Origin: Tridacna crocea
Taxonomy: Eukaryota; Mollusca; Bivalvia; Cardiida; Cardiidae
Direction of reading: 5' to 3'
Length of the DNA: 64,000 nt
Assembly (NCBI GenBank): GCA_943736015.1
Contig: OX031058.1
Coordinates: 25,011,001 to 25,075,000 of the forward strand
Below, piece after piece: positions 1 through 64,000 of the stretch; positions within the stretch are counted from its first letter, which is position 1, and each line of letters starts with the position of its first letter. Both the position numbers and the translations under genes were made by a program. A model generated the notes under the pieces. That model did no database searches. It saw only the letters and a list, made by a program, of their open reading frames with translations, and was not told the DNA's origin.

Positions 1-328
1 TTCAGTGAAATTTCTTAAAAGATGAAGAATTTATAGATCTTACAAGCATTTTAGGAAAGAGAGATATTGTTTGTTGTGAATATGTTATTGTAAGGAAAAT
101 TGTTATTCTTTATTAAATAATTCTTAATGTATACCTGAAATCAGCAGCCAAATTCATTCATTTATAATCCGCATAAAATTAATCTCCTGTAAAATATATA
201 ATGTGTATGTACTGACAGTACAGTAGCTAAGTTGTTTCATCCATAAGTGTGGTGGACAATTTTCATGTTTACATGCATGGTTCTGGTGAGTCTTATCACT
301 GAGAGCTTCAAGCACAAAGAAAGGGACA

Positions 329-558
329 TTAACTCTTTACCAAATGACAAAATTTTAGACTTGTCTAAACTGAAAACAATGCAGAGATGACAAAATAAAA
401 GTAACTCAAAAATAGAAATTTGTTTCCAGTAGGGTAGAAAACATTGTGGGAAAAAGAGAAAATGCTGGTTATCAGCATTTTCTCCTTTTCCCACTATGTT
501 TTCAAAAGGCTTCTAGCTCAGGGTTGTAAAAACCAGGGATTGTTTGCGAAAAAGTTAA
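329..558. mobile_element. TTAA-MITE (piggyBac-like), type A
   Basis: This entry describes the family. Ends TTAACTCTTTACC or TTAACCCATTACC and GGTAAAGGGTTAA or GGTAATGGGTTAA; total about 228 bp; conserved sub-blocks GAAAGCATTTGCAGACGAC and AGTAGGGATTGTGTGG; central palindrome with GTAGAAAACATTGTGGG, AAAAGGAGAAAATGCTGGT and its mirror. TTAA at both edges and a CCC start suggest the piggyBac superfamily. No transposase in the window. This copy shares its right TTAA with the next one. Confidence 0.85.
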
Positions 559-788
559 CCCTTTACCCCATACTCATTTCTACACACTGCTTGTATGTAG
601 GAGCCTTTGGAAAACATTGTGGCAAAAGGTGAAATTGCTCGAGATGAGCAATTTCACCTTTTGTCACAATTTTTTCTATGCTATCAAAAGGTGTCATATA
701 CACATAAGAAATGGCTTCATCCTTCAGGTTATGTAGGGTCATTTAGAGATACCGTACCATAGAAATGCCTTATGGGGTAAAGAGTTAA
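555..788. mobile_element. TTAA-MITE, type B centre
   Basis: Ends TTAACCCTTTACCCCAT and GGGGTAAAGAGTTAA; the centre reads GAAATTGCTCGAGATGAGCA and mirror instead of the ATGCTGGT palindrome. Close relative in reverse orientation at 55189-55416. Confidence 0.82.
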
Positions 789-1169
789 ACCAAATTGCAT
801 TTAGCAAGTCTGAATGAGTAATAACCATTTGGCTGCTCAGTGTGATTAGATGACCTTTAAGGGACAACATAGTTTAAGATCAGACTGCCAAAAAATATAC
901 AGTCTGATCTTGGATCTACACTGTCCAATAAGTAGGTATTTTTCAGAGGAAAAATACCTTTGATATAGAAAAGAAAGGTGTTTACTGTTGGCTTAAAATT
1001 TTTATTCACTTAATTGGCAGGATATGGTTTAACAGTGTCATAGTTTTTTTTTATATGAGAGCAAATATGGCTTTAATGGTCAGGAAAAAAAGTAGAGTAC
1101 ACCAAGAAAACACGGGTGTTTGTATATTAATTGCAAAGTTTCCTATGTCTTAAGTAACGCATTTGTTGC

Positions 1170-1398
1170 TTAACCCTTTAACAAACAATCCCTTGTTTTT
1201 ACGACCCTGAGGAAGAAGCCTTCTGAAAACATTGCAGGAAAAGGAGAATATACTGGTAACCATCATTATATCCTTTTCCCACAATATTTTCTATTCTTTT
1301 AAAGTCAATTTACAATTGTTGAATTGTGTTTATTTTGTCATTTGCAAATGCTTTAAATTTGGACAAGTCTAAAATGTTGTCCTTTGGTAAAGGGTTAA
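1170..1398. mobile_element. TTAA-MITE, type A
   Basis: TTAACCCTTTAACAAACAAT to GGTAAAGGGTTAA, with a slightly decayed central palindrome. Confidence 0.8.
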
Positions 1399-1878
1399 CA
1401 ATGGATTGATACATAATCTTCATGTAAAGTCCCTTTTGGCTTCACAGCTCAGTTACTTTATAGGCTGTCAGCAGTTTTAAAGGTCAGGATCTATATAAAT
1501 TTTCCTTAAAACATGTTGGCCTCTTTCACCTCCTCGCCCCATTTTCCCCCTCCCAAAACAATCTGGTTTAATGTCCCTTTCATTTGATTTACCACCATGT
1601 AGATCACGATTATAAATTTTTGGAACTACAATGATTGATTTTTTTGTGAGACAGCTTGACAAAAATGGCCACAAAATATTTTTATCTCCTAATCATCATT
1701 CACAAACTTTGGAGATGCATCCAAATTAAATGGACATTTAGTTCATAACCAGACGACTCAAAAGATCAGGTAGATTTACTAAAATTGAAGGATGTGTGGG
1801 AGACAAAAGTAAATATGGCAAAAATTAGGGTTGCTTAGAAACAGTAGAACATGGAAGAAAATTTTAAAGATACTTGTA

Positions 1879-2042
1879 TTTACTCTTTACTGCACAATCC
1901 CAAGTGTTAACAACCATGAAAATAAAGCTTTTTGAAAACCTTGAGGAAAAAGGAGAAAATGCTGGTAACCAGCATTTTCTCCTTTTCCCACAAAGTTTTC
2001 TATACTTTCACAGACAACTACTAGCATTTCATCTAAGTTTAA
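1879..2042. mobile_element. TTAA-MITE, right arm truncated
   Basis: Starts TTTACTCTTTACTGCACAAT, has the intact centre GGAGAAAATGCTGGTAACCA, and stops at the TTAA of the next copy. Confidence 0.7.
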
Positions 2043-2323
2043 CCCTTTACTCCATAGATACTCATTTTGACGCATCAACAAAAGACAGCTTTCACACTTC
2101 CATCACTGTAACTGTTTCATTGAATACTTACTTTGAAAACTTACTTTTGAAAACATTGTGGGAAAAGGAGAAATTGCTCGTAACGAGCAATTTCTCCTTT
2201 TCCCACAATGTTTTCCATTCAATCAGATATTTGTATCCTCATTTGTCCATATTTTTGACATCATATCTTTATTTGCTGCTGAAATGGAAGAGTCTCAAAT
2301 TGGCATAACAGGTAAAGGGTAAA
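2039..2323. mobile_element. TTAA-MITE, type B centre, carrying a host-gene segment
   Basis: TTAACCCTTTACTCCATAGA to GGTAAAGGG; centre GAAATTGCTCGTAACGAGCA. Contains the 47-bp sequence also found at the ZC3H14 stop codon. Longer than the usual copy. Confidence 0.75.
2090..2136. repeat. 47-bp exact copy of the ZC3H14 stop-codon region
   Basis: TTTCACACTTCCATCACTGT to AATACTTACTTTGA is identical to 9698-9744, which covers the last ZC3H14 codons, stop and start of the 3' UTR. Here it lies inside a MITE copy (2039-2323). Confidence 0.9.
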
Positions 2324-3073
2324 TGTCTTCTGCAAATGTGTTCAATTGGGAAAAATAAAAAAAATTGTCAGTTGATAAAGCTTTAGTGCCATGAAATTTT
2401 AATAAGCATGCAAACTGGACTTTTGATAAATGCTACTGAACTCTAGAATATAGGGCAGAAAAGAAAAAAGATAAAAACTGAAGAAAATGGTTCCAGTCAA
2501 AATTTAATATTAACTCCACTAATAGTACATTATTAAACTTGAAAATACTGATAACTCCCTCTGAACACCTGTCCTTGACACCTGAATGATCTACAGTTCC
2601 CAAAATAAACTAAAGGTAAAGGATAGGCTGAGGGTTAACTAAAGGGTTGAATTAAATTAAAAATTTACTTGTGCTTTAGATAGACAAAACAATATTGCCT
2701 ATATCACTTGGATAGCTTTCATAGATGGATCAAGTTCAAACCGCACAAAACATTGTCTGATCTAGGATTTTTAAACTAAGCCATTGTATGCTAATCTCTG
2801 ATGACAATTCAGGTCAACGTACAAGCTGATTGTACAAACCCGAATAATTCTACTATAAACTTTTTTTTCCATAAAATATCTCCTTATCAGACAGTATACA
2901 TTTAAGATCAGTCTGCACATTCTGTGCAGTCTTGATCTTGATCTACACCACCTGCAAAAGGTGTTTGAGTGGCATGTAGCAGCCTAAGGGATAAATAAAC
3001 AATTTCATTTCTCTCTTCTGAAAAGATTGATTTGTCTAGACACTAAGTTTTTTACAGAGAGCTTTATGTGAGC

Positions 3074-3302
3074 TTAACTCTTTACCAAAGGACAAAATTT
3101 TAGACTGATTCAAATTGAAAGCATTTGCAGACGACAAAATAAAAGTGACTGAAAAATTGAAATTTGTTCTGGGAAGGGTAGAAAACACTGTGGGAATAGG
3201 AGAAAATGCTGGTTACCAGCATTTTCTCCTTTTCCTACAGTGTTTTCAAAAGTCTTCTTTCTCAGGGGCATCAAAAGTAGGGATTGTGTGGTAATGGGTC
3301 AA
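3074..3302. mobile_element. TTAA-MITE, type A
   Basis: TTAACTCTTTACCAAAGGAC to GGTAATGGGTCAA; central palindrome intact (CACTGTGGG variant). Confidence 0.82.
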
Positions 3303-5821
3303 CTCATGTCCAAATCAAAAGCATCTGCAGACAACAGAATAAAATTGACTGAAATTTTGAAATGTGTTTTGTAAAGGGTAGAAAACATTGTGGTAAAAGG
3401 AAACAAGAGGGCCATGATAGCCCTGAAATCGCTCACCTGAGTTTATTGATCAAACATGCACCATCTAGTTTCCCAGTGACCTAGTTTTTTATCAGACATT
3501 ACCCATCATCAAACACTTTTGAGATATCAATAAGACAAACATTCTGGCCAAGTTTCATGAGTATTGGACTGAAAATGTGGCCTCTACAGTGTACAAAAGG
3601 TTTTTCTAAGATTTCATCAAGTGACCTAGTTTTGGACCCGACAAATACCCATTATCAAACTCTTTTGAGACATCACCAAAACAAACATTCTGACCAAGTC
3701 TGAAGAGTATCAGGCAGAAAATGTAGCCTCTGGAGTGTACACAAGGTTTTTCTAATATTTGACCCATTGACCTAGTTTTTGACTCCACATGACCCATTTT
3801 CAAACTTATTCAAGGTATCACCAGGACAAATATTATGAACAAGTTTTAGGAGTATCAGACTGAAAATGTGTCCTCCAGAGCATACAAAAGGTGTTTATAA
3901 CATTTGACCTATTGACCCAGTTTTTGACCCAACATGACCCATTTTCAAACTCATCCAAGATATTATAAAGGCAAACATTCTGACTAATTTTCAAGAGTGT
4001 TGGACTGAAAATGTGGCATCCAGAGCATATACAAGGTTTTTCTAAGATTTGACCTGGTGACCTAGTTTTTAACCCCCAATGACCCATTTTCAAACCTGTC
4101 TGAGACATCATCAAGACAAACATTCTGACCAAGTTACAAGAGTTTCGGACTGAAAATGTGGCCTCTAGAGCCTACAAAAGGTTTTTCTAACATTTGACCT
4201 AGTGACCTAGTTTTTGACCCAACATGACCCATTTTCGTTCTTGTCCGAGATATCATCCAGGCAAACATCCTGACCAACTTTCATGAGTATCCAACTGAAA
4301 ATGTGGCCTCTAGAGCGTACACAAGGTTTTTCTAAGATTTGACCTAGTGACCTAGTTTTTGACCCCACGTGACCCATTTTCAAACTCGTCCGAGATATCA
4401 TCCAGACAAACCTCCTCACCAACTTTCATGAGTATCCGACTGAAAATGTGGCCTCTAGAGCATATAAAAGGTTTTTCTAAGATTTGACCTAGTGACCTAG
4501 TTTTTGACCCCACGTGACCCATTTTTGAACTTGTCCGAGATATCATCCAGACAAACATCCTGACCAACTTTCATGAGTATCTGACTGAAAATGTGGCCTC
4601 TAGAGCCTACAAAAGGTTTTTCTAAGATTTGACCTGGTGACCTAGTTTTTGACCCCACGTGACCCACTTTCGATCTCGTCCGAGATATCATCCAGACAAA
4701 CATCCTGACCAACTTACATGAGTATCCGACTGAAAATGTGGCCTCTAGAGAGTACAAAAGGTTTTTCTAAGATTTGACCTGGTGACCTAGTTTTGGACCC
4801 CACGTGACCCACTTTCGAACTCGTCCGAGATACTATCCAGACAAACATCCTGACCAACTTTCATGAGTATCCGACTCAAAATGCGGCCTCTAGAGCGTAC
4901 ACAAGGTTTTTCTAAGATTTGACCTAGTGACCTAGTTTTTGACCCCACGTGACCCATTTTCGAACTCGTCCGAGATATAATCGAGACAAACATCCTGACC
5001 AACTTTCATGAGTATCTGACTGAAAATGTGGCCTCTAGAGCCTACAAAAGGTTTTTCTAAGATTTGACCTGGTGACCTAGTTTTTGACCCCACGTGACCC
5101 ACTTTCGATGTCGTCCGAGATATCATCCAGACAAACATCCTGACCAACTTACATGAGTATCCGACTGAAAATGTGGCCTCTAGAGAGTACAAAAGGTTTT
5201 TCTAAGATTTGACCTGGTGACCTAGTTTTGGACCCCACGTGACCCACTTTCGAACTCGTCCGAGATATCATCCAGACAAACATCCTGACCAACTTTCATG
5301 AGTATCCGACTCAAAATGCGGCCTCTAGAGCGTACACAAGGTTTTTCTAAGATTTGACCTAGTGACCTAGTTTTTGACCCCACGTGACCCATTTTCGAAC
5401 TCGTCCGAGATATAATCGAGACAAACATCCTGACCAACTTTCATGAGTATCCGACTGAAAATGCGGCCTCTAGAGCGTACACAAGGTTTTTCTAAGATTT
5501 GACCTAGTGACCTAGTTTTTGACCCCACATGACCCATTTTCGAACTCGTCCGAGATTTCATCGAGACAAACATCCTGACCAACTTTCATGAGTATCCGAC
5601 CAAAACTGTGGCCTGTAGAGCGTACACAAGGTAAAAAGTTGACGCCGGACGCCGCACGACGGAGGCCGGACACAGCACGATCACAATAGCTCACCATGAG
5701 CACTTCGTGCTCAGGTGAGCTAAAAATGCTGGTTACCAACATCTTCTCCTTTCCCACAATGTTTTCTAAAGGTTTCTTTTTCAGGGACATCAAAAGTAGG
5801 AATTGTGTGGTAATGGGTTAA
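3299..5821. mobile_element. TTAA-MITE split by the 2.3-kb tandem-core element
   Basis: Left part 3299-3401 (to GTGGTAAAAGGA), right part 5725-5821 (from AATGCTGGTTACC to GGTAATGGGTTAA). The insertion lies in the centre of the palindrome arm. Confidence 0.85.
3402..5724. mobile_element. Tandem-core element (Pearl/HINE-like) with ~14 units of 145 bp
   Basis: Left end ACAAGAGGGCCATGATAGCC; right end carries a long palindrome around GAGCACTTCGTGCTC (arms TAGCTCACC / GGTGAGCTA). Between them lie about 14 tandem units with GACCTAGTGACCTAG and CCAACTTTCATGAGTATC; the last ten are spaced exactly 145 bp. Open frames in the units drop out of frame every copy (145 is not a multiple of 3) and are not genes. 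Pearl elements of bivalves and helentron-type HINEs have such cores and palindromic ends. Inserted in a MITE. Confidence 0.82.
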
Positions 5822-6299
5822 TGTGAAGCTTCGGAAGACACAGTAGTAAACATTTCAAATAAATAAATGTTAAAAAATATCATACAGAGCAAAATACAAA
5901 CTTTTTTCCAGCAAGAGATTTCATGAGAAGTTCTGCTCAATACCTAATATTAAACAATGCAAAGGTCTGCTCAATTCTAATACATGTGATCAGATTAATC
6001 AAAATATCTGAAGTGTATTCATTTCACAATTCATAGCTGAGACCTCTTCCATCCTATATGCTCATTAACACCAATTTCATAGCTGTTTTTGTTTGAACAG
6101 TTTATATGCCATTTTTAGCAATATTACCGTTTTTCTTCTGTGCTCTGTATAGAAAATTATTAGACTTCATCCTGTCAATAGACATATTAATTAGATATAT
6201 CACAATTTCAACTACTTCAACTAAGATATTGACAGAACCATGGACTGTCAATTAAGGATGTTGCAAAATTCAGCTTTTAGCACAGTAGAGTCTCACTCT

Positions 6300-6531
6300 T
6301 TAACCCATTTCCACACAATGACGACTTTTGACAGCCCTTAGGTAAAAGCCTTTTGAAAACACTGTTGGAAAAGGAGAAAATGCTAGTTAGCAGCATTTTC
6401 TCCTTTTCAAACAATGTTTTCTACCCGTCCCAAATCAAATTTTATTTGATTTTTCAGTCACATTTATTTTGTCGTCTGAAAATGCTTTCGATTTGGGCCT
6501 GTCTTAAATTTGTCCTTTGGTAAAGAGTTAA
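6300..6531. mobile_element. TTAA-MITE, type A
   Basis: TTAACCCATTTCCACACAAT to GGTAAAGAGTTAA; complete. Confidence 0.82.
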
Positions 6532-6944
6532 AATCAAAGAAATCCTAGACTCCTTCAAACTGAAAAAAATTACAGGTGACAAAACAAATGTACCTCAAAT
6601 TGTGGAGTTTGTACTAAAGAGAGTATTAAACATCATGGAAAAAGGAGAAACTTCTCGATATGTTTTCAAGGGCTAGTTTAACACAGTTGTAATAAAAACA
6701 TGGATTTGTTTGGAAAAAGGTTTAACAATTCTTATATTATAATTATAGTTCAAGCTGCCCTAGATCAGACTGTACAGACAAATCTTTGTCTGCTGTCCTG
6801 AAAGTCACGTAAGATAGGCAGATTGTAATCAAAGACTAGCCAATGAAAACTTTGACACAAGTCTTTAACATATTTAGGGATTTTTTTACTCTTTACAAGA
6901 TGACAAAACATTCGGACAGATTAAAAGAAATTGCCTTTGACCAA

Positions 6945-7173
6945 TTAACCCTTTACCACACAATGACGACTTTTGACGACCCTGAGAAGGAAGCCTTTTG
7001 AAAACATTGTGGAAAAAGGAGACAATGCTGGTAACCAGCATTTTCTCCTTTTCTCACAATGTTTTCTACCATATTAAAGAAAAATTGTGCCATTTTAGCC
7101 ACAGTGAAATTGCGGTCTGCTAATGCTTACAAGTTGGACAAGGCCAAAATTTTGCCGTCTGGTAATGGATTAA
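6945..7173. mobile_element. TTAA-MITE, type A
   Basis: TTAACCCTTTACCACACAAT to GGTAATGGATTAA; complete. Confidence 0.82.
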
Positions 7174-7886
7174 ATGTTGCTAAAATAAAGGAATTTATCT
7201 TTCATACAGTAGGAAACATTGTTACAAGCATTTTCTCCTTTTCCCCCAATGTTTTCAAAAAGTTTTCTTCCTCAAGGAAATTAATACAAGGGACTGTTGG
7301 TAAAGAATTATCAAGGGTAGAAATTTTTTAAACACCTATGTTGTCAGGTTGACTTGATCTCTTGTAGCTTCAATCACAGACCTGGAAAAAAAAATGGAGA
7401 AAAGAACAAGATTTAGGCTCTTTGTCCAAACTATTCATCGCATAAAAGATAATGTATATCAACAGTTGTCCAAAAAACATGAATTACTTTTAGCTTAAAT
7501 GCAGTTTAAAGGTCCGTGTTCACAGTTGTAAGTCTTTGGAATGTGCTTTCAATTGACCTTTCTGTATCGTGCTATATTGGTTGTCAAGCCTTACAGGCTA
7601 ACCAGAAATTGAGTCAGACTTTTTTGTTTACATGATGCCCAATACTAGGTTTTCATAGGCCGATAAGATATTGGTAGACCTGTCAATCAAAATCGGCAGA
7701 AAGGTCAATTATTTCAGTCATTTCATTGTTAATAAAAAATACATTGAATCCTAGAGAAAAAATATCTGAAGTCAAAGAACACTACATGTTATGAATGAAT
7801 GGACGGTAAGATAAAGAATATTTACTTGTAACAAATAACTGTTCCTTTTCCCACTATGTTTTCCAAAGCAGTTTACTACTTGTTAT

Positions 7887-9146
7887 AAGCAAGAGGGCCA
7901 TGATGGCCCTGTATTGCTCCACTAGCTAATATGTACAAACCATAGATGCCAACTATTACAATTCTTGACCAAATGGTTTCAAACAAAAGGACTTTCTCTA
8001 TAAAAGCCCATTTGAAAGTTGCAATTGCAGGGCCAGGCCATTTTTGACCATATAACTAAATTTACTTGAATGATGGTAAAGGTCCACATTATACAGCCAC
8101 ACAGCAATTAATACAGGTCTAGGCAGTATGCTTATAAACAAGAAATTTGCGAAGTTGGTAGGCCCATGGCCATACAGTAAGGAACAAGAAGATTTTTTAA
8201 GTTTCCACTTTGTCCATATTTATCAAACTTGTGCCCCCCCCCCATTCCCCCAACCCCTCCTCCTTAAACGAGGCTAATTTTGGCCAAAGGCTATGGTTTG
8301 GAGAATCTTAGTAAAGGTCAAACTTGTGCCCCCCCCATTCCCCCAACCCCTCCTCCTTAAACGAGGCTAATTTTGGCCAAAGGCTATGGTTTGGAGAATC
8401 TTAGTAAAGGTCCATTGTGTGAAGTTACTTGCGTTGATCATGCTGTCAAGTAACAGAAGAATTAAGTTTTCATTATGTAGGTCTTTGTAAAATTTAAGAC
8501 CACAGGACAGAGCCAATTTTGCCTCTTGGATTATAGTTTGAAGGTTCTACGTAGATGTTCATTGGGTGAATGTACCTGCCGAATTTAGTAGCCCTTGGCC
8601 ATATGGTTTAGAACTGGAAGATTTTTAAAGTTTCCAATATATATGCTAATATTAAACTGCAGACACCCAGAAAGGGAGGCAGTTTTGGCCCCAGGGTTAT
8701 AATTTGAAGAATCTACATAGTAGTCCATTGAGTGAACCTTCACGCCTAATTTGGTAGCTCTAGACCATATTATGGTTTGTTACCAGAAGACTTTTAATGT
8801 TTTCACAATATAAGCTGTTGTAAAACCTGTGACCCCTGGGGCAGAGCTAACTTTGACTACATGTCAAATTTGGTAGCCTAAGGCTTTATGGATTCAGACA
8901 CGAAGATCTCTCAAAGATTTCAATTTTTTTTTTTTTTTTTTTCATGGCAACCAGAGTAATTTTAGGGATCAAATTCGTTCAATAAATTCTGAAGAGGACC
9001 ATGGTAGGATAATTTCTGTGAAACTTGGTCAAAATTGGAAGGATAGTTTCTGAGATGTCTGAAATAAAAGTTAAGGCACAGATGGATGCACAACGGACAC
9101 AGGGCCATGGCATGAGCTGGCTGGCCTTTGGCCAGTGGAGCTAAAA
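7887..9146. mobile_element. Related tandem-core element, second subfamily
   Basis: Left end CAAGAGGGCCATGATGGCCC matches the 145-bp family, but the core has units with GGTAGCCCTTGGCCATAT and GACCCCTGGGGCAGAGC, and the right end palindrome is GGCTGGCCTTTGGCCAGT before GGAGCTAAA. Contains a poly-T tract followed by CATGGCAACCAGAGTAAT. Confidence 0.7.
8224..8412. repeat. Direct duplication of about 94 bp inside the 7.9-9.1 kb element
   Basis: The block from CAAACTTGTGCCCCCCCC to GAGAATCTTAGTAAAGGT is present twice in tandem, differing essentially only in the length of the C run. Looks recent. Confidence 0.85.
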
Positions 9147-9735
9147 ATCTGACTAAAATGGTATTAAGTGAACTGCCTTCACAACATATGATACATCCTT
9201 TCATGAAAAGTATAGTTAATGTGTTGACCTAGGATGACTCCTGAAAACTTGACAACTCAGAGATCTCACAAAAAATAATTAGGGTAAAGTCTGTCTGTAT
9301 GTTCATTCGTACCAGATTAAATAATTTTGCAGCATACAACTTTGGACAAAAAACATTAAACAAGATTTAAGCTTTTGCCATTCAATCCAAAGTTTTTACA
9401 ACCCTGAGGAAAAATATGTTTCAAATCATTCCTTGAAAGCGTAGAACCATTGTGCAAGAAGGAGAAGCAGCATTTTTCCTCTTCCAAAAAATGTTTTCTA
9501 GCCTTCAAAGAAAGACTCCATCACTTATGTCCCATCAAATAATACTGTCTGCAAATACTTCCAACTTGGACCAGTCCACACTTTTGTCAATAGTTAAAGT
9601 ATGAATGCATGTGACAAATGTGTGGCAGAAGAGTATTTACCATAAAGTTCCAGCATGATGAATAATACTGTTACTTTAACTCTAGGTATGAAAATAATTT
9701 CACACTTCCATCACTGTAACTGTTTCATTGAATAC

Positions 9736-9852
9736 TTACTTTGATTGTTTTTTATCTGTAGGCACCCATGTCAGTTTGTCTTTAGTTGGTAAAGCCGGAT
9801 GGTAAAATGTACAAGTACTTTTGTTCATACATCCAATACCATATCTACAGGG
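9736..9852 (-). CDS. ZC3H14: ZC3H14 terminal coding exon 18 (CCCH finger 5)
   Basis: Encodes PCRYGIGCMNKSTCTFYHPA (finger 5) and LPTKDKLTWVPTDKKQSK, then TAA. Length and the Trp near the end match the vertebrate C-terminus. The stop overlaps a donor-like AAA/GTAAGT, so a rare extension cannot be excluded. The last two full codons, one base of the codon before them, the stop and the next 38 bp form part of a 47-bp sequence repeated exactly at 2090-2136. Confidence 0.93.
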   Translation of the reverse strand, partial: PCRYGIGCMNKSTCTFYHPALPTKDKLTWVPTDKKQSK

Positions 9853-12800
9853 CTGTAAAACAAACAACAATATTGTAATTTGTAGATAGATGAAAAATAT
9901 CTAAATAGTCAGGATTATAATTGTGACTTCACTGATTACAATGTAGACCTGAGCCTAGACTCCACAAAACAAGCTGTCCGACTCTGTATCTGACCTGATA
10001 GAAATCTTGAAAATTCTTCTTGCTAGTTGCAAGACTGTAATACTAAGGTATTTCTATAAGGTTATAAAGATTTTATCCTAGAATTCTTCAAGTCAATACA
10101 TAACAGCAGCAATATTGACATGTAAATAGCCGGCAAGGGAGAAGTGTAGATTCAAGATGTTGGGCTGTTATCACCAACCATTATGAAAGTTTTTTTTTTT
10201 GAAACGCTGTACCACTTAAAATATTTAAGATTGGTCCAAACTGGAAGCATTTGAGTGAAGACAAATTAGCACAAACTAAGAAATCATTCCTTTAAAGGGT
10301 AGAACCATTGTGCAAGAAGGAGAACATGCTGGTTGCCAGCTTTTTTACTTTGTCCACAATGCTTTAAATGTGCTTTTCCTTAGGGCTCTTAAACCTTTGG
10401 AATGTGTGGCAAAGGGTTGATTCTAAATTTTGAGGCAAGTTCTCTCATTGGCTGAGACATGGTATGCAATCTGAGAGCAGTATCTTCTAATTCAGAGACA
10501 TTAACTCTTTACCATACAATCCTGACTTTTAACGATCCTGAGAAAGAAAGCCTTTGAAAACATTGTGGGAAATGGAGAAAATGCTGGTAACCGGCATTTT
10601 CTCCTTTTCCCGCAATGTTTTCTACCTTTTCCAAATTAAATTTTTTAATTTTTGATTCACAATTATTTTGTTGTCTGCAAAAGCTTTCAATTTGGACTAG
10701 TCCATGTTTTCTCGTTTGGTAAAGAGTTAATGAACTTTCATGGGAGAAAAGGATATTAAATTTTATCAGCATTCTACAGAGAGATATTAATCCTTTACCA
10801 AACAATCCCTGGTTTTTACGAGCCTGAGGAAGAAGCCTTTTGAAAACATCATGGAAAAAGGAGAAAATGCTGGGAACCAGCATTTCCTCCTTTTCCCACA
10901 ATGTTTTCTACCCTACCAAAAACAAACTTGAGTTTTTGAGTCGCATTGATTTTATTGTCTGGAAACGCCTTCACTTTGGATGAGTCTAAAATCTTGTCTT
11001 TCGGTAAAGAGTTAATCCTGTTAATTTTTTTTCTATAATAATTCCTTTTAAGTTGGAATTTACATTTTACATCTTCAGACCCACAACTGAGCTGGCAGCA
11101 CCTAAATGTAGCCGTCTGTGTTTTGGACTATTGCTAGCTGTGTAAGGCTGTTCTCAAAATTATCTCTGATAGTCCACAGAGGCCACTGTATATTTTTACC
11201 AGTATATTCTTTCAAAGCCACCGGCAGTTTTCCTTCTACAAGATTGTAGCAATAACATTAACTCTTTACCACATGACACATTTTTGGACTGGATTAAATT
11301 CAAAGCATCTACAGATAACACATTAAATCTTGGTAATATGATGACTTCTGACTTTGTTAGGGTGGGAAAAGGAGAAAATGCTGGTTAACAGCATTTTCTC
11401 CTTTTCTCACAATGTATTATATAGGCTGCTTTTTCAGGATCATTAAAGTTGGGATTGTGTGGTAAAGTATTAGGTTGTTAATGAGAACGAATCTTGAGGG
11501 AATGACACACATCAATCCATGTAAAAAATTCTTTCAGCTGGGAATCAACTCTACTAACTCTGTAACAAGCCCTTTACATTGCCAATTTTCATTACATACC
11601 TAACAGTGAACTCCTGGAATTTCCCAGTGTAATAAATTTTGATATCATCACTAGTGACAATATCAACTTTCACTTTCACTTCCTGCCATAATTTAGGAAC
11701 TACTTTTTCTTTTTGACTACATTTTCTTTTCGACTTTCAAACAAAAAAATTAAAAATAATTATGTTAATCAGGTATATAATAAAATAATTAACTGGTTAT
11801 TTTTTATATGAAAAATATCTCACTCGGATGCGTTGTAAGGCGTTAAAAAAAACTCGTGCTGTGCACTCGTTTTTTTAACACCCAACAACGCATCCTCGTG
11901 AGATATTTTTCGTATCAAAAATAACCAGCTGATTATCCTCTATATCTAATCTGCTAAGCTTTCTTTCTATTGCTTGGAGGAAAATAAAGTTTAAATTTTC
12001 CACTTGAAAAACAGCAAGAATCAGAAAAATCAGAAAGAATCGGCTAAACTGTTTACCAAACAATCCCAACTTTTAAAGACCCTAGGCCTTAGAAAGAAAC
12101 CTACAGAAAACATTGTAGGAAAAGGAGAAAATGCTGGTAACCAGCATTTTCTCCTTTTCCCACAATATTTTCTACCCTATCAAAGTCAGAAATCATCATA
12201 TTAACAAGACTGATTTGTTGTCTGTAGATGCTTTGGATTTGATCCACTCCAAAAATATGTTGTTTGGTAAAGAGTTAACAAACAATACAGAAATGCAAAC
12301 ATGTTTAATAACTTTACCTTGGGATGTATGAATGGACAGTTCATGTTTTTACAGTTGGGATAAAATCTACAGTTACTATTTTGAGTAGGTGGAGCCTGCA
12401 AAATGGGTCTACTGGGGATGAATGGCTGAACTGGAACCTGTACAACTGTAAATATAGATAGGAGGTAGTTTTAACTATTGTATTCAATGCTTTACACGTG
12501 GCACAAAATTGATTTTACTTCGCAGCAGACTACTTTTGAAAACGAACGCCTGGCTGGCTCAGTGGTGAGTGTGTCGGACTTTTGACGTGGTGGTTGTGAG
12601 TTCGATACCCGGTTGAGGCAAACTTTCTTTCCAGCCTATTTTCGCCTCTCACCTCTGCTGAAGCATGTGAGAAAAGAAGTTGGTGGCTTAGGAAATAAAG
12701 TTGTGTTAGTACTGGTAGGAAACATATGTGTGTCACCGACCACCATGATATGACCTCAGCTGTTAAAGTGGCATTAAACCCCAATACAGCCAACCAACCA

Positions 12801-15800
12801 ACCACTTTTGAAAACTTTGTGGCAAATGAAGAAATTGCCTATAATGAACAATTTCTTATTTTACCATAAAGTTTTTACCTGTACTCATAATACATGATAC
12901 AAGGCTACTAAAAATGATCACTTGACTTATCAGTTTGATTCATACTGAATACCTTTTTTTTTGTCCAGATGTTTTCCAAAAGATGATTTCCAACTGACCT
13001 TTTTCATAGATTTTGAATACCTGTATTTCCATTGAGACAAAATAAACATGCTCATAATACTTCATCCTGCAAATGTTTTCAATTTGGACCTGTCTACAAG
13101 GACTAAGTAATTCCAAGCACATCCTTGTTTATTATGAGCCATGCTCTAACAAAATGTGGTTTAATGCATCTTGGTTATGTATGATACCAAAGCAAGCCAT
13201 TATATACTTAACGATCCATAATACCCTCATTTTTCACAACTGACTTGGAAACTAGGTGGACTGGGCTTTGGCCTTACAGGAAATTGATCAATAGTTAAGT
13301 TTCATCATAGGTCAGCCTATGCTGATGGCGCAGACTAACCTCGTTTGACACTCTTTCACAGATGCATTAAGCCCCATTTTCACAGAGAATGGCTCATTTA
13401 TTTGGTACTACAAGTATTAAGTTGAGGCAATATTTATTACCCCAGTTTTGTAAAAAAAATTCTCTACAAGAGCGTGAGAAAAAAATTATTGTGTGGTAAA
13501 ATTGGTTGAGTCACTACATACTGAAACCAATCAGCTGCGGCAAAGTACAACAAAATAATCCTTGCAAAATATGACTGCTATGCTCAGATTTCCGACATGG
13601 AAACACAAGATAGTTTATGGTAGAAAGGTAAGTTGCTCTACAAGTGCAAGTACTCCTTCCACCATAGTGCTTTCAAAGAGGTCTTCTGCAAAAGAAAAAA
13701 GCTGTCTGCTGATGGTAATGTATTCAAAACTCAAACAATGAAAAATTACAATGTTACTTACTTTTATGAATGACTGTGGGATGGACAGTTGATCGTTTGC
13801 TTGCATGAGTGAATGGACAGTCCATCCTTGTACATTTGGCATCATATTTACAGTTAGGATGGATGTATACACATTTATCACCAAACTTGCAATACGGAAA
13901 TGTTCTGAAAGAAAAAAAAAAAAAAAAATAGAACCATTAGAGACTCCTGATTAGTTAATATCATTTTAATAGATTCTAACCCGCTTCCACAGAATGCCAA
14001 TATTTCATGACCTTGTGAAAGGAGACTATAAAAAAAATTGTGGGCAAAGGAGAAAATGCTGGTTACTTGCATTTTCTCCTTCCACAATGTTTTTCTGTCC
14101 TTCTTTTGAGAAATTTCATCATATCAGCCATATTTAATTTGTTGTATGTAACTGCTTTGAATTTAGACGAGTCTACGATGGTAAAGAGTTAATAAGTTTT
14201 CAAAAGTGTTTAGTCCAATCACAGTAACAACTAACTTATCCTTGTCTTTCTTGGCCTTCATAAATACAAGGTTGACCTGTCCCACCATCATGATAAGAAT
14301 GTCCTGATAAAACCTACACTGAGCCTTTATCATTATCACCACTTTTCCAAGAACGAAAATTTTCAGTAACAAACACCAGAAAGTCTTAGTGTGGTGGTGA
14401 AATTTCACAAATACAAAAAAAGAAAAATTTTGCTTTTCAACTATTTTTTGATACCTTTAACCCATTACCAAACGACAATATTTTAGACTGGTCCAAATTG
14501 AAAGCATTTGCAGACGACAAAATAAAAGTGACTGAAAATTTGAAATTTGTTTTGTGAAGGGCAGAAAACATTGTGGGAAAAGGAGAAAATGCTGGTTACC
14601 AGCATTTTCTCCTTTTCCCACAATGTTTTCTAAAGGCTTCTTTCTCAGGGGTGTCAAAAGTAGGGATTGTGTGGTAATGGGTTAATAAGCCCTTTACCAA
14701 GCAATCCCTGGTTTTTACGACCCTGCTGAAAACATTTTGGGAAAAGGAGAAAATTCTGGTAATCAGCATTTTCTCCTTTTCCATTAATGTTTCGTACTCT
14801 TCTGAAGTCAAGTTTCAATTTTTGAGCCATGTTTATTTTGTCCTCTGCAAATGCTTTCAGTTGGGAAAAGTCTAAAATAAAATTTTGTAATTTGGTAAAG
14901 AGTTAAAGCCAATTTTAGAATTGGTAGGGACTAGGTTAATTAAAAAATGACAAGTTACTCCTTTAATGCTTTCTTAAATTATGAAAACTAAGCCTTATCT
15001 GTTCTAATGGCTTTTGAAGACTACAAACTTGATATGAATGAAAAGACGGGAGTTGTTTTTAAAGTGGTAGAAAATATTGTGTGAAACAGGGAATGTTTGG
15101 GTTTCTAGCAATTTTTCCTTGCACTACAATATTCTTAAACCCTATCCTCCTTTGTGTCATCAAAACTCAGAATTGTTTGGTAAGGGCGAGGGCTAGCAGA
15201 GAGCAGTACTTACTTGCATGGTACTGAAGGATGAATATACTGACAAGCACTTCCATTTGCGCAAGCTGGCCAAAATTTGCAGCGTTCCAATATAGATGCT
15301 GATGGTGTAGGACTAGGCTGTTCTTCAGTTTCTTCTTCTTCATCTTTAACCAAAAGAACATTTTTCAAATATTTTGCCATTTGATAATTTTCTAATAGAA
15401 GTTTGCATATTAGTCCATTATGATTAAAAATTCTGACAAATAAAACAAAAAGCCTGAATTCCTCCGACATCTTGTAATTTTCTTTTAAATCTTCCCCCAA
15501 AAGGAAAAATCTTAGCCTTCATTTTCTCCTTTTCCAAAGTTTTTTTTCTTCTTCCTGGAGGCCTGTAAAACACTTGACCTCTTGGTGAATGTTTTCATCT
15601 GGTATATGCATTATTGCATGAGCTAGTATTTAAAAATTTTCAAGTAAATACAAAAACTTGCTAAAATACAAAAAATATATTCCTTACAATTTTCTTATAT
15701 GTTCTTTTACATAATTTTTGTTCGATAAAAATTAAAAGAAAAAAAAAAACCTTAGCAAAGCTTTTCATGCTAAAAAAATTCTGGGGGCATTTGTGAATTT

Positions 15801-18800
15801 TGAAGGTCAAGATCAGACTCAACAGAATATGCTACCTTTTGATTAACATTGTTTCAAATGTTTGAGGTATTCTGCCAAACCCAGCTTTGAAATCAAACAA
15901 CAAAAGAAATTTGCTAAATAAATCCACATAATACATACCATCTGATTCTTTCAGGTTGATGTTGAATGGTTTTATTTTGGGTGGAGTGATCTTAGAGTAT
16001 GCTTCAGGTTCCACAGGAGGTTTAATAGGTTCTATTGACTCAGCTACTGGCACACTTGGTGGTCTTGTCATTGGCTTTACAGTCTGAAGTTAGTCTTTTT
16101 CAATTTAACTTCTTTTTTTTTTTTAATCATTATCAGACAAAATTTTAGCCTAGTCCAAATTCAAAGAGGCTGCAGACGACAAATAATAAATTACCAAAAT
16201 ACTTGAATTTTTCATCAGAAAAGTTAGAAAATGTTGTGGGAAACAAAAAATGCTGCTTAACAGCATTTTTTTTTTCCCACAAAGTCTTCCAAAGCTAACT
16301 TTATCGGATCATTAAAAGATGGAATTGTGAGGTAATAGGTAAATAAAACTACCCTACAACACATGTGGGATCTGTACAACTTAAAATTAGCACATTGACA
16401 AAATACAGAAATGCTTGAAAGAAATATAAATCTATTTCTTAAATCATAGAAAAAAAAAAGAGGGCCACTGACACTGGAACGCTCATCTCAGACTAGAGAT
16501 TATGAGTGAAATTCAATTCTTTGAACAACTTTGGTAGAACTTCACCCAAGGAACACCCCTGCCAAGTTTCATCAAGATTGGCCCAGTGGCTTAGGAGAAG
16601 ATGTTTAAAGAAATTGTTGATGGACGACCGATGTTGTATGCCTGACAACACACACCAGGGTGATCACAATAGCTCACCTTTAGCACTTTGTGCTAAGGTA
16701 CGCTAACAAATATCAAAGCTCTATGCCTTCCAGTTTCAAAGAAGAATTTTAAATTTTCCTTCTTTGTTCTATGTTGGAACTTGTGATCCATGGGGCTGGG
16801 CCAGTTTTGACCAAAGCAGCATACTTGGAACAAACTTGGTAGAGGTTCACTCAAAGATGCTACATACCAAATATCAAAGCTCTACACCTTTTAGTTTCAG
16901 AGGAGAAGATTTTTAAAGTTTTCATTCTTTGTTCATATGCTCAAACTGGTGACCTCCCAGGGCAAGGCCAGTTTTGACCCCAGGGGCATCATTTGAACAA
17001 ACTAGGTAGAGGTCCACTAGGAGATGCTACATACCAAATATCAAAGCTCTACGCCTTCAAGTTTTAGAGGAGAAGATTTTCAAAGTTTTCCTTTCTAGGT
17101 GATGCCACAGACCAAATATCAAAGCTCTACACTTTCCACCCGCCCGGGTGGCTCAGTGGTGAGCGTGTCGGAATCATGACCTGGTGGTTGTGAGTTCGAT
17201 ACCTGGTTAATGGGAACTCTTTTCCCTTGTATTTTCACCTCTCACCTCTGCTTAAGCATATGAGAAAAATAGTCGGTGGCTTTGGAAAGAAAGGTGTGTT
17301 GGTACTGGTGTGAGAAAGCCAGGAAACACATGTGCCTCACCGACCGCCATGATATGACCTTAGCTGGTAAAGAGGCGTTAAACCCCAATACAACCAACCA
17401 ACCAATCTACACTTTCCAGTTTCAGAGTAGAAGATTTTTAAATTTTTCCTTCTTTGTTCCTAAGCTCAAACTTGTGACCCCCTGGATGGGGTCACTTTTG
17501 AACCAAGGGGCATCATTTTTACAAACTTGATAGAGGTCCACTAGGAGATGCTACATCCAAATATCAAAGCTCTACTCCTTCAAGTTTCAGAGGGGAAGAT
17601 TTTAAAATTTTTCTTTCTTGGTTCCTATGCTCGAACTTGTGACCCCCAGGGCAGGGCAAGTTTTGGACCCCAGGGGCATCATTTGAACAAACTTGGTAGA
17701 CGTCCACTAGGAGATACCATATACCAAATATAAAGGCTCTACGCTTTCTAGTTTCAGAGATGAAGATTTTTTAAGATTTTGTATTTTTTTTTTTTCCTTT
17801 TTGTTGCCATGGCAACCAGAGTAATTGGAAGAATTCAATTCTTTGAACATCCCTGCCAAGTTTCATCAAGATTGGCCCAGTGGTTTAGGAGAAGAAGATG
17901 TTTTAAGAAATTGTTGACGGACGCCAGACATAGGGCAACCACAATAGCTCACCTTCAGCACTTTGTAGTAAGGTGAGCTAAAAAGTGTGTGAAATGAGTG
18001 ACTGCTTGCCGTATACTACAGCCATTTTCTTCACGAGTTTAACTCTTTACTGAACAACAAAATGTTAGACTAGTCCAAACTGAAAGCAGTTGAAGCCAAC
18101 AATTTTAGATTGGCTTATATTAGTAGATTTTCTTTTTAAAAAGTGTTAGAAAACGTTGTGGGTAAAGGTACATGCTGGTGACCACCATTTTCTCCTTTTC
18201 CTCACAGAGTTTTCTTTCCTTGCAAACACAGAAATAATTGTTAAAGATACAACAAATTTACCATCTGCAAGTAGTATCAATTTGGGCAAGTCTTGAATTT
18301 TGTTGTGCAGTAAAGCGTTATAGATTCTAAAAGGTTCTACCTGTATAATGTTAGTTTTTTCCTCCTGGAAGTCTGCAAATCTGGCTGGATCTACACCGTC
18401 CAAGGTCACAATAAATCTTGGGTCTTTAGGTGAGGGTGTCTGTTTTTCTCTGGAGAACAACCAATAAAGGGTGAAAAATCAAGCACTAGTGTATTACTTT
18501 TAAGCACAATGTATGTAAAAAAAAAAAAAAATAAGCAACAAAACAATGGTATGAATGACACAAAAGTAAAATTGATCAAACAATCCCAGATTTAGACTAG
18601 AGCTATCACTAAAAGTGATTATAACCCCCACCAGCTCCTTGTCACAGAAACAGGTCTTTGTTACAGAATGCAGAATGCTTTAGTACAACAGTAAGATTTG
18701 AAAAAGGTTCGATGGGAGATAATGCTGTAACAAATTGCACCAGGGTCATGAAAATCGCACATGTACAACTTCAGATATATAGGAACCCAGTGTGTAAATT

Positions 18801-21800
18801 TGAGTTCAGTGCATGAAAAACTGTAAGAGAATTGCTCTGGACAAATGGACGACAGAGCCGTGGCAATTCCAGTATACCCCCCCCACACACACACACACAC
18901 TACGTGGTAGGGGGTATAATGGTATAATGATTTAGACAAAGAACACTTTTGGAAATATTGTGGGAAAAGGTGACAGTGTTGGTAACTAGCATTTGCTCCT
19001 ACATCCGCAAAGTTTTCCACCCTTTTTAATGCAAATTCTACAACAGTTTTAAGCAACAGTAAATCTGTTGCATGCAAATGCTTTGGATCTAGACAAATGA
19101 AAAAAAAAAAAAAATTCACTGGTAAAAAAGTTAATTAAAAGCATTTTTTACTTCTAAAAAGGACAGAAAATATTTTCAAAAAGAAGCAAATTTATTGTAA
19201 CATGCATTTGTTACTTTCTCATAAGCTTTGAAAGTATCCATTGAATTCATTACCAAACAACAATATTTTAGACTTGTCCAAATCGAAGGCATTTGCAGAC
19301 AACAAAATTAAAGTGACTGAAAATTTGGAATTTGTTTTGTGAATGGTAGAAAACCTTGTGAGGAAAGGAGTAAATGCTGGTTACCAGCATTTTCTCCTTT
19401 TCCCACAATGTTTTTTAAAGGGTTCTTTCTCAGGGGTGACAAAAGTAGGGATTGTGTGGTAATGGGTTAAGAGGGATGTAAAATATTATACAGTGATGTT
19501 CAAATAGAAAGATTCTTTTATTTCTTTCAACTGGACTAACTCCATTTCCATACTTCTAAGTTGTTACGCACTGTCATCTCAATTCCTTGATTTCTAGCCC
19601 TGCACAATGCTACTGAGCAATCCATATTACACAAAAAAATTGAACTCTTGATAAAAACTAGTTCAATTACCTGTTAATGATCCGTTTATTTTCTACATAC
19701 TGGTAGGAGACTGGGCTCTCAATGTTCAGATCAAGCTCTGTATCTTTAGCTTCTTCCAGGATTTTCTGTATTTCAGGATCAGGTCCATTATCAGATAGAG
19801 ATTCTGTTTAAGAAAGCAGTTTCTTTTCTATCATTATATATAGGTGCTTGTAACCCTCCACCACAAAATCCTAAGTTTTGACAGCCCTGAAGGAGAAGCC
19901 TTTTGAAAACATTTTGGGAAAAGGAGAAAATGTTGGATTCAAGCATTTTCTCCTTTTCTCACATTGTTTTTTTCCATTTCAACAACATTTTTTTTTTTTG
20001 CTTCATGTAAATTGTCCCTACTTTCAATTTGGACAAGTTCAAAATTTCCTTGTGTTGTGAAGGGTAACTCTCTAGCACAAAATGCTTACTTTTAACAATT
20101 CTAAGGAAAGGTCATTTTGAAAATATGATGGAAAAAGGAAAAGATACCTGAAAGTAACATTTTATCCTTTTCCCACAATGTTTTCCATCTCTCTAAAGGG
20201 GAATTTCTATTGCTGAGTCACAAGTATTTTGTTTGCCTCCATATGCTTTCAAGCTGGCAAGTCTAAAATTTTGGTGTTTATTAACTAACCCTTTACCAAA
20301 CAATCCCTGGTTTTCACAACCCTGAGGTAGAAGCCTTTTGAAAACATTGTGGGAAAAGGAGAAAATGCTGGTCACCAGCATTTTCTCCTTTTCCCACAAT
20401 GTTTGTTATCCTGCTGGAAACAAATTTCAATCTTTGAATTACATTTATTTTGTGGTCTGCAAGTGCTTTCAATTTGGACCTGTCTGAAATTTAGTTGTTT
20501 GGTACAGAATTAAAGCGACAACTCTACCAGAGGCACGATTATAGACTTGTCCTCATTGACAGCATCAGCAAAATCACAAACTTAAGGAGGCTCCAATGTA
20601 TGGATTTGTCTTTGAAAGAGTTGAAAAAGATAGTGGGAAAAGGAGAAAATACACTGGTCATCATAAAACAAGTATGTATTCTGCAGCATGGACAACTTTG
20701 AAAACATCTTTGAACTTTCTTGGCCTGTGGTGTCCTTGTTCGTGGGGTAAAGCGTCAGGGTCATAACCTAAAGGTCCTGAGTTTGATACCCTGGAGCAGG
20801 TGTCAACTTTGGGATTTTTCATAGGCCCACACATTCAGCGTGAGTACTGGTGTAGTTCCTAGGAAGATTTTTAAACTATTCACCAACCATTCTTAAGAAC
20901 GTTCTTTGTCTTATTTGCCAGAATTTTCTACATTCGGTTTAGCGAATCAGAAGTTGTGTTACTTCCAAATGTAGAAAACCTTGGAGAACAAGACTAAGAA
21001 TATTCTCAAGAATGGATGGTGAATACCGGCCCTGAATTACCAATATAAATGGGTTTCATACATGGATAGATGAGACAATATTGTGGCAAGAGAAGACATG
21101 CTTGATGCAGGCATTCAATTACCTCATTACCAGATGACAAAATTTTAGACTTGTCCAAATTGAAAACATTTGCAGACGACAAAATAAAAGAGACTGAAAA
21201 TTTGAAATTTGTTTTGTGAGGAGCTGATGGCCCTAAATCAAATTGAAGTACATAGTAAAATTTGAAGTGCTTTAACCTTAACAGAGATGAAAAAAAAAAA
21301 AAGGCTACTGGCAATTTAGACCATGATAACACAGCACAAACCATGCAGTCTGAATTTAGATCTGTATTGTCTGACATTTTGTCGAAGATTTTTACAACAA
21401 CAACAACAACAACAACAACAAAAAAACTTCAAAAATGCAAATTTGATAGAAAATATATAGGTTAGAAATTACCTGTGTATTCATTGCTGTCTTCGTTGGA
21501 GTCTGTTTGCACTTTGGATGCCTTATGTACTACTCTGGTGTCAGGTAAAGGGGGTCCATATTCTGCGATTATACATGAATCTTTTCTGATCATAGCAATT
21601 TCATAATATAACCCTGTCCTAATGATCCAATGGTTTTCTGATCCTATAAAACAGCGCTTTTGAAAACATAGTATTAAAAGGAGAATTGCAGGTAACCAGT
21701 ATATTTTCCTATCATTTTTTGTAAGCTTTCAAAAACAAAACCTAATCGTTTGCTTACATTTACATTTCCTTTTAGAAGGACTTGGTTGTCTGCCGAAGTT

Positions 21801-24800
21801 TTAACATATACCAGTATAAATTTTGATGCCTGTAAAAGTATTCAAAGATATTAAAATCCATATGAATAAGATCAGAATGAAAAAAATTAACATGCCCTTT
21901 TTCCTTAAATTTTCAAAGGGCATCATTTTCAAATTTCAGGCATACCGGTGCTCTTATGTACATGTATGTCAAAAAAAACAGACTTGTCCAAGGTGAAAGG
22001 ATTTGCAGACACGTAACAGTTCAAATATGTGATGGAATTGTTTGTTAATAAGGTAGAAAACATTGTGGGAAAAGGAGAAAATGCAATTTACCAGCATTTT
22101 CTCCTTTTTCCTGCAATCTTTTCAAAAGCTCTCTTCATCAGAGACCTTTTACTCATTACCAAACAAAATTTTAGGTTTGTCCAAATCGAAAGCACTTGCA
22201 GACGACAAAATAAAAAAGACTGAAAACTTGAAATTGGTTTTTTGAAGGGTAGAAGACATTGTGGGAAAAGAAGAAAATGCTGGTTATTAGCATTTTCTCC
22301 TTTTCCCACAATGTTTTTTAAAGACTTCTCTTTCTCAGGGTCGTCAAATGTAGGGATTATGTGGTAATGGGTTAAATCCAGGATTGTGTGGTAAAATGTT
22401 AAAGATTAAAATCCTTCCATGAGTAAAGTTTATCTGTGGCGCTACTAACATCATGGTACACGTATCTATTTGATTCCAACAAGTCTGAACAGCTCAATCA
22501 TGAAGAGTGGTTGATTTAAGTGTTACATCTATAAACTTGGATTAGTTAATAGGTTTAATTTACACAGTCCTTCAACTCTTTTATTTTCTTGATCTGTATC
22601 TGTCAATTATTTTGTATTTTCCATCTCAATTACATTTACAATCTTCAAATCTCCTTGATGGACTTAACGCTTTACCAAGCAATACCTGGTTTTTACAACC
22701 TTGAGATAGAAACCTTTTGAAAACATAGTGGGAAAAGGATAAAATGTTGGTAGCCATTTTCTCCTTTTCCCACAATGTTCTCTATCCTACTGGAAACAAA
22801 TTTCAATTTTTCAGTTATGTTTATTTTGTTGTCTGCCAGTTCTTTCAACTTGGACAAGTCAAAAATGTTGTCATTTGGTTAAAGGGTTAAAGCTTCTCAC
22901 CTACAAAATTTAATGCTTTTTCCAGTTATGAATTAGTAGACCTTTAAACATTGGAACCAACTTCCATTTTTTTCTGTGGACAGCATTGATCAAGATCAGA
23001 CCGCACAGAACATGCAATTTTATCTTTAATCTACACTGTCTGCTATTTTGTTTCATTTTCTGGTAAAACAACCATCAAGTGATCGTATTTTGGAAGCTTT
23101 TCTTCACTGCAAAGGTCTGTTTCATTCCTTGAATGCTCTAAGGGTGGAGGCCGCTTTCCCAACAAAGTTACCTTTGTTGCCAGTGAAGATGTAGACCAGA
23201 ATACATGAAACACACAGTCTGAACAAAGGCAACCTTTAAATTTCAATTTTTTGGGGGTTTAATTTCTAGACCGGAATACCCTTTTGGGATAATCTACAGG
23301 AAAAACTGTACCTGTCTGTGAGGCAGCTATTTGCAAGATGAAGTAACTGTTACCAGCTTCCACTCTGAATTTTTAAACATTGTGAGTCTAATCTCACTTG
23401 ATACTTTTCACTGCAAACGTTTTATGTCTAACTGGGCAACAAAGGCCTTAACCTATTCCTACACAACATTATGTTAGATTTGCCTGAACTGGAAGCATTT
23501 TCAGATGGCAAGTTTAACAATGACTCAAACACTGAATTTCACATGGAGAGGTAGAAAACTTTTGTTAAAGGAGGAAATGGTGATTAACAACATTTTTTCC
23601 TTTTCCAACCTCGTTTTAACCTTTACCTAATGACAAAATTTTCGACTGGTCCACATTGAAAGCATTTGCAGAAGACAAAATAGATGTAACTCAAAAACTG
23701 AACTTTGTTTCCCGCAGGGTAGAAAACATTGTGGGAACAGGGGAAAATGCTGGTTACCAGCATTTTCCCCTTTTCCCACAATGTTTTCTATAGGCTTCTT
23801 TCTCAGGGTCATCAAACGTAGTGATTGTGTGGTAATGGGTTAAAACACCTTCTTTCGTGGGGATTATAACCCTTCACCAAACAATAGCATGATTTTACAA
23901 CTCTGAATAGGAAAGCATTGCATACATTTTGGAGAAAATGCTGGAAGCCTGAAATTGCTCCTTTTTCCAAAATGTTTCCAATTCTTTCCTTGATTCTCTC
24001 TATACCGAATGATAAAATTCTTGATTGCCCAAATTAAATTAATTGGCAACAAAAAATATGTGATTCAAAACTTGAAAATTGCTTTTGGATGGTTAGAGAG
24101 CATTGTCTGAAAAGTAGAAAATGCAAGTTACTAGGATTTCCTCTTTTCCTGCACAGTTTCACAAGATTTTTTTCTCTGGGTTATAAAAACTTGGGCCTAT
24201 TTGGTAAAGGGTCTTGACATAATTTACCAACACATATTGTATGCAAAAGCTTTCAAGGTTCATTTGTAAAATTTTGTCCTCAGGTAAAAAGTTAACATTT
24301 CAAGTATAGCAGGTTACTTTTTGTTCTTGCAGCAGATGTCATTTGGAAACGTCTTGGCAGACTTAGAATGTGCCTCTCTGTATTTATATTCTTTCTCATG
24401 TATTTAACTCATACTCATTTTGATAAGAAAATATCTCCAAGAATTCATTCAAAATAATCTGCTTGAAATATGTTTCAAAATTTAATTAAAAAAAGCAACA
24501 ATCAACAAGGTTATGTGTATCTTTATGCTCATAATGAACACATGACATGATAAATTTATTCAAAACAATGACAATAAATAAGGACAAAAAATCTTTTTTT
24601 TTGTAATGAGAACAAGATTGTGGAAAGGAAATAAATGGCTTCATAATCCTTTTTCTGAACTCTTCAGTAAAACCATCCCATGTTTTCCCCATAGGAAGAC
24701 TTCTGAAAAAATTCTTGGAAGAGAAGAAAAGCCGACAACTGCCATTTTCTCCAATCTCCAAAAATGTTTTCAATCCATGAAAACATAACTTTAATTTTTT

Positions 24801-27800
24801 AGTCAGGTTTGATACATCATAAGTAAATGCTTTCAATTCAAAGAGTAAAGAATTGGTTATCTGGAAGTGAGTTAATGCAAGTGCCTTCAAATGCCTCTGT
24901 ATTCAACAATTTCAGAAAACATGGCAATCCATAAAGATATTGCTATTTACTACAAGCTATTTATCCATTGTCACAAAGTCCTTCTTGATTTTCAAAACAT
25001 GTTTTGGATAGAGAGAAGAAATCAGGGACATAGTGCTGATGAATACATAATTTAAAAGAACAGAACCGATAAAAGTGGTTGGATTTTCTGGTTGAAAATA
25101 TAGAACTTACAATTAACACTATCTATAAGTGCTTAATGAAAAAAAAAAAGTAGTTCCTAAAATACGGCAGGAAGTGAAAGTGAAAGTTGATATCGTCACT
25201 AGTGATGATTATCAAAATTTATTACACTGGGAAATTCCAGGATTTCACGGCTAGGTATATAATAAATTTACAAAAGATATCAACCCATGTCAGCATGTGC
25301 AGTGTGCTCTAGCAGACATGGGCCAAAACTTTTTGCTTTTGGTACATTTTCTGCAAGGGAACAAACCAGTGTATCTCATGATCTTGTTGGTTGCTAGACA
25401 AAATAGATTTTATGAATCTATACTAATGTGATAATTAGTTTATGGGAATGAGCTTAACCCATTACCACACGAGAAAAATTTAGACTGGTCCAAATTGAAA
25501 GCATTTGCAGACGACAAAATAAATGTGACTGAAAAATTGAAATTTGTTCTGGGAAGGGTAGAAAACACTGTGGGAAAAGGAGAAAATGCTGGTTACCAGC
25601 ATTTTCTCCTTTTCCCACAGGGTTTTCAAAAGCCTTTTTTCTCAGGGGCGTCAAAAGTAGGGATTGTGTGGTAATGGGTTAATCCCCTTCCGTTAGAGCA
25701 AAGTGCATGATGATACTTTTTTCGTTTTTTTCACAGTAAGTTTCATGATAACAAGGGTTGAAACTGCATGTCTGTCTCAGCTTTCACTTTCTGCAACTAC
25801 AACATGGTATGTCCTCGGAATATGTGTATACTTTATATACTAAAATTCCCACTGGTAAACCCCTAATTCCCCAAATAAACATGTCACTGTAACAGGTGCT
25901 TATTTTTGTTCAAAAACATCATCATGTCCACATGTTCAGGTTTGACTCTGATGTCCAGCATTTGGCATTGGTCAGTCAGATTATACACATCATCACTGGA
26001 CAAACTGGATGCAGGAATGGTCAGTATTCTCCTAGCAACTTTACTTATCCTTGGATACAGGGAGTGTTTTTCCTTCCACCATCCCAGAGGATTTTTATTA
26101 CTAGCAGGCTCTGCCATGTACACATCTAGCTCTATCTTTGCCACTTCTTCTGGAGATTTTTGTTCCTCAGGTGCTCGAATCACATCATCAAGCCAATCAT
26201 TTTCAACAGTGATGGACATATTGGTCATTTCCACACTATTGGCAGCTGCGTTAGAAGTAGACACTTCTACAGATACTTCTCTGGGTGTTTTATGTACTGT
26301 TTCATTTTTTTTATCATGATTATCTTCAACAGTTGCATCAGAAATTTGTTTATCACTTTCAGATTCATCAGATTCTGGTTCATTGCCTGCCTCATTCCCT
26401 TCAATTTCTCCAATTTCATCATTTTGTTCTGTCATGATAACACAACGTTTGTCCTGATCATCTATCCTCTCTGACATAGAGACTGTTTGCTTCTGTTGTT
26501 GCTTTTTACCCTTTTTAAACCTAGCTGTCCTCCCTTCTTGTTCTCTGTTTTTCCCAAACTCTTTTTCACAAAGCAATCTTACCTCCTCAAACAGGAGAGC
26601 TCTAGAAAAGTCTCTATCATCCTGGGATAAAAATCCAATCTGTTTGGTTTGAGGATGAAGCAGGCAAGCCAATAAATAAATCTCCCTGTTTGCTTTTAAA
26701 AACTTCTGAATTTGACTTTTCATCAACTGTTTTACAGAATCAATCACCGAGGTATCACTGACATCCTTTTCCAGCATTTTTTCCAGTTTGATCAAAGTTG
26801 GGATAACTTTCTGTATCGTAGGCAGTCCTTCTGCACTGGTCAATATATCTGTTGCTGTTTTAAATGGGGATAAGATTTTTACAAGAGATTCCAACACAGA
26901 TTGTTCATTAAAGTTATACAGATGTTTCCTGAGATCAACTCCTTGGTTAGTGAGATCAGAGTCCATGATGGCTGCATGCAAGGCTGGAGTTTGTTCTATC
27001 AATCTTATAATCATATCTAATGTTTTACTCCAGTCATTTGCACCGTCATCTAGTTTCAACTTTCCACCTTGAGCCTGGGGAGACAATAACACCTCTTTCT
27101 TTTTGTCAAAAACGTCAAGAACCTGCTCATTGTCTTGAACTTCTTGTATTAACTCACGACCTCGCTGTATATATACACTGACTTCTTCTTTCTCTAGACA
27201 TTTTTTCACTACTTCTTGAACACAGTGTCCAAAACATGAGACAGTCTTCCAGTCAAGCATTTCAAAGACAGATTTTTCTGTGTTAATATCTTTTACTACA
27301 GCTGAAAGTTTAGGTAGATTCCATTTCAGTCTGGTTTCCTCCAGATAGTTAGCCAAGCTATCTACCACGTTACTTATATCCATGGGCGAGGTCCTAATTA
27401 CAGCCCTTTTTAGAACCCAATCACAAGTTATGTAATGTACACTTGTGCTATCAAATAACTCTAAGGCTATGTTTGTCCAGGAATTATGGGTAATGACGCA
27501 GGACTCAGTTTGTGACAAGTCCTGTTTAAGATCATCTTTAACAACATTGTACATCATGCCTAGCTCTGCTATCAATTTCTTCCTCTTGGGAAAATGGTAT
27601 TTGGGTTGCAACGTCTTGGTGAACAATTTGAAAGCTTCGTTTTCAACAAATTCGAACGGTAGAAGATTGTCAATGAACAAGTTAAAAAGACATGAATCTA
27701 TTTCACCCAATTTATCCTTGCTTAGTTTTCCTTCAAGTTCTGTGCTTTCAGTTTGACACCGTTGCTCATATACAGTATTTATTCCCAAACCACCAAAATT

Positions 27801-30800
27801 TGACTCTCTCATGTTTACAACTGTTTGGGAGGCTCTGTCTGTCACTTCAATTTCCATCTCCTCCACAGAATACTCTGACTCCTCCCCTGACTCCACCTCA
27901 GACTCTTCCGCTGACTGCAGCTCCTCCTCCTCATTCTCTCTATCATCACTTTCATCCACTTCATCAGAGCCCTCAGAATTATCTGAGTAGTACTCTGAGT
28001 CAGTTGTCTCTCCTGCAATGAGAAAGTTTTGCAATTTAGTGAGCACTTATCTTATTTTATCAGTGAGCTATTTATAAATGTTGCTTGCAACTTAGATTAT
28101 ACTGCAGAGTACAAAAATTTGATATTTGACTTGTAGAAAAACTTGAACTTCATATGATTTTTTGGCAGGTGAGTCTACATCAATATTGACCATGTAGATT
28201 AAAGGCAAGACTGCACATTCTGAACAGCTTGATCTAGATCTACAATACTGATAAAACATCTGAGCCATACTCAATGAAAAGTGGGTTTAATGCATCTACA
28301 AAAAGTATTGGCCCTGTTGACCTGACTTGAAACTGTTTGCTATTAATAAATTTTCAGGAAGACCAGTGTACCTCCAGATGCAGTCGTTGTTATACATAAT
28401 GAATTTAATGGATCCACAATAATGTGAAGACTTTCTTGCTATAATGAATAATAAGGATGCAATAAGCCCCCTTTTGTCAGAGTATGGCTTGTTTGAATAA
28501 GTTTTCAGCATATTTACAAACAAGATCTTGTGATATTCCTGTGCACCTCTTGGCAGAATTTGAGATATTTGCACAAAGCAACCTTTCATACTTTTAATTA
28601 CCTATTTGTACTATTGTATCAAGAAGGCATTTGCTAGGTTGATTGTGTGTTATGATCTATTATTTCAAAGCTCACAGATAAATGCAACACTTTCTCATCA
28701 CAGTCATCTCACAATAAACTTTCACCCATCATCTGTTGTATTCAACCAACCCAGTAACCCTTTCACTACACATCCAAAGAATGTGATGTTCTGGACAGTA
28801 TATATCAAGGTCAAAATACACAGGATTTGCAGTCTTATCTAGGATCTACACGTTTTTTTCTTTTTAGGTCAGGTCCACAGTTTGATAAGTCAAGTCTACG
28901 GAATAAACATTTGTTCTGTTCCAGTCAACAGTACTTTCAGCCATCACAAAAGGTTGTGATGGCTGAAATAAATTATATTTGGTGCTTAAATAAAGACTTA
29001 TGATATATATCTATAACTTTTCATTCACTAATGGATGCACTAATATAAAAGTGGATGTCGTAACCACTTTATTTATCACTTCAAAAACACAAGTTTAACC
29101 ACACGATCCCTACTTTTGATGCCCCTGAGAAAGAGGCCTTTTGAAAGCACTGTGGGAAAAGGGGAAAATGCTGGTAACCAGCATTTTCTCTTTTTCCCAC
29201 AGTATTTTCTACACTTTCCAGAACAAATTTCAATTTTTCAGTCACCTTCATTTCGTTGTCTGCATATGCTTTCAATTTGAACCAGTCTAAAATTTTGTCA
29301 TGAGGTAAAGAGTTAAAAATCTTGTAGGTGATTATTTTAAACTCCTTAACAAAGTTGGTTACCAGCATTTTTCTATTCCCCACAATGTGTCTGGAGGCTT
29401 TCTTTCTCAAGGTTATTCAAAATCAAGATTTTGTGGTAAAGAGTTAAAAATATTGGTGGTAAAAATGGCATTGGATATTTAGAAGTTCTTACAGTCAGAA
29501 TGTCGTAAACAACTTACAAAGTACAGAAAAGGGGTCAAAAATGTGTTTTGTACATATGTTGTAACCCCCATCTACCCATGTCTTAAAAAGGCATCTTAAA
29601 TTGCCTAGGACAAGCTACAAATATGCCTTGTTGAACTCTTTGTCAAACAAACAACATTTAGACTTGTCAAAATGAAAAGTTGCACAGATGATTGAGCCTG
29701 TCTGTGTTTGGACAAAACATTGTAGTAAAAATATAAAAAGCTGGTAAAGAGCATTTTCTCCTTTTTCCATCATGTTTTAAACAGTCCTCTTGATAAGAGT
29801 CATTAAAACTTAGGATTGTGTGGTACAGGGAAAGTAAGAAAACTAGCTTCTCAGTGCTTCATGAGAAACACAGCACAATTTGTTCATGTGACAGTCAGTA
29901 ACAAGGGAAAAATTGTTATATAATTCTGGCTCTCTGATACCAAAAAGAAATATCTATTTTGAAGAGCAGAAGAGAGTAGCTCAACAGATGAAAATGACAA
30001 GTCTTTCAGCCAAACATGAAAGAACAATTTTCATGATAAAAAACACACACACATCAGTGGTCCACAGCAAAAAGTGTTGAATATGGTAATTGTTTATAAC
30101 GAACTTTTGTGGGTTGAATGAAATATTAGGGTTCATCTATTATATTACAGACCAAGACCATACTGCAAAGAACATGTAGTCACATCTTAATCTACACTTT
30201 CCAAGTAGGCTGAATTATTTTCTAATCAAGTAAGTTTTGATGTTTCAACATCGGGATCCTTCCTTGTAACTGCCACATGTTCACTTTACCTGCTGAGCAG
30301 GCAAAAAGTTCAGTCATTATAAAAACAATTTCAAAAATCAAGGTTCTGCATAAAAAAAAATGTACTCACGCTCTTCATCATCTTCCTCATCCTCTTCCAC
30401 CTCCTCAACCTCTTCTTCCTTTGTTTTACGTTGAACTTTTCTAGTTTCATCTGTCTGTGTGATAGCTTTCAGAGCTGAAACAAAATGTACTGTTCAAGAA
30501 GAAAAGTTTTCCAAAAGTTTTCACACACAGCCAACTGTCACATAAATGCTAATATTTTAATAACCTGTTGACAACTTACCCCTTTACCGCATAACCCTCG
30601 TTCTAATGACAGATGGCTTTTGGAAACATTGTAGGAAAAAGAGAAAATGCTGATAAACAGCATTTTCTCCTTTTTCCTCATTGTTTGCTACCCTTCCAAA
30701 CACATATTTCAATTTCCGAGTCACACCAATTTTATCATCTGCAAAGTGCTTTCAATTAGGACAAGTCTACATTTTTTCTAAATTTGGTAAAGAGTTTTGT

Positions 30801-33800
30801 TACTAACTCCAACAGCAGATGCCTTTGAAAGTATCTTTGTGCATTATATATGACAAAATAAATCAAGGCTTGAGACATGAACCCATGTGAGTAAAAAACT
30901 TAGAGAACAACAAAACAGATATAATGCCTCCCACAGTTATTTTCTCCTTTACCACCGATTTTTCAGTGACAATCTGCAGTAAGATATGACCATGCTCATA
31001 TGTCATGTAGTACCAACACCTGAGCTTAACTCATTACCAAACAACAATATTTGTCCAAATCGAAAGCATTTGCAGATGACAGAATAAAAGTGACTGAACA
31101 TTTAAAATTTGTTTTGAGAAGGGTAGAAAACACTGTGGGAAAAGGAGAAAATGCTGGTTACCAGCATTTTCTCCTTTCCCACAATGTTTTCTAAAGGCTT
31201 TTTTCTCAGGGTCGTCAGAAGTAGGGATAGTGTGGTAATGGGTTAATAAAGTATTTTGAACTGAACTGACTGAACCGAATATTGAATAAAGTTTAAAACT
31301 TTGCATATCAAAAAGGCTCAGTGTCATTTCTAAATGTACATCAATATCATTTCAGTTCTCTGACAGCAAAATATCAACAGATTTCAGTTCATAGACTTTT
31401 CGCAGCAATTCATATCTGTATCATGAAAACAATCATTGACATGTAATTAATAAATCGCCTTTCAATATTATCAGATATGAAGTTTTATGGTGCAAATAAG
31501 ATAGAAAATGTTCGCTAACAACGCTTAGTGTCACATGCAAAAATCATGACAAATTTGCCATGTGAGTAACTAAGGGCATTTGCATCTAGTAAAATCATAG
31601 TTTCAAGTCCATCTCAAGGACTGATGTTCTATATCCAGAATGTTGGAACTCAATATGTAAAATATCTTTCAGACACATTTTTGAATTATATCTGAATAAA
31701 TGCTTTCCACCTGCAAGGCATCTGTTCTTGTACAAGCCAGTGATATGATATGGTACTCTTGGCTCACACAAAAACCAGTGTTACCATTTAGGATAGAACC
31801 TAGAACCTCCAGACTGTAAATCCAGCACATAACTTTTAAGCCATGCAGGCATCCTTTTGTTTAAGGAGGTAATGATAATTTGTAATTTTACCACACTGCA
31901 AAATTTCAGGCTAGATTAACTCCAAAGTATATGGTAGTGACAAAGAAGAAAACATTGAGGGAAAAGAAGAAGCTGGTTACCAGTATTTTCTCCTATTACC
32001 CCAGTGTTTTCAAATGGCTTTTTGCGTGGGGTTGTTAACACAGAAGATAGTTTGGTAAAGGGATAATCACAACCATTTTAATACCTGATCCAGCCAACCT
32101 GGATTGCCCTGCCAGTGCTGCTTTAGATTTTTTTCGATCCGAGGACTTTGAGGCTTGGATGTTTTTGACAGTATATTTTAACTGTGTGAAATCCTCGACA
32201 GCCTTCCTGGGTTTTTTGATGTCATTCTCAATAGTATATGTCATGTCCTCAACTCCTTTTCTCTTACTTCTTGACAGTAATTGAAGTCCAGCTGCAGTTT
32301 TTAAACGCTTTCTCAGGTCTACAGGTCTTTGGTCTGACTTCATCCCAGATGCAGAATCTATTTAGAATAGCAGAGAACTTCCATGAAATCCTTACTGCAA
32401 AAGCATGACTTTTTACATTTACATTTCAATATCATTCAGCTTTGAAAATTGTTGTTTTGACAAGTAGGCACTATTGCCAGTGCTTGCTTTTCCCGCATGT
32501 GATTTCTATTCAGTTTTTAAAAGTTTAGTTCCTTTCTAAATGTATGTCTCTCATGCTAAGTGTACAAAAACCGGGACTAGAAATAGCTTCTATAGAATGA
32601 GTTTACAAGCTGAAGGAAGGGTTTGTGGACATTTAATTCTAATAAAGAGTAAATAATCGGACTGAACAGTTGCTGCATCCAGTTAGTTAAGGGTTGACTG
32701 AACCAGACTCCTTACCAATAAATCAGTCAAGATCACATTTTCATCTTGCTGCCAATAGATTATCTATAAGGGATAATTAATAAAATTGAACAAATTGTCT
32801 TGCATGATCTCTATGAAAAGAATGTAAGTATAATCTTGATTAACTTGGGCAATGAGATTTATCCTTTACCACACTAACAACCCTGAAGAAAAAAGCTCTT
32901 CAAAAGTTTGTAGAAAAAAAGGAGAAAATGATGGTAATCAGCATTTTCTCCTTGTCCCAGAATGTTTTCTACCTCATCAGGGATTTTCAGCACTAATTTT
33001 GAATATGTAATCTGCAGATGCTCTCAATTTTGTGGAGTCTAAAATTTTGTAGTTTTAGAGTTCATGGCTGTACAAAAGAAAAAAATACAGGCATTTTCTT
33101 CTCAATTGGTAAGCTCATGAAAATTTTTCCTTTTGGTAGCTATTTCTGCAAAACCTGCATACTAAGGGGTTAGATGTATAAAACTAAATTAGAGCTGACA
33201 TTAAAGCAAAATAGAAAGGTTTGCAGACCTGCAACACATATACAAGCAATTGTTTGCTCCATATACCGTTAATACAAAAAGACATTTCCTTTCATCTATA
33301 TATCTTTTTTATATCAGCTTAAAAAGTAATTGGCTCTGTCTATGGATAACCTCCAGGGAAAATGATAAACATACCTGAAAGAGGGACTTCGGTTCTCTTC
33401 ACAGTTGTTACAGACCTCTCAGCATCATTAACAGCTTTCATAAGTAATGAACGATTTGCCTGCATTGCTTTCGGAATACTGGATCTGAAAGCCAAGAAGG
33501 TTTTTGATTGATTGCATTAGACTTTAACTTCTCATTTAACCCTTTCCCAAACAATCCTTGGTTTTTACGGGTCTGAAATAGTAGCCTTTTGAAAAAATTG
33601 TAGGAAAAGGAGAAAATGCTGGTAACCAGCATTAATTTTTTCTCCTTTTCCCACAATGTTGTCTACCCTATCATAGACAGAAATCATCTTTTCAGCAAGA
33701 GTTGAATTGTCGTCTGCAAATGCTTTCAATTTAGTCTAGTCCAAAAGTTTGTCGTTTGGGAAATGGTTAATAGCTTATTCTTACATCAGTACTAACACAA

Positions 33801-36800
33801 CTTTCTTTCCAAGTCTCTGATTACTTATCTCACATGTATCATAGATGAGAGGATAAAATTGCCTACAGAAAGTTTTTCTCAAACTCACAACCACCTGGTC
33901 ATAGTCAGGCCAAGCTAAAGTCAAGAAGGAAACTGTTTATAGCAAAATCTGTTGTGAATGTGTTTAGTTTCATAGCTTTTATTTATTGCATTAGCAGTGA
34001 CTTGACCCTGAATATACTATAGATAGAAGTTTACATGAACCCACTAGATACAGAAGACATTTTGGCTGTTGTTGCACCTAATAAAAGCTTTTTAAATAGT
34101 GTCAACTTCCATCACATTGCACAGAAAAATGTAGCCTGATCAATTAATTTGAATATTTTGTGAGATTTCCCAGACATAGCAGCCTCAGAAATGCAACAGT
34201 TAGGTCTTTTTCAATGACTGGAAAGGAAGATTTCACAGGTGTAAGTAACTCCACTTATTCGCCAAAATCATGTGCTTAACAGCTCCTCAAAAGGGGTAAA
34301 TCTTTTCTCAAAGAAAAGTATTTTATCATTATCATAGATTTGCAGCGACTACCCCAGAATATATTTTTGAAAGGACAGCTTTTGTAGGACACAATTCCTA
34401 TACATGTATAACATACAAGGTGTACAACAAATAGAGGTTTCATAGCTTTGCATTCAATTAAAATAAATAATGTGAAAAACTTACTTTCTTGTTGGTCCTC
34501 GTATAACACTTGCAACATTTCCAACAGCAGGATTCAATGGATCATACTCTTCTTCTTCTTCCTCTTCTTCGTACTTTCTCTTCACAGCTGCTACAAATGA
34601 TGAAGGCTTCTTTCTAGTACCCTTTTTGGTCTCCTATAATCATAATTATCTTTGATGTAGAAAAACAGAACTCATACTTTACAAGTTATCTTATAACTTT
34701 AGATATTCCCAGAAATGAAGGATTCAAAAAGCACTGTGGGAAAAGATTTGAAGTAACAGGCTTGATCAAAGCCTATGGCAAGATAAAATCCTGCGGAACA
34801 TTTTGAAATTCTAACTAATAAGTTGATTGTAGGTATCCAAATATAATGCAACACAAGTGCTGTGTCTGTGTTTGATCCAGATGTTGACATTTTCTAAGAC
34901 TGAGTCTAAGCTGCCAACCTTTTAACTCTTTACCACATGACAAAATTTTGGGCTGGTCCAAATTGACAACATTTGCAGATTATAATTTCAGTGTGTCTTA
35001 AATGGTGTATTTTTCTTTGATAGGATAGAAAACATTGAAGGAAAAGGAGAAAATGCTGGTTACCAGCATTTTCTCCTTTTCCCGCAATGTTTTCAAAAGG
35101 CTTTTTTCCTAGGGTCGTTAAAAGTAGTCATTGTGTGGTAAAGTGTAAACATCATTATGAGCAATTTCTTATTCTGCAAAAATGCTTTCAGAAGTCGTCT
35201 ATTGCAAGATTAAAAGGCCATCTGGATGGGTGATCAGGTTGTCTTTATGCACTATCATTACCTTTTCTGAGATTGGGCCTGATGTTGACTTATCCTGAGG
35301 TTGTGTCTTAGCTGCCGACTTTTTCACTTCTGATGACTTCACTGTTTTAGAAACTTTTCCTGATTGAGGCTTTTTGGCTTTCACAGATTCTACAGTCTCT
35401 ACTGCTGTGTTTTCCTCATTAAATTCATCTACAAAGGAATGGAAAGATTCTTTGATATCTTGCATACTTTTCTCTTACCGAAATGCAAAATTTTACAATT
35501 GCCCATTTTGTAAGCCTTTATAGATAAGAAATCAAATACTCAAGTGTGTTGCTAAAGAGAGGAATATAAAATACTATTTGCCACTATTTTGTCAGTATTT
35601 TCATTTTTATATTCTTTGAGTAAATACCACTCAGTTTGTCATAATGTCAAAGAATGATCTAAAATGTGCATCAAGTATATCTGTAACACTTAACCCCAAT
35701 ATCCTCAGTTTAATTGTCCTGTGGGAAACTGCTTTGGAAAACATAGAGGAAAAGGGATAAAAATGCTGGTTATCCAGCATACATGTATTTCCTTTTCTAA
35801 ATATTTTTCTATCCATCAGAGAACTTTAGCTCCTCCGTGACAGTAATGAATTTGTTATCTGCAAATGTTTCCATTTCAGAAGAGTTTAAAATTTGTTGTG
35901 TAGGTAAAGATTAAGAGTGCACAGTTTAACATTGTACAACACAGATAAATGCAAATATTTTGTAATCTCTAAAGAAGTCAGAGTTTGAAATCCTGAGCAA
36001 CAACACAGCAAATTGTCTGATTATGGTAAAGCAAATAACTGTTATGGATACACATGAAATAGTTCTTAGTGAAAATGTACTGCTTTTAGGATTCAAATAC
36101 AACCCCCCCATTAGGAAATTTAGAAATACAAATAAAAACATAAAAATATAAAATAACCCTTTCCCAAACGACAAATATTAGACTCTTCCAAACTCAAAGA
36201 GTTTGCAGACGACAATTTCAAATTCAATAAAAATGGCAGAAAGTTCTCCAAATGTGTAGAAAACACTGTGGGAAAAGGAGAAATTGCTCGATACGAGCAA
36301 TTTCTCCTTTTCCCACAGTGTTTTCAAAAGACTTAACTGCAGACATGTGAAAACAAGGGCTTGTCTGGGAAAGGGTTAAAAAAAGCGCACCTGTATTTTC
36401 ACTTATGTTTATTTCAGTTGCTGGTTCATCTTCCCCTGACTTCACTGTAGATGTTATTTTCTCTGACACTTTACTCTCTAAGTCTGTATTTTCTATTTTC
36501 TGTTTCTTCTGTTCTTCCTTCGAGTCACTGGCTGCAGCTTTATCTGTATCTGGCTTATTTGTTTTCTCTGATGTGCTTGTTCTGTGTTTCTTTTTCTCAG
36601 TTTTATGTTTTTCTTTGTGTTTTGACTTACTCTGAACTTGATCTATAAAGTATATGTATATTGTATTAGAATCAAAGTGGGCAAGATAATATTAGATTTT
36701 GACTTCCTTTAATCATTCAAAATCATGATTTTAGAAAACTATGCAAATCGAAGTAAAACTTTTTAACAGTATTTGACCATTCAAACAAACAAATGAATCA

Positions 36801-39800
36801 TGATTATATAACTAAGAAATATTGGTTTACCTGTATTGATGGACTGGAGTTTCTTCAACAAACCATGCAGCCTGTTCAATAAAGAAATGCAAAACATTGA
36901 CACAACTTCAATTATTTAAGCAAGTAAATTGTCCATGTAGGCAAGTTGAAACTGGTCTACGATATCTGTCCTTTTTTCTTTAAATCCAAATGCAATCTAG
37001 TATTGTGGCCCTTTACCAATCCATCCACAGTAAACAGCATTTTCTCACAATGTTTTTACCCTTCAAGTAACAAGTAAAGGCCAAATGTAAACAAAATGGG
37101 TGTTCTAATGCATTTGAATCTATATCACACCTTTTACAAGTATGGAAATTATAGTGAAGATGACACCCTATCATGGTCTAAGCATTACTCACTAACAAAG
37201 ACATTAATTTAAAAACTAGGTTAAAATCTGCCAGGTAGCTGTGTCTTTCATTTACTTTTCAATGATCTTTTTTTTCTATCAGCAACTAACATATAGCACG
37301 ACCACATAACAGAGACTGTTATCTCCGCTATAGTTTCCATACTTTTAAATGGTTTGACATCATTAATATTTACTGGGTCTTTAAGCAACATTTAATTTAT
37401 GGTCTGTTGTCAGAGTCTAAACTTATGCTACCTGGAGAAGACAACTATGGATAAAGAATAGCCCTGCATGCAACTAAGACTACTCTTTCCTAAGCAATAT
37501 CCTCTTGACTAGTTTTTGCCTGAAATATTTCAAATACTCTTTGTCAAATGTACTGTGCTGTTTCCTTTTCATTTAAACTGTAATGAATGATCAATCTGTT
37601 GATTTGATGTTTAACTTTGTTTTCAACATCATTCACTTGCATCACAACAGCAGTTTCACCCATACATGCCTTCCTTAAGTTGTTTTTTAATGGCAGTTGA
37701 CACAGTTTTTCCAAGCAATGGCTACTTTCCCAAATAAATTTCATCAGTCCCCGGTAAAAGTCAAGAGATGAGCTGGAATTACATGCCCTGTACTGTAACA
37801 GACTTAGGTATCTGCCTCTGTCAAAGACACAAGTGTCACACAATATTAGTCCTCAATTGATTTTATTCTGGCAAATTTACAGGTCTGAAGATTGGGGTAT
37901 TACCAGAGTCTAAAGGCCATGGGCTTACACCACAGACCAAGGATATGTTACTTGACCAATATGACAATACTTTTTATCGAAATTTCTACTGAGTAATGAC
38001 TAGGATATGGTCGTGTTGGCCTCATTTTGTTTATTACTGGCCAAGTTTTTTCTTATTTTGGCCACATTTGCTGACATTGGCCCACTCCGTCATTTGTTAT
38101 TAAACCAATATCTTTTGACATATAAATGCAAAAATCAAAAATTGTCAAATTGTCAATTAGAAACTTCAAGTTGAAAAACAACAATCCATATACAAGACAC
38201 CAGATTAAGATCTGTTCCTTATCAGTAGACATATCTTCAATACTCATGTCATATTTTAATAAGTCACCAAACAAAAGAATAGCATAAAGTATGATCAGTT
38301 CTTGCTTTGCTTTTGAATTTCTACAAACTATGAGTAAGTACTACGGCTGTACGAAATTTTCTCATCTAAATTCCAAGGCAAATTTCCTGACTTGGAATCT
38401 GATTGGCTAAGTCAGACTGTATCAGCCAATTAGAATGCTGGTATAGAGTTATATGAAATACAGCAAGAGAATATGCCACCTTGATACATACCAAGTTGTG
38501 AATTTTTCTGTGTTTGTGCTGAGAAAGAGACTGAGATCATCTGTCATTTGTTTTTGTGAACGCTTATTGGCCACCATGACCATAATGTAATCTGGTAGTT
38601 CATCATCTAAAACATACAAAAATCTCTACACAAATTTTGTAATTTTGCATCCAATTCATTATTTTCAATCTAATATATTTAATGAAGAGAATTGTTTTGT
38701 TTTCATGGAGGTATGGAAAAAAACAAAAACAAAACTAATCACACTATGAAACCGCAAAGTGGTTTCATACAAAAGTGTGATTAGGGTTTTTTTTTCATAG
38801 TTCATACCTCCATGAAAAACAAAAAAAATTCTCTTCATTCCTTATAATTCAATATCAGTCATACACAACAAATATGCACTTCAAAATTTCTAACTGCTTT
38901 TTTTCATTGAAAATATAACATTACATATTTATATAATGTCCATTTTATTCATATTTCATAGCGTGGTAAAACTGCTGGTTCATGACGTAACAGTGATGCA
39001 AATTCGTGACATCATTAGAGTATTGAACATCTGCAGGTTCAGTAGCTTTATTATTAGAAGTTCATTGATATGCTAGAAGTTGAAAAAAAGATTGTTAGAA
39101 CCCAGCGAAGTGACAATGAGTTTTCATCTCTCTCACTGAATTTATTGTTGGATGTCTTTATCAATATTTAGAGAAAATAAATTCAGCTAGCAAGTTGAAC
39201 TTCAGATTCGATAAAGATCAGAAAGAAGACCATTATGATATCTCATATACACGTTTGTTTACATTACTTTGACTGTAAAAGTAGTCCTGGCACTGCTGAA
39301 TTTTTTTTCATGGAGCTATGAAAAACTTTTTTCAGCCAATCAGAACTCACTAATGTTCATAAAACAACTAATATTGAATTGACAAAAAATAACAAAAAAA
39401 AAGCAAAGCACTTCTTAAAACCATTTATCTGAAAGCATTTACATCTATCTGAACTTGGCCAAAATGATGCAATTTGTGTCCAAAAAGGTGACATTTAGGG
39501 AAAAAATGATAAATAGTGGAAAGCAGCCTTATCATACAATGGATTGAAAAGCCTATTGCCTCAGGGTCATTAAAATATAGGTAGGTTTGATAAAGGGTTA
39601 TAATATGATTAATGTAGAAGGTATTCTATGAAATGGACATTATGTGTTTAAATATCATGTGAAGTCACCCCATGTAAACATTGGGAAATATGATCATTGT
39701 ACACCTGTTTCCATAATGATATTTATTAACCCTTTACCACACAATGACGATTTAAATGACGCTGGAAAGAAGCCTTTTGAAAACATTGTGGAAAATAGAG

Positions 39801-41728
39801 AAACTGCTGATAACAATTAGATGACAAAACTGTGACTAAACCTTTGAAACTTGACTTTAGATGAGTAGATAACATCACAAGAAAAGGAGATTCTCAGAAA
39901 ATGCTGGTTTACCTACGACGTTTTCAGAAGGCTTCTTCCTCTCGGTCATAAAAACCAGGGATTGTTTGCTAAAGTATTAACCAACCATACCTGTTTGATT
40001 GGTAAAGATATATACAGCCAAAGGTGTTCCTAGTTCACCCACCTCTCCTAAAAACATTTTTAGTCTTTTTCTCAAGAATTTTCTGCATTTGATAGTAACA
40101 AAACCTTTAATTGGCTACACCAAAGGATTTAGCCAGCTAACAGTCTTTCCCAAATGCTGTCACTCTGACAAACATGTCTTGTATAAGGTGGATCCATTAA
40201 AATTCGCTGTTCATAAAATTCCGACATCCAAATTGGAGATTCATTTTTTTTACACCGACTCAGAGCTTACATTATTTCCTCACATGTGTGCATTTAAAGA
40301 TAATAATATCAAGAATGAAGTGATGTCAATTCAAATACATGTATTGTTTCTAAAATGAGCTTTACAATATTCTACTCTGCTTCAAAAGACCAATGAAAAT
40401 TATCTTACAAGTGTAATATGACAACATAATTATATTTCAATGATGATTTTGAGAACAATTGTGTCAAGTACAAAATTACACAACAGTTATTTTGGTGATT
40501 TCTAGATATTGAAATTATGCAAGAAAATCAGATGGTTGCATTATAAGAATCTTGTATCAATCAAAATGTATTTTGGTTTTAATGCATTTTGGTTTCATTC
40601 CATTAAGGTTTACAACTAACTGCTTGTCTTACCTGCAGGTCTGTTAGTCTTTGTAAATTAACATGTTCAATTTGTAATACTCTGCGGTGCAACACCAGAC
40701 ATCAAATTGATATTTTGGGTCTGGTCAAAAAAAAAAAAATTGATCTAGTAAAAGATCCTTTTTACAAGACCAAATTTCCAGTTAGAACTGGGCAACTTTC
40801 AGAAATATCTCCTTACCTACATAGGCGCCTAATTCTATCAGCTTGGCCTTGATGGCAGACTGAAATGGAATGAACGAAAATAATTAGCAAAAATTATGCA
40901 GATGATTATTTATTATGAATTACTGAAATACCGAAACACCTCGAATTTCACTTCTTGTGTTTTGATTACTACATGTATTGAAGTACAACAGATTTTTCCT
41001 TTTTTTTTTTTGTATTTGACCCAAATAATGTTTATAGAGATTAGGGGCTGTTTGTTTGAATCATAATAACAAAATAATGTATCATTGCAGTAAACAATGC
41101 GCTGAGATAGATGTATTTAAGTCCACCAAAATACCTGCCTTACGTTGTAAATATTTGTTAATTTAAGATTCAACATCTGGAAAATTTGTCTGTTTTTGTC
41201 TCTGTTTTAGACAAAACACATTTAATTAAAGTAATGATCACTCTAGAGAAGATCAATGTTGAAAAAAACTGTCGTTAGTATATATTGATAATTGATTCAC
41301 ATGGAAAACAATCACTGAAATACTGACTCACGTGTCTAGTCCTGAAACACCAAAATACCTGATCTTTGTTACACAAAATACAGACTTAGGAGTTATCAGT
41401 ATGTGTTGTTGTTTGATGCTGTATTCACCATTATAGAAGTTATAAATATGGGCACGTCATTAAAGAACTGCCTCTTGCCTATAGCTTACTATCCCACCTT
41501 CTGATAAGGATGACCATTTTTCACCGGTTTTCTGCTTAAACAGAGCTGAAAACCGGTGAAATTCGGTCCTACCACTGTAGGAGAAATTCTCTTTTTCGAT
41601 TGACCGGCCGGCTGTATCCTACCAAAAGTTTATCACAAGAATATGGGTTAAACAACGACTTGTAACGCCGTTATTTGCAAAATAAAGCTTACTCGTATCT
41701 TCTGACTTATTTCTGTCCCAATTTCCAT
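9736..41728 (-). CDS. ZC3H14: ZC3H14/Nab2-type poly(A)-binding CCCH zinc-finger protein, 18 coding exons
   Basis: Spliced gene; the exons are listed separately. The predicted product is 761 residues (human ZC3H14 is about 736). Seen: an N-terminal stretch starting MEIGTEISQKIR, followed by LPDYIMVMVANKRSQ and DDLSLFL, the signature of the Nab2/ZC3H14 PWI-like domain; a charged Lys/Glu-rich middle with basic nuclear-localisation-like patches (RKRLK, SRSKRKG, DRKKSK); the motif RFIVTLDGV shared with vertebrate ZC3H14; and five C-terminal CCCH fingers (four C-x5-C-x4/5-C-x3-H split over exons 15-17, the fifth in exon 18). Family knowledge: the protein binds poly(A) RNA in nuclear speckles through its fingers and limits poly(A)-tail length. 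All 17 introns are GT-AG on the minus strand and the phase is continuous. The start is the only ATG that begins the conserved N-terminus. Introns are loaded with MITEs. Identity is near certain; exact UTRs are not visible. Confidence 0.95.
10501..10730. mobile_element. TTAA-MITE, type A (ZC3H14 3' flank side of intron 17)
   Basis: TTAACTCTTTACCATACAAT to GGTAAAGAGTTAA; the palindrome is perfect over GGAGAAAATGCTGGTAACCG-type centre apart from one base. Followed by another copy at 10787. Confidence 0.82.
10787..11015. mobile_element. TTAA-MITE, type A
   Basis: TTAATCCTTTACCAAACAAT to GGTAAAGAGTTAA; complete. Confidence 0.82.
11258..11473. mobile_element. TTAA-MITE, type A, decayed right end
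   Basis: TTAACTCTTTACCACATGAC to GGTAAAGTATTAG. Confidence 0.72.
11596..11703. repeat. Dispersed ~105-bp repeat, copy 1
   Basis: Contains GGAATTTCCCAGTGTAATAA, ATCATCACTAGTGAC and CTTTCACTTTCACTTCCTGC. An inverted copy of roughly 90% identity lies at 25155-25262. Nature unknown; likely the end of a transposon. Confidence 0.7.
11792..11931. mobile_element. 140-bp palindromic MITE
   Basis: Left arm AACTGGTTATTTTTTATATG, ATATCTCACTCGGATGCG; right arm CGCATCCTCGTGAGATAT and AAAATAACCAGCTG, with the centre near CTCGTGCTGTGCACTCG. Intronic in ZC3H14 (between exons 17 and 18). Confidence 0.75.
12045..12278. mobile_element. TTAA-MITE, type A, 40 bp from the exon 17 donor
   Basis: Left end decayed (CTGTTTACCAAACAATCC), right end GGTAAAGAGTTAA; perfect centre GGAGAAAATGCTGGTAACCA. 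Confidence 0.78.
12318..12445 (-). CDS. ZC3H14: ZC3H14 coding exon 17 (CCCH finger 4)
   Basis: Encodes VQVPVQPFIPSRPILQAPPT and CRFYPNCKNMNCPFIHPK (C-x5-C-x4-C-x3-H). Acceptor ATTTACAG, donor GTAAAG, phase 0 out. Confidence 0.96.
12544..12803 (+). mobile_element. tRNA-derived SINE with 12-bp target duplication
   Basis: A-box-like TGGCTCAGTGGTGAGTG, B-box-like GAGTTCGATACCCGG, a unique body and an (AACC)n tail. ACTTTTGAAAAC flanks both ends (12532-12543 and 12804-12815), the hallmark of retroposition. It landed in a degraded MITE. Confidence 0.85.
13762..13904 (-). CDS. ZC3H14: ZC3H14 coding exon 16 (CCCH fingers 2 and 3)
   Basis: Encodes TFPYCKFGDKCVYIHP (finger 2, whose first Cys is in exon 15) and CKYDAKCTRMDCPFTH (finger 3), followed by ASKRSTVHPTVIHK. 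Finger 3 is almost identical to the human sequence. Acceptor TTTCAG, donor GTAAGT. Confidence 0.96.
14457..14685. mobile_element. TTAA-MITE, type A, reference-quality copy
   Basis: TTAACCCATTACCAAACGAC to GGTAATGGGTTAA; central palindrome perfect for more than 30 bp per arm. Directly followed by another copy. Confidence 0.88.
14687..14905. mobile_element. TTAA-MITE, type A
   Basis: AGCCCTTTACCAAGCAATCC to GGTAAAGAGTTAA; abuts the copy at 14457-14685. Confidence 0.75.
15214..15343 (-). CDS. ZC3H14: ZC3H14 coding exon 15 (CCCH finger 1)
   Basis: Encodes DEEEETEEQPSPTPSASILE and RCKFWPACANGSACQYIHPS, i.e. finger 1 (C-x5-C-x5-C-x3-H), then the first Cys of finger 2. Human counterpart reads CKYWPACKNGDECAYHHP. 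Acceptor TTAAAG, donor GTAAGT. Confidence 0.96.
15939..16083 (-). CDS. ZC3H14: ZC3H14 coding exon 14
   Basis: Encodes TVKPMTRPPSVPVAESIEPI and a Pro/Lys-rich stretch ending NLKESD. Acceptor ACTTCAG, donor GTATGT; phase 0 in and 1 out. Confidence 0.88.
16455..17984. mobile_element. Tandem-core element, third subfamily, interrupted by a SINE
   Basis: Starts AGAGGGCCACTGACACTGG. Repeated units of roughly 150 bp carry ACCAAATATCAAAGCTCTA and TTTCAGAGGAGAAGATTTT. Two ends of the type AATAGCTCACCTT-AGCACTTTGTGCTAAGGT occur, at about 16670-16705 and 17940-17981, so one short and one long copy may be fused. A SINE sits at 17139-17405. Confidence 0.7.
17139..17405 (+). mobile_element. tRNA-derived SINE with 13-bp target duplication
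   Basis: Same family as 12544-12803: TGGCTCAGTGGTGAGCG, GAGTTCGATACCTGG and a CAACCAACCAACCA tail. TCTACACTTTCCA flanks it at 17126-17138 and 17406-17418. Nested in a tandem-core element. Confidence 0.86.
18341..18449 (-). CDS. ZC3H14: ZC3H14 coding exon 13 (conserved RFIVTLDGV motif)
   Basis: Encodes EKQTPSPKDPRFIVTLDGVD and PARFADFQEEKTNIIQ. The FIVTLDGV motif is a signature of ZC3H14 orthologs. Acceptor TTCTCCAG, donor GTAGAA. A degraded MITE ends about 20 bp past the donor. Confidence 0.94.
18597..18925. mobile_element. Internally deleted copy of the ATACCCC-ended family
   Basis: Same left end (AGAGCTATCACTAAAAGTGA) and same right context (CCAGTATACCCCCC to GGGGGTATAAT) as 52328-53588, but only one core segment remains. 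The loop of the terminal hairpin has become a (CA)n run (about 18884-18901). Confidence 0.68.
19243..19470. mobile_element. TTAA-MITE, type A
   Basis: ATTCATTACCAAACAACAAT to GGTAATGGGTTAA; the centre is slightly decayed. Confidence 0.78.
19671..19803 (-). CDS. ZC3H14: ZC3H14 coding exon 12
   Basis: Encodes ESLSDNGPDPEIQKILEEAK and DTELDLNIESPVSYQYVENK RIIN. Acceptor TTAAACAG, donor GTAATT; phases 1 in and 2 out. Confidence 0.88.
20285..20513. mobile_element. TTAA-MITE, type A
   Basis: CTAACCCTTTACCAAACAAT to GGTACAGAATTAA; the central palindrome is intact. Decayed relatives occupy 19850-20284. Confidence 0.78.
20735..20870 (+). mobile_element. Degraded SINE-like fragment
   Basis: GGGGTAAAGCGTCAGGGTC and GAGTTTGATACCCTGG resemble A- and B-box regions, followed by CACACATTCAGCGTGAGTAC. 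It abuts an imperfect fold-back element. Assignment is tentative. Confidence 0.4.
20868..21034. mobile_element. Older copy of the fold-back MITE
   Basis: TTCACCAACCATTCTTAAGA at the left and TGGATGGTGAATACCGGCCC at the right, with GTTTAGCGAATCAGAAGTTG at the centre, match the copy at 62180-62377 with several differences. Confidence 0.72.
21392..21426 (+). repeat. (CAA)n microsatellite
   Basis: Nine or so CAA units followed by A-rich sequence, about 50 bp from the donor of ZC3H14 exon 11 on the intron side. Confidence 0.9.
21473..21562 (-). CDS. ZC3H14: ZC3H14 coding exon 11
   Basis: Encodes (Q)YGPPLPDTRVVHKASKV and QTDSNEDSNEYT. Acceptor AATCGCAG, donor GTAATT; phases 1 in and 1 out. This is the constitutive partner of exon 10 across an 8.8-kb intron that contains the hAT exon. 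Confidence 0.88.
22148..22375. mobile_element. TTAA-MITE, type A
   Basis: TTACTCATTACCAAACAAAA to GGTAATGGGTTAA. Confidence 0.78.
22664..22890. mobile_element. TTAA-MITE, type A
   Basis: TTAACGCTTTACCAAGCAAT to TAAAGGGTTAA; shortened centre. Confidence 0.75.
23616..23843. mobile_element. TTAA-MITE, type A
   Basis: TTAACCTTTACCTAATGACA to GGTAATGGGTTAA; both arms carry the matching variant GGGGAAAATGCTGG / CCAGCATTTTCCCC. Confidence 0.82.
25155..25262. repeat. Dispersed ~105-bp repeat, copy 2 (inverted)
   Basis: Reverse complement of the block at 11596-11703: GGCAGGAAGTGAAAGTGAAA, GTCACTAGTGATGAT, TTACACTGGGAAATTCC. Confidence 0.7.
25454..25682. mobile_element. TTAA-MITE, type A, 200 bp downstream of the hAT exon
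   Basis: TTAACCCATTACCACACGAG to GGTAATGGGTTAA; complete, CACTGTGGG arms. Confidence 0.85.
25884..28012 (-). CDS. hAT transposase-derived terminal exon, probable ZC3H14 fusion partner
   Basis: An uninterrupted 709-codon stretch ending TGA; a start at 28046 would give a 720-residue stand-alone protein (numbering used here). Layout: acidic leader (about 12-68); hAT N-terminal helical region (about 115-175, LPFEFVENEAFKLF); RNase-H-like core with ITHNSWTN (about 185-192, usual T-x-D-x-W-T-S), CDWVLKRAV, SAVVKD (D253) and CFGH (271-274); a helical insertion; a low-complexity charged linker (about 505-645); and a C-terminal hAT dimerisation domain (652-718, NPLGWWKEKHSLYPRISKVA, then KPEHVDMMMFL). 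The first catalytic Asp reads Asn188, and the usual SERVFS motif reads SSDDVYN. No BED zinc finger is present. Domestication is inferred from the open frame and lost catalytic residue. The acceptor TTTCTCATTGCAG at 28012 is in phase with exon 10. Alternative: an independent single-exon gene. A TATAAA poly(A)-signal variant lies about 47 bp past the stop. Confidence 0.8.
29095..29315. mobile_element. TTAA-MITE, type A
   Basis: TTAACCACACGATCCCTACT (missing the CTTTACC piece) to GGTAAAGAGTTAA. Confidence 0.75.
30370..30474 (-). CDS. ZC3H14: ZC3H14 coding exon 10 (acidic; proposed fork to the hAT exon)
   Basis: Encodes ALKAITQTDETRKVQRKT and then an acidic run (KEEEVEEVEEDEEDDEE) ending with one base (C) of the next codon. 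Acceptor TTTCAG, donor GTGAGT. The phase-1 donor can join exon 11 of ZC3H14 (21562) or the hAT-derived terminal exon (28012) without changing frame; in both cases the split codon is a sense codon (CAA Gln or CGA Arg). Confidence 0.9.
31026..31246. mobile_element. TTAA-MITE, type A
   Basis: TTAACTCATTACCAAACAAC to GGTAATGGGTTAA; centre intact. Confidence 0.82.
32085..32357 (-). CDS. ZC3H14: ZC3H14 coding exon 9
   Basis: The largest constitutive exon (273 nt), encoding a basic linker with RKRLK, SRSKRKG and DRKKSK patches, likely nuclear-localisation signals. Acceptor AATAG, donor GTATTA. A degraded MITE hairpin ends about 20 bp past the donor. Confidence 0.9.
33375..33484 (-). CDS. ZC3H14: ZC3H14 coding exon 8
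   Basis: Encodes SSIPKAMQANRSLLMKAV and NDAERSVTTVKRTEVPLS, matching the ANKSLLLKAISEAQ-type helix of the vertebrate protein. Acceptor TTTCAG, donor GTATGT, phases 2 in and 1 out. Confidence 0.93.
33536..33770. mobile_element. TTAA-MITE, type A
   Basis: TTAACCCTTTCCCAAACAAT to GGGAAATGGTTAA; about 50 bp upstream (transcript sense) of the exon 8 acceptor. Confidence 0.78.
34485..34633 (-). CDS. ZC3H14: ZC3H14 coding exon 7
   Basis: Encodes ETKKGTRKKPSSFVAAVKRK, then an eight-Glu run and YDPLNPAVGNVASVIRGPTR. The acidic run followed by a Tyr-x-Pro block resembles the EEEEEYEP stretch of vertebrate ZC3H14. Acceptor TTATAG, donor GTAAGT. Confidence 0.92.
34922..35148. mobile_element. TTAA-MITE, type A
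   Basis: TTAACTCTTTACCACATGAC to GGTAAAGTGTAA; centre intact. Confidence 0.78.
35262..35428 (-). CDS. ZC3H14: ZC3H14 coding exon 6
   Basis: Encodes DEFNEENTAVETVESVKAKK followed by a Lys/Ser/Gln-rich tail that ends GPISEK. Acceptor TTTGTAG, donor GTAATG; leaves in phase 0. Confidence 0.87.
36152..36379. mobile_element. TTAA-MITE, type B centre, 12 bp from the exon 5 donor
   Basis: ATAACCCTTTCCCAAACGAC to GGGAAAGGGTTAA; centre GAAATTGCTCGATACGAGCA and mirror, perfect arms. Note that both ends carry the same CCCTTTCCC/GGGAAAGGG change. Confidence 0.84.
36391..36642 (-). CDS. ZC3H14: ZC3H14 coding exon 5
   Basis: Encodes 83 whole codons of Lys/Glu/Ser-rich linker with a basic run (KHKEKHKTEKKKHR). 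Acceptor TTATAG; donor GTGCGC is weak. A MITE hairpin ends 12 bp beyond the donor. Phase (1 in, 1 out) fits exons 4 and 6. Confidence 0.88.
36831..36871 (-). CDS. ZC3H14: ZC3H14 coding exon 4
   Basis: Encodes (W)LHGLLKKLQSINT, the last helix of the N-terminal domain (vertebrate WLHGVLDKLRS). Acceptor AACAG, donor GTAAAC. Confidence 0.93.
38492..38606 (-). CDS. ZC3H14: ZC3H14 coding exon 3
   Basis: Encodes the core of the PWI-like fold, including DDELPDYIMVMVANKRSQ and QMTDDLSLFL. Acceptor TTTTAG, donor GTATGT; enters in phase 1 and leaves in phase 2, both matching its neighbours. Confidence 0.95.
38681..38839. mobile_element. ~160-bp palindromic MITE
   Basis: Arms AATGAAGAGAATTGTTTTGT / CTCTTCATT and CATGGAGGTATG / CATACCTCCATG, centre TTTCATACAAAAGTGTGA. 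It lies in ZC3H14 intron 2, about 75 bp upstream (in transcript sense) of the exon 3 acceptor. A partial relative is at about 39295-39345. Confidence 0.72.
39726..39980. mobile_element. TTAA-MITE, heavily rearranged
   Basis: TTAACCCTTTACCACACAAT to AAAGTATTAA; the central palindrome is broken up. Confidence 0.6.
40817..40859 (-). CDS. ZC3H14: ZC3H14 coding exon 2
   Basis: Encodes SAIKAKLIELGAYV plus one base of the next codon. Acceptor TTTCAG and donor GTAAGG. Second helix region of the PWI-like domain (vertebrate counterpart SAIKGKLQELGAYV). Confidence 0.95.
41693..41728 (-). CDS. ZC3H14: ZC3H14 coding exon 1
   Basis: Twelve codons, MEIGTEISQKIR, nearly identical to the start of vertebrate ZC3H14, then the donor GTAAGC. 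Only about 110 bp separate the ATG from the end of a 4.9-kb inverted-repeat element upstream, so the 5' UTR and core promoter must lie in that short gap or inside the element. Confidence 0.95.
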
Positions 41729-43928
41729 GCCAGATTACTAAATCTTAATGATTTATTTTATCAAAGTTGAGGGTCAGCCTTGCTAGAACATCAGTAAACG
41801 AACAGGAAGTGACAAGTTGTAGTTGTTGTCCAGGGTATGGGGTATGACTAGATACCGAAAATAGCCTATTTTCGCGAAAATAGCTTTCCCTGTACGAAAA
41901 TAGCTTCCATTAATTGCTGCCTGGATGTATATTTGCATATATTGCTTTTATTTGTTATTTTTATATACTATCTTTCGTAATTGATGTTGATGATGTGTTC
42001 AAAAGCGTGTGAAATGAAATTAATTGATCTTAATAGAGGTTTTGGACAACTGGACAATGCATATGCACAGCCTATTTTCGCGAACATAACTTACCCTGTA
42101 CTAAAATAGAATACATGAAATAATGCCTAAATATATGGTTGAAGTCATCACTTTTATTTCTCTTTTCATATGTTTGAAGCAAAACATCAATTAGAAGACT
42201 GAAAACGATTATCGCAAATTGTGTGTGACATTGATAACACATCATTAACAGAGGTGTTTTAATCCAATCAAACGATTTTCGTACGTTCGTCTTACAAAAC
42301 TATTTTCGTGTTAACTCCCTATAAACAGAAACTATTTTCGTTTAACCGTTTACCCTACATTGACGACTGTCGGCGACCCTGAGGAAGAAGTCTTTTGAAA
42401 ACATTGTGGGAAAAGTAGAAAATGCTAGGTATATTTAAAATTTTATCTGCCCTTGCTATCGATTTTGACAAGTCTTTGTTTTGTAAAGAGTGACGAAAAT
42501 AGCTTCTGTTTACAGGGAGTTGCCACGAAAATAGGTTTGTAAGACGAACGCACGAAAATAGCTTGATTGGATTTGGCCTATAACACCTAAAACATCATTA
42601 ACAGGGGTGTTTTAATCCAATCAAATTATTTTCGTTCCTTCGTCTTACAAAAGTATTTTCGTGTAAACAGAAGATATTTTCGTTTAACCTTTTACCACAC
42701 AATGACGACTGTTGACGATCCTGGGGAAGAAGCCTTTCGAAAACATTGTGGGAAAAGGAGAAAATGCAAGGTATGTTTAAAATTTTATCCGCGATTTCGA
42801 CAAGTCTTTGTTTTGCTGGAGTAGTAAAGAGTGACGAAAATAGCTTCTGTTTACAGGGAGTTGCCACGAAAATAGGTTTGTAAGACCTATTTGCTTTTTT
42901 TTGCTGAAGTGGTAAACAGTGACGAAAATAGCTTATGTTTACAGGGAGTTGCCACGAAAATAGGTTTGTAAGATGAAAGTACGAAAATAGCTCGATTGGA
43001 TTAGGCCTATAACACCTCTGTGAATGTACATATCATTTAATGTACGAAAATAACTCTTCCGTATCGATACGAAAATAGGAACCTAACGAAAACAGCTTCT
43101 GTTTACAAGGATTCACCACGATAATAGTTTTTTTAAGAAGAATGTACGAAAATAGCTTGATTGGATTATAATACCCCTTCTAATGATGTTATGCTCTTTT
43201 TTATAAATATGAATATGAACATGATATTGGTTTAATTTGTAGTGCATTTATGGGAATAATCATTATCTATTGGGCTATAGCAATGAATAGAAGACCAAAA
43301 ACGATTATCGCAAGTGTGGCACTGATAACACATCATTAACAGAGGTGTTTTAATCCAATCAAACTATTTTCGTACGTTCGCCTTACAAAACTGTTTTTGC
43401 GTTGATTCCCTGTAAACAGAAGCTACTTTCGTTAGGTTCTTATTTTTGTATCAAACAATCCCTGGATTTTAAGACCCCGAGGAAGACGCCTTCTGAAAAT
43501 ATTGTGGGTAAATGTGCAAATGCTGTTAACCAGCATTTTCTCCTTTTCCCACAACGTTTTTCACGTCTTTATACTGTCGTATGCATATGCTTTTCTATTT
43601 TGGGTCCAAAATTTTGATATTAGTAAACAGTTGCATTAGAAGCGAAAACATAGATTATAATTCTAATTATGACCATTGAATACACATGTAACTCTTACTA
43701 CGCATAATTATTTCATTGGAAAATAAAACCATTGCGGGAGAAGACAAAATGTAAAATGTAGCTGTTGCCGCGATATGATTGAAATTATGAACATAGCCTG
43801 TGAACTTGCCACCTGGCTGAGCCTCTCGAAAACATTGCTCTTTAATCGAAAATAACGTGCTTGTCGCAACTTTTCACGCCTTTATTCCCCTCTCTTAAAA
43901 AATAAGAGTAAAGCCTACTCAGTTATGT

Positions 43929-44075
43929 TTAACCCATTACCACCCAATCTGTACTTTTGACGCCCGTAAGAAAGAAGCCTTTTGAAAACACTATTGGGAA
44001 ATTAGCATTTTCTCCTTTCCCTACAGTATTTTCTACCCTTCCCAGAACAAAGTTTCTCGTGTGGTAAAGAGTTAG
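43929..44075. mobile_element. TTAA-MITE, internally deleted
   Basis: TTAACCCATTACCACCCAAT to GGTAAAGAGTTAG; nested inside the 4.9-kb element. Confidence 0.72.
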
Positions 44076-44488
44076 ATCATATTGTTTTCATCTTTCTGTG
44101 CCCGAAGACATCTGCGGTTACAAGCACACAGGTTAACCTTTAGGCGTTTGAAGATTGCTATTTTCGTATCGAATGGGATAAGCTGTTTCCGTGTTAAAAA
44201 TAGGAGAAGAGGGAAATAGGGCAAGAGGGAAATACACCAATGAAAATTACATGCTAGCACATGTTATTTACGATTGAAGAGTGGTCTTTTAGGTAGAGCC
44301 ATAACTAACATTTGACTGCTGGGTCGAATTCAAAATCAGGAAATATCTTTCCCAGGATTAATACTACTCTGGATTTTTCGGATAAATATATAACACATAA
44401 GAAAAAGGCGAGACATATACTGTTTGATTTCAAAAAGCACTCCAATGTGTAGTCTTTTCGTGGTATGGCAAAGATATGGAGAAAGGAT

Positions 44489-44691
44489 TTAATCCATTAC
44501 CACACAATCCCCACTTTTTATAACCATGAGAAAGAAGCCTTGAGAAAACATTGTGGGTAAATGAAAAAATGCTGGTGACCAGAATTTTTTTCCTTATCCA
44601 AGAATGTTTTCGATCCTTTACAAAACAAATTTAAAATTTTCAGTCACTTTTATGTTGTCGTCTTTCGATTTGTTGTTTGGTAATGAGTTAA
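44489..44691. mobile_element. TTAA-MITE, type A
   Basis: TTAATCCATTACCACACAAT to GGTAATGAGTTAA; nested inside the 4.9-kb element. Confidence 0.76.
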
Positions 44692-46332
44692 CATAGTAAC
44701 ATAGTAATCGACACTTACCTCACACAGGATACAGTGATCGTCACAAATATCTCTACATACACTACACAAAATTAAATCCGACATTTTGCACAATGAACAT
44801 AAGTTTAAGCGATTTTTCAACATTAACCCCATCTTATATACCAGCAATTGAGCGTCAAATTCAAACAAATAATTAACAAATATTTTAAGTAAAACGTCTA
44901 AGAACCAAAAGGGATGCCGAAAAGGACTGCCGCATATTTAATGAATGTGCGATATTAATTAAAGGATTATTCGTAAAGGTGTTATAATCCAATTATAAGT
45001 GATCAGCAGTCCTGTTTACATCAAAGCTGATTAACTGATCCTGATTGACGGTCGCCTTTCAAAAACAGCATTGGATTAAGACAAAAGACTTGATAATATG
45101 CATGTTGATCTACATGTATTAAAAAAAGATTGTAAATGACATATTTAGAAGATTTTTAAACAAAAAAAAAAATAAACTATTCGCAATTCCTATTTGTAAG
45201 GTGAGAAAACTATTTTCGTGTACTTAACTCGTTTCAATCTATTTTCATGTGACCAGGTGATATAGAAATGTATTCGTAAAAACTTATATCTTTGCAGCGG
45301 GAATTATACATTCTAAGGTTTTTTTGTTGCTGTGTATAATGTAATAAAGCTATTTTCGTAGTATTCCATTGCTGTATAATAGCTATTTTCGTTATATCGG
45401 TAAATAAATATTGCGTATTTTTCGTACATAAAACGCAATTTACGAACAGCATGGTTAATTCCACATCTTAAATTTAAAAGTCCATTGGAATTAGGATGAA
45501 ATCTTTCCTCCCCATACATTTTTTTCCGACTGCGAAAATAAATCTTCCCCATTGACACAAAATAGGAACCTAATGAAAGCAGATTCTGTTTGCAGGGAGT
45601 CACAACGAAAATAGTTTTGTAAGACAAACGTACGAAAATAGTTTGGATTAAACCATCACTGTTAATAATGTGTTATCAGTTCAATGCTTGCGATAGATAT
45701 TAGGAAAAAAGAGGCGTTAATCAATTATTTTCGAAGATATTATCATTATCTAAACAAATTAATACAGATTTATTCATGGACATTCCGGTCATATAACAAC
45801 TCTTTTGAGACATACATGTATTGTTCCACAATTCACCCTCTTTAAATACGTTTCTGTTATGTAATGAAAGATTATGTATAAAATAAGAGAAGTAAAAGTA
45901 AATGTATTCAAACATATATCTATTCATGTATAAAGTACGAAAATAACTCTTCCCTATCGATACAAAAATAGGAACCTTACGAAAATAGCTTCTGTTTACA
46001 GGGAACGAAAATAGTTTTGTAAGGCGAACTTACGAAAATAGTTTGATTGGATTATAACACTTCTGTTAATCATGTGTTACCAATGTCACACTTGCGTAGT
46101 GTGATAAAGCTATTTTCGTAGCAAGCTATTTTCTTGAAAACTTTATACAGGTACAAGCTATTTTCGTACAGAAAATGCAAGCCATAAATAAATTTGTTGA
46201 TTTGTAGATGAGGTTTTGGTGTTTAAAATAAAGAGGTTTATAAAAAAGTGAAATACACTATTTAATATTTATTTTTTGGGAGGAAAATGTTGTGTCATGT
46301 CTTTCTTAATCAGGAATGTTTTCGTCGCTGCA

Positions 46333-46740
46333 ATCAACAGTTATTTTCATAAGAAAAAGCTATTTTCGGACAAAGTAATTATTTGAAACTCGCACCAAAC
46401 AACCATTCCTGGGTATCTTTGATATTATATTTAATACACATGCAAAGAAACAACTCGTCGATACACAGGTTATGCTAGGCGAAAAGCTATTTTCGTACAG
46501 GGAGAGCTATTTTCGCAAAAAAAAAGGCTATAAATAGACAATCAACAGTTATTTTCATAAGAAAAAGCTATTTTCGGACAAAGTAATTATTTGAAACTCG
46601 CACCAAATAACCATTCCTGGGTATCTTTGATAATATAGTATTACATTTAATACACATGCAAAGAAACAACTCGTCGATACACAGGTTATGCTAGGCGAAA
46701 AGCTATTTTCGTACAGGGAAAGCTATTTTCGCGAAAATAG
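46333..46740. repeat. Two tandem ~205-bp copies inside the right end of the 4.9-kb element
   Basis: The segment starting CAATCAACAGTTATTTTCAT and ending in the CTATTTTCGTACAGGG block is present twice (46333-46538 and 46539-46740), with a few substitutions and a small insertion in the second copy. This suggests recent slippage or unequal exchange within the subterminal motif array. Confidence 0.8.
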
Positions 46741-46825
46741 GCTATTTTCGGTATCTAGTCATACCGCAGGGTATGTGTATTCCCCGGCCCCAATCGAAAA
46801 TTTAGGCTATAATTCCCGGCCCTAA

Positions 46826-47420
46826 CGGCCCCCCCTAGCTAAATATTTTATTTTTAGGTCAAATTTCATCAAATTAGCACCAAATTGTAGCATAGGTAAT
46901 AACCTTTATAATGGTCTATAGAAACTTGGTTTTTGCGCATATATAGTTGTGTTATAAGCGTTTGAAATTAGCCATTTTTTTGCTAGAGCATGTAGTGTTT
47001 TTTTTAGAAATAAAAATCCGGCCCCTATAGCTAAATACTTTATTTATCGGTCAAATTTAATAAAATAAGCACAAAATTGTAGCTTATATAATAACCTTTC
47101 TCGTGGTATATAGAAACTTGATTCTTCATGAATGTGTAGTTGTGTCAGAAGTGTTTGAAATTCGTCTATATTTTGCTGAAGCGTGTTGTAATTTTGTTAG
47201 AGATAAAAATCCGGCCCCTCTACCTAAAAATTTCAATTCTTGGTCAAATTAAATAAAATTAGCACCAAATTATAGCTGAGGTAATAACCTTTCTAATGGT
47301 ATATAAAAAGTTGACTATTCGTGCATGTTACGTTGTGATAAAAGCGTTTGAAATTCGTTATTTTTTTTTTGGGGGGGGGGGTTAAAATGTGTCCTAATTT
47401 TTTCGATATAAAGAGACGGC
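46826..47420. repeat. Tandem repeat, about 192-bp period, three diverged units
   Basis: Each unit begins near a GGCCCC run followed by CTAAATA, then GGTCAAATT, ATTAGCACCAAATT and GTAATAACCTTT. Units start near 46828, 47020 and 47212, with the start of a fourth near 47413. No coding potential seen. Confidence 0.75.
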
Positions 47421-47542
47421 CCCTTTATAGATCTATTCAAAGCTCTTTTCTCCCTTGATTTAAATAAAAATGATATCGTTCTATAGTCCTTGAGTAAAGC
47501 TTCCGAATGATACGAAGAAAATGAAAATTGACGCATGTTGGG

Positions 47543-47771
47543 TTAACTCATTACCAAACGACAAAATATTAGGTTTGTCCAAATCGAAAGCATTTGCAGA
47601 CGACAAAATAAAAGTGACTGACAATTTGAAATTTGTTTTGTAAAGGGTAGAAAACATTGTGGAAAAAGGAGAAAATGCTGGTTACCAGCATTTTCTCCTT
47701 TTTCTACAATGTTTCCTACAGGCTTCCTTCTCAGTGGCGACAAAGGTATGGATTGTGTGCTAATGGGTCAA
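47543..47771. mobile_element. TTAA-MITE, type A
   Basis: TTAACTCATTACCAAACGAC to TAATGGGTCAA; the arms carry the matched variant GTGGAAAAAGGAG / CTCCTTTTTCTAC nearly symmetrically. Confidence 0.8.
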
Positions 47772-47896
47772 TTACAGGGATGTATACGGTCCATGTTTAA
47801 AATAGAGACTCGAGGTTCACCAAATGCACTTTCAATTGATTTAGAGAACCTTGTGTTTCATTTTCATATGTTATGAGGAAAGTATAAATTCAATCA

Positions 47897-48217
47897 TGGG
47901 CCGAGCCCCGGTAGCTTATTCGGTAGCGTGCAGGACTCGAGAAGAAAGGGTTGAGGGCTCGATCCCCGGCCCTGGTAGCTCAGTCGTTAGCGTGCACTTC
48001 TTTATAACAAATGGTCGTGGGTTCGATCCCCGGTGACAGGATTCATTCCTCTCTCAACGCTGATCATTGTTTCGACGATGGTTATGTGGGAAAGCAGCCA
48101 TTGGCTTGTAAAGAAAATTGTGTAGGTTAAAGAAACTCAAGGAAAGCACGGATAGGTGCACTGGCTGCCGCAATATAACTGAAATAATGTTGAAACTGCA
48201 TACAAGCAATCAATCAA
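47897..48217 (+). mobile_element. SINE with a doubled tRNA-like head
   Basis: Two tRNA-like modules in tandem: GGTAGCTTATTCGGTAGCG with GGCTCGATCCCCGG, then GGTAGCTCAGTCGTTAGCG with GGGTTCGATCCCCGG. A body with CGATGGTTATGTGGGAAAGC follows, and a tail with CAATCAATCAACAACCAATC. Both modules have A- and B-box-like sequences; neither folds as a credible mature tRNA gene by eye. Confidence 0.72.
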
Positions 48218-48776
48218 CAACCAATCGAATTATGACATGTGATTGAAGAAGAAAGCAAACTGTATTGTATACATATTTATTGTCATTATTTCAATGCCAC
48301 TCTAAATATCTACCTATCTTTATAACAAAAAAAAAAAAAATTAAAACAATACATAGTAATGCAAGAAATTTATATTGTATAAAAAAAACATCGTAAGAAT
48401 TCTGTTTGTAATGAACACCGTACATAACTAGGTGTAAATTAATGACCCGTTCTCTGGAGTTTTGTAACATATGTCGTTTGCTCCGACTACCAAAACCACA
48501 TTCTGAAACATTAACATATATGTATACGGTATTATTTCGCCATATTGATCAAAAGTTGTACAAATGATGGGATTTGTCATTCAAAAACGTTCTTTTTTTT
48601 TTTAAACAAGTGTTTTCAATTTGGACAAGTTTACAATTTTGTCGTTTGGGACAGAGCTTTAAAAGCTAATAGTTAGAGACTGTCTGTGATTAGATAGAGA
48701 ACATTGTGGCAAATAAAACAGTTGGCATAAAGCACGTTACCTTCTCCCACAGTGTTTCCTAAAGCCACCTTTTTTT

Positions 48777-48973
48777 TACACTCATCACCAAACGACAATA
48801 TTTCGAAAGCATTTACAGACGACAAGATGAAAGATACTGATTTTTTTGTGTGTGAAGAGTACAAAACATCATGGGAAAAGGAGAAAATGCCGGTTTCTCG
48901 TTTTCCCACAATGTTTCCTTCATGCTTCTTTCTCAGGGTCGTCAAAATTAGGGATTGTTTGGCAATGGGTTAA
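48777..48973. mobile_element. TTAA-MITE, decayed
   Basis: TACACTCATCACCAAACGAC to GCAATGGGTTAA; the palindrome is shortened. Confidence 0.7.
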
Positions 48974-49199
48974 AAGTACTGGATTGTATGGTATGACTCA
49001 AACACGTGCCGACGTAATCTTATTATGACCGATTATCAAGGTGTTAATTTTGTATGATGCAATCTATGTCGTTTCGAACTTGCTACTGTACTACGGTGAA
49101 GTAGCGTGCTTGATTACATCAACCCTTTGTCCAGTAATGATTAAGAGTTCTTTCTTCTGGTGTATTTTGAAAACATATTACATGTTCATTTCAGTTTTT

Positions 49200-49565
49200 G
49201 ACAAAACCTTGATATAGTGCTTTTACCTGGTCTAAAAAAAAAAAAAATCAAGGAAAATTTAGATAAAACTGGATATTCATATATTTGGACAAGATATAAA
49301 ACAGATAATTTTAATTTTGTATTAAAAAAAAAAATTCAAAGAAGACTTCGTGGTAATTTCATACAAGAATGGCATAATTCGGCCCGCACTTCTATAAAAT
49401 TGGAATATTAACAAACATAAGGGATGAAACACTAAGAAAAACGCTGACACACTTTAGACCATCAAAGTTTAACATAAAATTAAAACTGAGAAAGTCGGCA
49501 AAATACAGGAGGATGTAGATCTACCCTTTTAAGATTTCCAAAGGCGTGATAATCAGATCTATTTT
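49200..49565 (+). mobile_element. Decayed LINE fragment (C-terminal end of a reverse-transcriptase ORF)
   Basis: The plus-strand frame from about 49245 reads RRLRGNFIQEWHNSARTS and KLEYY-like; after a frameshift HFRPSKFNIKLKLRKSAKYR follows. This order (a basic block, then FR-S-x-N/H-x-L-x-I-x-x-x-R) is typical of the tail of mollusc LINE ORF2 proteins, upstream of a missing Cys-rich end. At least one frameshift and several stops; non-functional. Confidence 0.5.
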
Positions 49566-50482
49566 GCCCGGGATTATTTGCCCGTAAAAATAGATGTTAT
49601 TTTTCCCCCAATGATTCCTTACTTTTGAGAGGCAAGCTTATCACTCTTAACATTTCTCTTTTTTTATCAATCTCAGTTATATGTTGTTGGGTAAAAGGTT
49701 CGAACTTTGGTACGAATTTGGAGTAGTTTGTATTAGATTAGAAAAAAAAAAGAAAATAGTGTATTACATATTGACTGAAAGCTAAAGGAGTAAATGTTAA
49801 TTTAAGAATAAATTCGGTGCAGCTTTCGATGACATTTATTAAGGATTTAGCATAGGGGCCGGATTTTGTTAAGCCATGAAATAACTGGAAGAAATACGGA
49901 AATCTTAGTCCCATTTTACTGACAATATTTCAAAAAGTGTTGCAATGACCACAGTTTATTTCATACCATGTAAAAGCATGATACCTAAGCTTCAATTTCA
50001 TACTATTTTGAGCATCTTACAACGAAAAAAAAAAAGGGCAGGGGAATACACTTTGCCGTTGTCCAGGTAAATTGGTATCCGGTTTAATCGTCCCAGTGTT
50101 GAAACGCCCTAAAGTTAAAAAAAAACATCCTTTTTCTTTTTTTCAAACATCCCCAATTCGCTTCCACATATGATCAAAACATGCCCTTGATGTTCCTACA
50201 TTTTCCCATTTTTATTTTTCATTTTCCCCATATTTATTAAGTTTCAGTATGTATAGGTCAGGCCAAGTTTATCAGGTTGTTATTCAATGCGATTGACAAA
50301 CAATTTTGAAACCATGGAGATATTCTACTGTCTCTTTGTAACCTTTAAATAATGTTGTGGTTATGCCTGTTCAGTACGGGTAGGCTTCAGTCATTGTACT
50401 TTTAAATATTGTCACATCCAGACCTGAGTCCAGTTACAATTATAATTAATTAGTTGTAATTGAGTATAGTTCTGTTATAAAG

Positions 50483-52303
50483 TATCTCTTTACCAAACGA
50501 AAAAAATTTAGACTGGTCAAAATTGAAAGCATTTGCAGATAACAACACAACATAAAAAAACTGAAATATGGAAATTCCTTTCCAGCAGGGTAGAAAATAT
50601 TGTGGGAAAAGGGGACAAGAGGGCCATGATGGCCCTGAAATCGCTCACCAGAGTCTATTGATCAAACATGAACCATTTTCAATCTATTTTTTCAGTGACC
50701 TTGTTTTTATCAGACATTACCCATTATCAAACACTTTTGAGATATCAACTAGACAAACATTCTGACCAACTTTCATGAGTATTGGTCTGAAAATGTGTAC
50801 AGCGTACAAAAGTTTTTTCTAAGATTTGACCAAGTGACCTAGTTTAGGACCCGATAATTACCCATTATCAAACTCTTTTGAGGCATCACCAAAACAAACA
50901 TTCTGACCAAGTTTGAAGAGTATCAGGCAGAAAATGTGGCCTCTTATCTGCCTAATACTGTCTACAGTGTACACAAGGTTTTTCTAATATTTGACCCAGT
51001 GACCTAGTTTTTGACTCCATAATTATGACCCATTTTCAAATTCAGTCAAAGTATCACCAAGACAAATATTCTGAAAAAGTTTCAGGAGTATCTGACTGAA
51101 AATGTGTCCTCCAGAGCATACACATGGTTTTTATAACATTTGACTTATTGACCTAGTTTTTGATCCAACAAGACCCATTTTCAAACTCATCCAAGATATC
51201 ACCAAGGCAAACATTCTGACCAATTTTCAAGAGTGTTGGGCTGGAAATGTGGCATCCAGAGCGTATACAAGATTTTTGTAAGATTTGACCGGGTAACCTG
51301 GTTTTTGACCCAACATGACCCATTTTCAAGCTTGTCTGAGATATCATCAAGACAAACATTCTGATCAACTTTCAAGAGTTTTGGACTGAAAATGTGGCCT
51401 CTAGAGCATACAAAAGGTTTTTCTAACATTTGACTTGGTGACCTAGTTTTTGACCCAACATGACCCATTTTCGATCTCATCCAAGATATCACCAAGACAA
51501 ATATTCTGACCAACTTTCAAAAGTTTTGGACTGAAAATGTGGCATCTAGAGCATACACAAGGTTTTTATAAGATTTTACCTAATTTTTGACCCCACATAA
51601 CTAATTTTTGAACTTGTCCAAGATATCATCGAGGCAAACATTCTGACCAAGTTCCATGAGTATCGGACTGAAAATGTTGCATCTAGAGCGTACACAAGTT
51701 TTTTTTCTAAGATTTGACCTAGAGACCTAGTTTTTGACCCAGCATGAACCATTTTCAAACTCGTCCGAGATATCATCGAGGCAAACATTCTGACCAACTT
51801 TCATGAGTATCAGACTGAAAATGTGGCCTCTAGAGCGTACACAAGGTTTTTCTAAGATTTGCGCTAGTGACCTAGTTTTTTATCCGACATGACCCATTTT
51901 AAAATTCGTCCTGAGATTTTATCAAGGCAAAGATTCTGACCAACTTTCATGTGTATCAGACAGAAAATGTGGCCTCTAGAGCGTACACAAGGTTTTCTAA
52001 GATTTGACCTAGTTTTTAACCAGACATGACCCAATGTCGAACTCATCTGAGATTTCATCAATGCAAACATTCTGACCAAGTTTCATGAGTATCGGACAAA
52101 AATGTGGCCTCTACAGCGTAAACAATGTAAAAAGTTGACGAGGGACTACGGACACAGCACTATCACAATAGCTTACTCTGAGCACTTTGTGCTCAGGTGA
52201 GCTAAAAATGCTGGTTACCTGCATTTTCTCCTTTCCATACAATGTTTCAAAGGGCTTCTATCTCAGGGTGGTAAAAACTAGGGATTGTTTTGGAAAGGGT
52301 TAA
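50483..52303. mobile_element. TTAA-MITE split by the second tandem-core element
   Basis: Left part 50483-50613 (TCTCTTTACCAAACGA to TGTGGGAAAAGG), right part 52207-52303 (ATGCTGGTTACCTGCATT to AAAGGGTTAA). Same break position as the copy at 3299-5821. Confidence 0.82.
50614..52206. mobile_element. Second tandem-core element, same family, more diverged
   Basis: Starts ACAAGAGGGCCATGATGGCC and ends with the GAGCACTTTGTGCTC palindrome plus AGGTGAGCTAAA. Around ten units of about 145 bp, clearly more divergent from each other than those at 4.2-5.6 kb, hence older. Also inserted in the centre of a MITE. Confidence 0.8.
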
Positions 52304-52327
52304 AGTAAATGGTAATTTAAGTCAAAA

Positions 52328-53588
52328 TGAAGTAGAGCTATCACTAAACGTGATCATACCCCACCGGCTCCTTGTCACAAAAGTGCCTTTGTAACAGAAT
52401 GCAGAATGGTTTAGTACAAAAGAGAGTTCAAAGAAAACAAACAAGTGGGGATAGACTTATAGTTCTTGTACTCTGCATGCACTTCAAGTTAATGTGGTCT
52501 ATCTGATATGAAGTTTGTAGTGACTAGCTTTTATGCTTTGGAAGTTATGCCCCAGACAAAAACAAAGAATTATAACATACAAAGGGAAATAACTCTTAAA
52601 ATAATGGGAACAGAGTTATGGTTCTTCTACAGTGCACTTTGTTTTATGTGATCTAATTTTACATGAAGTTTGAAGTTACTAGTTCCTGTACTTTGCAAGT
52701 TACACCCTAGATAAAATCCAAAGTTGAAATTTATAAATGGGGATAACTCTTAAAATAGTGGAAATAGATTAATGGTCCTCGTACCATGCACATCTTATTA
52801 ATGTGGCCTATATGTACAGTATATAGAGTTTGAAGTTACTAGCTTTTTCACTTTGGAAATTATGCCACAAACAAAAATAAAACGTTAAAATTTACAAAGG
52901 GCAATCATAAAAAAAAGTTGGAATAGAGTTATGGTTCTTGTACACTCCACTTTGCCTTTCTGTAATCTAACTGTGTGTGAAGTTTGAAGTTACTAGCTTC
53001 AATACATTGGAAGTTATGACCTGGACAAAAAAACAAAGTTAAAATTTACAAAGGGCAATAACTCAAAATATGTACACTGCACTTCTCCTCAATGTGATCT
53101 AGCTGTGTGTGAAATTTGAAGGTGCTACCTTTAATACTTTGGAAGTTATGCTCCGGACAAAAATCAAGAGTTAAAATTTTCAAAGGGCAATAACCCCAAA
53201 AATAGTTGGAATAGAGTTATGGTTCTTGCACAGTGCACTTCTCCTTAATGTGATCTAAGTGTGTTTGAAGTTTGAAGTATCTAGCTTCAATACTTTGGAA
53301 ATCATGCTCTGGACAAAAATCCAAAGTTAAAATTTGCAAAGTCCAAAAAGTTAAAGGGGAGATAATTCCACAACCAATGGCAGCAAGGTCGTGAAAATTG
53401 CTCATGCACACTTTCATATGTACCCAAACATTATTTGTAAATTGCAGAGCAGTACTTGAAAAACTACAGGAGAAACACTCCAGACAAAACTGTGTCTACA
53501 CAGAGATGTACAGACGGACGGACGGACAACAGGACGGCCATGGCGTTTCCAGTATACCCCCCTCCACTTCGTTGTGGGGGATATAATT
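52328..53588. mobile_element. Tandem-core element, fourth family (ATACCCC ends)
   Basis: Starts AGAGCTATCACTAAACGTGA and ends in the hairpin CCCCCTCCACTTCGTTGTGG followed by GGGATATAA. Core units of about 150 bp share TTGAAGTTACTAGCTT, TTTGGAAGTTATGC and GGGCAATAACTC. Shorter relative at 18597-18925. Confidence 0.7.
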
Positions 53589-53877
53589 ACTATAATAGAA
53601 ATTAATTTCTAAAATAATATAACAGATAAATAATTAACAATATTACCGGTAAAAATTCAATTACTTTTCGATTACATGTAACGAACAATGGGATAATAAA
53701 AATAATAAATCATTGGCAAAAGGACAGGTTTTTATTTAGTGATTATTTTTACCTTGGAGTATAAAATTCACACTTGATTGTCACCTAAACAAGTGTTGCT
53801 GTATCTTTCATGAATGTTAAACCGTTGAAATGGTTAAACCCTGTACCAAAACTGTCCAAACTGTAAGACCTTTCAAA

Positions 53878-54095
53878 TTAACTCTTTATCAAACAATCCC
53901 CAGTTTTTCCCGAGGTACATAGAAGCCTTTTGAAAACACTGTGGAAAAAGGAGAAAATGCTGGCAACCTGCATTTTCTCCTTTTCCCATCATGTTTTCTA
54001 CCTTGCTGAAATTAAATTTCAATGTTTATTTTGTCATCTGCAAGTGCTTTCAATTTGCACCAGTCAGAAAATTTTGTAGTTTTGTAAAGGGTTAA
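53878..54095. mobile_element. TTAA-MITE, type A
   Basis: TTAACTCTTTATCAAACAAT to GTAAAGGGTTAA. Confidence 0.78.
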
Positions 54096-54581
54096 ATGTA
54101 GCTCAAATGCTGGGACTTGTCTGTAAACAGTAGAAAACGTTTTGAGTTTTTAGTCGTTGAAAGTCAGGATTGTATGTATAAATAGATTGTCTAGTAAAGA
54201 AGTACATTCATTAGAGGCATGTTTTTTACATTTTATTGAATAAAAAGATATTTACCAAACTAACAAAATGAGGAATCTAACAAACTAAAAGTATAATTAT
54301 GCAGATGACAGATATAATAGAGCTTGAATGAAAATTTCAGTCTTTGATAAAGCAGAAAACAGCAAGGAAAGGAGAAAATGCAGGTATAACCAGCATTTTC
54401 TCCTTACTTTGCCATGTTCTCTGAGGATATGTGTAACTAAGTTGAATATGTTTAATTATGGCCATCTACAGTCATTCCCCAGTATGGTCAACTACGTAAG
54501 GTTTGACTATGGCTAAAGGTCAGTGAGTCACTCTTAGCATCCCAAGGGTCGTTCTCTTAGCATTATACATGTATATTCTTC

Positions 54582-54700
54582 ATGAGCCGTGGTAGCTTGG
54601 TTGGTAGCTTGCAGCACTTAATAGCAGGGGGTTGTGGGTTCAATCCCTGGCTTGCCCGATTACTCTCTGACTGATGATAGTCATTGCAACAGGATTTATT
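54582..54700 (+). mobile_element. SINE fragment, single tRNA-like head
   Basis: CCGTGGTAGCTTGGTTGGTA and GGGTTCAATCCCTGG give A- and B-box-like sequences related to the 47.9-kb SINE; the body is short. Confidence 0.55.
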
Positions 54701-54707
54701 CCTTTTC

Positions 54708-55099
54708 CTATGTAGGGCCAATTTTGACCCCAGGCTAAAGTTAGAAGAAACTTGACAGAGGTCTACTAGATAAAGCTACATGCCAAATTTGGTAGCCCTA
54801 GGCCTTAAGGTTTCAGACAAGAAGAATTTCAAAGATTTTCTTTTTTTTTTCTTTTCTGTTGCCATGGCAACCAGATTTTTTGAAGGTATCAAATTCTTGC
54901 AAGAGATTCTGAAGAGGACCATAACAGGATAATTTCTGTGAAGTTTCATCAAAACTGAATTGGTGGTTTCAGGAAAGAAGATGTTAGAAATAAAAGTCAA
55001 GGTACTGACATATGCAGAAATGGACGGACACATGAATGGACATACAACAGAGACCAGGCCATGACATAAGCCAACCGGCCCTCAGCCAGTGGAGCTAAA
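54708..55099. mobile_element. 5'-truncated tandem-core element of the 7.9-kb subfamily
   Basis: Shares GGTAGCCCTAGGCCTTA, the poly-T tract with CCATGGCAACCAGA, the GAAGAGGACCAT segment and the terminal CCAGTGGAGCTAAAA with the copy at 7887-9146. Confidence 0.7.
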
Positions 55100-55188
55100 A
55101 GTGTCAGACTGTGCAGATATTTGGGCCAATGACTACAAGTGCTCTCATTCCTCAAACTTTCGACCAATTCAATAGCTACATCTACAAT

Positions 55189-55416
55189 TTAACCCTTTAC
55201 CCCATAAAGCATTTCTATGGTAACTCTAATTGACTGTAAATAGCAGCAAGGATGAAGCTGTTTCTTATGTGTATATGACACCTTTTGATAACATAGAAAA
55301 CATTGTGGCAAAAGGCGAAATTGCTCATCATGAGCAATTTCACCTTTTGCCCCAATGTTTTCCAAATGCTCCTACAAGCAATGCGTAGAAATAAGCATCT
55401 ATGGAGCAAAGGGTTA
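55189..55416. mobile_element. TTAA-MITE, type B centre
   Basis: TTAACCCTTTACCCCATAAA to GCAAAGGGTTAA; centre GAAATTGCTCATCATGAGCA with ACCTTTTG arms, reverse orientation relative to 555-788. Confidence 0.82.
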
Positions 55417-56439
55417 AGTTAAAGGTGAAACGGTGAATTTCTGGTGCAGAAATGTTCCAGGCACTCATTACAACTAGATCAATTCTGTACCTATATCTAA
55501 CCTCTTCTGTATCAAGGAGGTTTTCATTTCGAAACATTGCCTGTCACATGATCTTTAAAATGGCAGCGCCCATATCATCCATTAGAAATGGCATCATGGT
55601 GTTAAGCAACATGTCGATGAAAAATACCTACGGAATTGATAGACCAAGTTGGAAAATAATTGTACAAAATTTTTGTCAATGGACATGTACTAAGAAAGAT
55701 TCTGATAGAAAACACTGACCTGTGCTTTCTTTTTCCAAGTAGAGTATTACGATTATAGAACGCAAAGCGGCAAAGAAATGTTCCCACGAAGAAATGTACT
55801 GCGCAGGTGCATATCAAACAAAGAGATACAGCCGAGGGATTCCATCAACAGATAACCCCAGGTTTGTTGAATGGTAGCTTGATATGCACATATACTGTAT
55901 ATTTCTTTGCCAGAATTACTCTGTTTTAGCGTTCTTAAAAATTGTAAGCCTCCTCTAATAAACAAAACATTAGTCATAATTTTCTATCAAGTTCTTCTGA
56001 ATTACATTACCATTGACACAGGGGTTGCAAGTTCAATTTTTTTGATACGGTATCAATTCTGTTAAGTTCTCACTTTCATCATGTTTGTTTTTTGCTCATG
56101 GATTTCGATAGGCGCAATCATTTTTGTGTGTGACATGAGAATGAATTGATAGGAAAGGGAGGGGAAGGCGGTACATATAAAACAAGGAAAAGACAAAATT
56201 ATAAATATTTGCCAAAAATAAACTATACTTGAATAATATTGTGATAAATGTTATTATTATTATTATTTGTAATAGATATATTTCAAGTACATGTACTTAG
56301 TCATTCAATACTTTAGTATCCTCCACTAGCATGTTAAGAATGGTTGTAAAATGTGCTTAAAAAGATGTGTCTCTTAAAAGTGACTGATGCCTCCAAAAAT
56401 ATGGGTCACCTTTTCGTGTGAGCTGAGCACATGAATATT

Positions 56440-56742
56440 AACACTTACAAACATTGATATTACCAAGACAAAGATTCTAACAAATTTTCAAGAGTGTTGG
56501 ACTGAAAATGTGGTTTCTAGAGCATACACAAAGTACTTCTAAGACATGATCTATTGACATAGCTTTTGACACTCGTACAAGATATTATCAAGACTAACAT
56601 TTTGTCCAATTTTACGAGCATCGGACTGATAATGTGGCCTCTAGAGCATACATAATGTTACAGATGACGACGACAACACATGACAGACTCCAGGCACAGC
56701 ATGATCACAAAAGTGCACCATGAGCACTTTGAGCTAAAAATT
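56440..56742. mobile_element. Fragment of the 145-bp tandem-core element
   Basis: About two core units (ACTGAAAATGTGG, TCTAGAGCATAC) and a degraded right end (CACCATGAGCACTTTGAGCT). The left end is missing. Confidence 0.65.
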
Positions 56743-56867
56743 TGCACCTTTTTTCACTATTTTTTTTTTGTAGCTTTCAATGATGAACAAGAATGAATGT
56801 ATTGTCAAGCATAAGAATGGCAGTTGCTTCAAATGTTGAATATTTCTTTACTCACCACCAAGCACAT

Positions 56868-57093
56868 TTAACCCTTTACCAAATGACAAAATTTTGAACT
56901 TGTCCAAATTGAAAGCACTTGCAGATGACAAAATAAAAGTAACTCAAAAACTGAAATGTTTCCAGTAGGACAGAAACCATTGCCGGAAAAGGAGAAAATG
57001 CTGGTTACCAGCATTTTCTCCTTTTACCCCAATGTTCTCAAAACGCTTCCAGCTCAGGGTTGTAAAAACCAGTGACTCTTTGGTAAAGGATTG
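56868..57093. mobile_element. TTAA-MITE, type A
   Basis: TTAACCCTTTACCAAATGAC to GGTAAAGGATTGA. Confidence 0.78.
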
Positions 57094-57684
57094 AAATGCA
57101 ACACCAGCTAATTCTGATATTAATCTTTGACTTAAAAGGTCACTGAATTGAAATTTGTCTATTTGAAACATTTAAATAGTTCTATTATTGTCCTTTTTAT
57201 CAAAAACAGTAATATCTGTAAATCTCTGAGTTTTTCCATCCTCCTCAGATGTCTTGCGGATTTGTCTGCGTCAAGTGTCTTTCATTAATAAACTATCCGA
57301 GGGCAGACACATGGCATGGCCACAGTTGATTTAAGGCAGAATGACTTTGATTGTACTGTGCTGCACTGTGATTTTGTCATGTCATGTTAGAGCTATCAAA
57401 TAATCACTTAAAAATTAAGCTTTTCCTTAACCCTGTGGACAACAGGTGAACCAGCACAAGACATAGATCAGGGAATTGAAGAAACTAGAACAAACAGAAA
57501 GAAAAGCAAACCACAAAAGGAAGAATGGGATCTAGGCTAAACATTAGAAAATGACTTCTATAGATATCTGTATATATTTCTTTAATTTAAAACATTACTT
57601 TTTGATGTAGTATGTAAGCAAAGGTAAATGGTGTACATTCTAACAAATATCAACTAAAGTCCTGATAGGTAAGTTCAACCGTTT

Positions 57685-57881
57685 TTAACTCTTTAACACA
57701 AGACAAAATTAGGGACCATCCAAATTGAAAGCATTTGCAGATGACAAATTAAATGTAGCTCAAATGATGATTTCTGTATTTGATTTGATTACCAGCATTT
57801 TCTCTTTTTTTTTTCATAATGTTTTCAAAACCCGTCTCCTTCAGGCTTGTTAAAACTAGGGACGGTATAGTATAGAGTTAA
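57685..57881. mobile_element. TTAA-MITE, decayed, left palindrome arm lost
   Basis: TTAACTCTTTAACACAAGAC to TATAGAGTTAA; only the TACCAGCATTTTCTC side remains. Confidence 0.65.
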
Positions 57882-58259
57882 GTTCTTCTTGTGTTTAATC
57901 CATGTTCTGGTTGTCACTCATGTTGAATTACAGACAGTCAAACTTTTTCACCATGAGTATGGTGAAAATCAAAATGGCAGAAAAATAATCCTCCATGGTT
58001 GAAAATTTGACTGTTAATACATGTAATTCAAAGGCAGTCTTTCACCAATCTGATCTTTCAAAATGGTCATACACTGGAAACAATCTGTGGGTGGAGAGGC
58101 ACAGCCTCTCTTGAATTTCTGGAAACTGCTTCAGATGTTCACTAGCTGTATCATACCATGGCAAAATTTAAGACCTTTACATGACCTCCATCCTGAAACA
58201 CATAGACCAAATACCAATGTCAAAAAGACATACTCAATTTCCTTTCAAGCTTTCAGTAG

Positions 58260-58487
58260 TTAACTCTTTACCTCATGAGAAAATTTTAGACTGGTCCAAA
58301 TTGAAAGTATTTGCAGACGACAAAATAAAGGTGACTAAAAAATAGAAATTTGTTCTGGGAAGAGTAAAAACACTGTGGGAAAAGGAGAAAATGCTGGTTA
58401 CCAGCATTTTCTCCTTTTCCCATAGTGTTTTCAAAAGGCTTCTTTCATAGGGGTGTCAAAAGTAGGGATTGTGTGGTAATGGGTTAA
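58260..58487. mobile_element. TTAA-MITE, type A
   Basis: TTAACTCTTTACCTCATGAG to GGTAATGGGTTAA; complete. Confidence 0.84.
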
Positions 58488-60166
58488 TAGTAATATACAT
58501 GTAAGTGGTTTACTCCAAAACTGATACTTTTCCCAGTATAAAATTCAAGGCTTGTGTAGTAGTCCATCCATCATTAATGTAAAAGTCAAAACATTTTGCT
58601 GATCGTAAATTTTCTGCATATCTAAAGACCATTCTACCACATGATACAGTCTATTGTTAGAAAAAATGGATTTTAAGGATCCATAATTCTATAATGACTT
58701 GAATTAAGAAGATGCTTAACCTATCACAGCACATCAAAATTTTAAATCTATCCAAACTAAAAGCATTTGCAGATGACAATTTCAAAATGGTTCAAATGGT
58801 GCATTTTTGCTTTGATAGGGTAGAAAACTTTGTAGAAAAAATTAGAAAATACTGGTTACCAGCATTTTCTCCTTTTCCCACAATGTTTTCAAAAGACTTC
58901 TTCCTCCTGGGCATTAGAAGTTGTTATTTTGTGGTAAAGTGATAGATACATTACACCCCCTTTTACTCAGAGCATGGCTCATATACACATAGGGATAAAC
59001 ACTAAACACTTTTGTAGTCCATGTATTGTGTGTGTATCTTAAATCTATACCAAACGACAAAACCGAAAACAGTGTAAACTGAAAGAGTTTACAGATGGTA
59101 ACCAGCATTTTCTCCTTTTCCCACAAGGTTTTCAACAGGCTTCTTCCTCAGGTTAATGAAAATCAGGGATTGTGCAGTAAAGGATTACCATAAAATCCCT
59201 GTTTTTTTTGTAATGGATGATGGACAAAAAAATTCAATAATGTCCCTCACGATTGCCTCCCGCATGTTGTGGAGAAGGGGGTTTTAATGCACCTTTAAAA
59301 TTCATCGTACAGAACAAACTGTCACTTCATATGGACCCAATTTGTCAAAAAGTGGGTAAATCATTTGGTCCCTTGACATGCAGAAAATTCCAATATAGCA
59401 TAAGTTTCAACCCAAGTCAGCCTGCATGTACTGTCCATGTTTACATAGGTCTTAACTTTTTATATACTACTCACCATTTGATAGGGATCACTTACATATT
59501 TCAGTATGGGTGTATATGTTGCAGCAGTTTTGCAGAAACTGTTTACCACAATGTAAAATTCTAGAAGTGTCTTCGTTGAAAGCATTTGCTGACTAAAAAC
59601 CAAATGCAACATACAAAGTGCTGTCTGTCATAGGGTAGAAAACATTGTTGGAAAAGGAGAAAACGATGGTATCCAGCATTGTCTCCTTTTCCAACAATGT
59701 TTTCCAACGGCCTCTTTGTCTGTGTCTGTAACAGTCGGCATTATCAGGTAAAGGGTTAAAGATCCATTTCAACTGGTGATTTTATTAATCAGTGTGGCAA
59801 TGTACGGTAATATATCATAAAACCATACATCATACATGTCACAGATAGAACCAGAGTGATTCTAATATGGTGATCCATAGCAAATGTTGAGTAGTATAGA
59901 TGCATTACACCTACTTTCCCCAGAGCATGTGGATCTATTATATTTGTACTAATTCAGTGAAATTATTGTGCTGGTTACCACCATTTTCTCCTTTTCATAC
60001 AATGTTTCCTAAAGCCTTCTTCTTCGTGACAGTTAAAACACAGAAATTATGTGGTAATGGGCTAAATGAGTCTAAAGTTTGATAGCAGTGAAATGGAGTA
60101 AAGACTGGAAACAAAAAAGGAAGTGGGGAGGAAACAGAATGTAGGAAGCATGACTGAACAACTAAC

Positions 60167-60272
60167 CCCATTTTGTCCTTGCTCCTGATTCCAGTTTGTA
60201 CCCTCATTAAGAGCTGCTGTGTAATCACTGATGAGATCAGTATCAATATTTAATCCATCAAACTCCTGTTCC
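60167..60272 (-). CDS. Unidentified gene 2, exon d (last one recognised)
   Basis: Encodes (L)EQEFDGLNIDTDLISDYT and AALNEGTNWNQEQGQNG. Acceptor CTTGCAG; phase 2 in fits exon c. The 3' limit is uncertain: I placed it at a GTTAGT donor after GGG, but the frame stays open for about 34 more codons to a TAG near 60065, so this could be the terminal exon. Confidence 0.62.
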
Positions 60273-61344
60273 CTGCAAGTAGATCAACAACAACTTCAGA
60301 AAAGCATAAATATTTCAAATTTGAAAAGGACCATTTGCATGAAAAGTGTTTTACCTGACTCTAAACAGTTCTTCAGTTATATTATGGCAACAGCCCCTAT
60401 TCATTAATGTCTTTGCTGTGTTCCTTCTGTGCTTGCTTTTCAGTGCTCTGTCAAAGGCTATTACAAGTTGACTAACACTCACAGTATCACACTATGAACC
60501 CAACACCATAACTCTTTCCTACACATTTAATGACCCTGAGAAAGAGGCCTTTAGAAAACATTGTGGGAAAAGGAGAAAATGCTAGTAACCAGCATTTTCT
60601 CCTTTTCCAACAATATTTTCTACTCTATTAGTCCATAATCACACACTCCCTACTTTTGTCGACCCTGAAAAAGAAGCCTTTAGAAAACATTTTCCAACAA
60701 TATTTTCTACCCTATAAGTCCATTACCACACAATCCCTACTTTTGCTGACCCTGAAAAAGAAGCCTTTAGAAAACATTGTGCCAAAAAACAAAATTCAAA
60801 TTTTCAGCCAGTTTTGTCTTCTTGCCTGCAAATGCATTCTTTTCAGACAAGTCTAAATTTTGTTATGTGGTGATGAGTTAAAGTCTGAAATCATCATACT
60901 AACAATATTTAATTTGTTGTCTACAGATGCTTTGAATTTGGTCCAGTCCAAAGATTTGTTGTTTGGTAAAGGAGTTAAATCATCAATTAACTCCTTCATT
61001 TTCCAATCCATGAGAAAAACTGCTTTTGAAACACATTAGGAAAAGGAAAAAGCTGGTAACTAGCATTTTCCCTTTTTCCAACAATTTTCTCAACCTTTTC
61101 AAAGACAAATAACATCAACTGAGCAACAATGTATTGCTTTTTTGTTTGAAAAGTCTTTAAATTTAGATGAGTTTAGAATTTTGTATTTGTTGGAGCATTA
61201 AGTAGTCATGGAGGCTGAAAGAAAGAGGATTGAAAATTAAGAGCAGTCATCAATAAATTCACCAGACTGAAAAATCAATGAAACTTCAACACGATGCTGC
61301 AGGATAAGTAAATGTATTTATACCAAGTTAGATTGATTGTTTAC

Positions 61345-61553
61345 AACATTACCACACAATCCCTACTTTTGACGACAATTAGAAAGAAGCCTTTAGAAAA
61401 CATTGTGGGAAAAGGAGAAAATGCTGGTAACCAGCATTTTCTCCATTTCCCACAATGTTTTCTACTCTCCACAAAATAAATTTCAAATTTTCAGTCACTT
61501 TTATTGTGTCGATTTGGACAAGCCTAAAATTTCCTCATTTGGTAATGAGTTAA
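61345..61553. mobile_element. TTAA-MITE, type A (gene 2 intron)
   Basis: CAACATTACCACACAATCCC to GGTAATGAGTTAA; centre intact. Confidence 0.78.
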
Positions 61554-61703
61554 AAGAACAGTGCAGATACAGCACTTGCCTGATTTTAACAATAACAAAC
61601 TGCAAAGTATGAAACTAATAGGCTACATGTATTTACAATACTAAACACTGATGAACCACTCAATGCATAACTTATCCCAGGTTATAGATAATAAAGCACT
61701 TAC

Positions 61704-61867
61704 AAGGCGTGATCGTTGTAACGTACATGACGCCTAGATCTACTTCCATTCTGTTGATGTGACCCACCAGGTGATGAGGAATGTGTGGAATCCTGGGATA
61801 GCTGAGAATTATGGGATATATTTGACCTTTGATCTTGTTGCCATGGATGCTGCCTGGACAATGGTAT
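61704..61867 (-). CDS. Unidentified gene 2, internal exon c
   Basis: Encodes a Gln/Ser/His-rich segment (IPLSRQHPWQQDQRSN to the basic SRSRRHVRYNDHA). Acceptor CTTTAG, donor GTAAGT; phase 0 in, 2 out. The acceptor region is partly duplicated about 148 bp upstream in the transcript. Confidence 0.72.
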
Positions 61868-62160
61868 CTAAAGTAAACCAGTGCTTTTAAGAGTTGGATT
61901 CTAAGTTACTGACATTTTTATTTCAGCTACATAAAGGCAAACAATTCACTAATTTATGATTTTCCTTAGTTTACCAAGTACTAGAGTAAGGTCCTAGGCG
62001 CCTTAGTAATGGTATCTACAGAAGATCACTGCTTGTTAGAAATGGTTTCCAATTTGCTGTCAGCATTAAATGTATTTCAGCAATGTAAAGGCAAACAATT
62101 CACTAATTTATGCTTTTTCTTGGTTTACACAGCACTAGAATAAGGTTCCTTGGACAAGTG
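61861..62160. repeat. Direct duplication, ~148-bp period, over the exon c acceptor
   Basis: GGCAAACAATTCACTAATTT and AGTACTAGAGTAAGGT-type segments occur twice (about 61861-62008 and 62009-62160), each beginning ATGGTATCTA. The first copy contains the acceptor of gene 2 exon c. Confidence 0.75.
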
Positions 62161-62179
62161 ATGTGTTGAAACTAAACCA

Positions 62180-62377
62180 GGGTCCATATTCACCAACCAT
62201 TCATATGAACATTCTTAGGCTTGTTCTTCAAAATTTTGTCAATGTGAAAGTAACAGAACTTCTGATTGGCTAAACCAGTTGGTTTAGCCAATCACAAGTT
62301 CTGTTACTTTCACAATCACAAAATCTTGAAGAACAAGACAAAGAATATTCTTACGAATGGTTGATGAATACGGGCCC
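62180..62377. mobile_element. Fold-back MITE with ~95-bp inverted arms
   Basis: Arms start GGTCCATATTCACCAACCAT and end ATGGTTGATGAATACGGGCC, meeting at CTAAACCAGTTGGTTTAG. The near-complete palindrome lies in an intron of gene 2. Confidence 0.85.
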
Positions 62378-62838
62378 AGGACTTTTTGGATCCAATTTCC
62401 ATAAACTTAGCCACTGCTCATGCAGTGTTCTTGGTAATCAGTAATTTCTCCTCAATGTTTTTATTCTTTCAAGGACAACTTTTGAGTCACCTTTATCTGC
62501 ATTCTATTAGACAAGTTTAAAATGCTGTCCTTTGGTTAAGAGTAAGTAGAAGAACACATGAAACAACACTTCAGAGACAGAACAAAATGCCAAGGAAATG
62601 TCAATAAATAAATAATAATGATGACTATCACTTTTAAATTTGACTTTCCTAATGTTAAACCTTTATCAAACACTGTGTACTTTTACCAACTCTGAAGAAA
62701 AAGTCTTGAAAACATCCAGGAAAAAATGCTATTAGATAATGTTTTCTCTGTTTCCCACAATGTTTTCTATCCCTCTCAAACAAGACTGATAACAATTAAT
62801 GTCATCATCCAGATTGCCTACAAGATTGTAACACTTAC

Positions 62839-62948
62839 CTCTGTCTGTCTGGATGGAACTCTATGAGGTAGGGGTGGTGGGACATCCTTGTCAGCTGCCT
62901 GATGGTAAAACTGGCCCTCTAGACCTGGTACATCATCATCAAAACTAT
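62839..62948 (-). CDS. Unidentified gene 2, internal exon b
   Basis: Encodes DSFDDDVPGLEGQFYHQAAD and KDVPPPLPHRVPSRQTE. The PPPLPHRVP run is a candidate SH3/WW-binding segment. Acceptor TGTGCAG, donor GTAAGT; phase 1 in fits exon a, phase 0 out. Confidence 0.72.
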
Positions 62949-63373
62949 CTGCACAGAAACAACATTATTTGAAAATATTACAGGTGAAAGATTTCTATGA
63001 TAAGTGTGTGAACCCACCCATAGATATTGACAAATATCGATAAAAATTGTGGCTGTTACTTTTTAAATAGGAATGGCCACATAAAATTAAAATAATTATA
63101 CTTGTTACTATGAGTGAAAACAGAGATAAAAGGACATATTGCCTATAAAGGCCAATCTTTTTATACACAAAGTCTTCAAAAGAGGTTGACTGCACAAAAA
63201 AGGTCATGCAAAAAGAAGGTTATGTGATCAAGACCTCAAACTTTGACATGTTCAGGTACATTATTGGCAATTTTCATAGGCACACTACAAGGCACACCAA
63301 AATCCTTTTCAATTATTTTTCTGTTTTCTTCAGGGATATATGATGCTTGTTACCATACTTAGGCCTTTAACTT

Positions 63374-63602
63374 TTAACCCATTACCAAACGACAATAATT
63401 TGGACTGGTCCAAATCGAAAGCATTTGCAGACAACAAAATAAAAGTGATTGAAAATTTGAAATTTGTTTTGTGAAGGGTAGAAAACATTGTGGGAAAAGG
63501 AGAAAATGCTGCTTACCAGCATTTTCTCCTTTTCCCACAATATTTTCTAAAGGCTTCTTTCTCAGGGGCGTCAAAAGTAGGGATTGTGTGGTAATGGGTT
63601 AA
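63374..63602. mobile_element. TTAA-MITE, type A (gene 2 intron)
   Basis: TTAACCCATTACCAAACGAC to GGTAATGGGTTAA; complete; ends 57 bp from the donor of gene 2 exon a. Confidence 0.86.
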
Positions 63603-63658
63603 TCATTTCTTGTTTGCAAGCCCATAACTGCATTATATCCATGATTTAAAAATATTAC

Positions 63659-63749
63659 CTAGAGATTCAGAGTCTATTTGATCTGCCTTTCTTCTAGCAA
63701 CCTCTGCCAGTGCAGTTTCACCTTTATCTAGGGCCATAAAGTGAATATC
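63659..63749 (-). CDS. Unidentified gene 2, internal exon a
   Basis: Exon of a minus-strand gene that starts beyond the right edge. Encodes DIHFMALDKGETALAEVARR and KADQIDSESL. Acceptor TTTGTAG, donor GTAATA; phase 0 in, 1 out. The GETALAEVA stretch loosely recalls an ankyrin-repeat helix, but one exon is too little to name the family. Confidence 0.7.
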
Positions 63750-64000
63750 CTACAAATCAAAGTATCATTTATTTCAAGATCACATTGCCTTTTTCCAATT
63801 TTGTGCAGATGGTGTGTATACTGTTTTTTTTTCCCTTTCATCTTTTCCTTAAATGTTCATAAAACAATCCAACATTTTAACTGCTCTTGGTATAGTTGGT
63901 AGACAGTTTTTCAAACCACTGATGAAAAAGCAAATTATGCTTATAACCAGCATTTTCTTCTTCTCCACAATGTTTCCTCCCTAAAAGAAAAGGAATTCTG

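Follow-up and report, generated by a model that had tools for sequence, protein, structure and literature searches.

The stretch of Tridacna crocea DNA analysed here (the window, 64 kb) carries on its minus strand a ZC3H14 gene, which we rebuilt as far 3′ as position 9740. Exons 1–18 (41728 to 9740, minus strand) join into one stop-free frame of 760 residues, beginning MEIGTEISQKIR. Exon 3 (38492..38606, minus strand) matches the PWI domain (PF01480) with an E-value of 5.7e-4, just below the curated cut-off, while exons 15–18 (9740..15343, minus strand) contain the Nab2-type CCCH fingers: PF14608 (zf-CCCH_2) was found in all four scanned frames that hold these exons, with E-values from 7.5e-9 to 8.7e-5, with two of the four scoring above the curated cut-off and the other two just below it. 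That a single frame encodes both a PWI-like N-terminus and CCCH fingers of the Nab2 type supports the identity of the host gene suggested in the first-pass annotation; beyond these two regions we take the protein to be closely similar to human ZC3H14. The start of exon 6 was placed at 35428 in that annotation, and by eye another AG, 45 nt further upstream, would also preserve the phase. Homologues of ZC3H14 are described as having a common N-terminal PWI-like fold and as binding polyadenosine via the CCCH fingers (PMC11788927).

Intron 10 of this gene harbours, on the same strand, a hAT-derived sequence that we consider a candidate alternative terminal exon of ZC3H14 (25884..28012, minus strand, 2,129 nt), which completes a shared codon with its first 2 nt and then runs for 708 sense codons to a stop. 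The 709-codon hAT-like frame claimed earlier on the ZC3H14 strand was found again, open, within a stop-to-stop frame of 720 codons (25884–28046, minus strand). With stop triplets at a frequency of 0.056 on the minus strand outside the hAT frame, 709 open codons are expected by chance with a probability of about 10^-17.9, and in 50 simulated 64-kb windows (first-order Markov, both strands) the longest frame had 196 codons, compared to 720 here. The hAT origin is clear from the C-terminal dimerisation domain (PF05699; 25902..26132, minus strand), detected above the cut-off with an E-value of 6.1e-15, and from the match to Hermes transposase, the best relative of the exon protein among solved structures (E-value 1.6e-7), so that this part of the first-pass annotation also holds. 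The RNase-H-like core was detected below the cut-off (PF14372, E-value 0.0033, or 0.0013 for the core alone), NCBIfam gave no families, and a single-sequence structure prediction for 631 residues of the hAT protein had a mean pLDDT of 36. A BED zinc finger was not matched in the hAT frame; upstream of it, 20 of the 21 frames with 30 or more codons likewise gave no match. Apart from one 19-residue match (E-value 0.98) the window contains no further hAT fragment, and no relatives of the hAT protein were found in viral_contigs (one pattern-matched stretch), genome_contigs (41 stretches) or phages. A degenerate pattern of the hAT dimerisation motif hit no stretches in viral_contigs and six loci in genome_contigs; the latter were rejected as hATs, as none reads hAT-like by eye around the match in the frame of the pattern.

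The residues reported as essential in Hermes are D180, D248, R318, W319 and E572 (PMC6027215). In the alignment to full-length Hermes (8edg_A), where the aligned row begins at residue 512 and E572 (the Glu of IPASSAASER) was reached by counting, this residue falls on the first Asp of SSDDVY (codons from 26000), and by this alignment E572 is replaced by Asp in the hAT exon. The other four residues remain motif readings because no hAT family alignment could be built, and we placed them using the DxW and companion motifs, which we presume to mark D180, D248 and R318–W319. Read in this way, THNSWT (27474..27491, minus strand) has an Asn in place of D180, VVKDINT (27279..27299, minus strand) keeps D248, and NDWSKT (27021..27038, minus strand) has Asp-Trp in place of R318–W319; on motif reading only, D180 and R318 look replaced too, with D248 and W319 kept. 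The residue set of an active hAT is incomplete in the exon, at E572 by alignment and at D180 and R318 by motif, and transposase catalysis has probably been lost. The loss of catalytic residues and the missing BED finger, neither of which had been pointed out before, favour domestication.

The exon is bracketed by an inverted repeat pair (25454–25682 and 29098–29316), in which the palindromic TTAA-edged copy at 25454..25682 (minus strand) lies in the opposite orientation to the one at 29098–29316. We rejected these 219-nt inverted arms as transposon ends, since they belong to a repeat that has 14 core copies in the 22–34 kb region. A search for terminal inverted repeats with 8-bp target duplications (28013–30500 against 21700–25900; 12-nt ends with at most two mismatches) revealed nothing convincing: three candidates, versus 0–2 in 20 shuffles. 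Two of the three fall inside the flanking inverted repeat pair, and the third (30346/24262), with an exact duplication and AT-rich ends with 2 mismatches out of 12, is within chance.

How could this exon be connected to the host? Exon 10 (30370..30474, minus strand) ends in an acidic run in phase 1, and its donor (AGC/GTGAGT) is the weakest of the 18 host donors. Exons 1–10 add up to 1,291 nt, leaving phase 1, and when joined to the 2,129 nt of the hAT exon they give 3,420 nt, or exactly 1,140 codons with the sole stop at the end, in agreement with the earlier arithmetic. The shared phase was also noted correctly, as the hAT exon and exon 11 at 21562 (21473..21562, minus strand), its alternative, are both entered in phase 1; by eye, a second in-phase acceptor is possible upstream of exon 11. 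The prior chance of such a phase match is 1 in 3. The phase-1 introns of ZC3H14 are 2, 4, 5, 8, 9, 10 and 11 (six of them among introns 1–10), so joins from several exons would keep the frame, and skipping exon 9 or 10 would be harmless to it.

The acceptor region (28013..28041, minus strand) contains CACTAAAT, branch-point-like by eye, and CTTTCTCATTGCAG. The acceptor at 28012 scores highest among the 35 AGs in 28046–27812. It scores 3.6, within the −5.4 to 11.8 spanned by host acceptors in a jackknife, and outscores 7 of these 17; a score at least as high is seen for 12.4% of all AGs on the strand, and under the first, smaller model the 28012 acceptor ranked 66 of the 565 AGs in intron 10. 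This acceptor is usable, not exceptional, and so what had been called a good acceptor is indeed the best one locally but an ordinary one within the intron. At the other end of the exon, the first AATAAA past the hAT stop (25218..25223, minus strand) is found 661 nt downstream; the density of this hexamer on the minus strand is 0.89 per kb, and this copy is therefore at background level. A TATAAA is present 47 nt past the stop, and downstream of it no poly(A) signal rises above background.

The acceptor is followed by an acidic leader, 51 codons (27858..28010, minus strand) ahead of the first in-frame Met. Using codon statistics from 506 host codons, with exon 10 left out of training, the leader scores 0.92 bit per codon in the hAT frame, a value reached by none of 777 noncoding stop-free 51-codon stretches (maximum 0.18), which overlap (7-nt steps) and include the strand opposite host exons. 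In sliding 20-codon windows (30-nt steps, stop codons scored as −3) the score changes from −0.32 in the one ending at 28011 to +0.77 in the one starting at 28010. The one at 28190–28131, far upstream of the exon, also has +0.02, and the five listed for the hAT body, starting at 27830 or lower, are all between −0.69 and +0.13; across the whole body the score is 0.002 bit per codon, with the noncoding 99th percentile at −0.33 for that length. The score is driven by acidic codons and picks out the leader, not the whole exon, though the body is surely coding. The leader also contains a short 24-nt repeat. The acidic continuity described previously is real, in that exon 10 ends in an acidic run and the leader is acidic and scores as coding. 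Since the leader, if translated, lacks a start of its own, it probably requires a coding exon upstream that ends in phase 1, and the nearest known one is exon 10 of ZC3H14.

We propose on the basis of these sequence features that a ZC3H14-hAT fusion is made, with the hAT exon in intron 10 used as an alternative 3′ terminal exon, and we estimate the probability of this at roughly 0.56. The fusion had been put forward in the first-pass annotation, and its supports in the origin, host, frame, usable acceptor and leader stand, but they are tempered by the 1 in 3 phase prior, the ordinary acceptor, the background-level poly(A) signal and a possible private first exon.

This last point leads to the most serious alternative, a nested and independently transcribed domesticated hAT gene (ZBED-like, without the BED finger) on the same strand in the ZC3H14 intron, having its own promoter and either a short private first exon spliced to 28012 or a start at 27857, so that ZC3H14 would merely house it. 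We regard it as less likely than the fusion, though well ahead of the other two discussed below. Four candidates for a private first exon (an ATG, an open frame, a donor at least as strong as that of exon 10, and phase 1) are present in 28013–30369, three of them with one common donor, and the best one, starting at 30317, carries a strong donor (9.7). However, nine control stretches contained from 0 to 6 such candidates, so that four is background, and 20 of the 21 frames that are 30 codons or longer upstream of the exon yielded no convincing domain, BED included; the few matches among them had E-values of 0.011 or worse, below the cut-offs. The first in-frame ATG of the exon (27855..27857, minus strand; codon 52), with G at both −3 and +4, is in a good start context and could initiate a solitary hAT protein, but with a start at 27857 the 51-codon coding-like leader would not be translated. 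There is a parallel in PGBD3, where a cryptic promoter appears to drive a solitary transcript as well (PMC2268245). A nested hAT product could in any case coexist with the fusion, as solitary PGBD3 does.

The remaining alternatives concern whether the host uses the hAT frame at all. Of all single substitutions in the hAT frame, about 4.4% create a stop (transitions weighted twofold), giving 4.7 expected stops at 5% substitutions per site (probability of none 0.009) and 9.3 at 10%; with indels at an assumed rate of 0.1 per substitution, the probability of an intact frame at 5% divergence is 2e-7. Neutral survival of the frame is unlikely, on condition that much divergence has occurred since the element was active. 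Real change since the last active ancestor is suggested because E572 is lost by alignment and two more residues by motif. An intact frame of 708 codons together with the probable loss of catalysis suggests selection, and domestication of the hAT exon appears well supported. A dead hAT copy, intact by chance and unused by the host, is improbable, as it would have to show a changed E572, changes in D180 and R318 (by motif reading), no BED finger and no convincing ends, and yet 708 codons free of stops and frameshifts. Finally, the long intact frame with its dimerisation domain might be taken for a live autonomous hAT transposon, but the change of E572 to Asp, the BED finger not found and the lack of convincing terminal repeats with 8-bp duplications (three candidates versus 0–2 in 20 shuffles) make this extremely improbable.

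The fusion that we favour could have arisen and could operate as follows. An old hAT transposon would have inserted into ZC3H14 intron 10 on the sense strand, and domestication would later have turned it into an alternative 3′ terminal exon. In some ZC3H14 transcripts 30370 would be spliced to 28012, and the 3′ end would lie downstream of 25884. The predicted product of 1,139 residues would share the PWI-like domain and the charged linker with full-length ZC3H14, but would continue into a hAT body, probably dead and forming dimers, in place of the poly(A)-binding fingers encoded by exons 15–18. The fusion protein would then most likely act as a non-RNA-binding, oligomerising partner of ZC3H14 or its competitor for N-terminal partners, and the making of it would lower the amount of full-length ZC3H14. 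We suggest more tentatively, recognising that the odds are somewhat against the complete proposal, that the fusion may represent a selected second ZC3H14 protein with a catalytically dead hAT replacing the poly(A)-binding fingers, such that the gene would produce an antagonist of its own, transposase-based and oligomerising; this would make it an independent counterpart, from the hAT superfamily, to CSB-PGBD3.

CSB-PGBD3 is the well-known precedent for a transposase as an alternative last exon, and ZC3H14-hAT would be another case of that kind. As reported, a piggyBac element in intron 5 of primate CSB provides a 3′ splice site in frame as well as a poly(A) site, serving as an alternative 3′ terminal exon, and the fusion is co-expressed with full-length CSB (PMC2268245; PMC3459987). 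The hAT exon has the corresponding sense orientation, acceptor and frame continuous with the upstream host exon, and in both cases a host N-terminus (predicted, here) is followed by a transposase with the full-length host protein retained, so that by analogy the mechanism would match. The differences from the published description are that the element is piggyBac there and hAT here, that in CSB-PGBD3 the acceptor is separated by 7 nt from the transposase Met that follows it, in contrast to the 51-codon coding-like leader here, and that its poly(A) site is ~130 nt past the stop, whereas no clear site is seen here. Expression and conservation have been demonstrated for CSB-PGBD3, whereas ZC3H14-hAT is a prediction from sequence.

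Similarly to ZBED proteins and other domesticated hATs as described in PMC10027918, a hAT body and dimerisation domain would be kept in a host protein, but unlike in ZBED proteins no BED finger was found and the exon is placed to join a PWI-like/charged-linker part. In tetrapod host-transposase fusions such as KRABINER (Cosby et al., 2021, as cited in PMC12062965), DNA-binding domains are fused to expression regulators; here also a transposase-derived part would be joined to a host gene, although no DNA-binding finger was found in the ZC3H14-hAT exon. Splice variants of human ZC3H14 giving rise to isoforms are referenced in PMC11788927; splice isoforms would thus be shared with human ZC3H14/Nab2, except that the candidate ending here is a transposase. 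Our literature search results, by title and abstract opening, included no transposase-ended ZC3H14 isoform, and the search found no literature on a domesticated hAT transposase in bivalves.

If the fusion is real, the route by which a transposase becomes a last exon would not be tied to the exon-trap design of piggyBac, as it would extend to a hAT element that has probably lost catalysis and to an RNA-processing gene, probably outside vertebrates. It would also mean that ZC3H14 has an isoform in which the N-terminal partner-binding domain is parted from poly(A) binding.

The donor of ZC3H14 exon 10 (30370-30474, minus strand), at 30370 (AGC|GTGAGT), ranks lowest among the 18 donors of the gene, and the introns on either side of this exon are both in phase 1, that is, they interrupt the frame one base into a codon. 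Exon 10 could therefore be skipped, or be used mainly together with the hAT exon, the candidate alternative terminal exon at 25884-28012 on the same strand. At exon 6 (35262-35473), splicing may use either of two in-phase acceptors separated by 45 nt, the upstream one being a candidate picked out by eye.

Elsewhere, a 145-bp unit forms two tandem arrays, at 3475-5632 (14.9 copies) and 50961-52125 (8.1 copies), which resemble each other as judged by eye.

A palindromic repeat with inverted ends of the TTAA type is dispersed over 22070-33660 (for example at 25454-25682 and 29098-29316). Its 56-nt core is found in 14 copies at 60% identity or more within 22-34 kb, and a single 229-nt copy has a folding energy of -91.6 kcal/mol (z -10.9). 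The hAT exon lies between two oppositely oriented copies, which are complementary at 89% over 219 nt; these copies could base-pair with each other in the pre-mRNA and influence the use of this exon.
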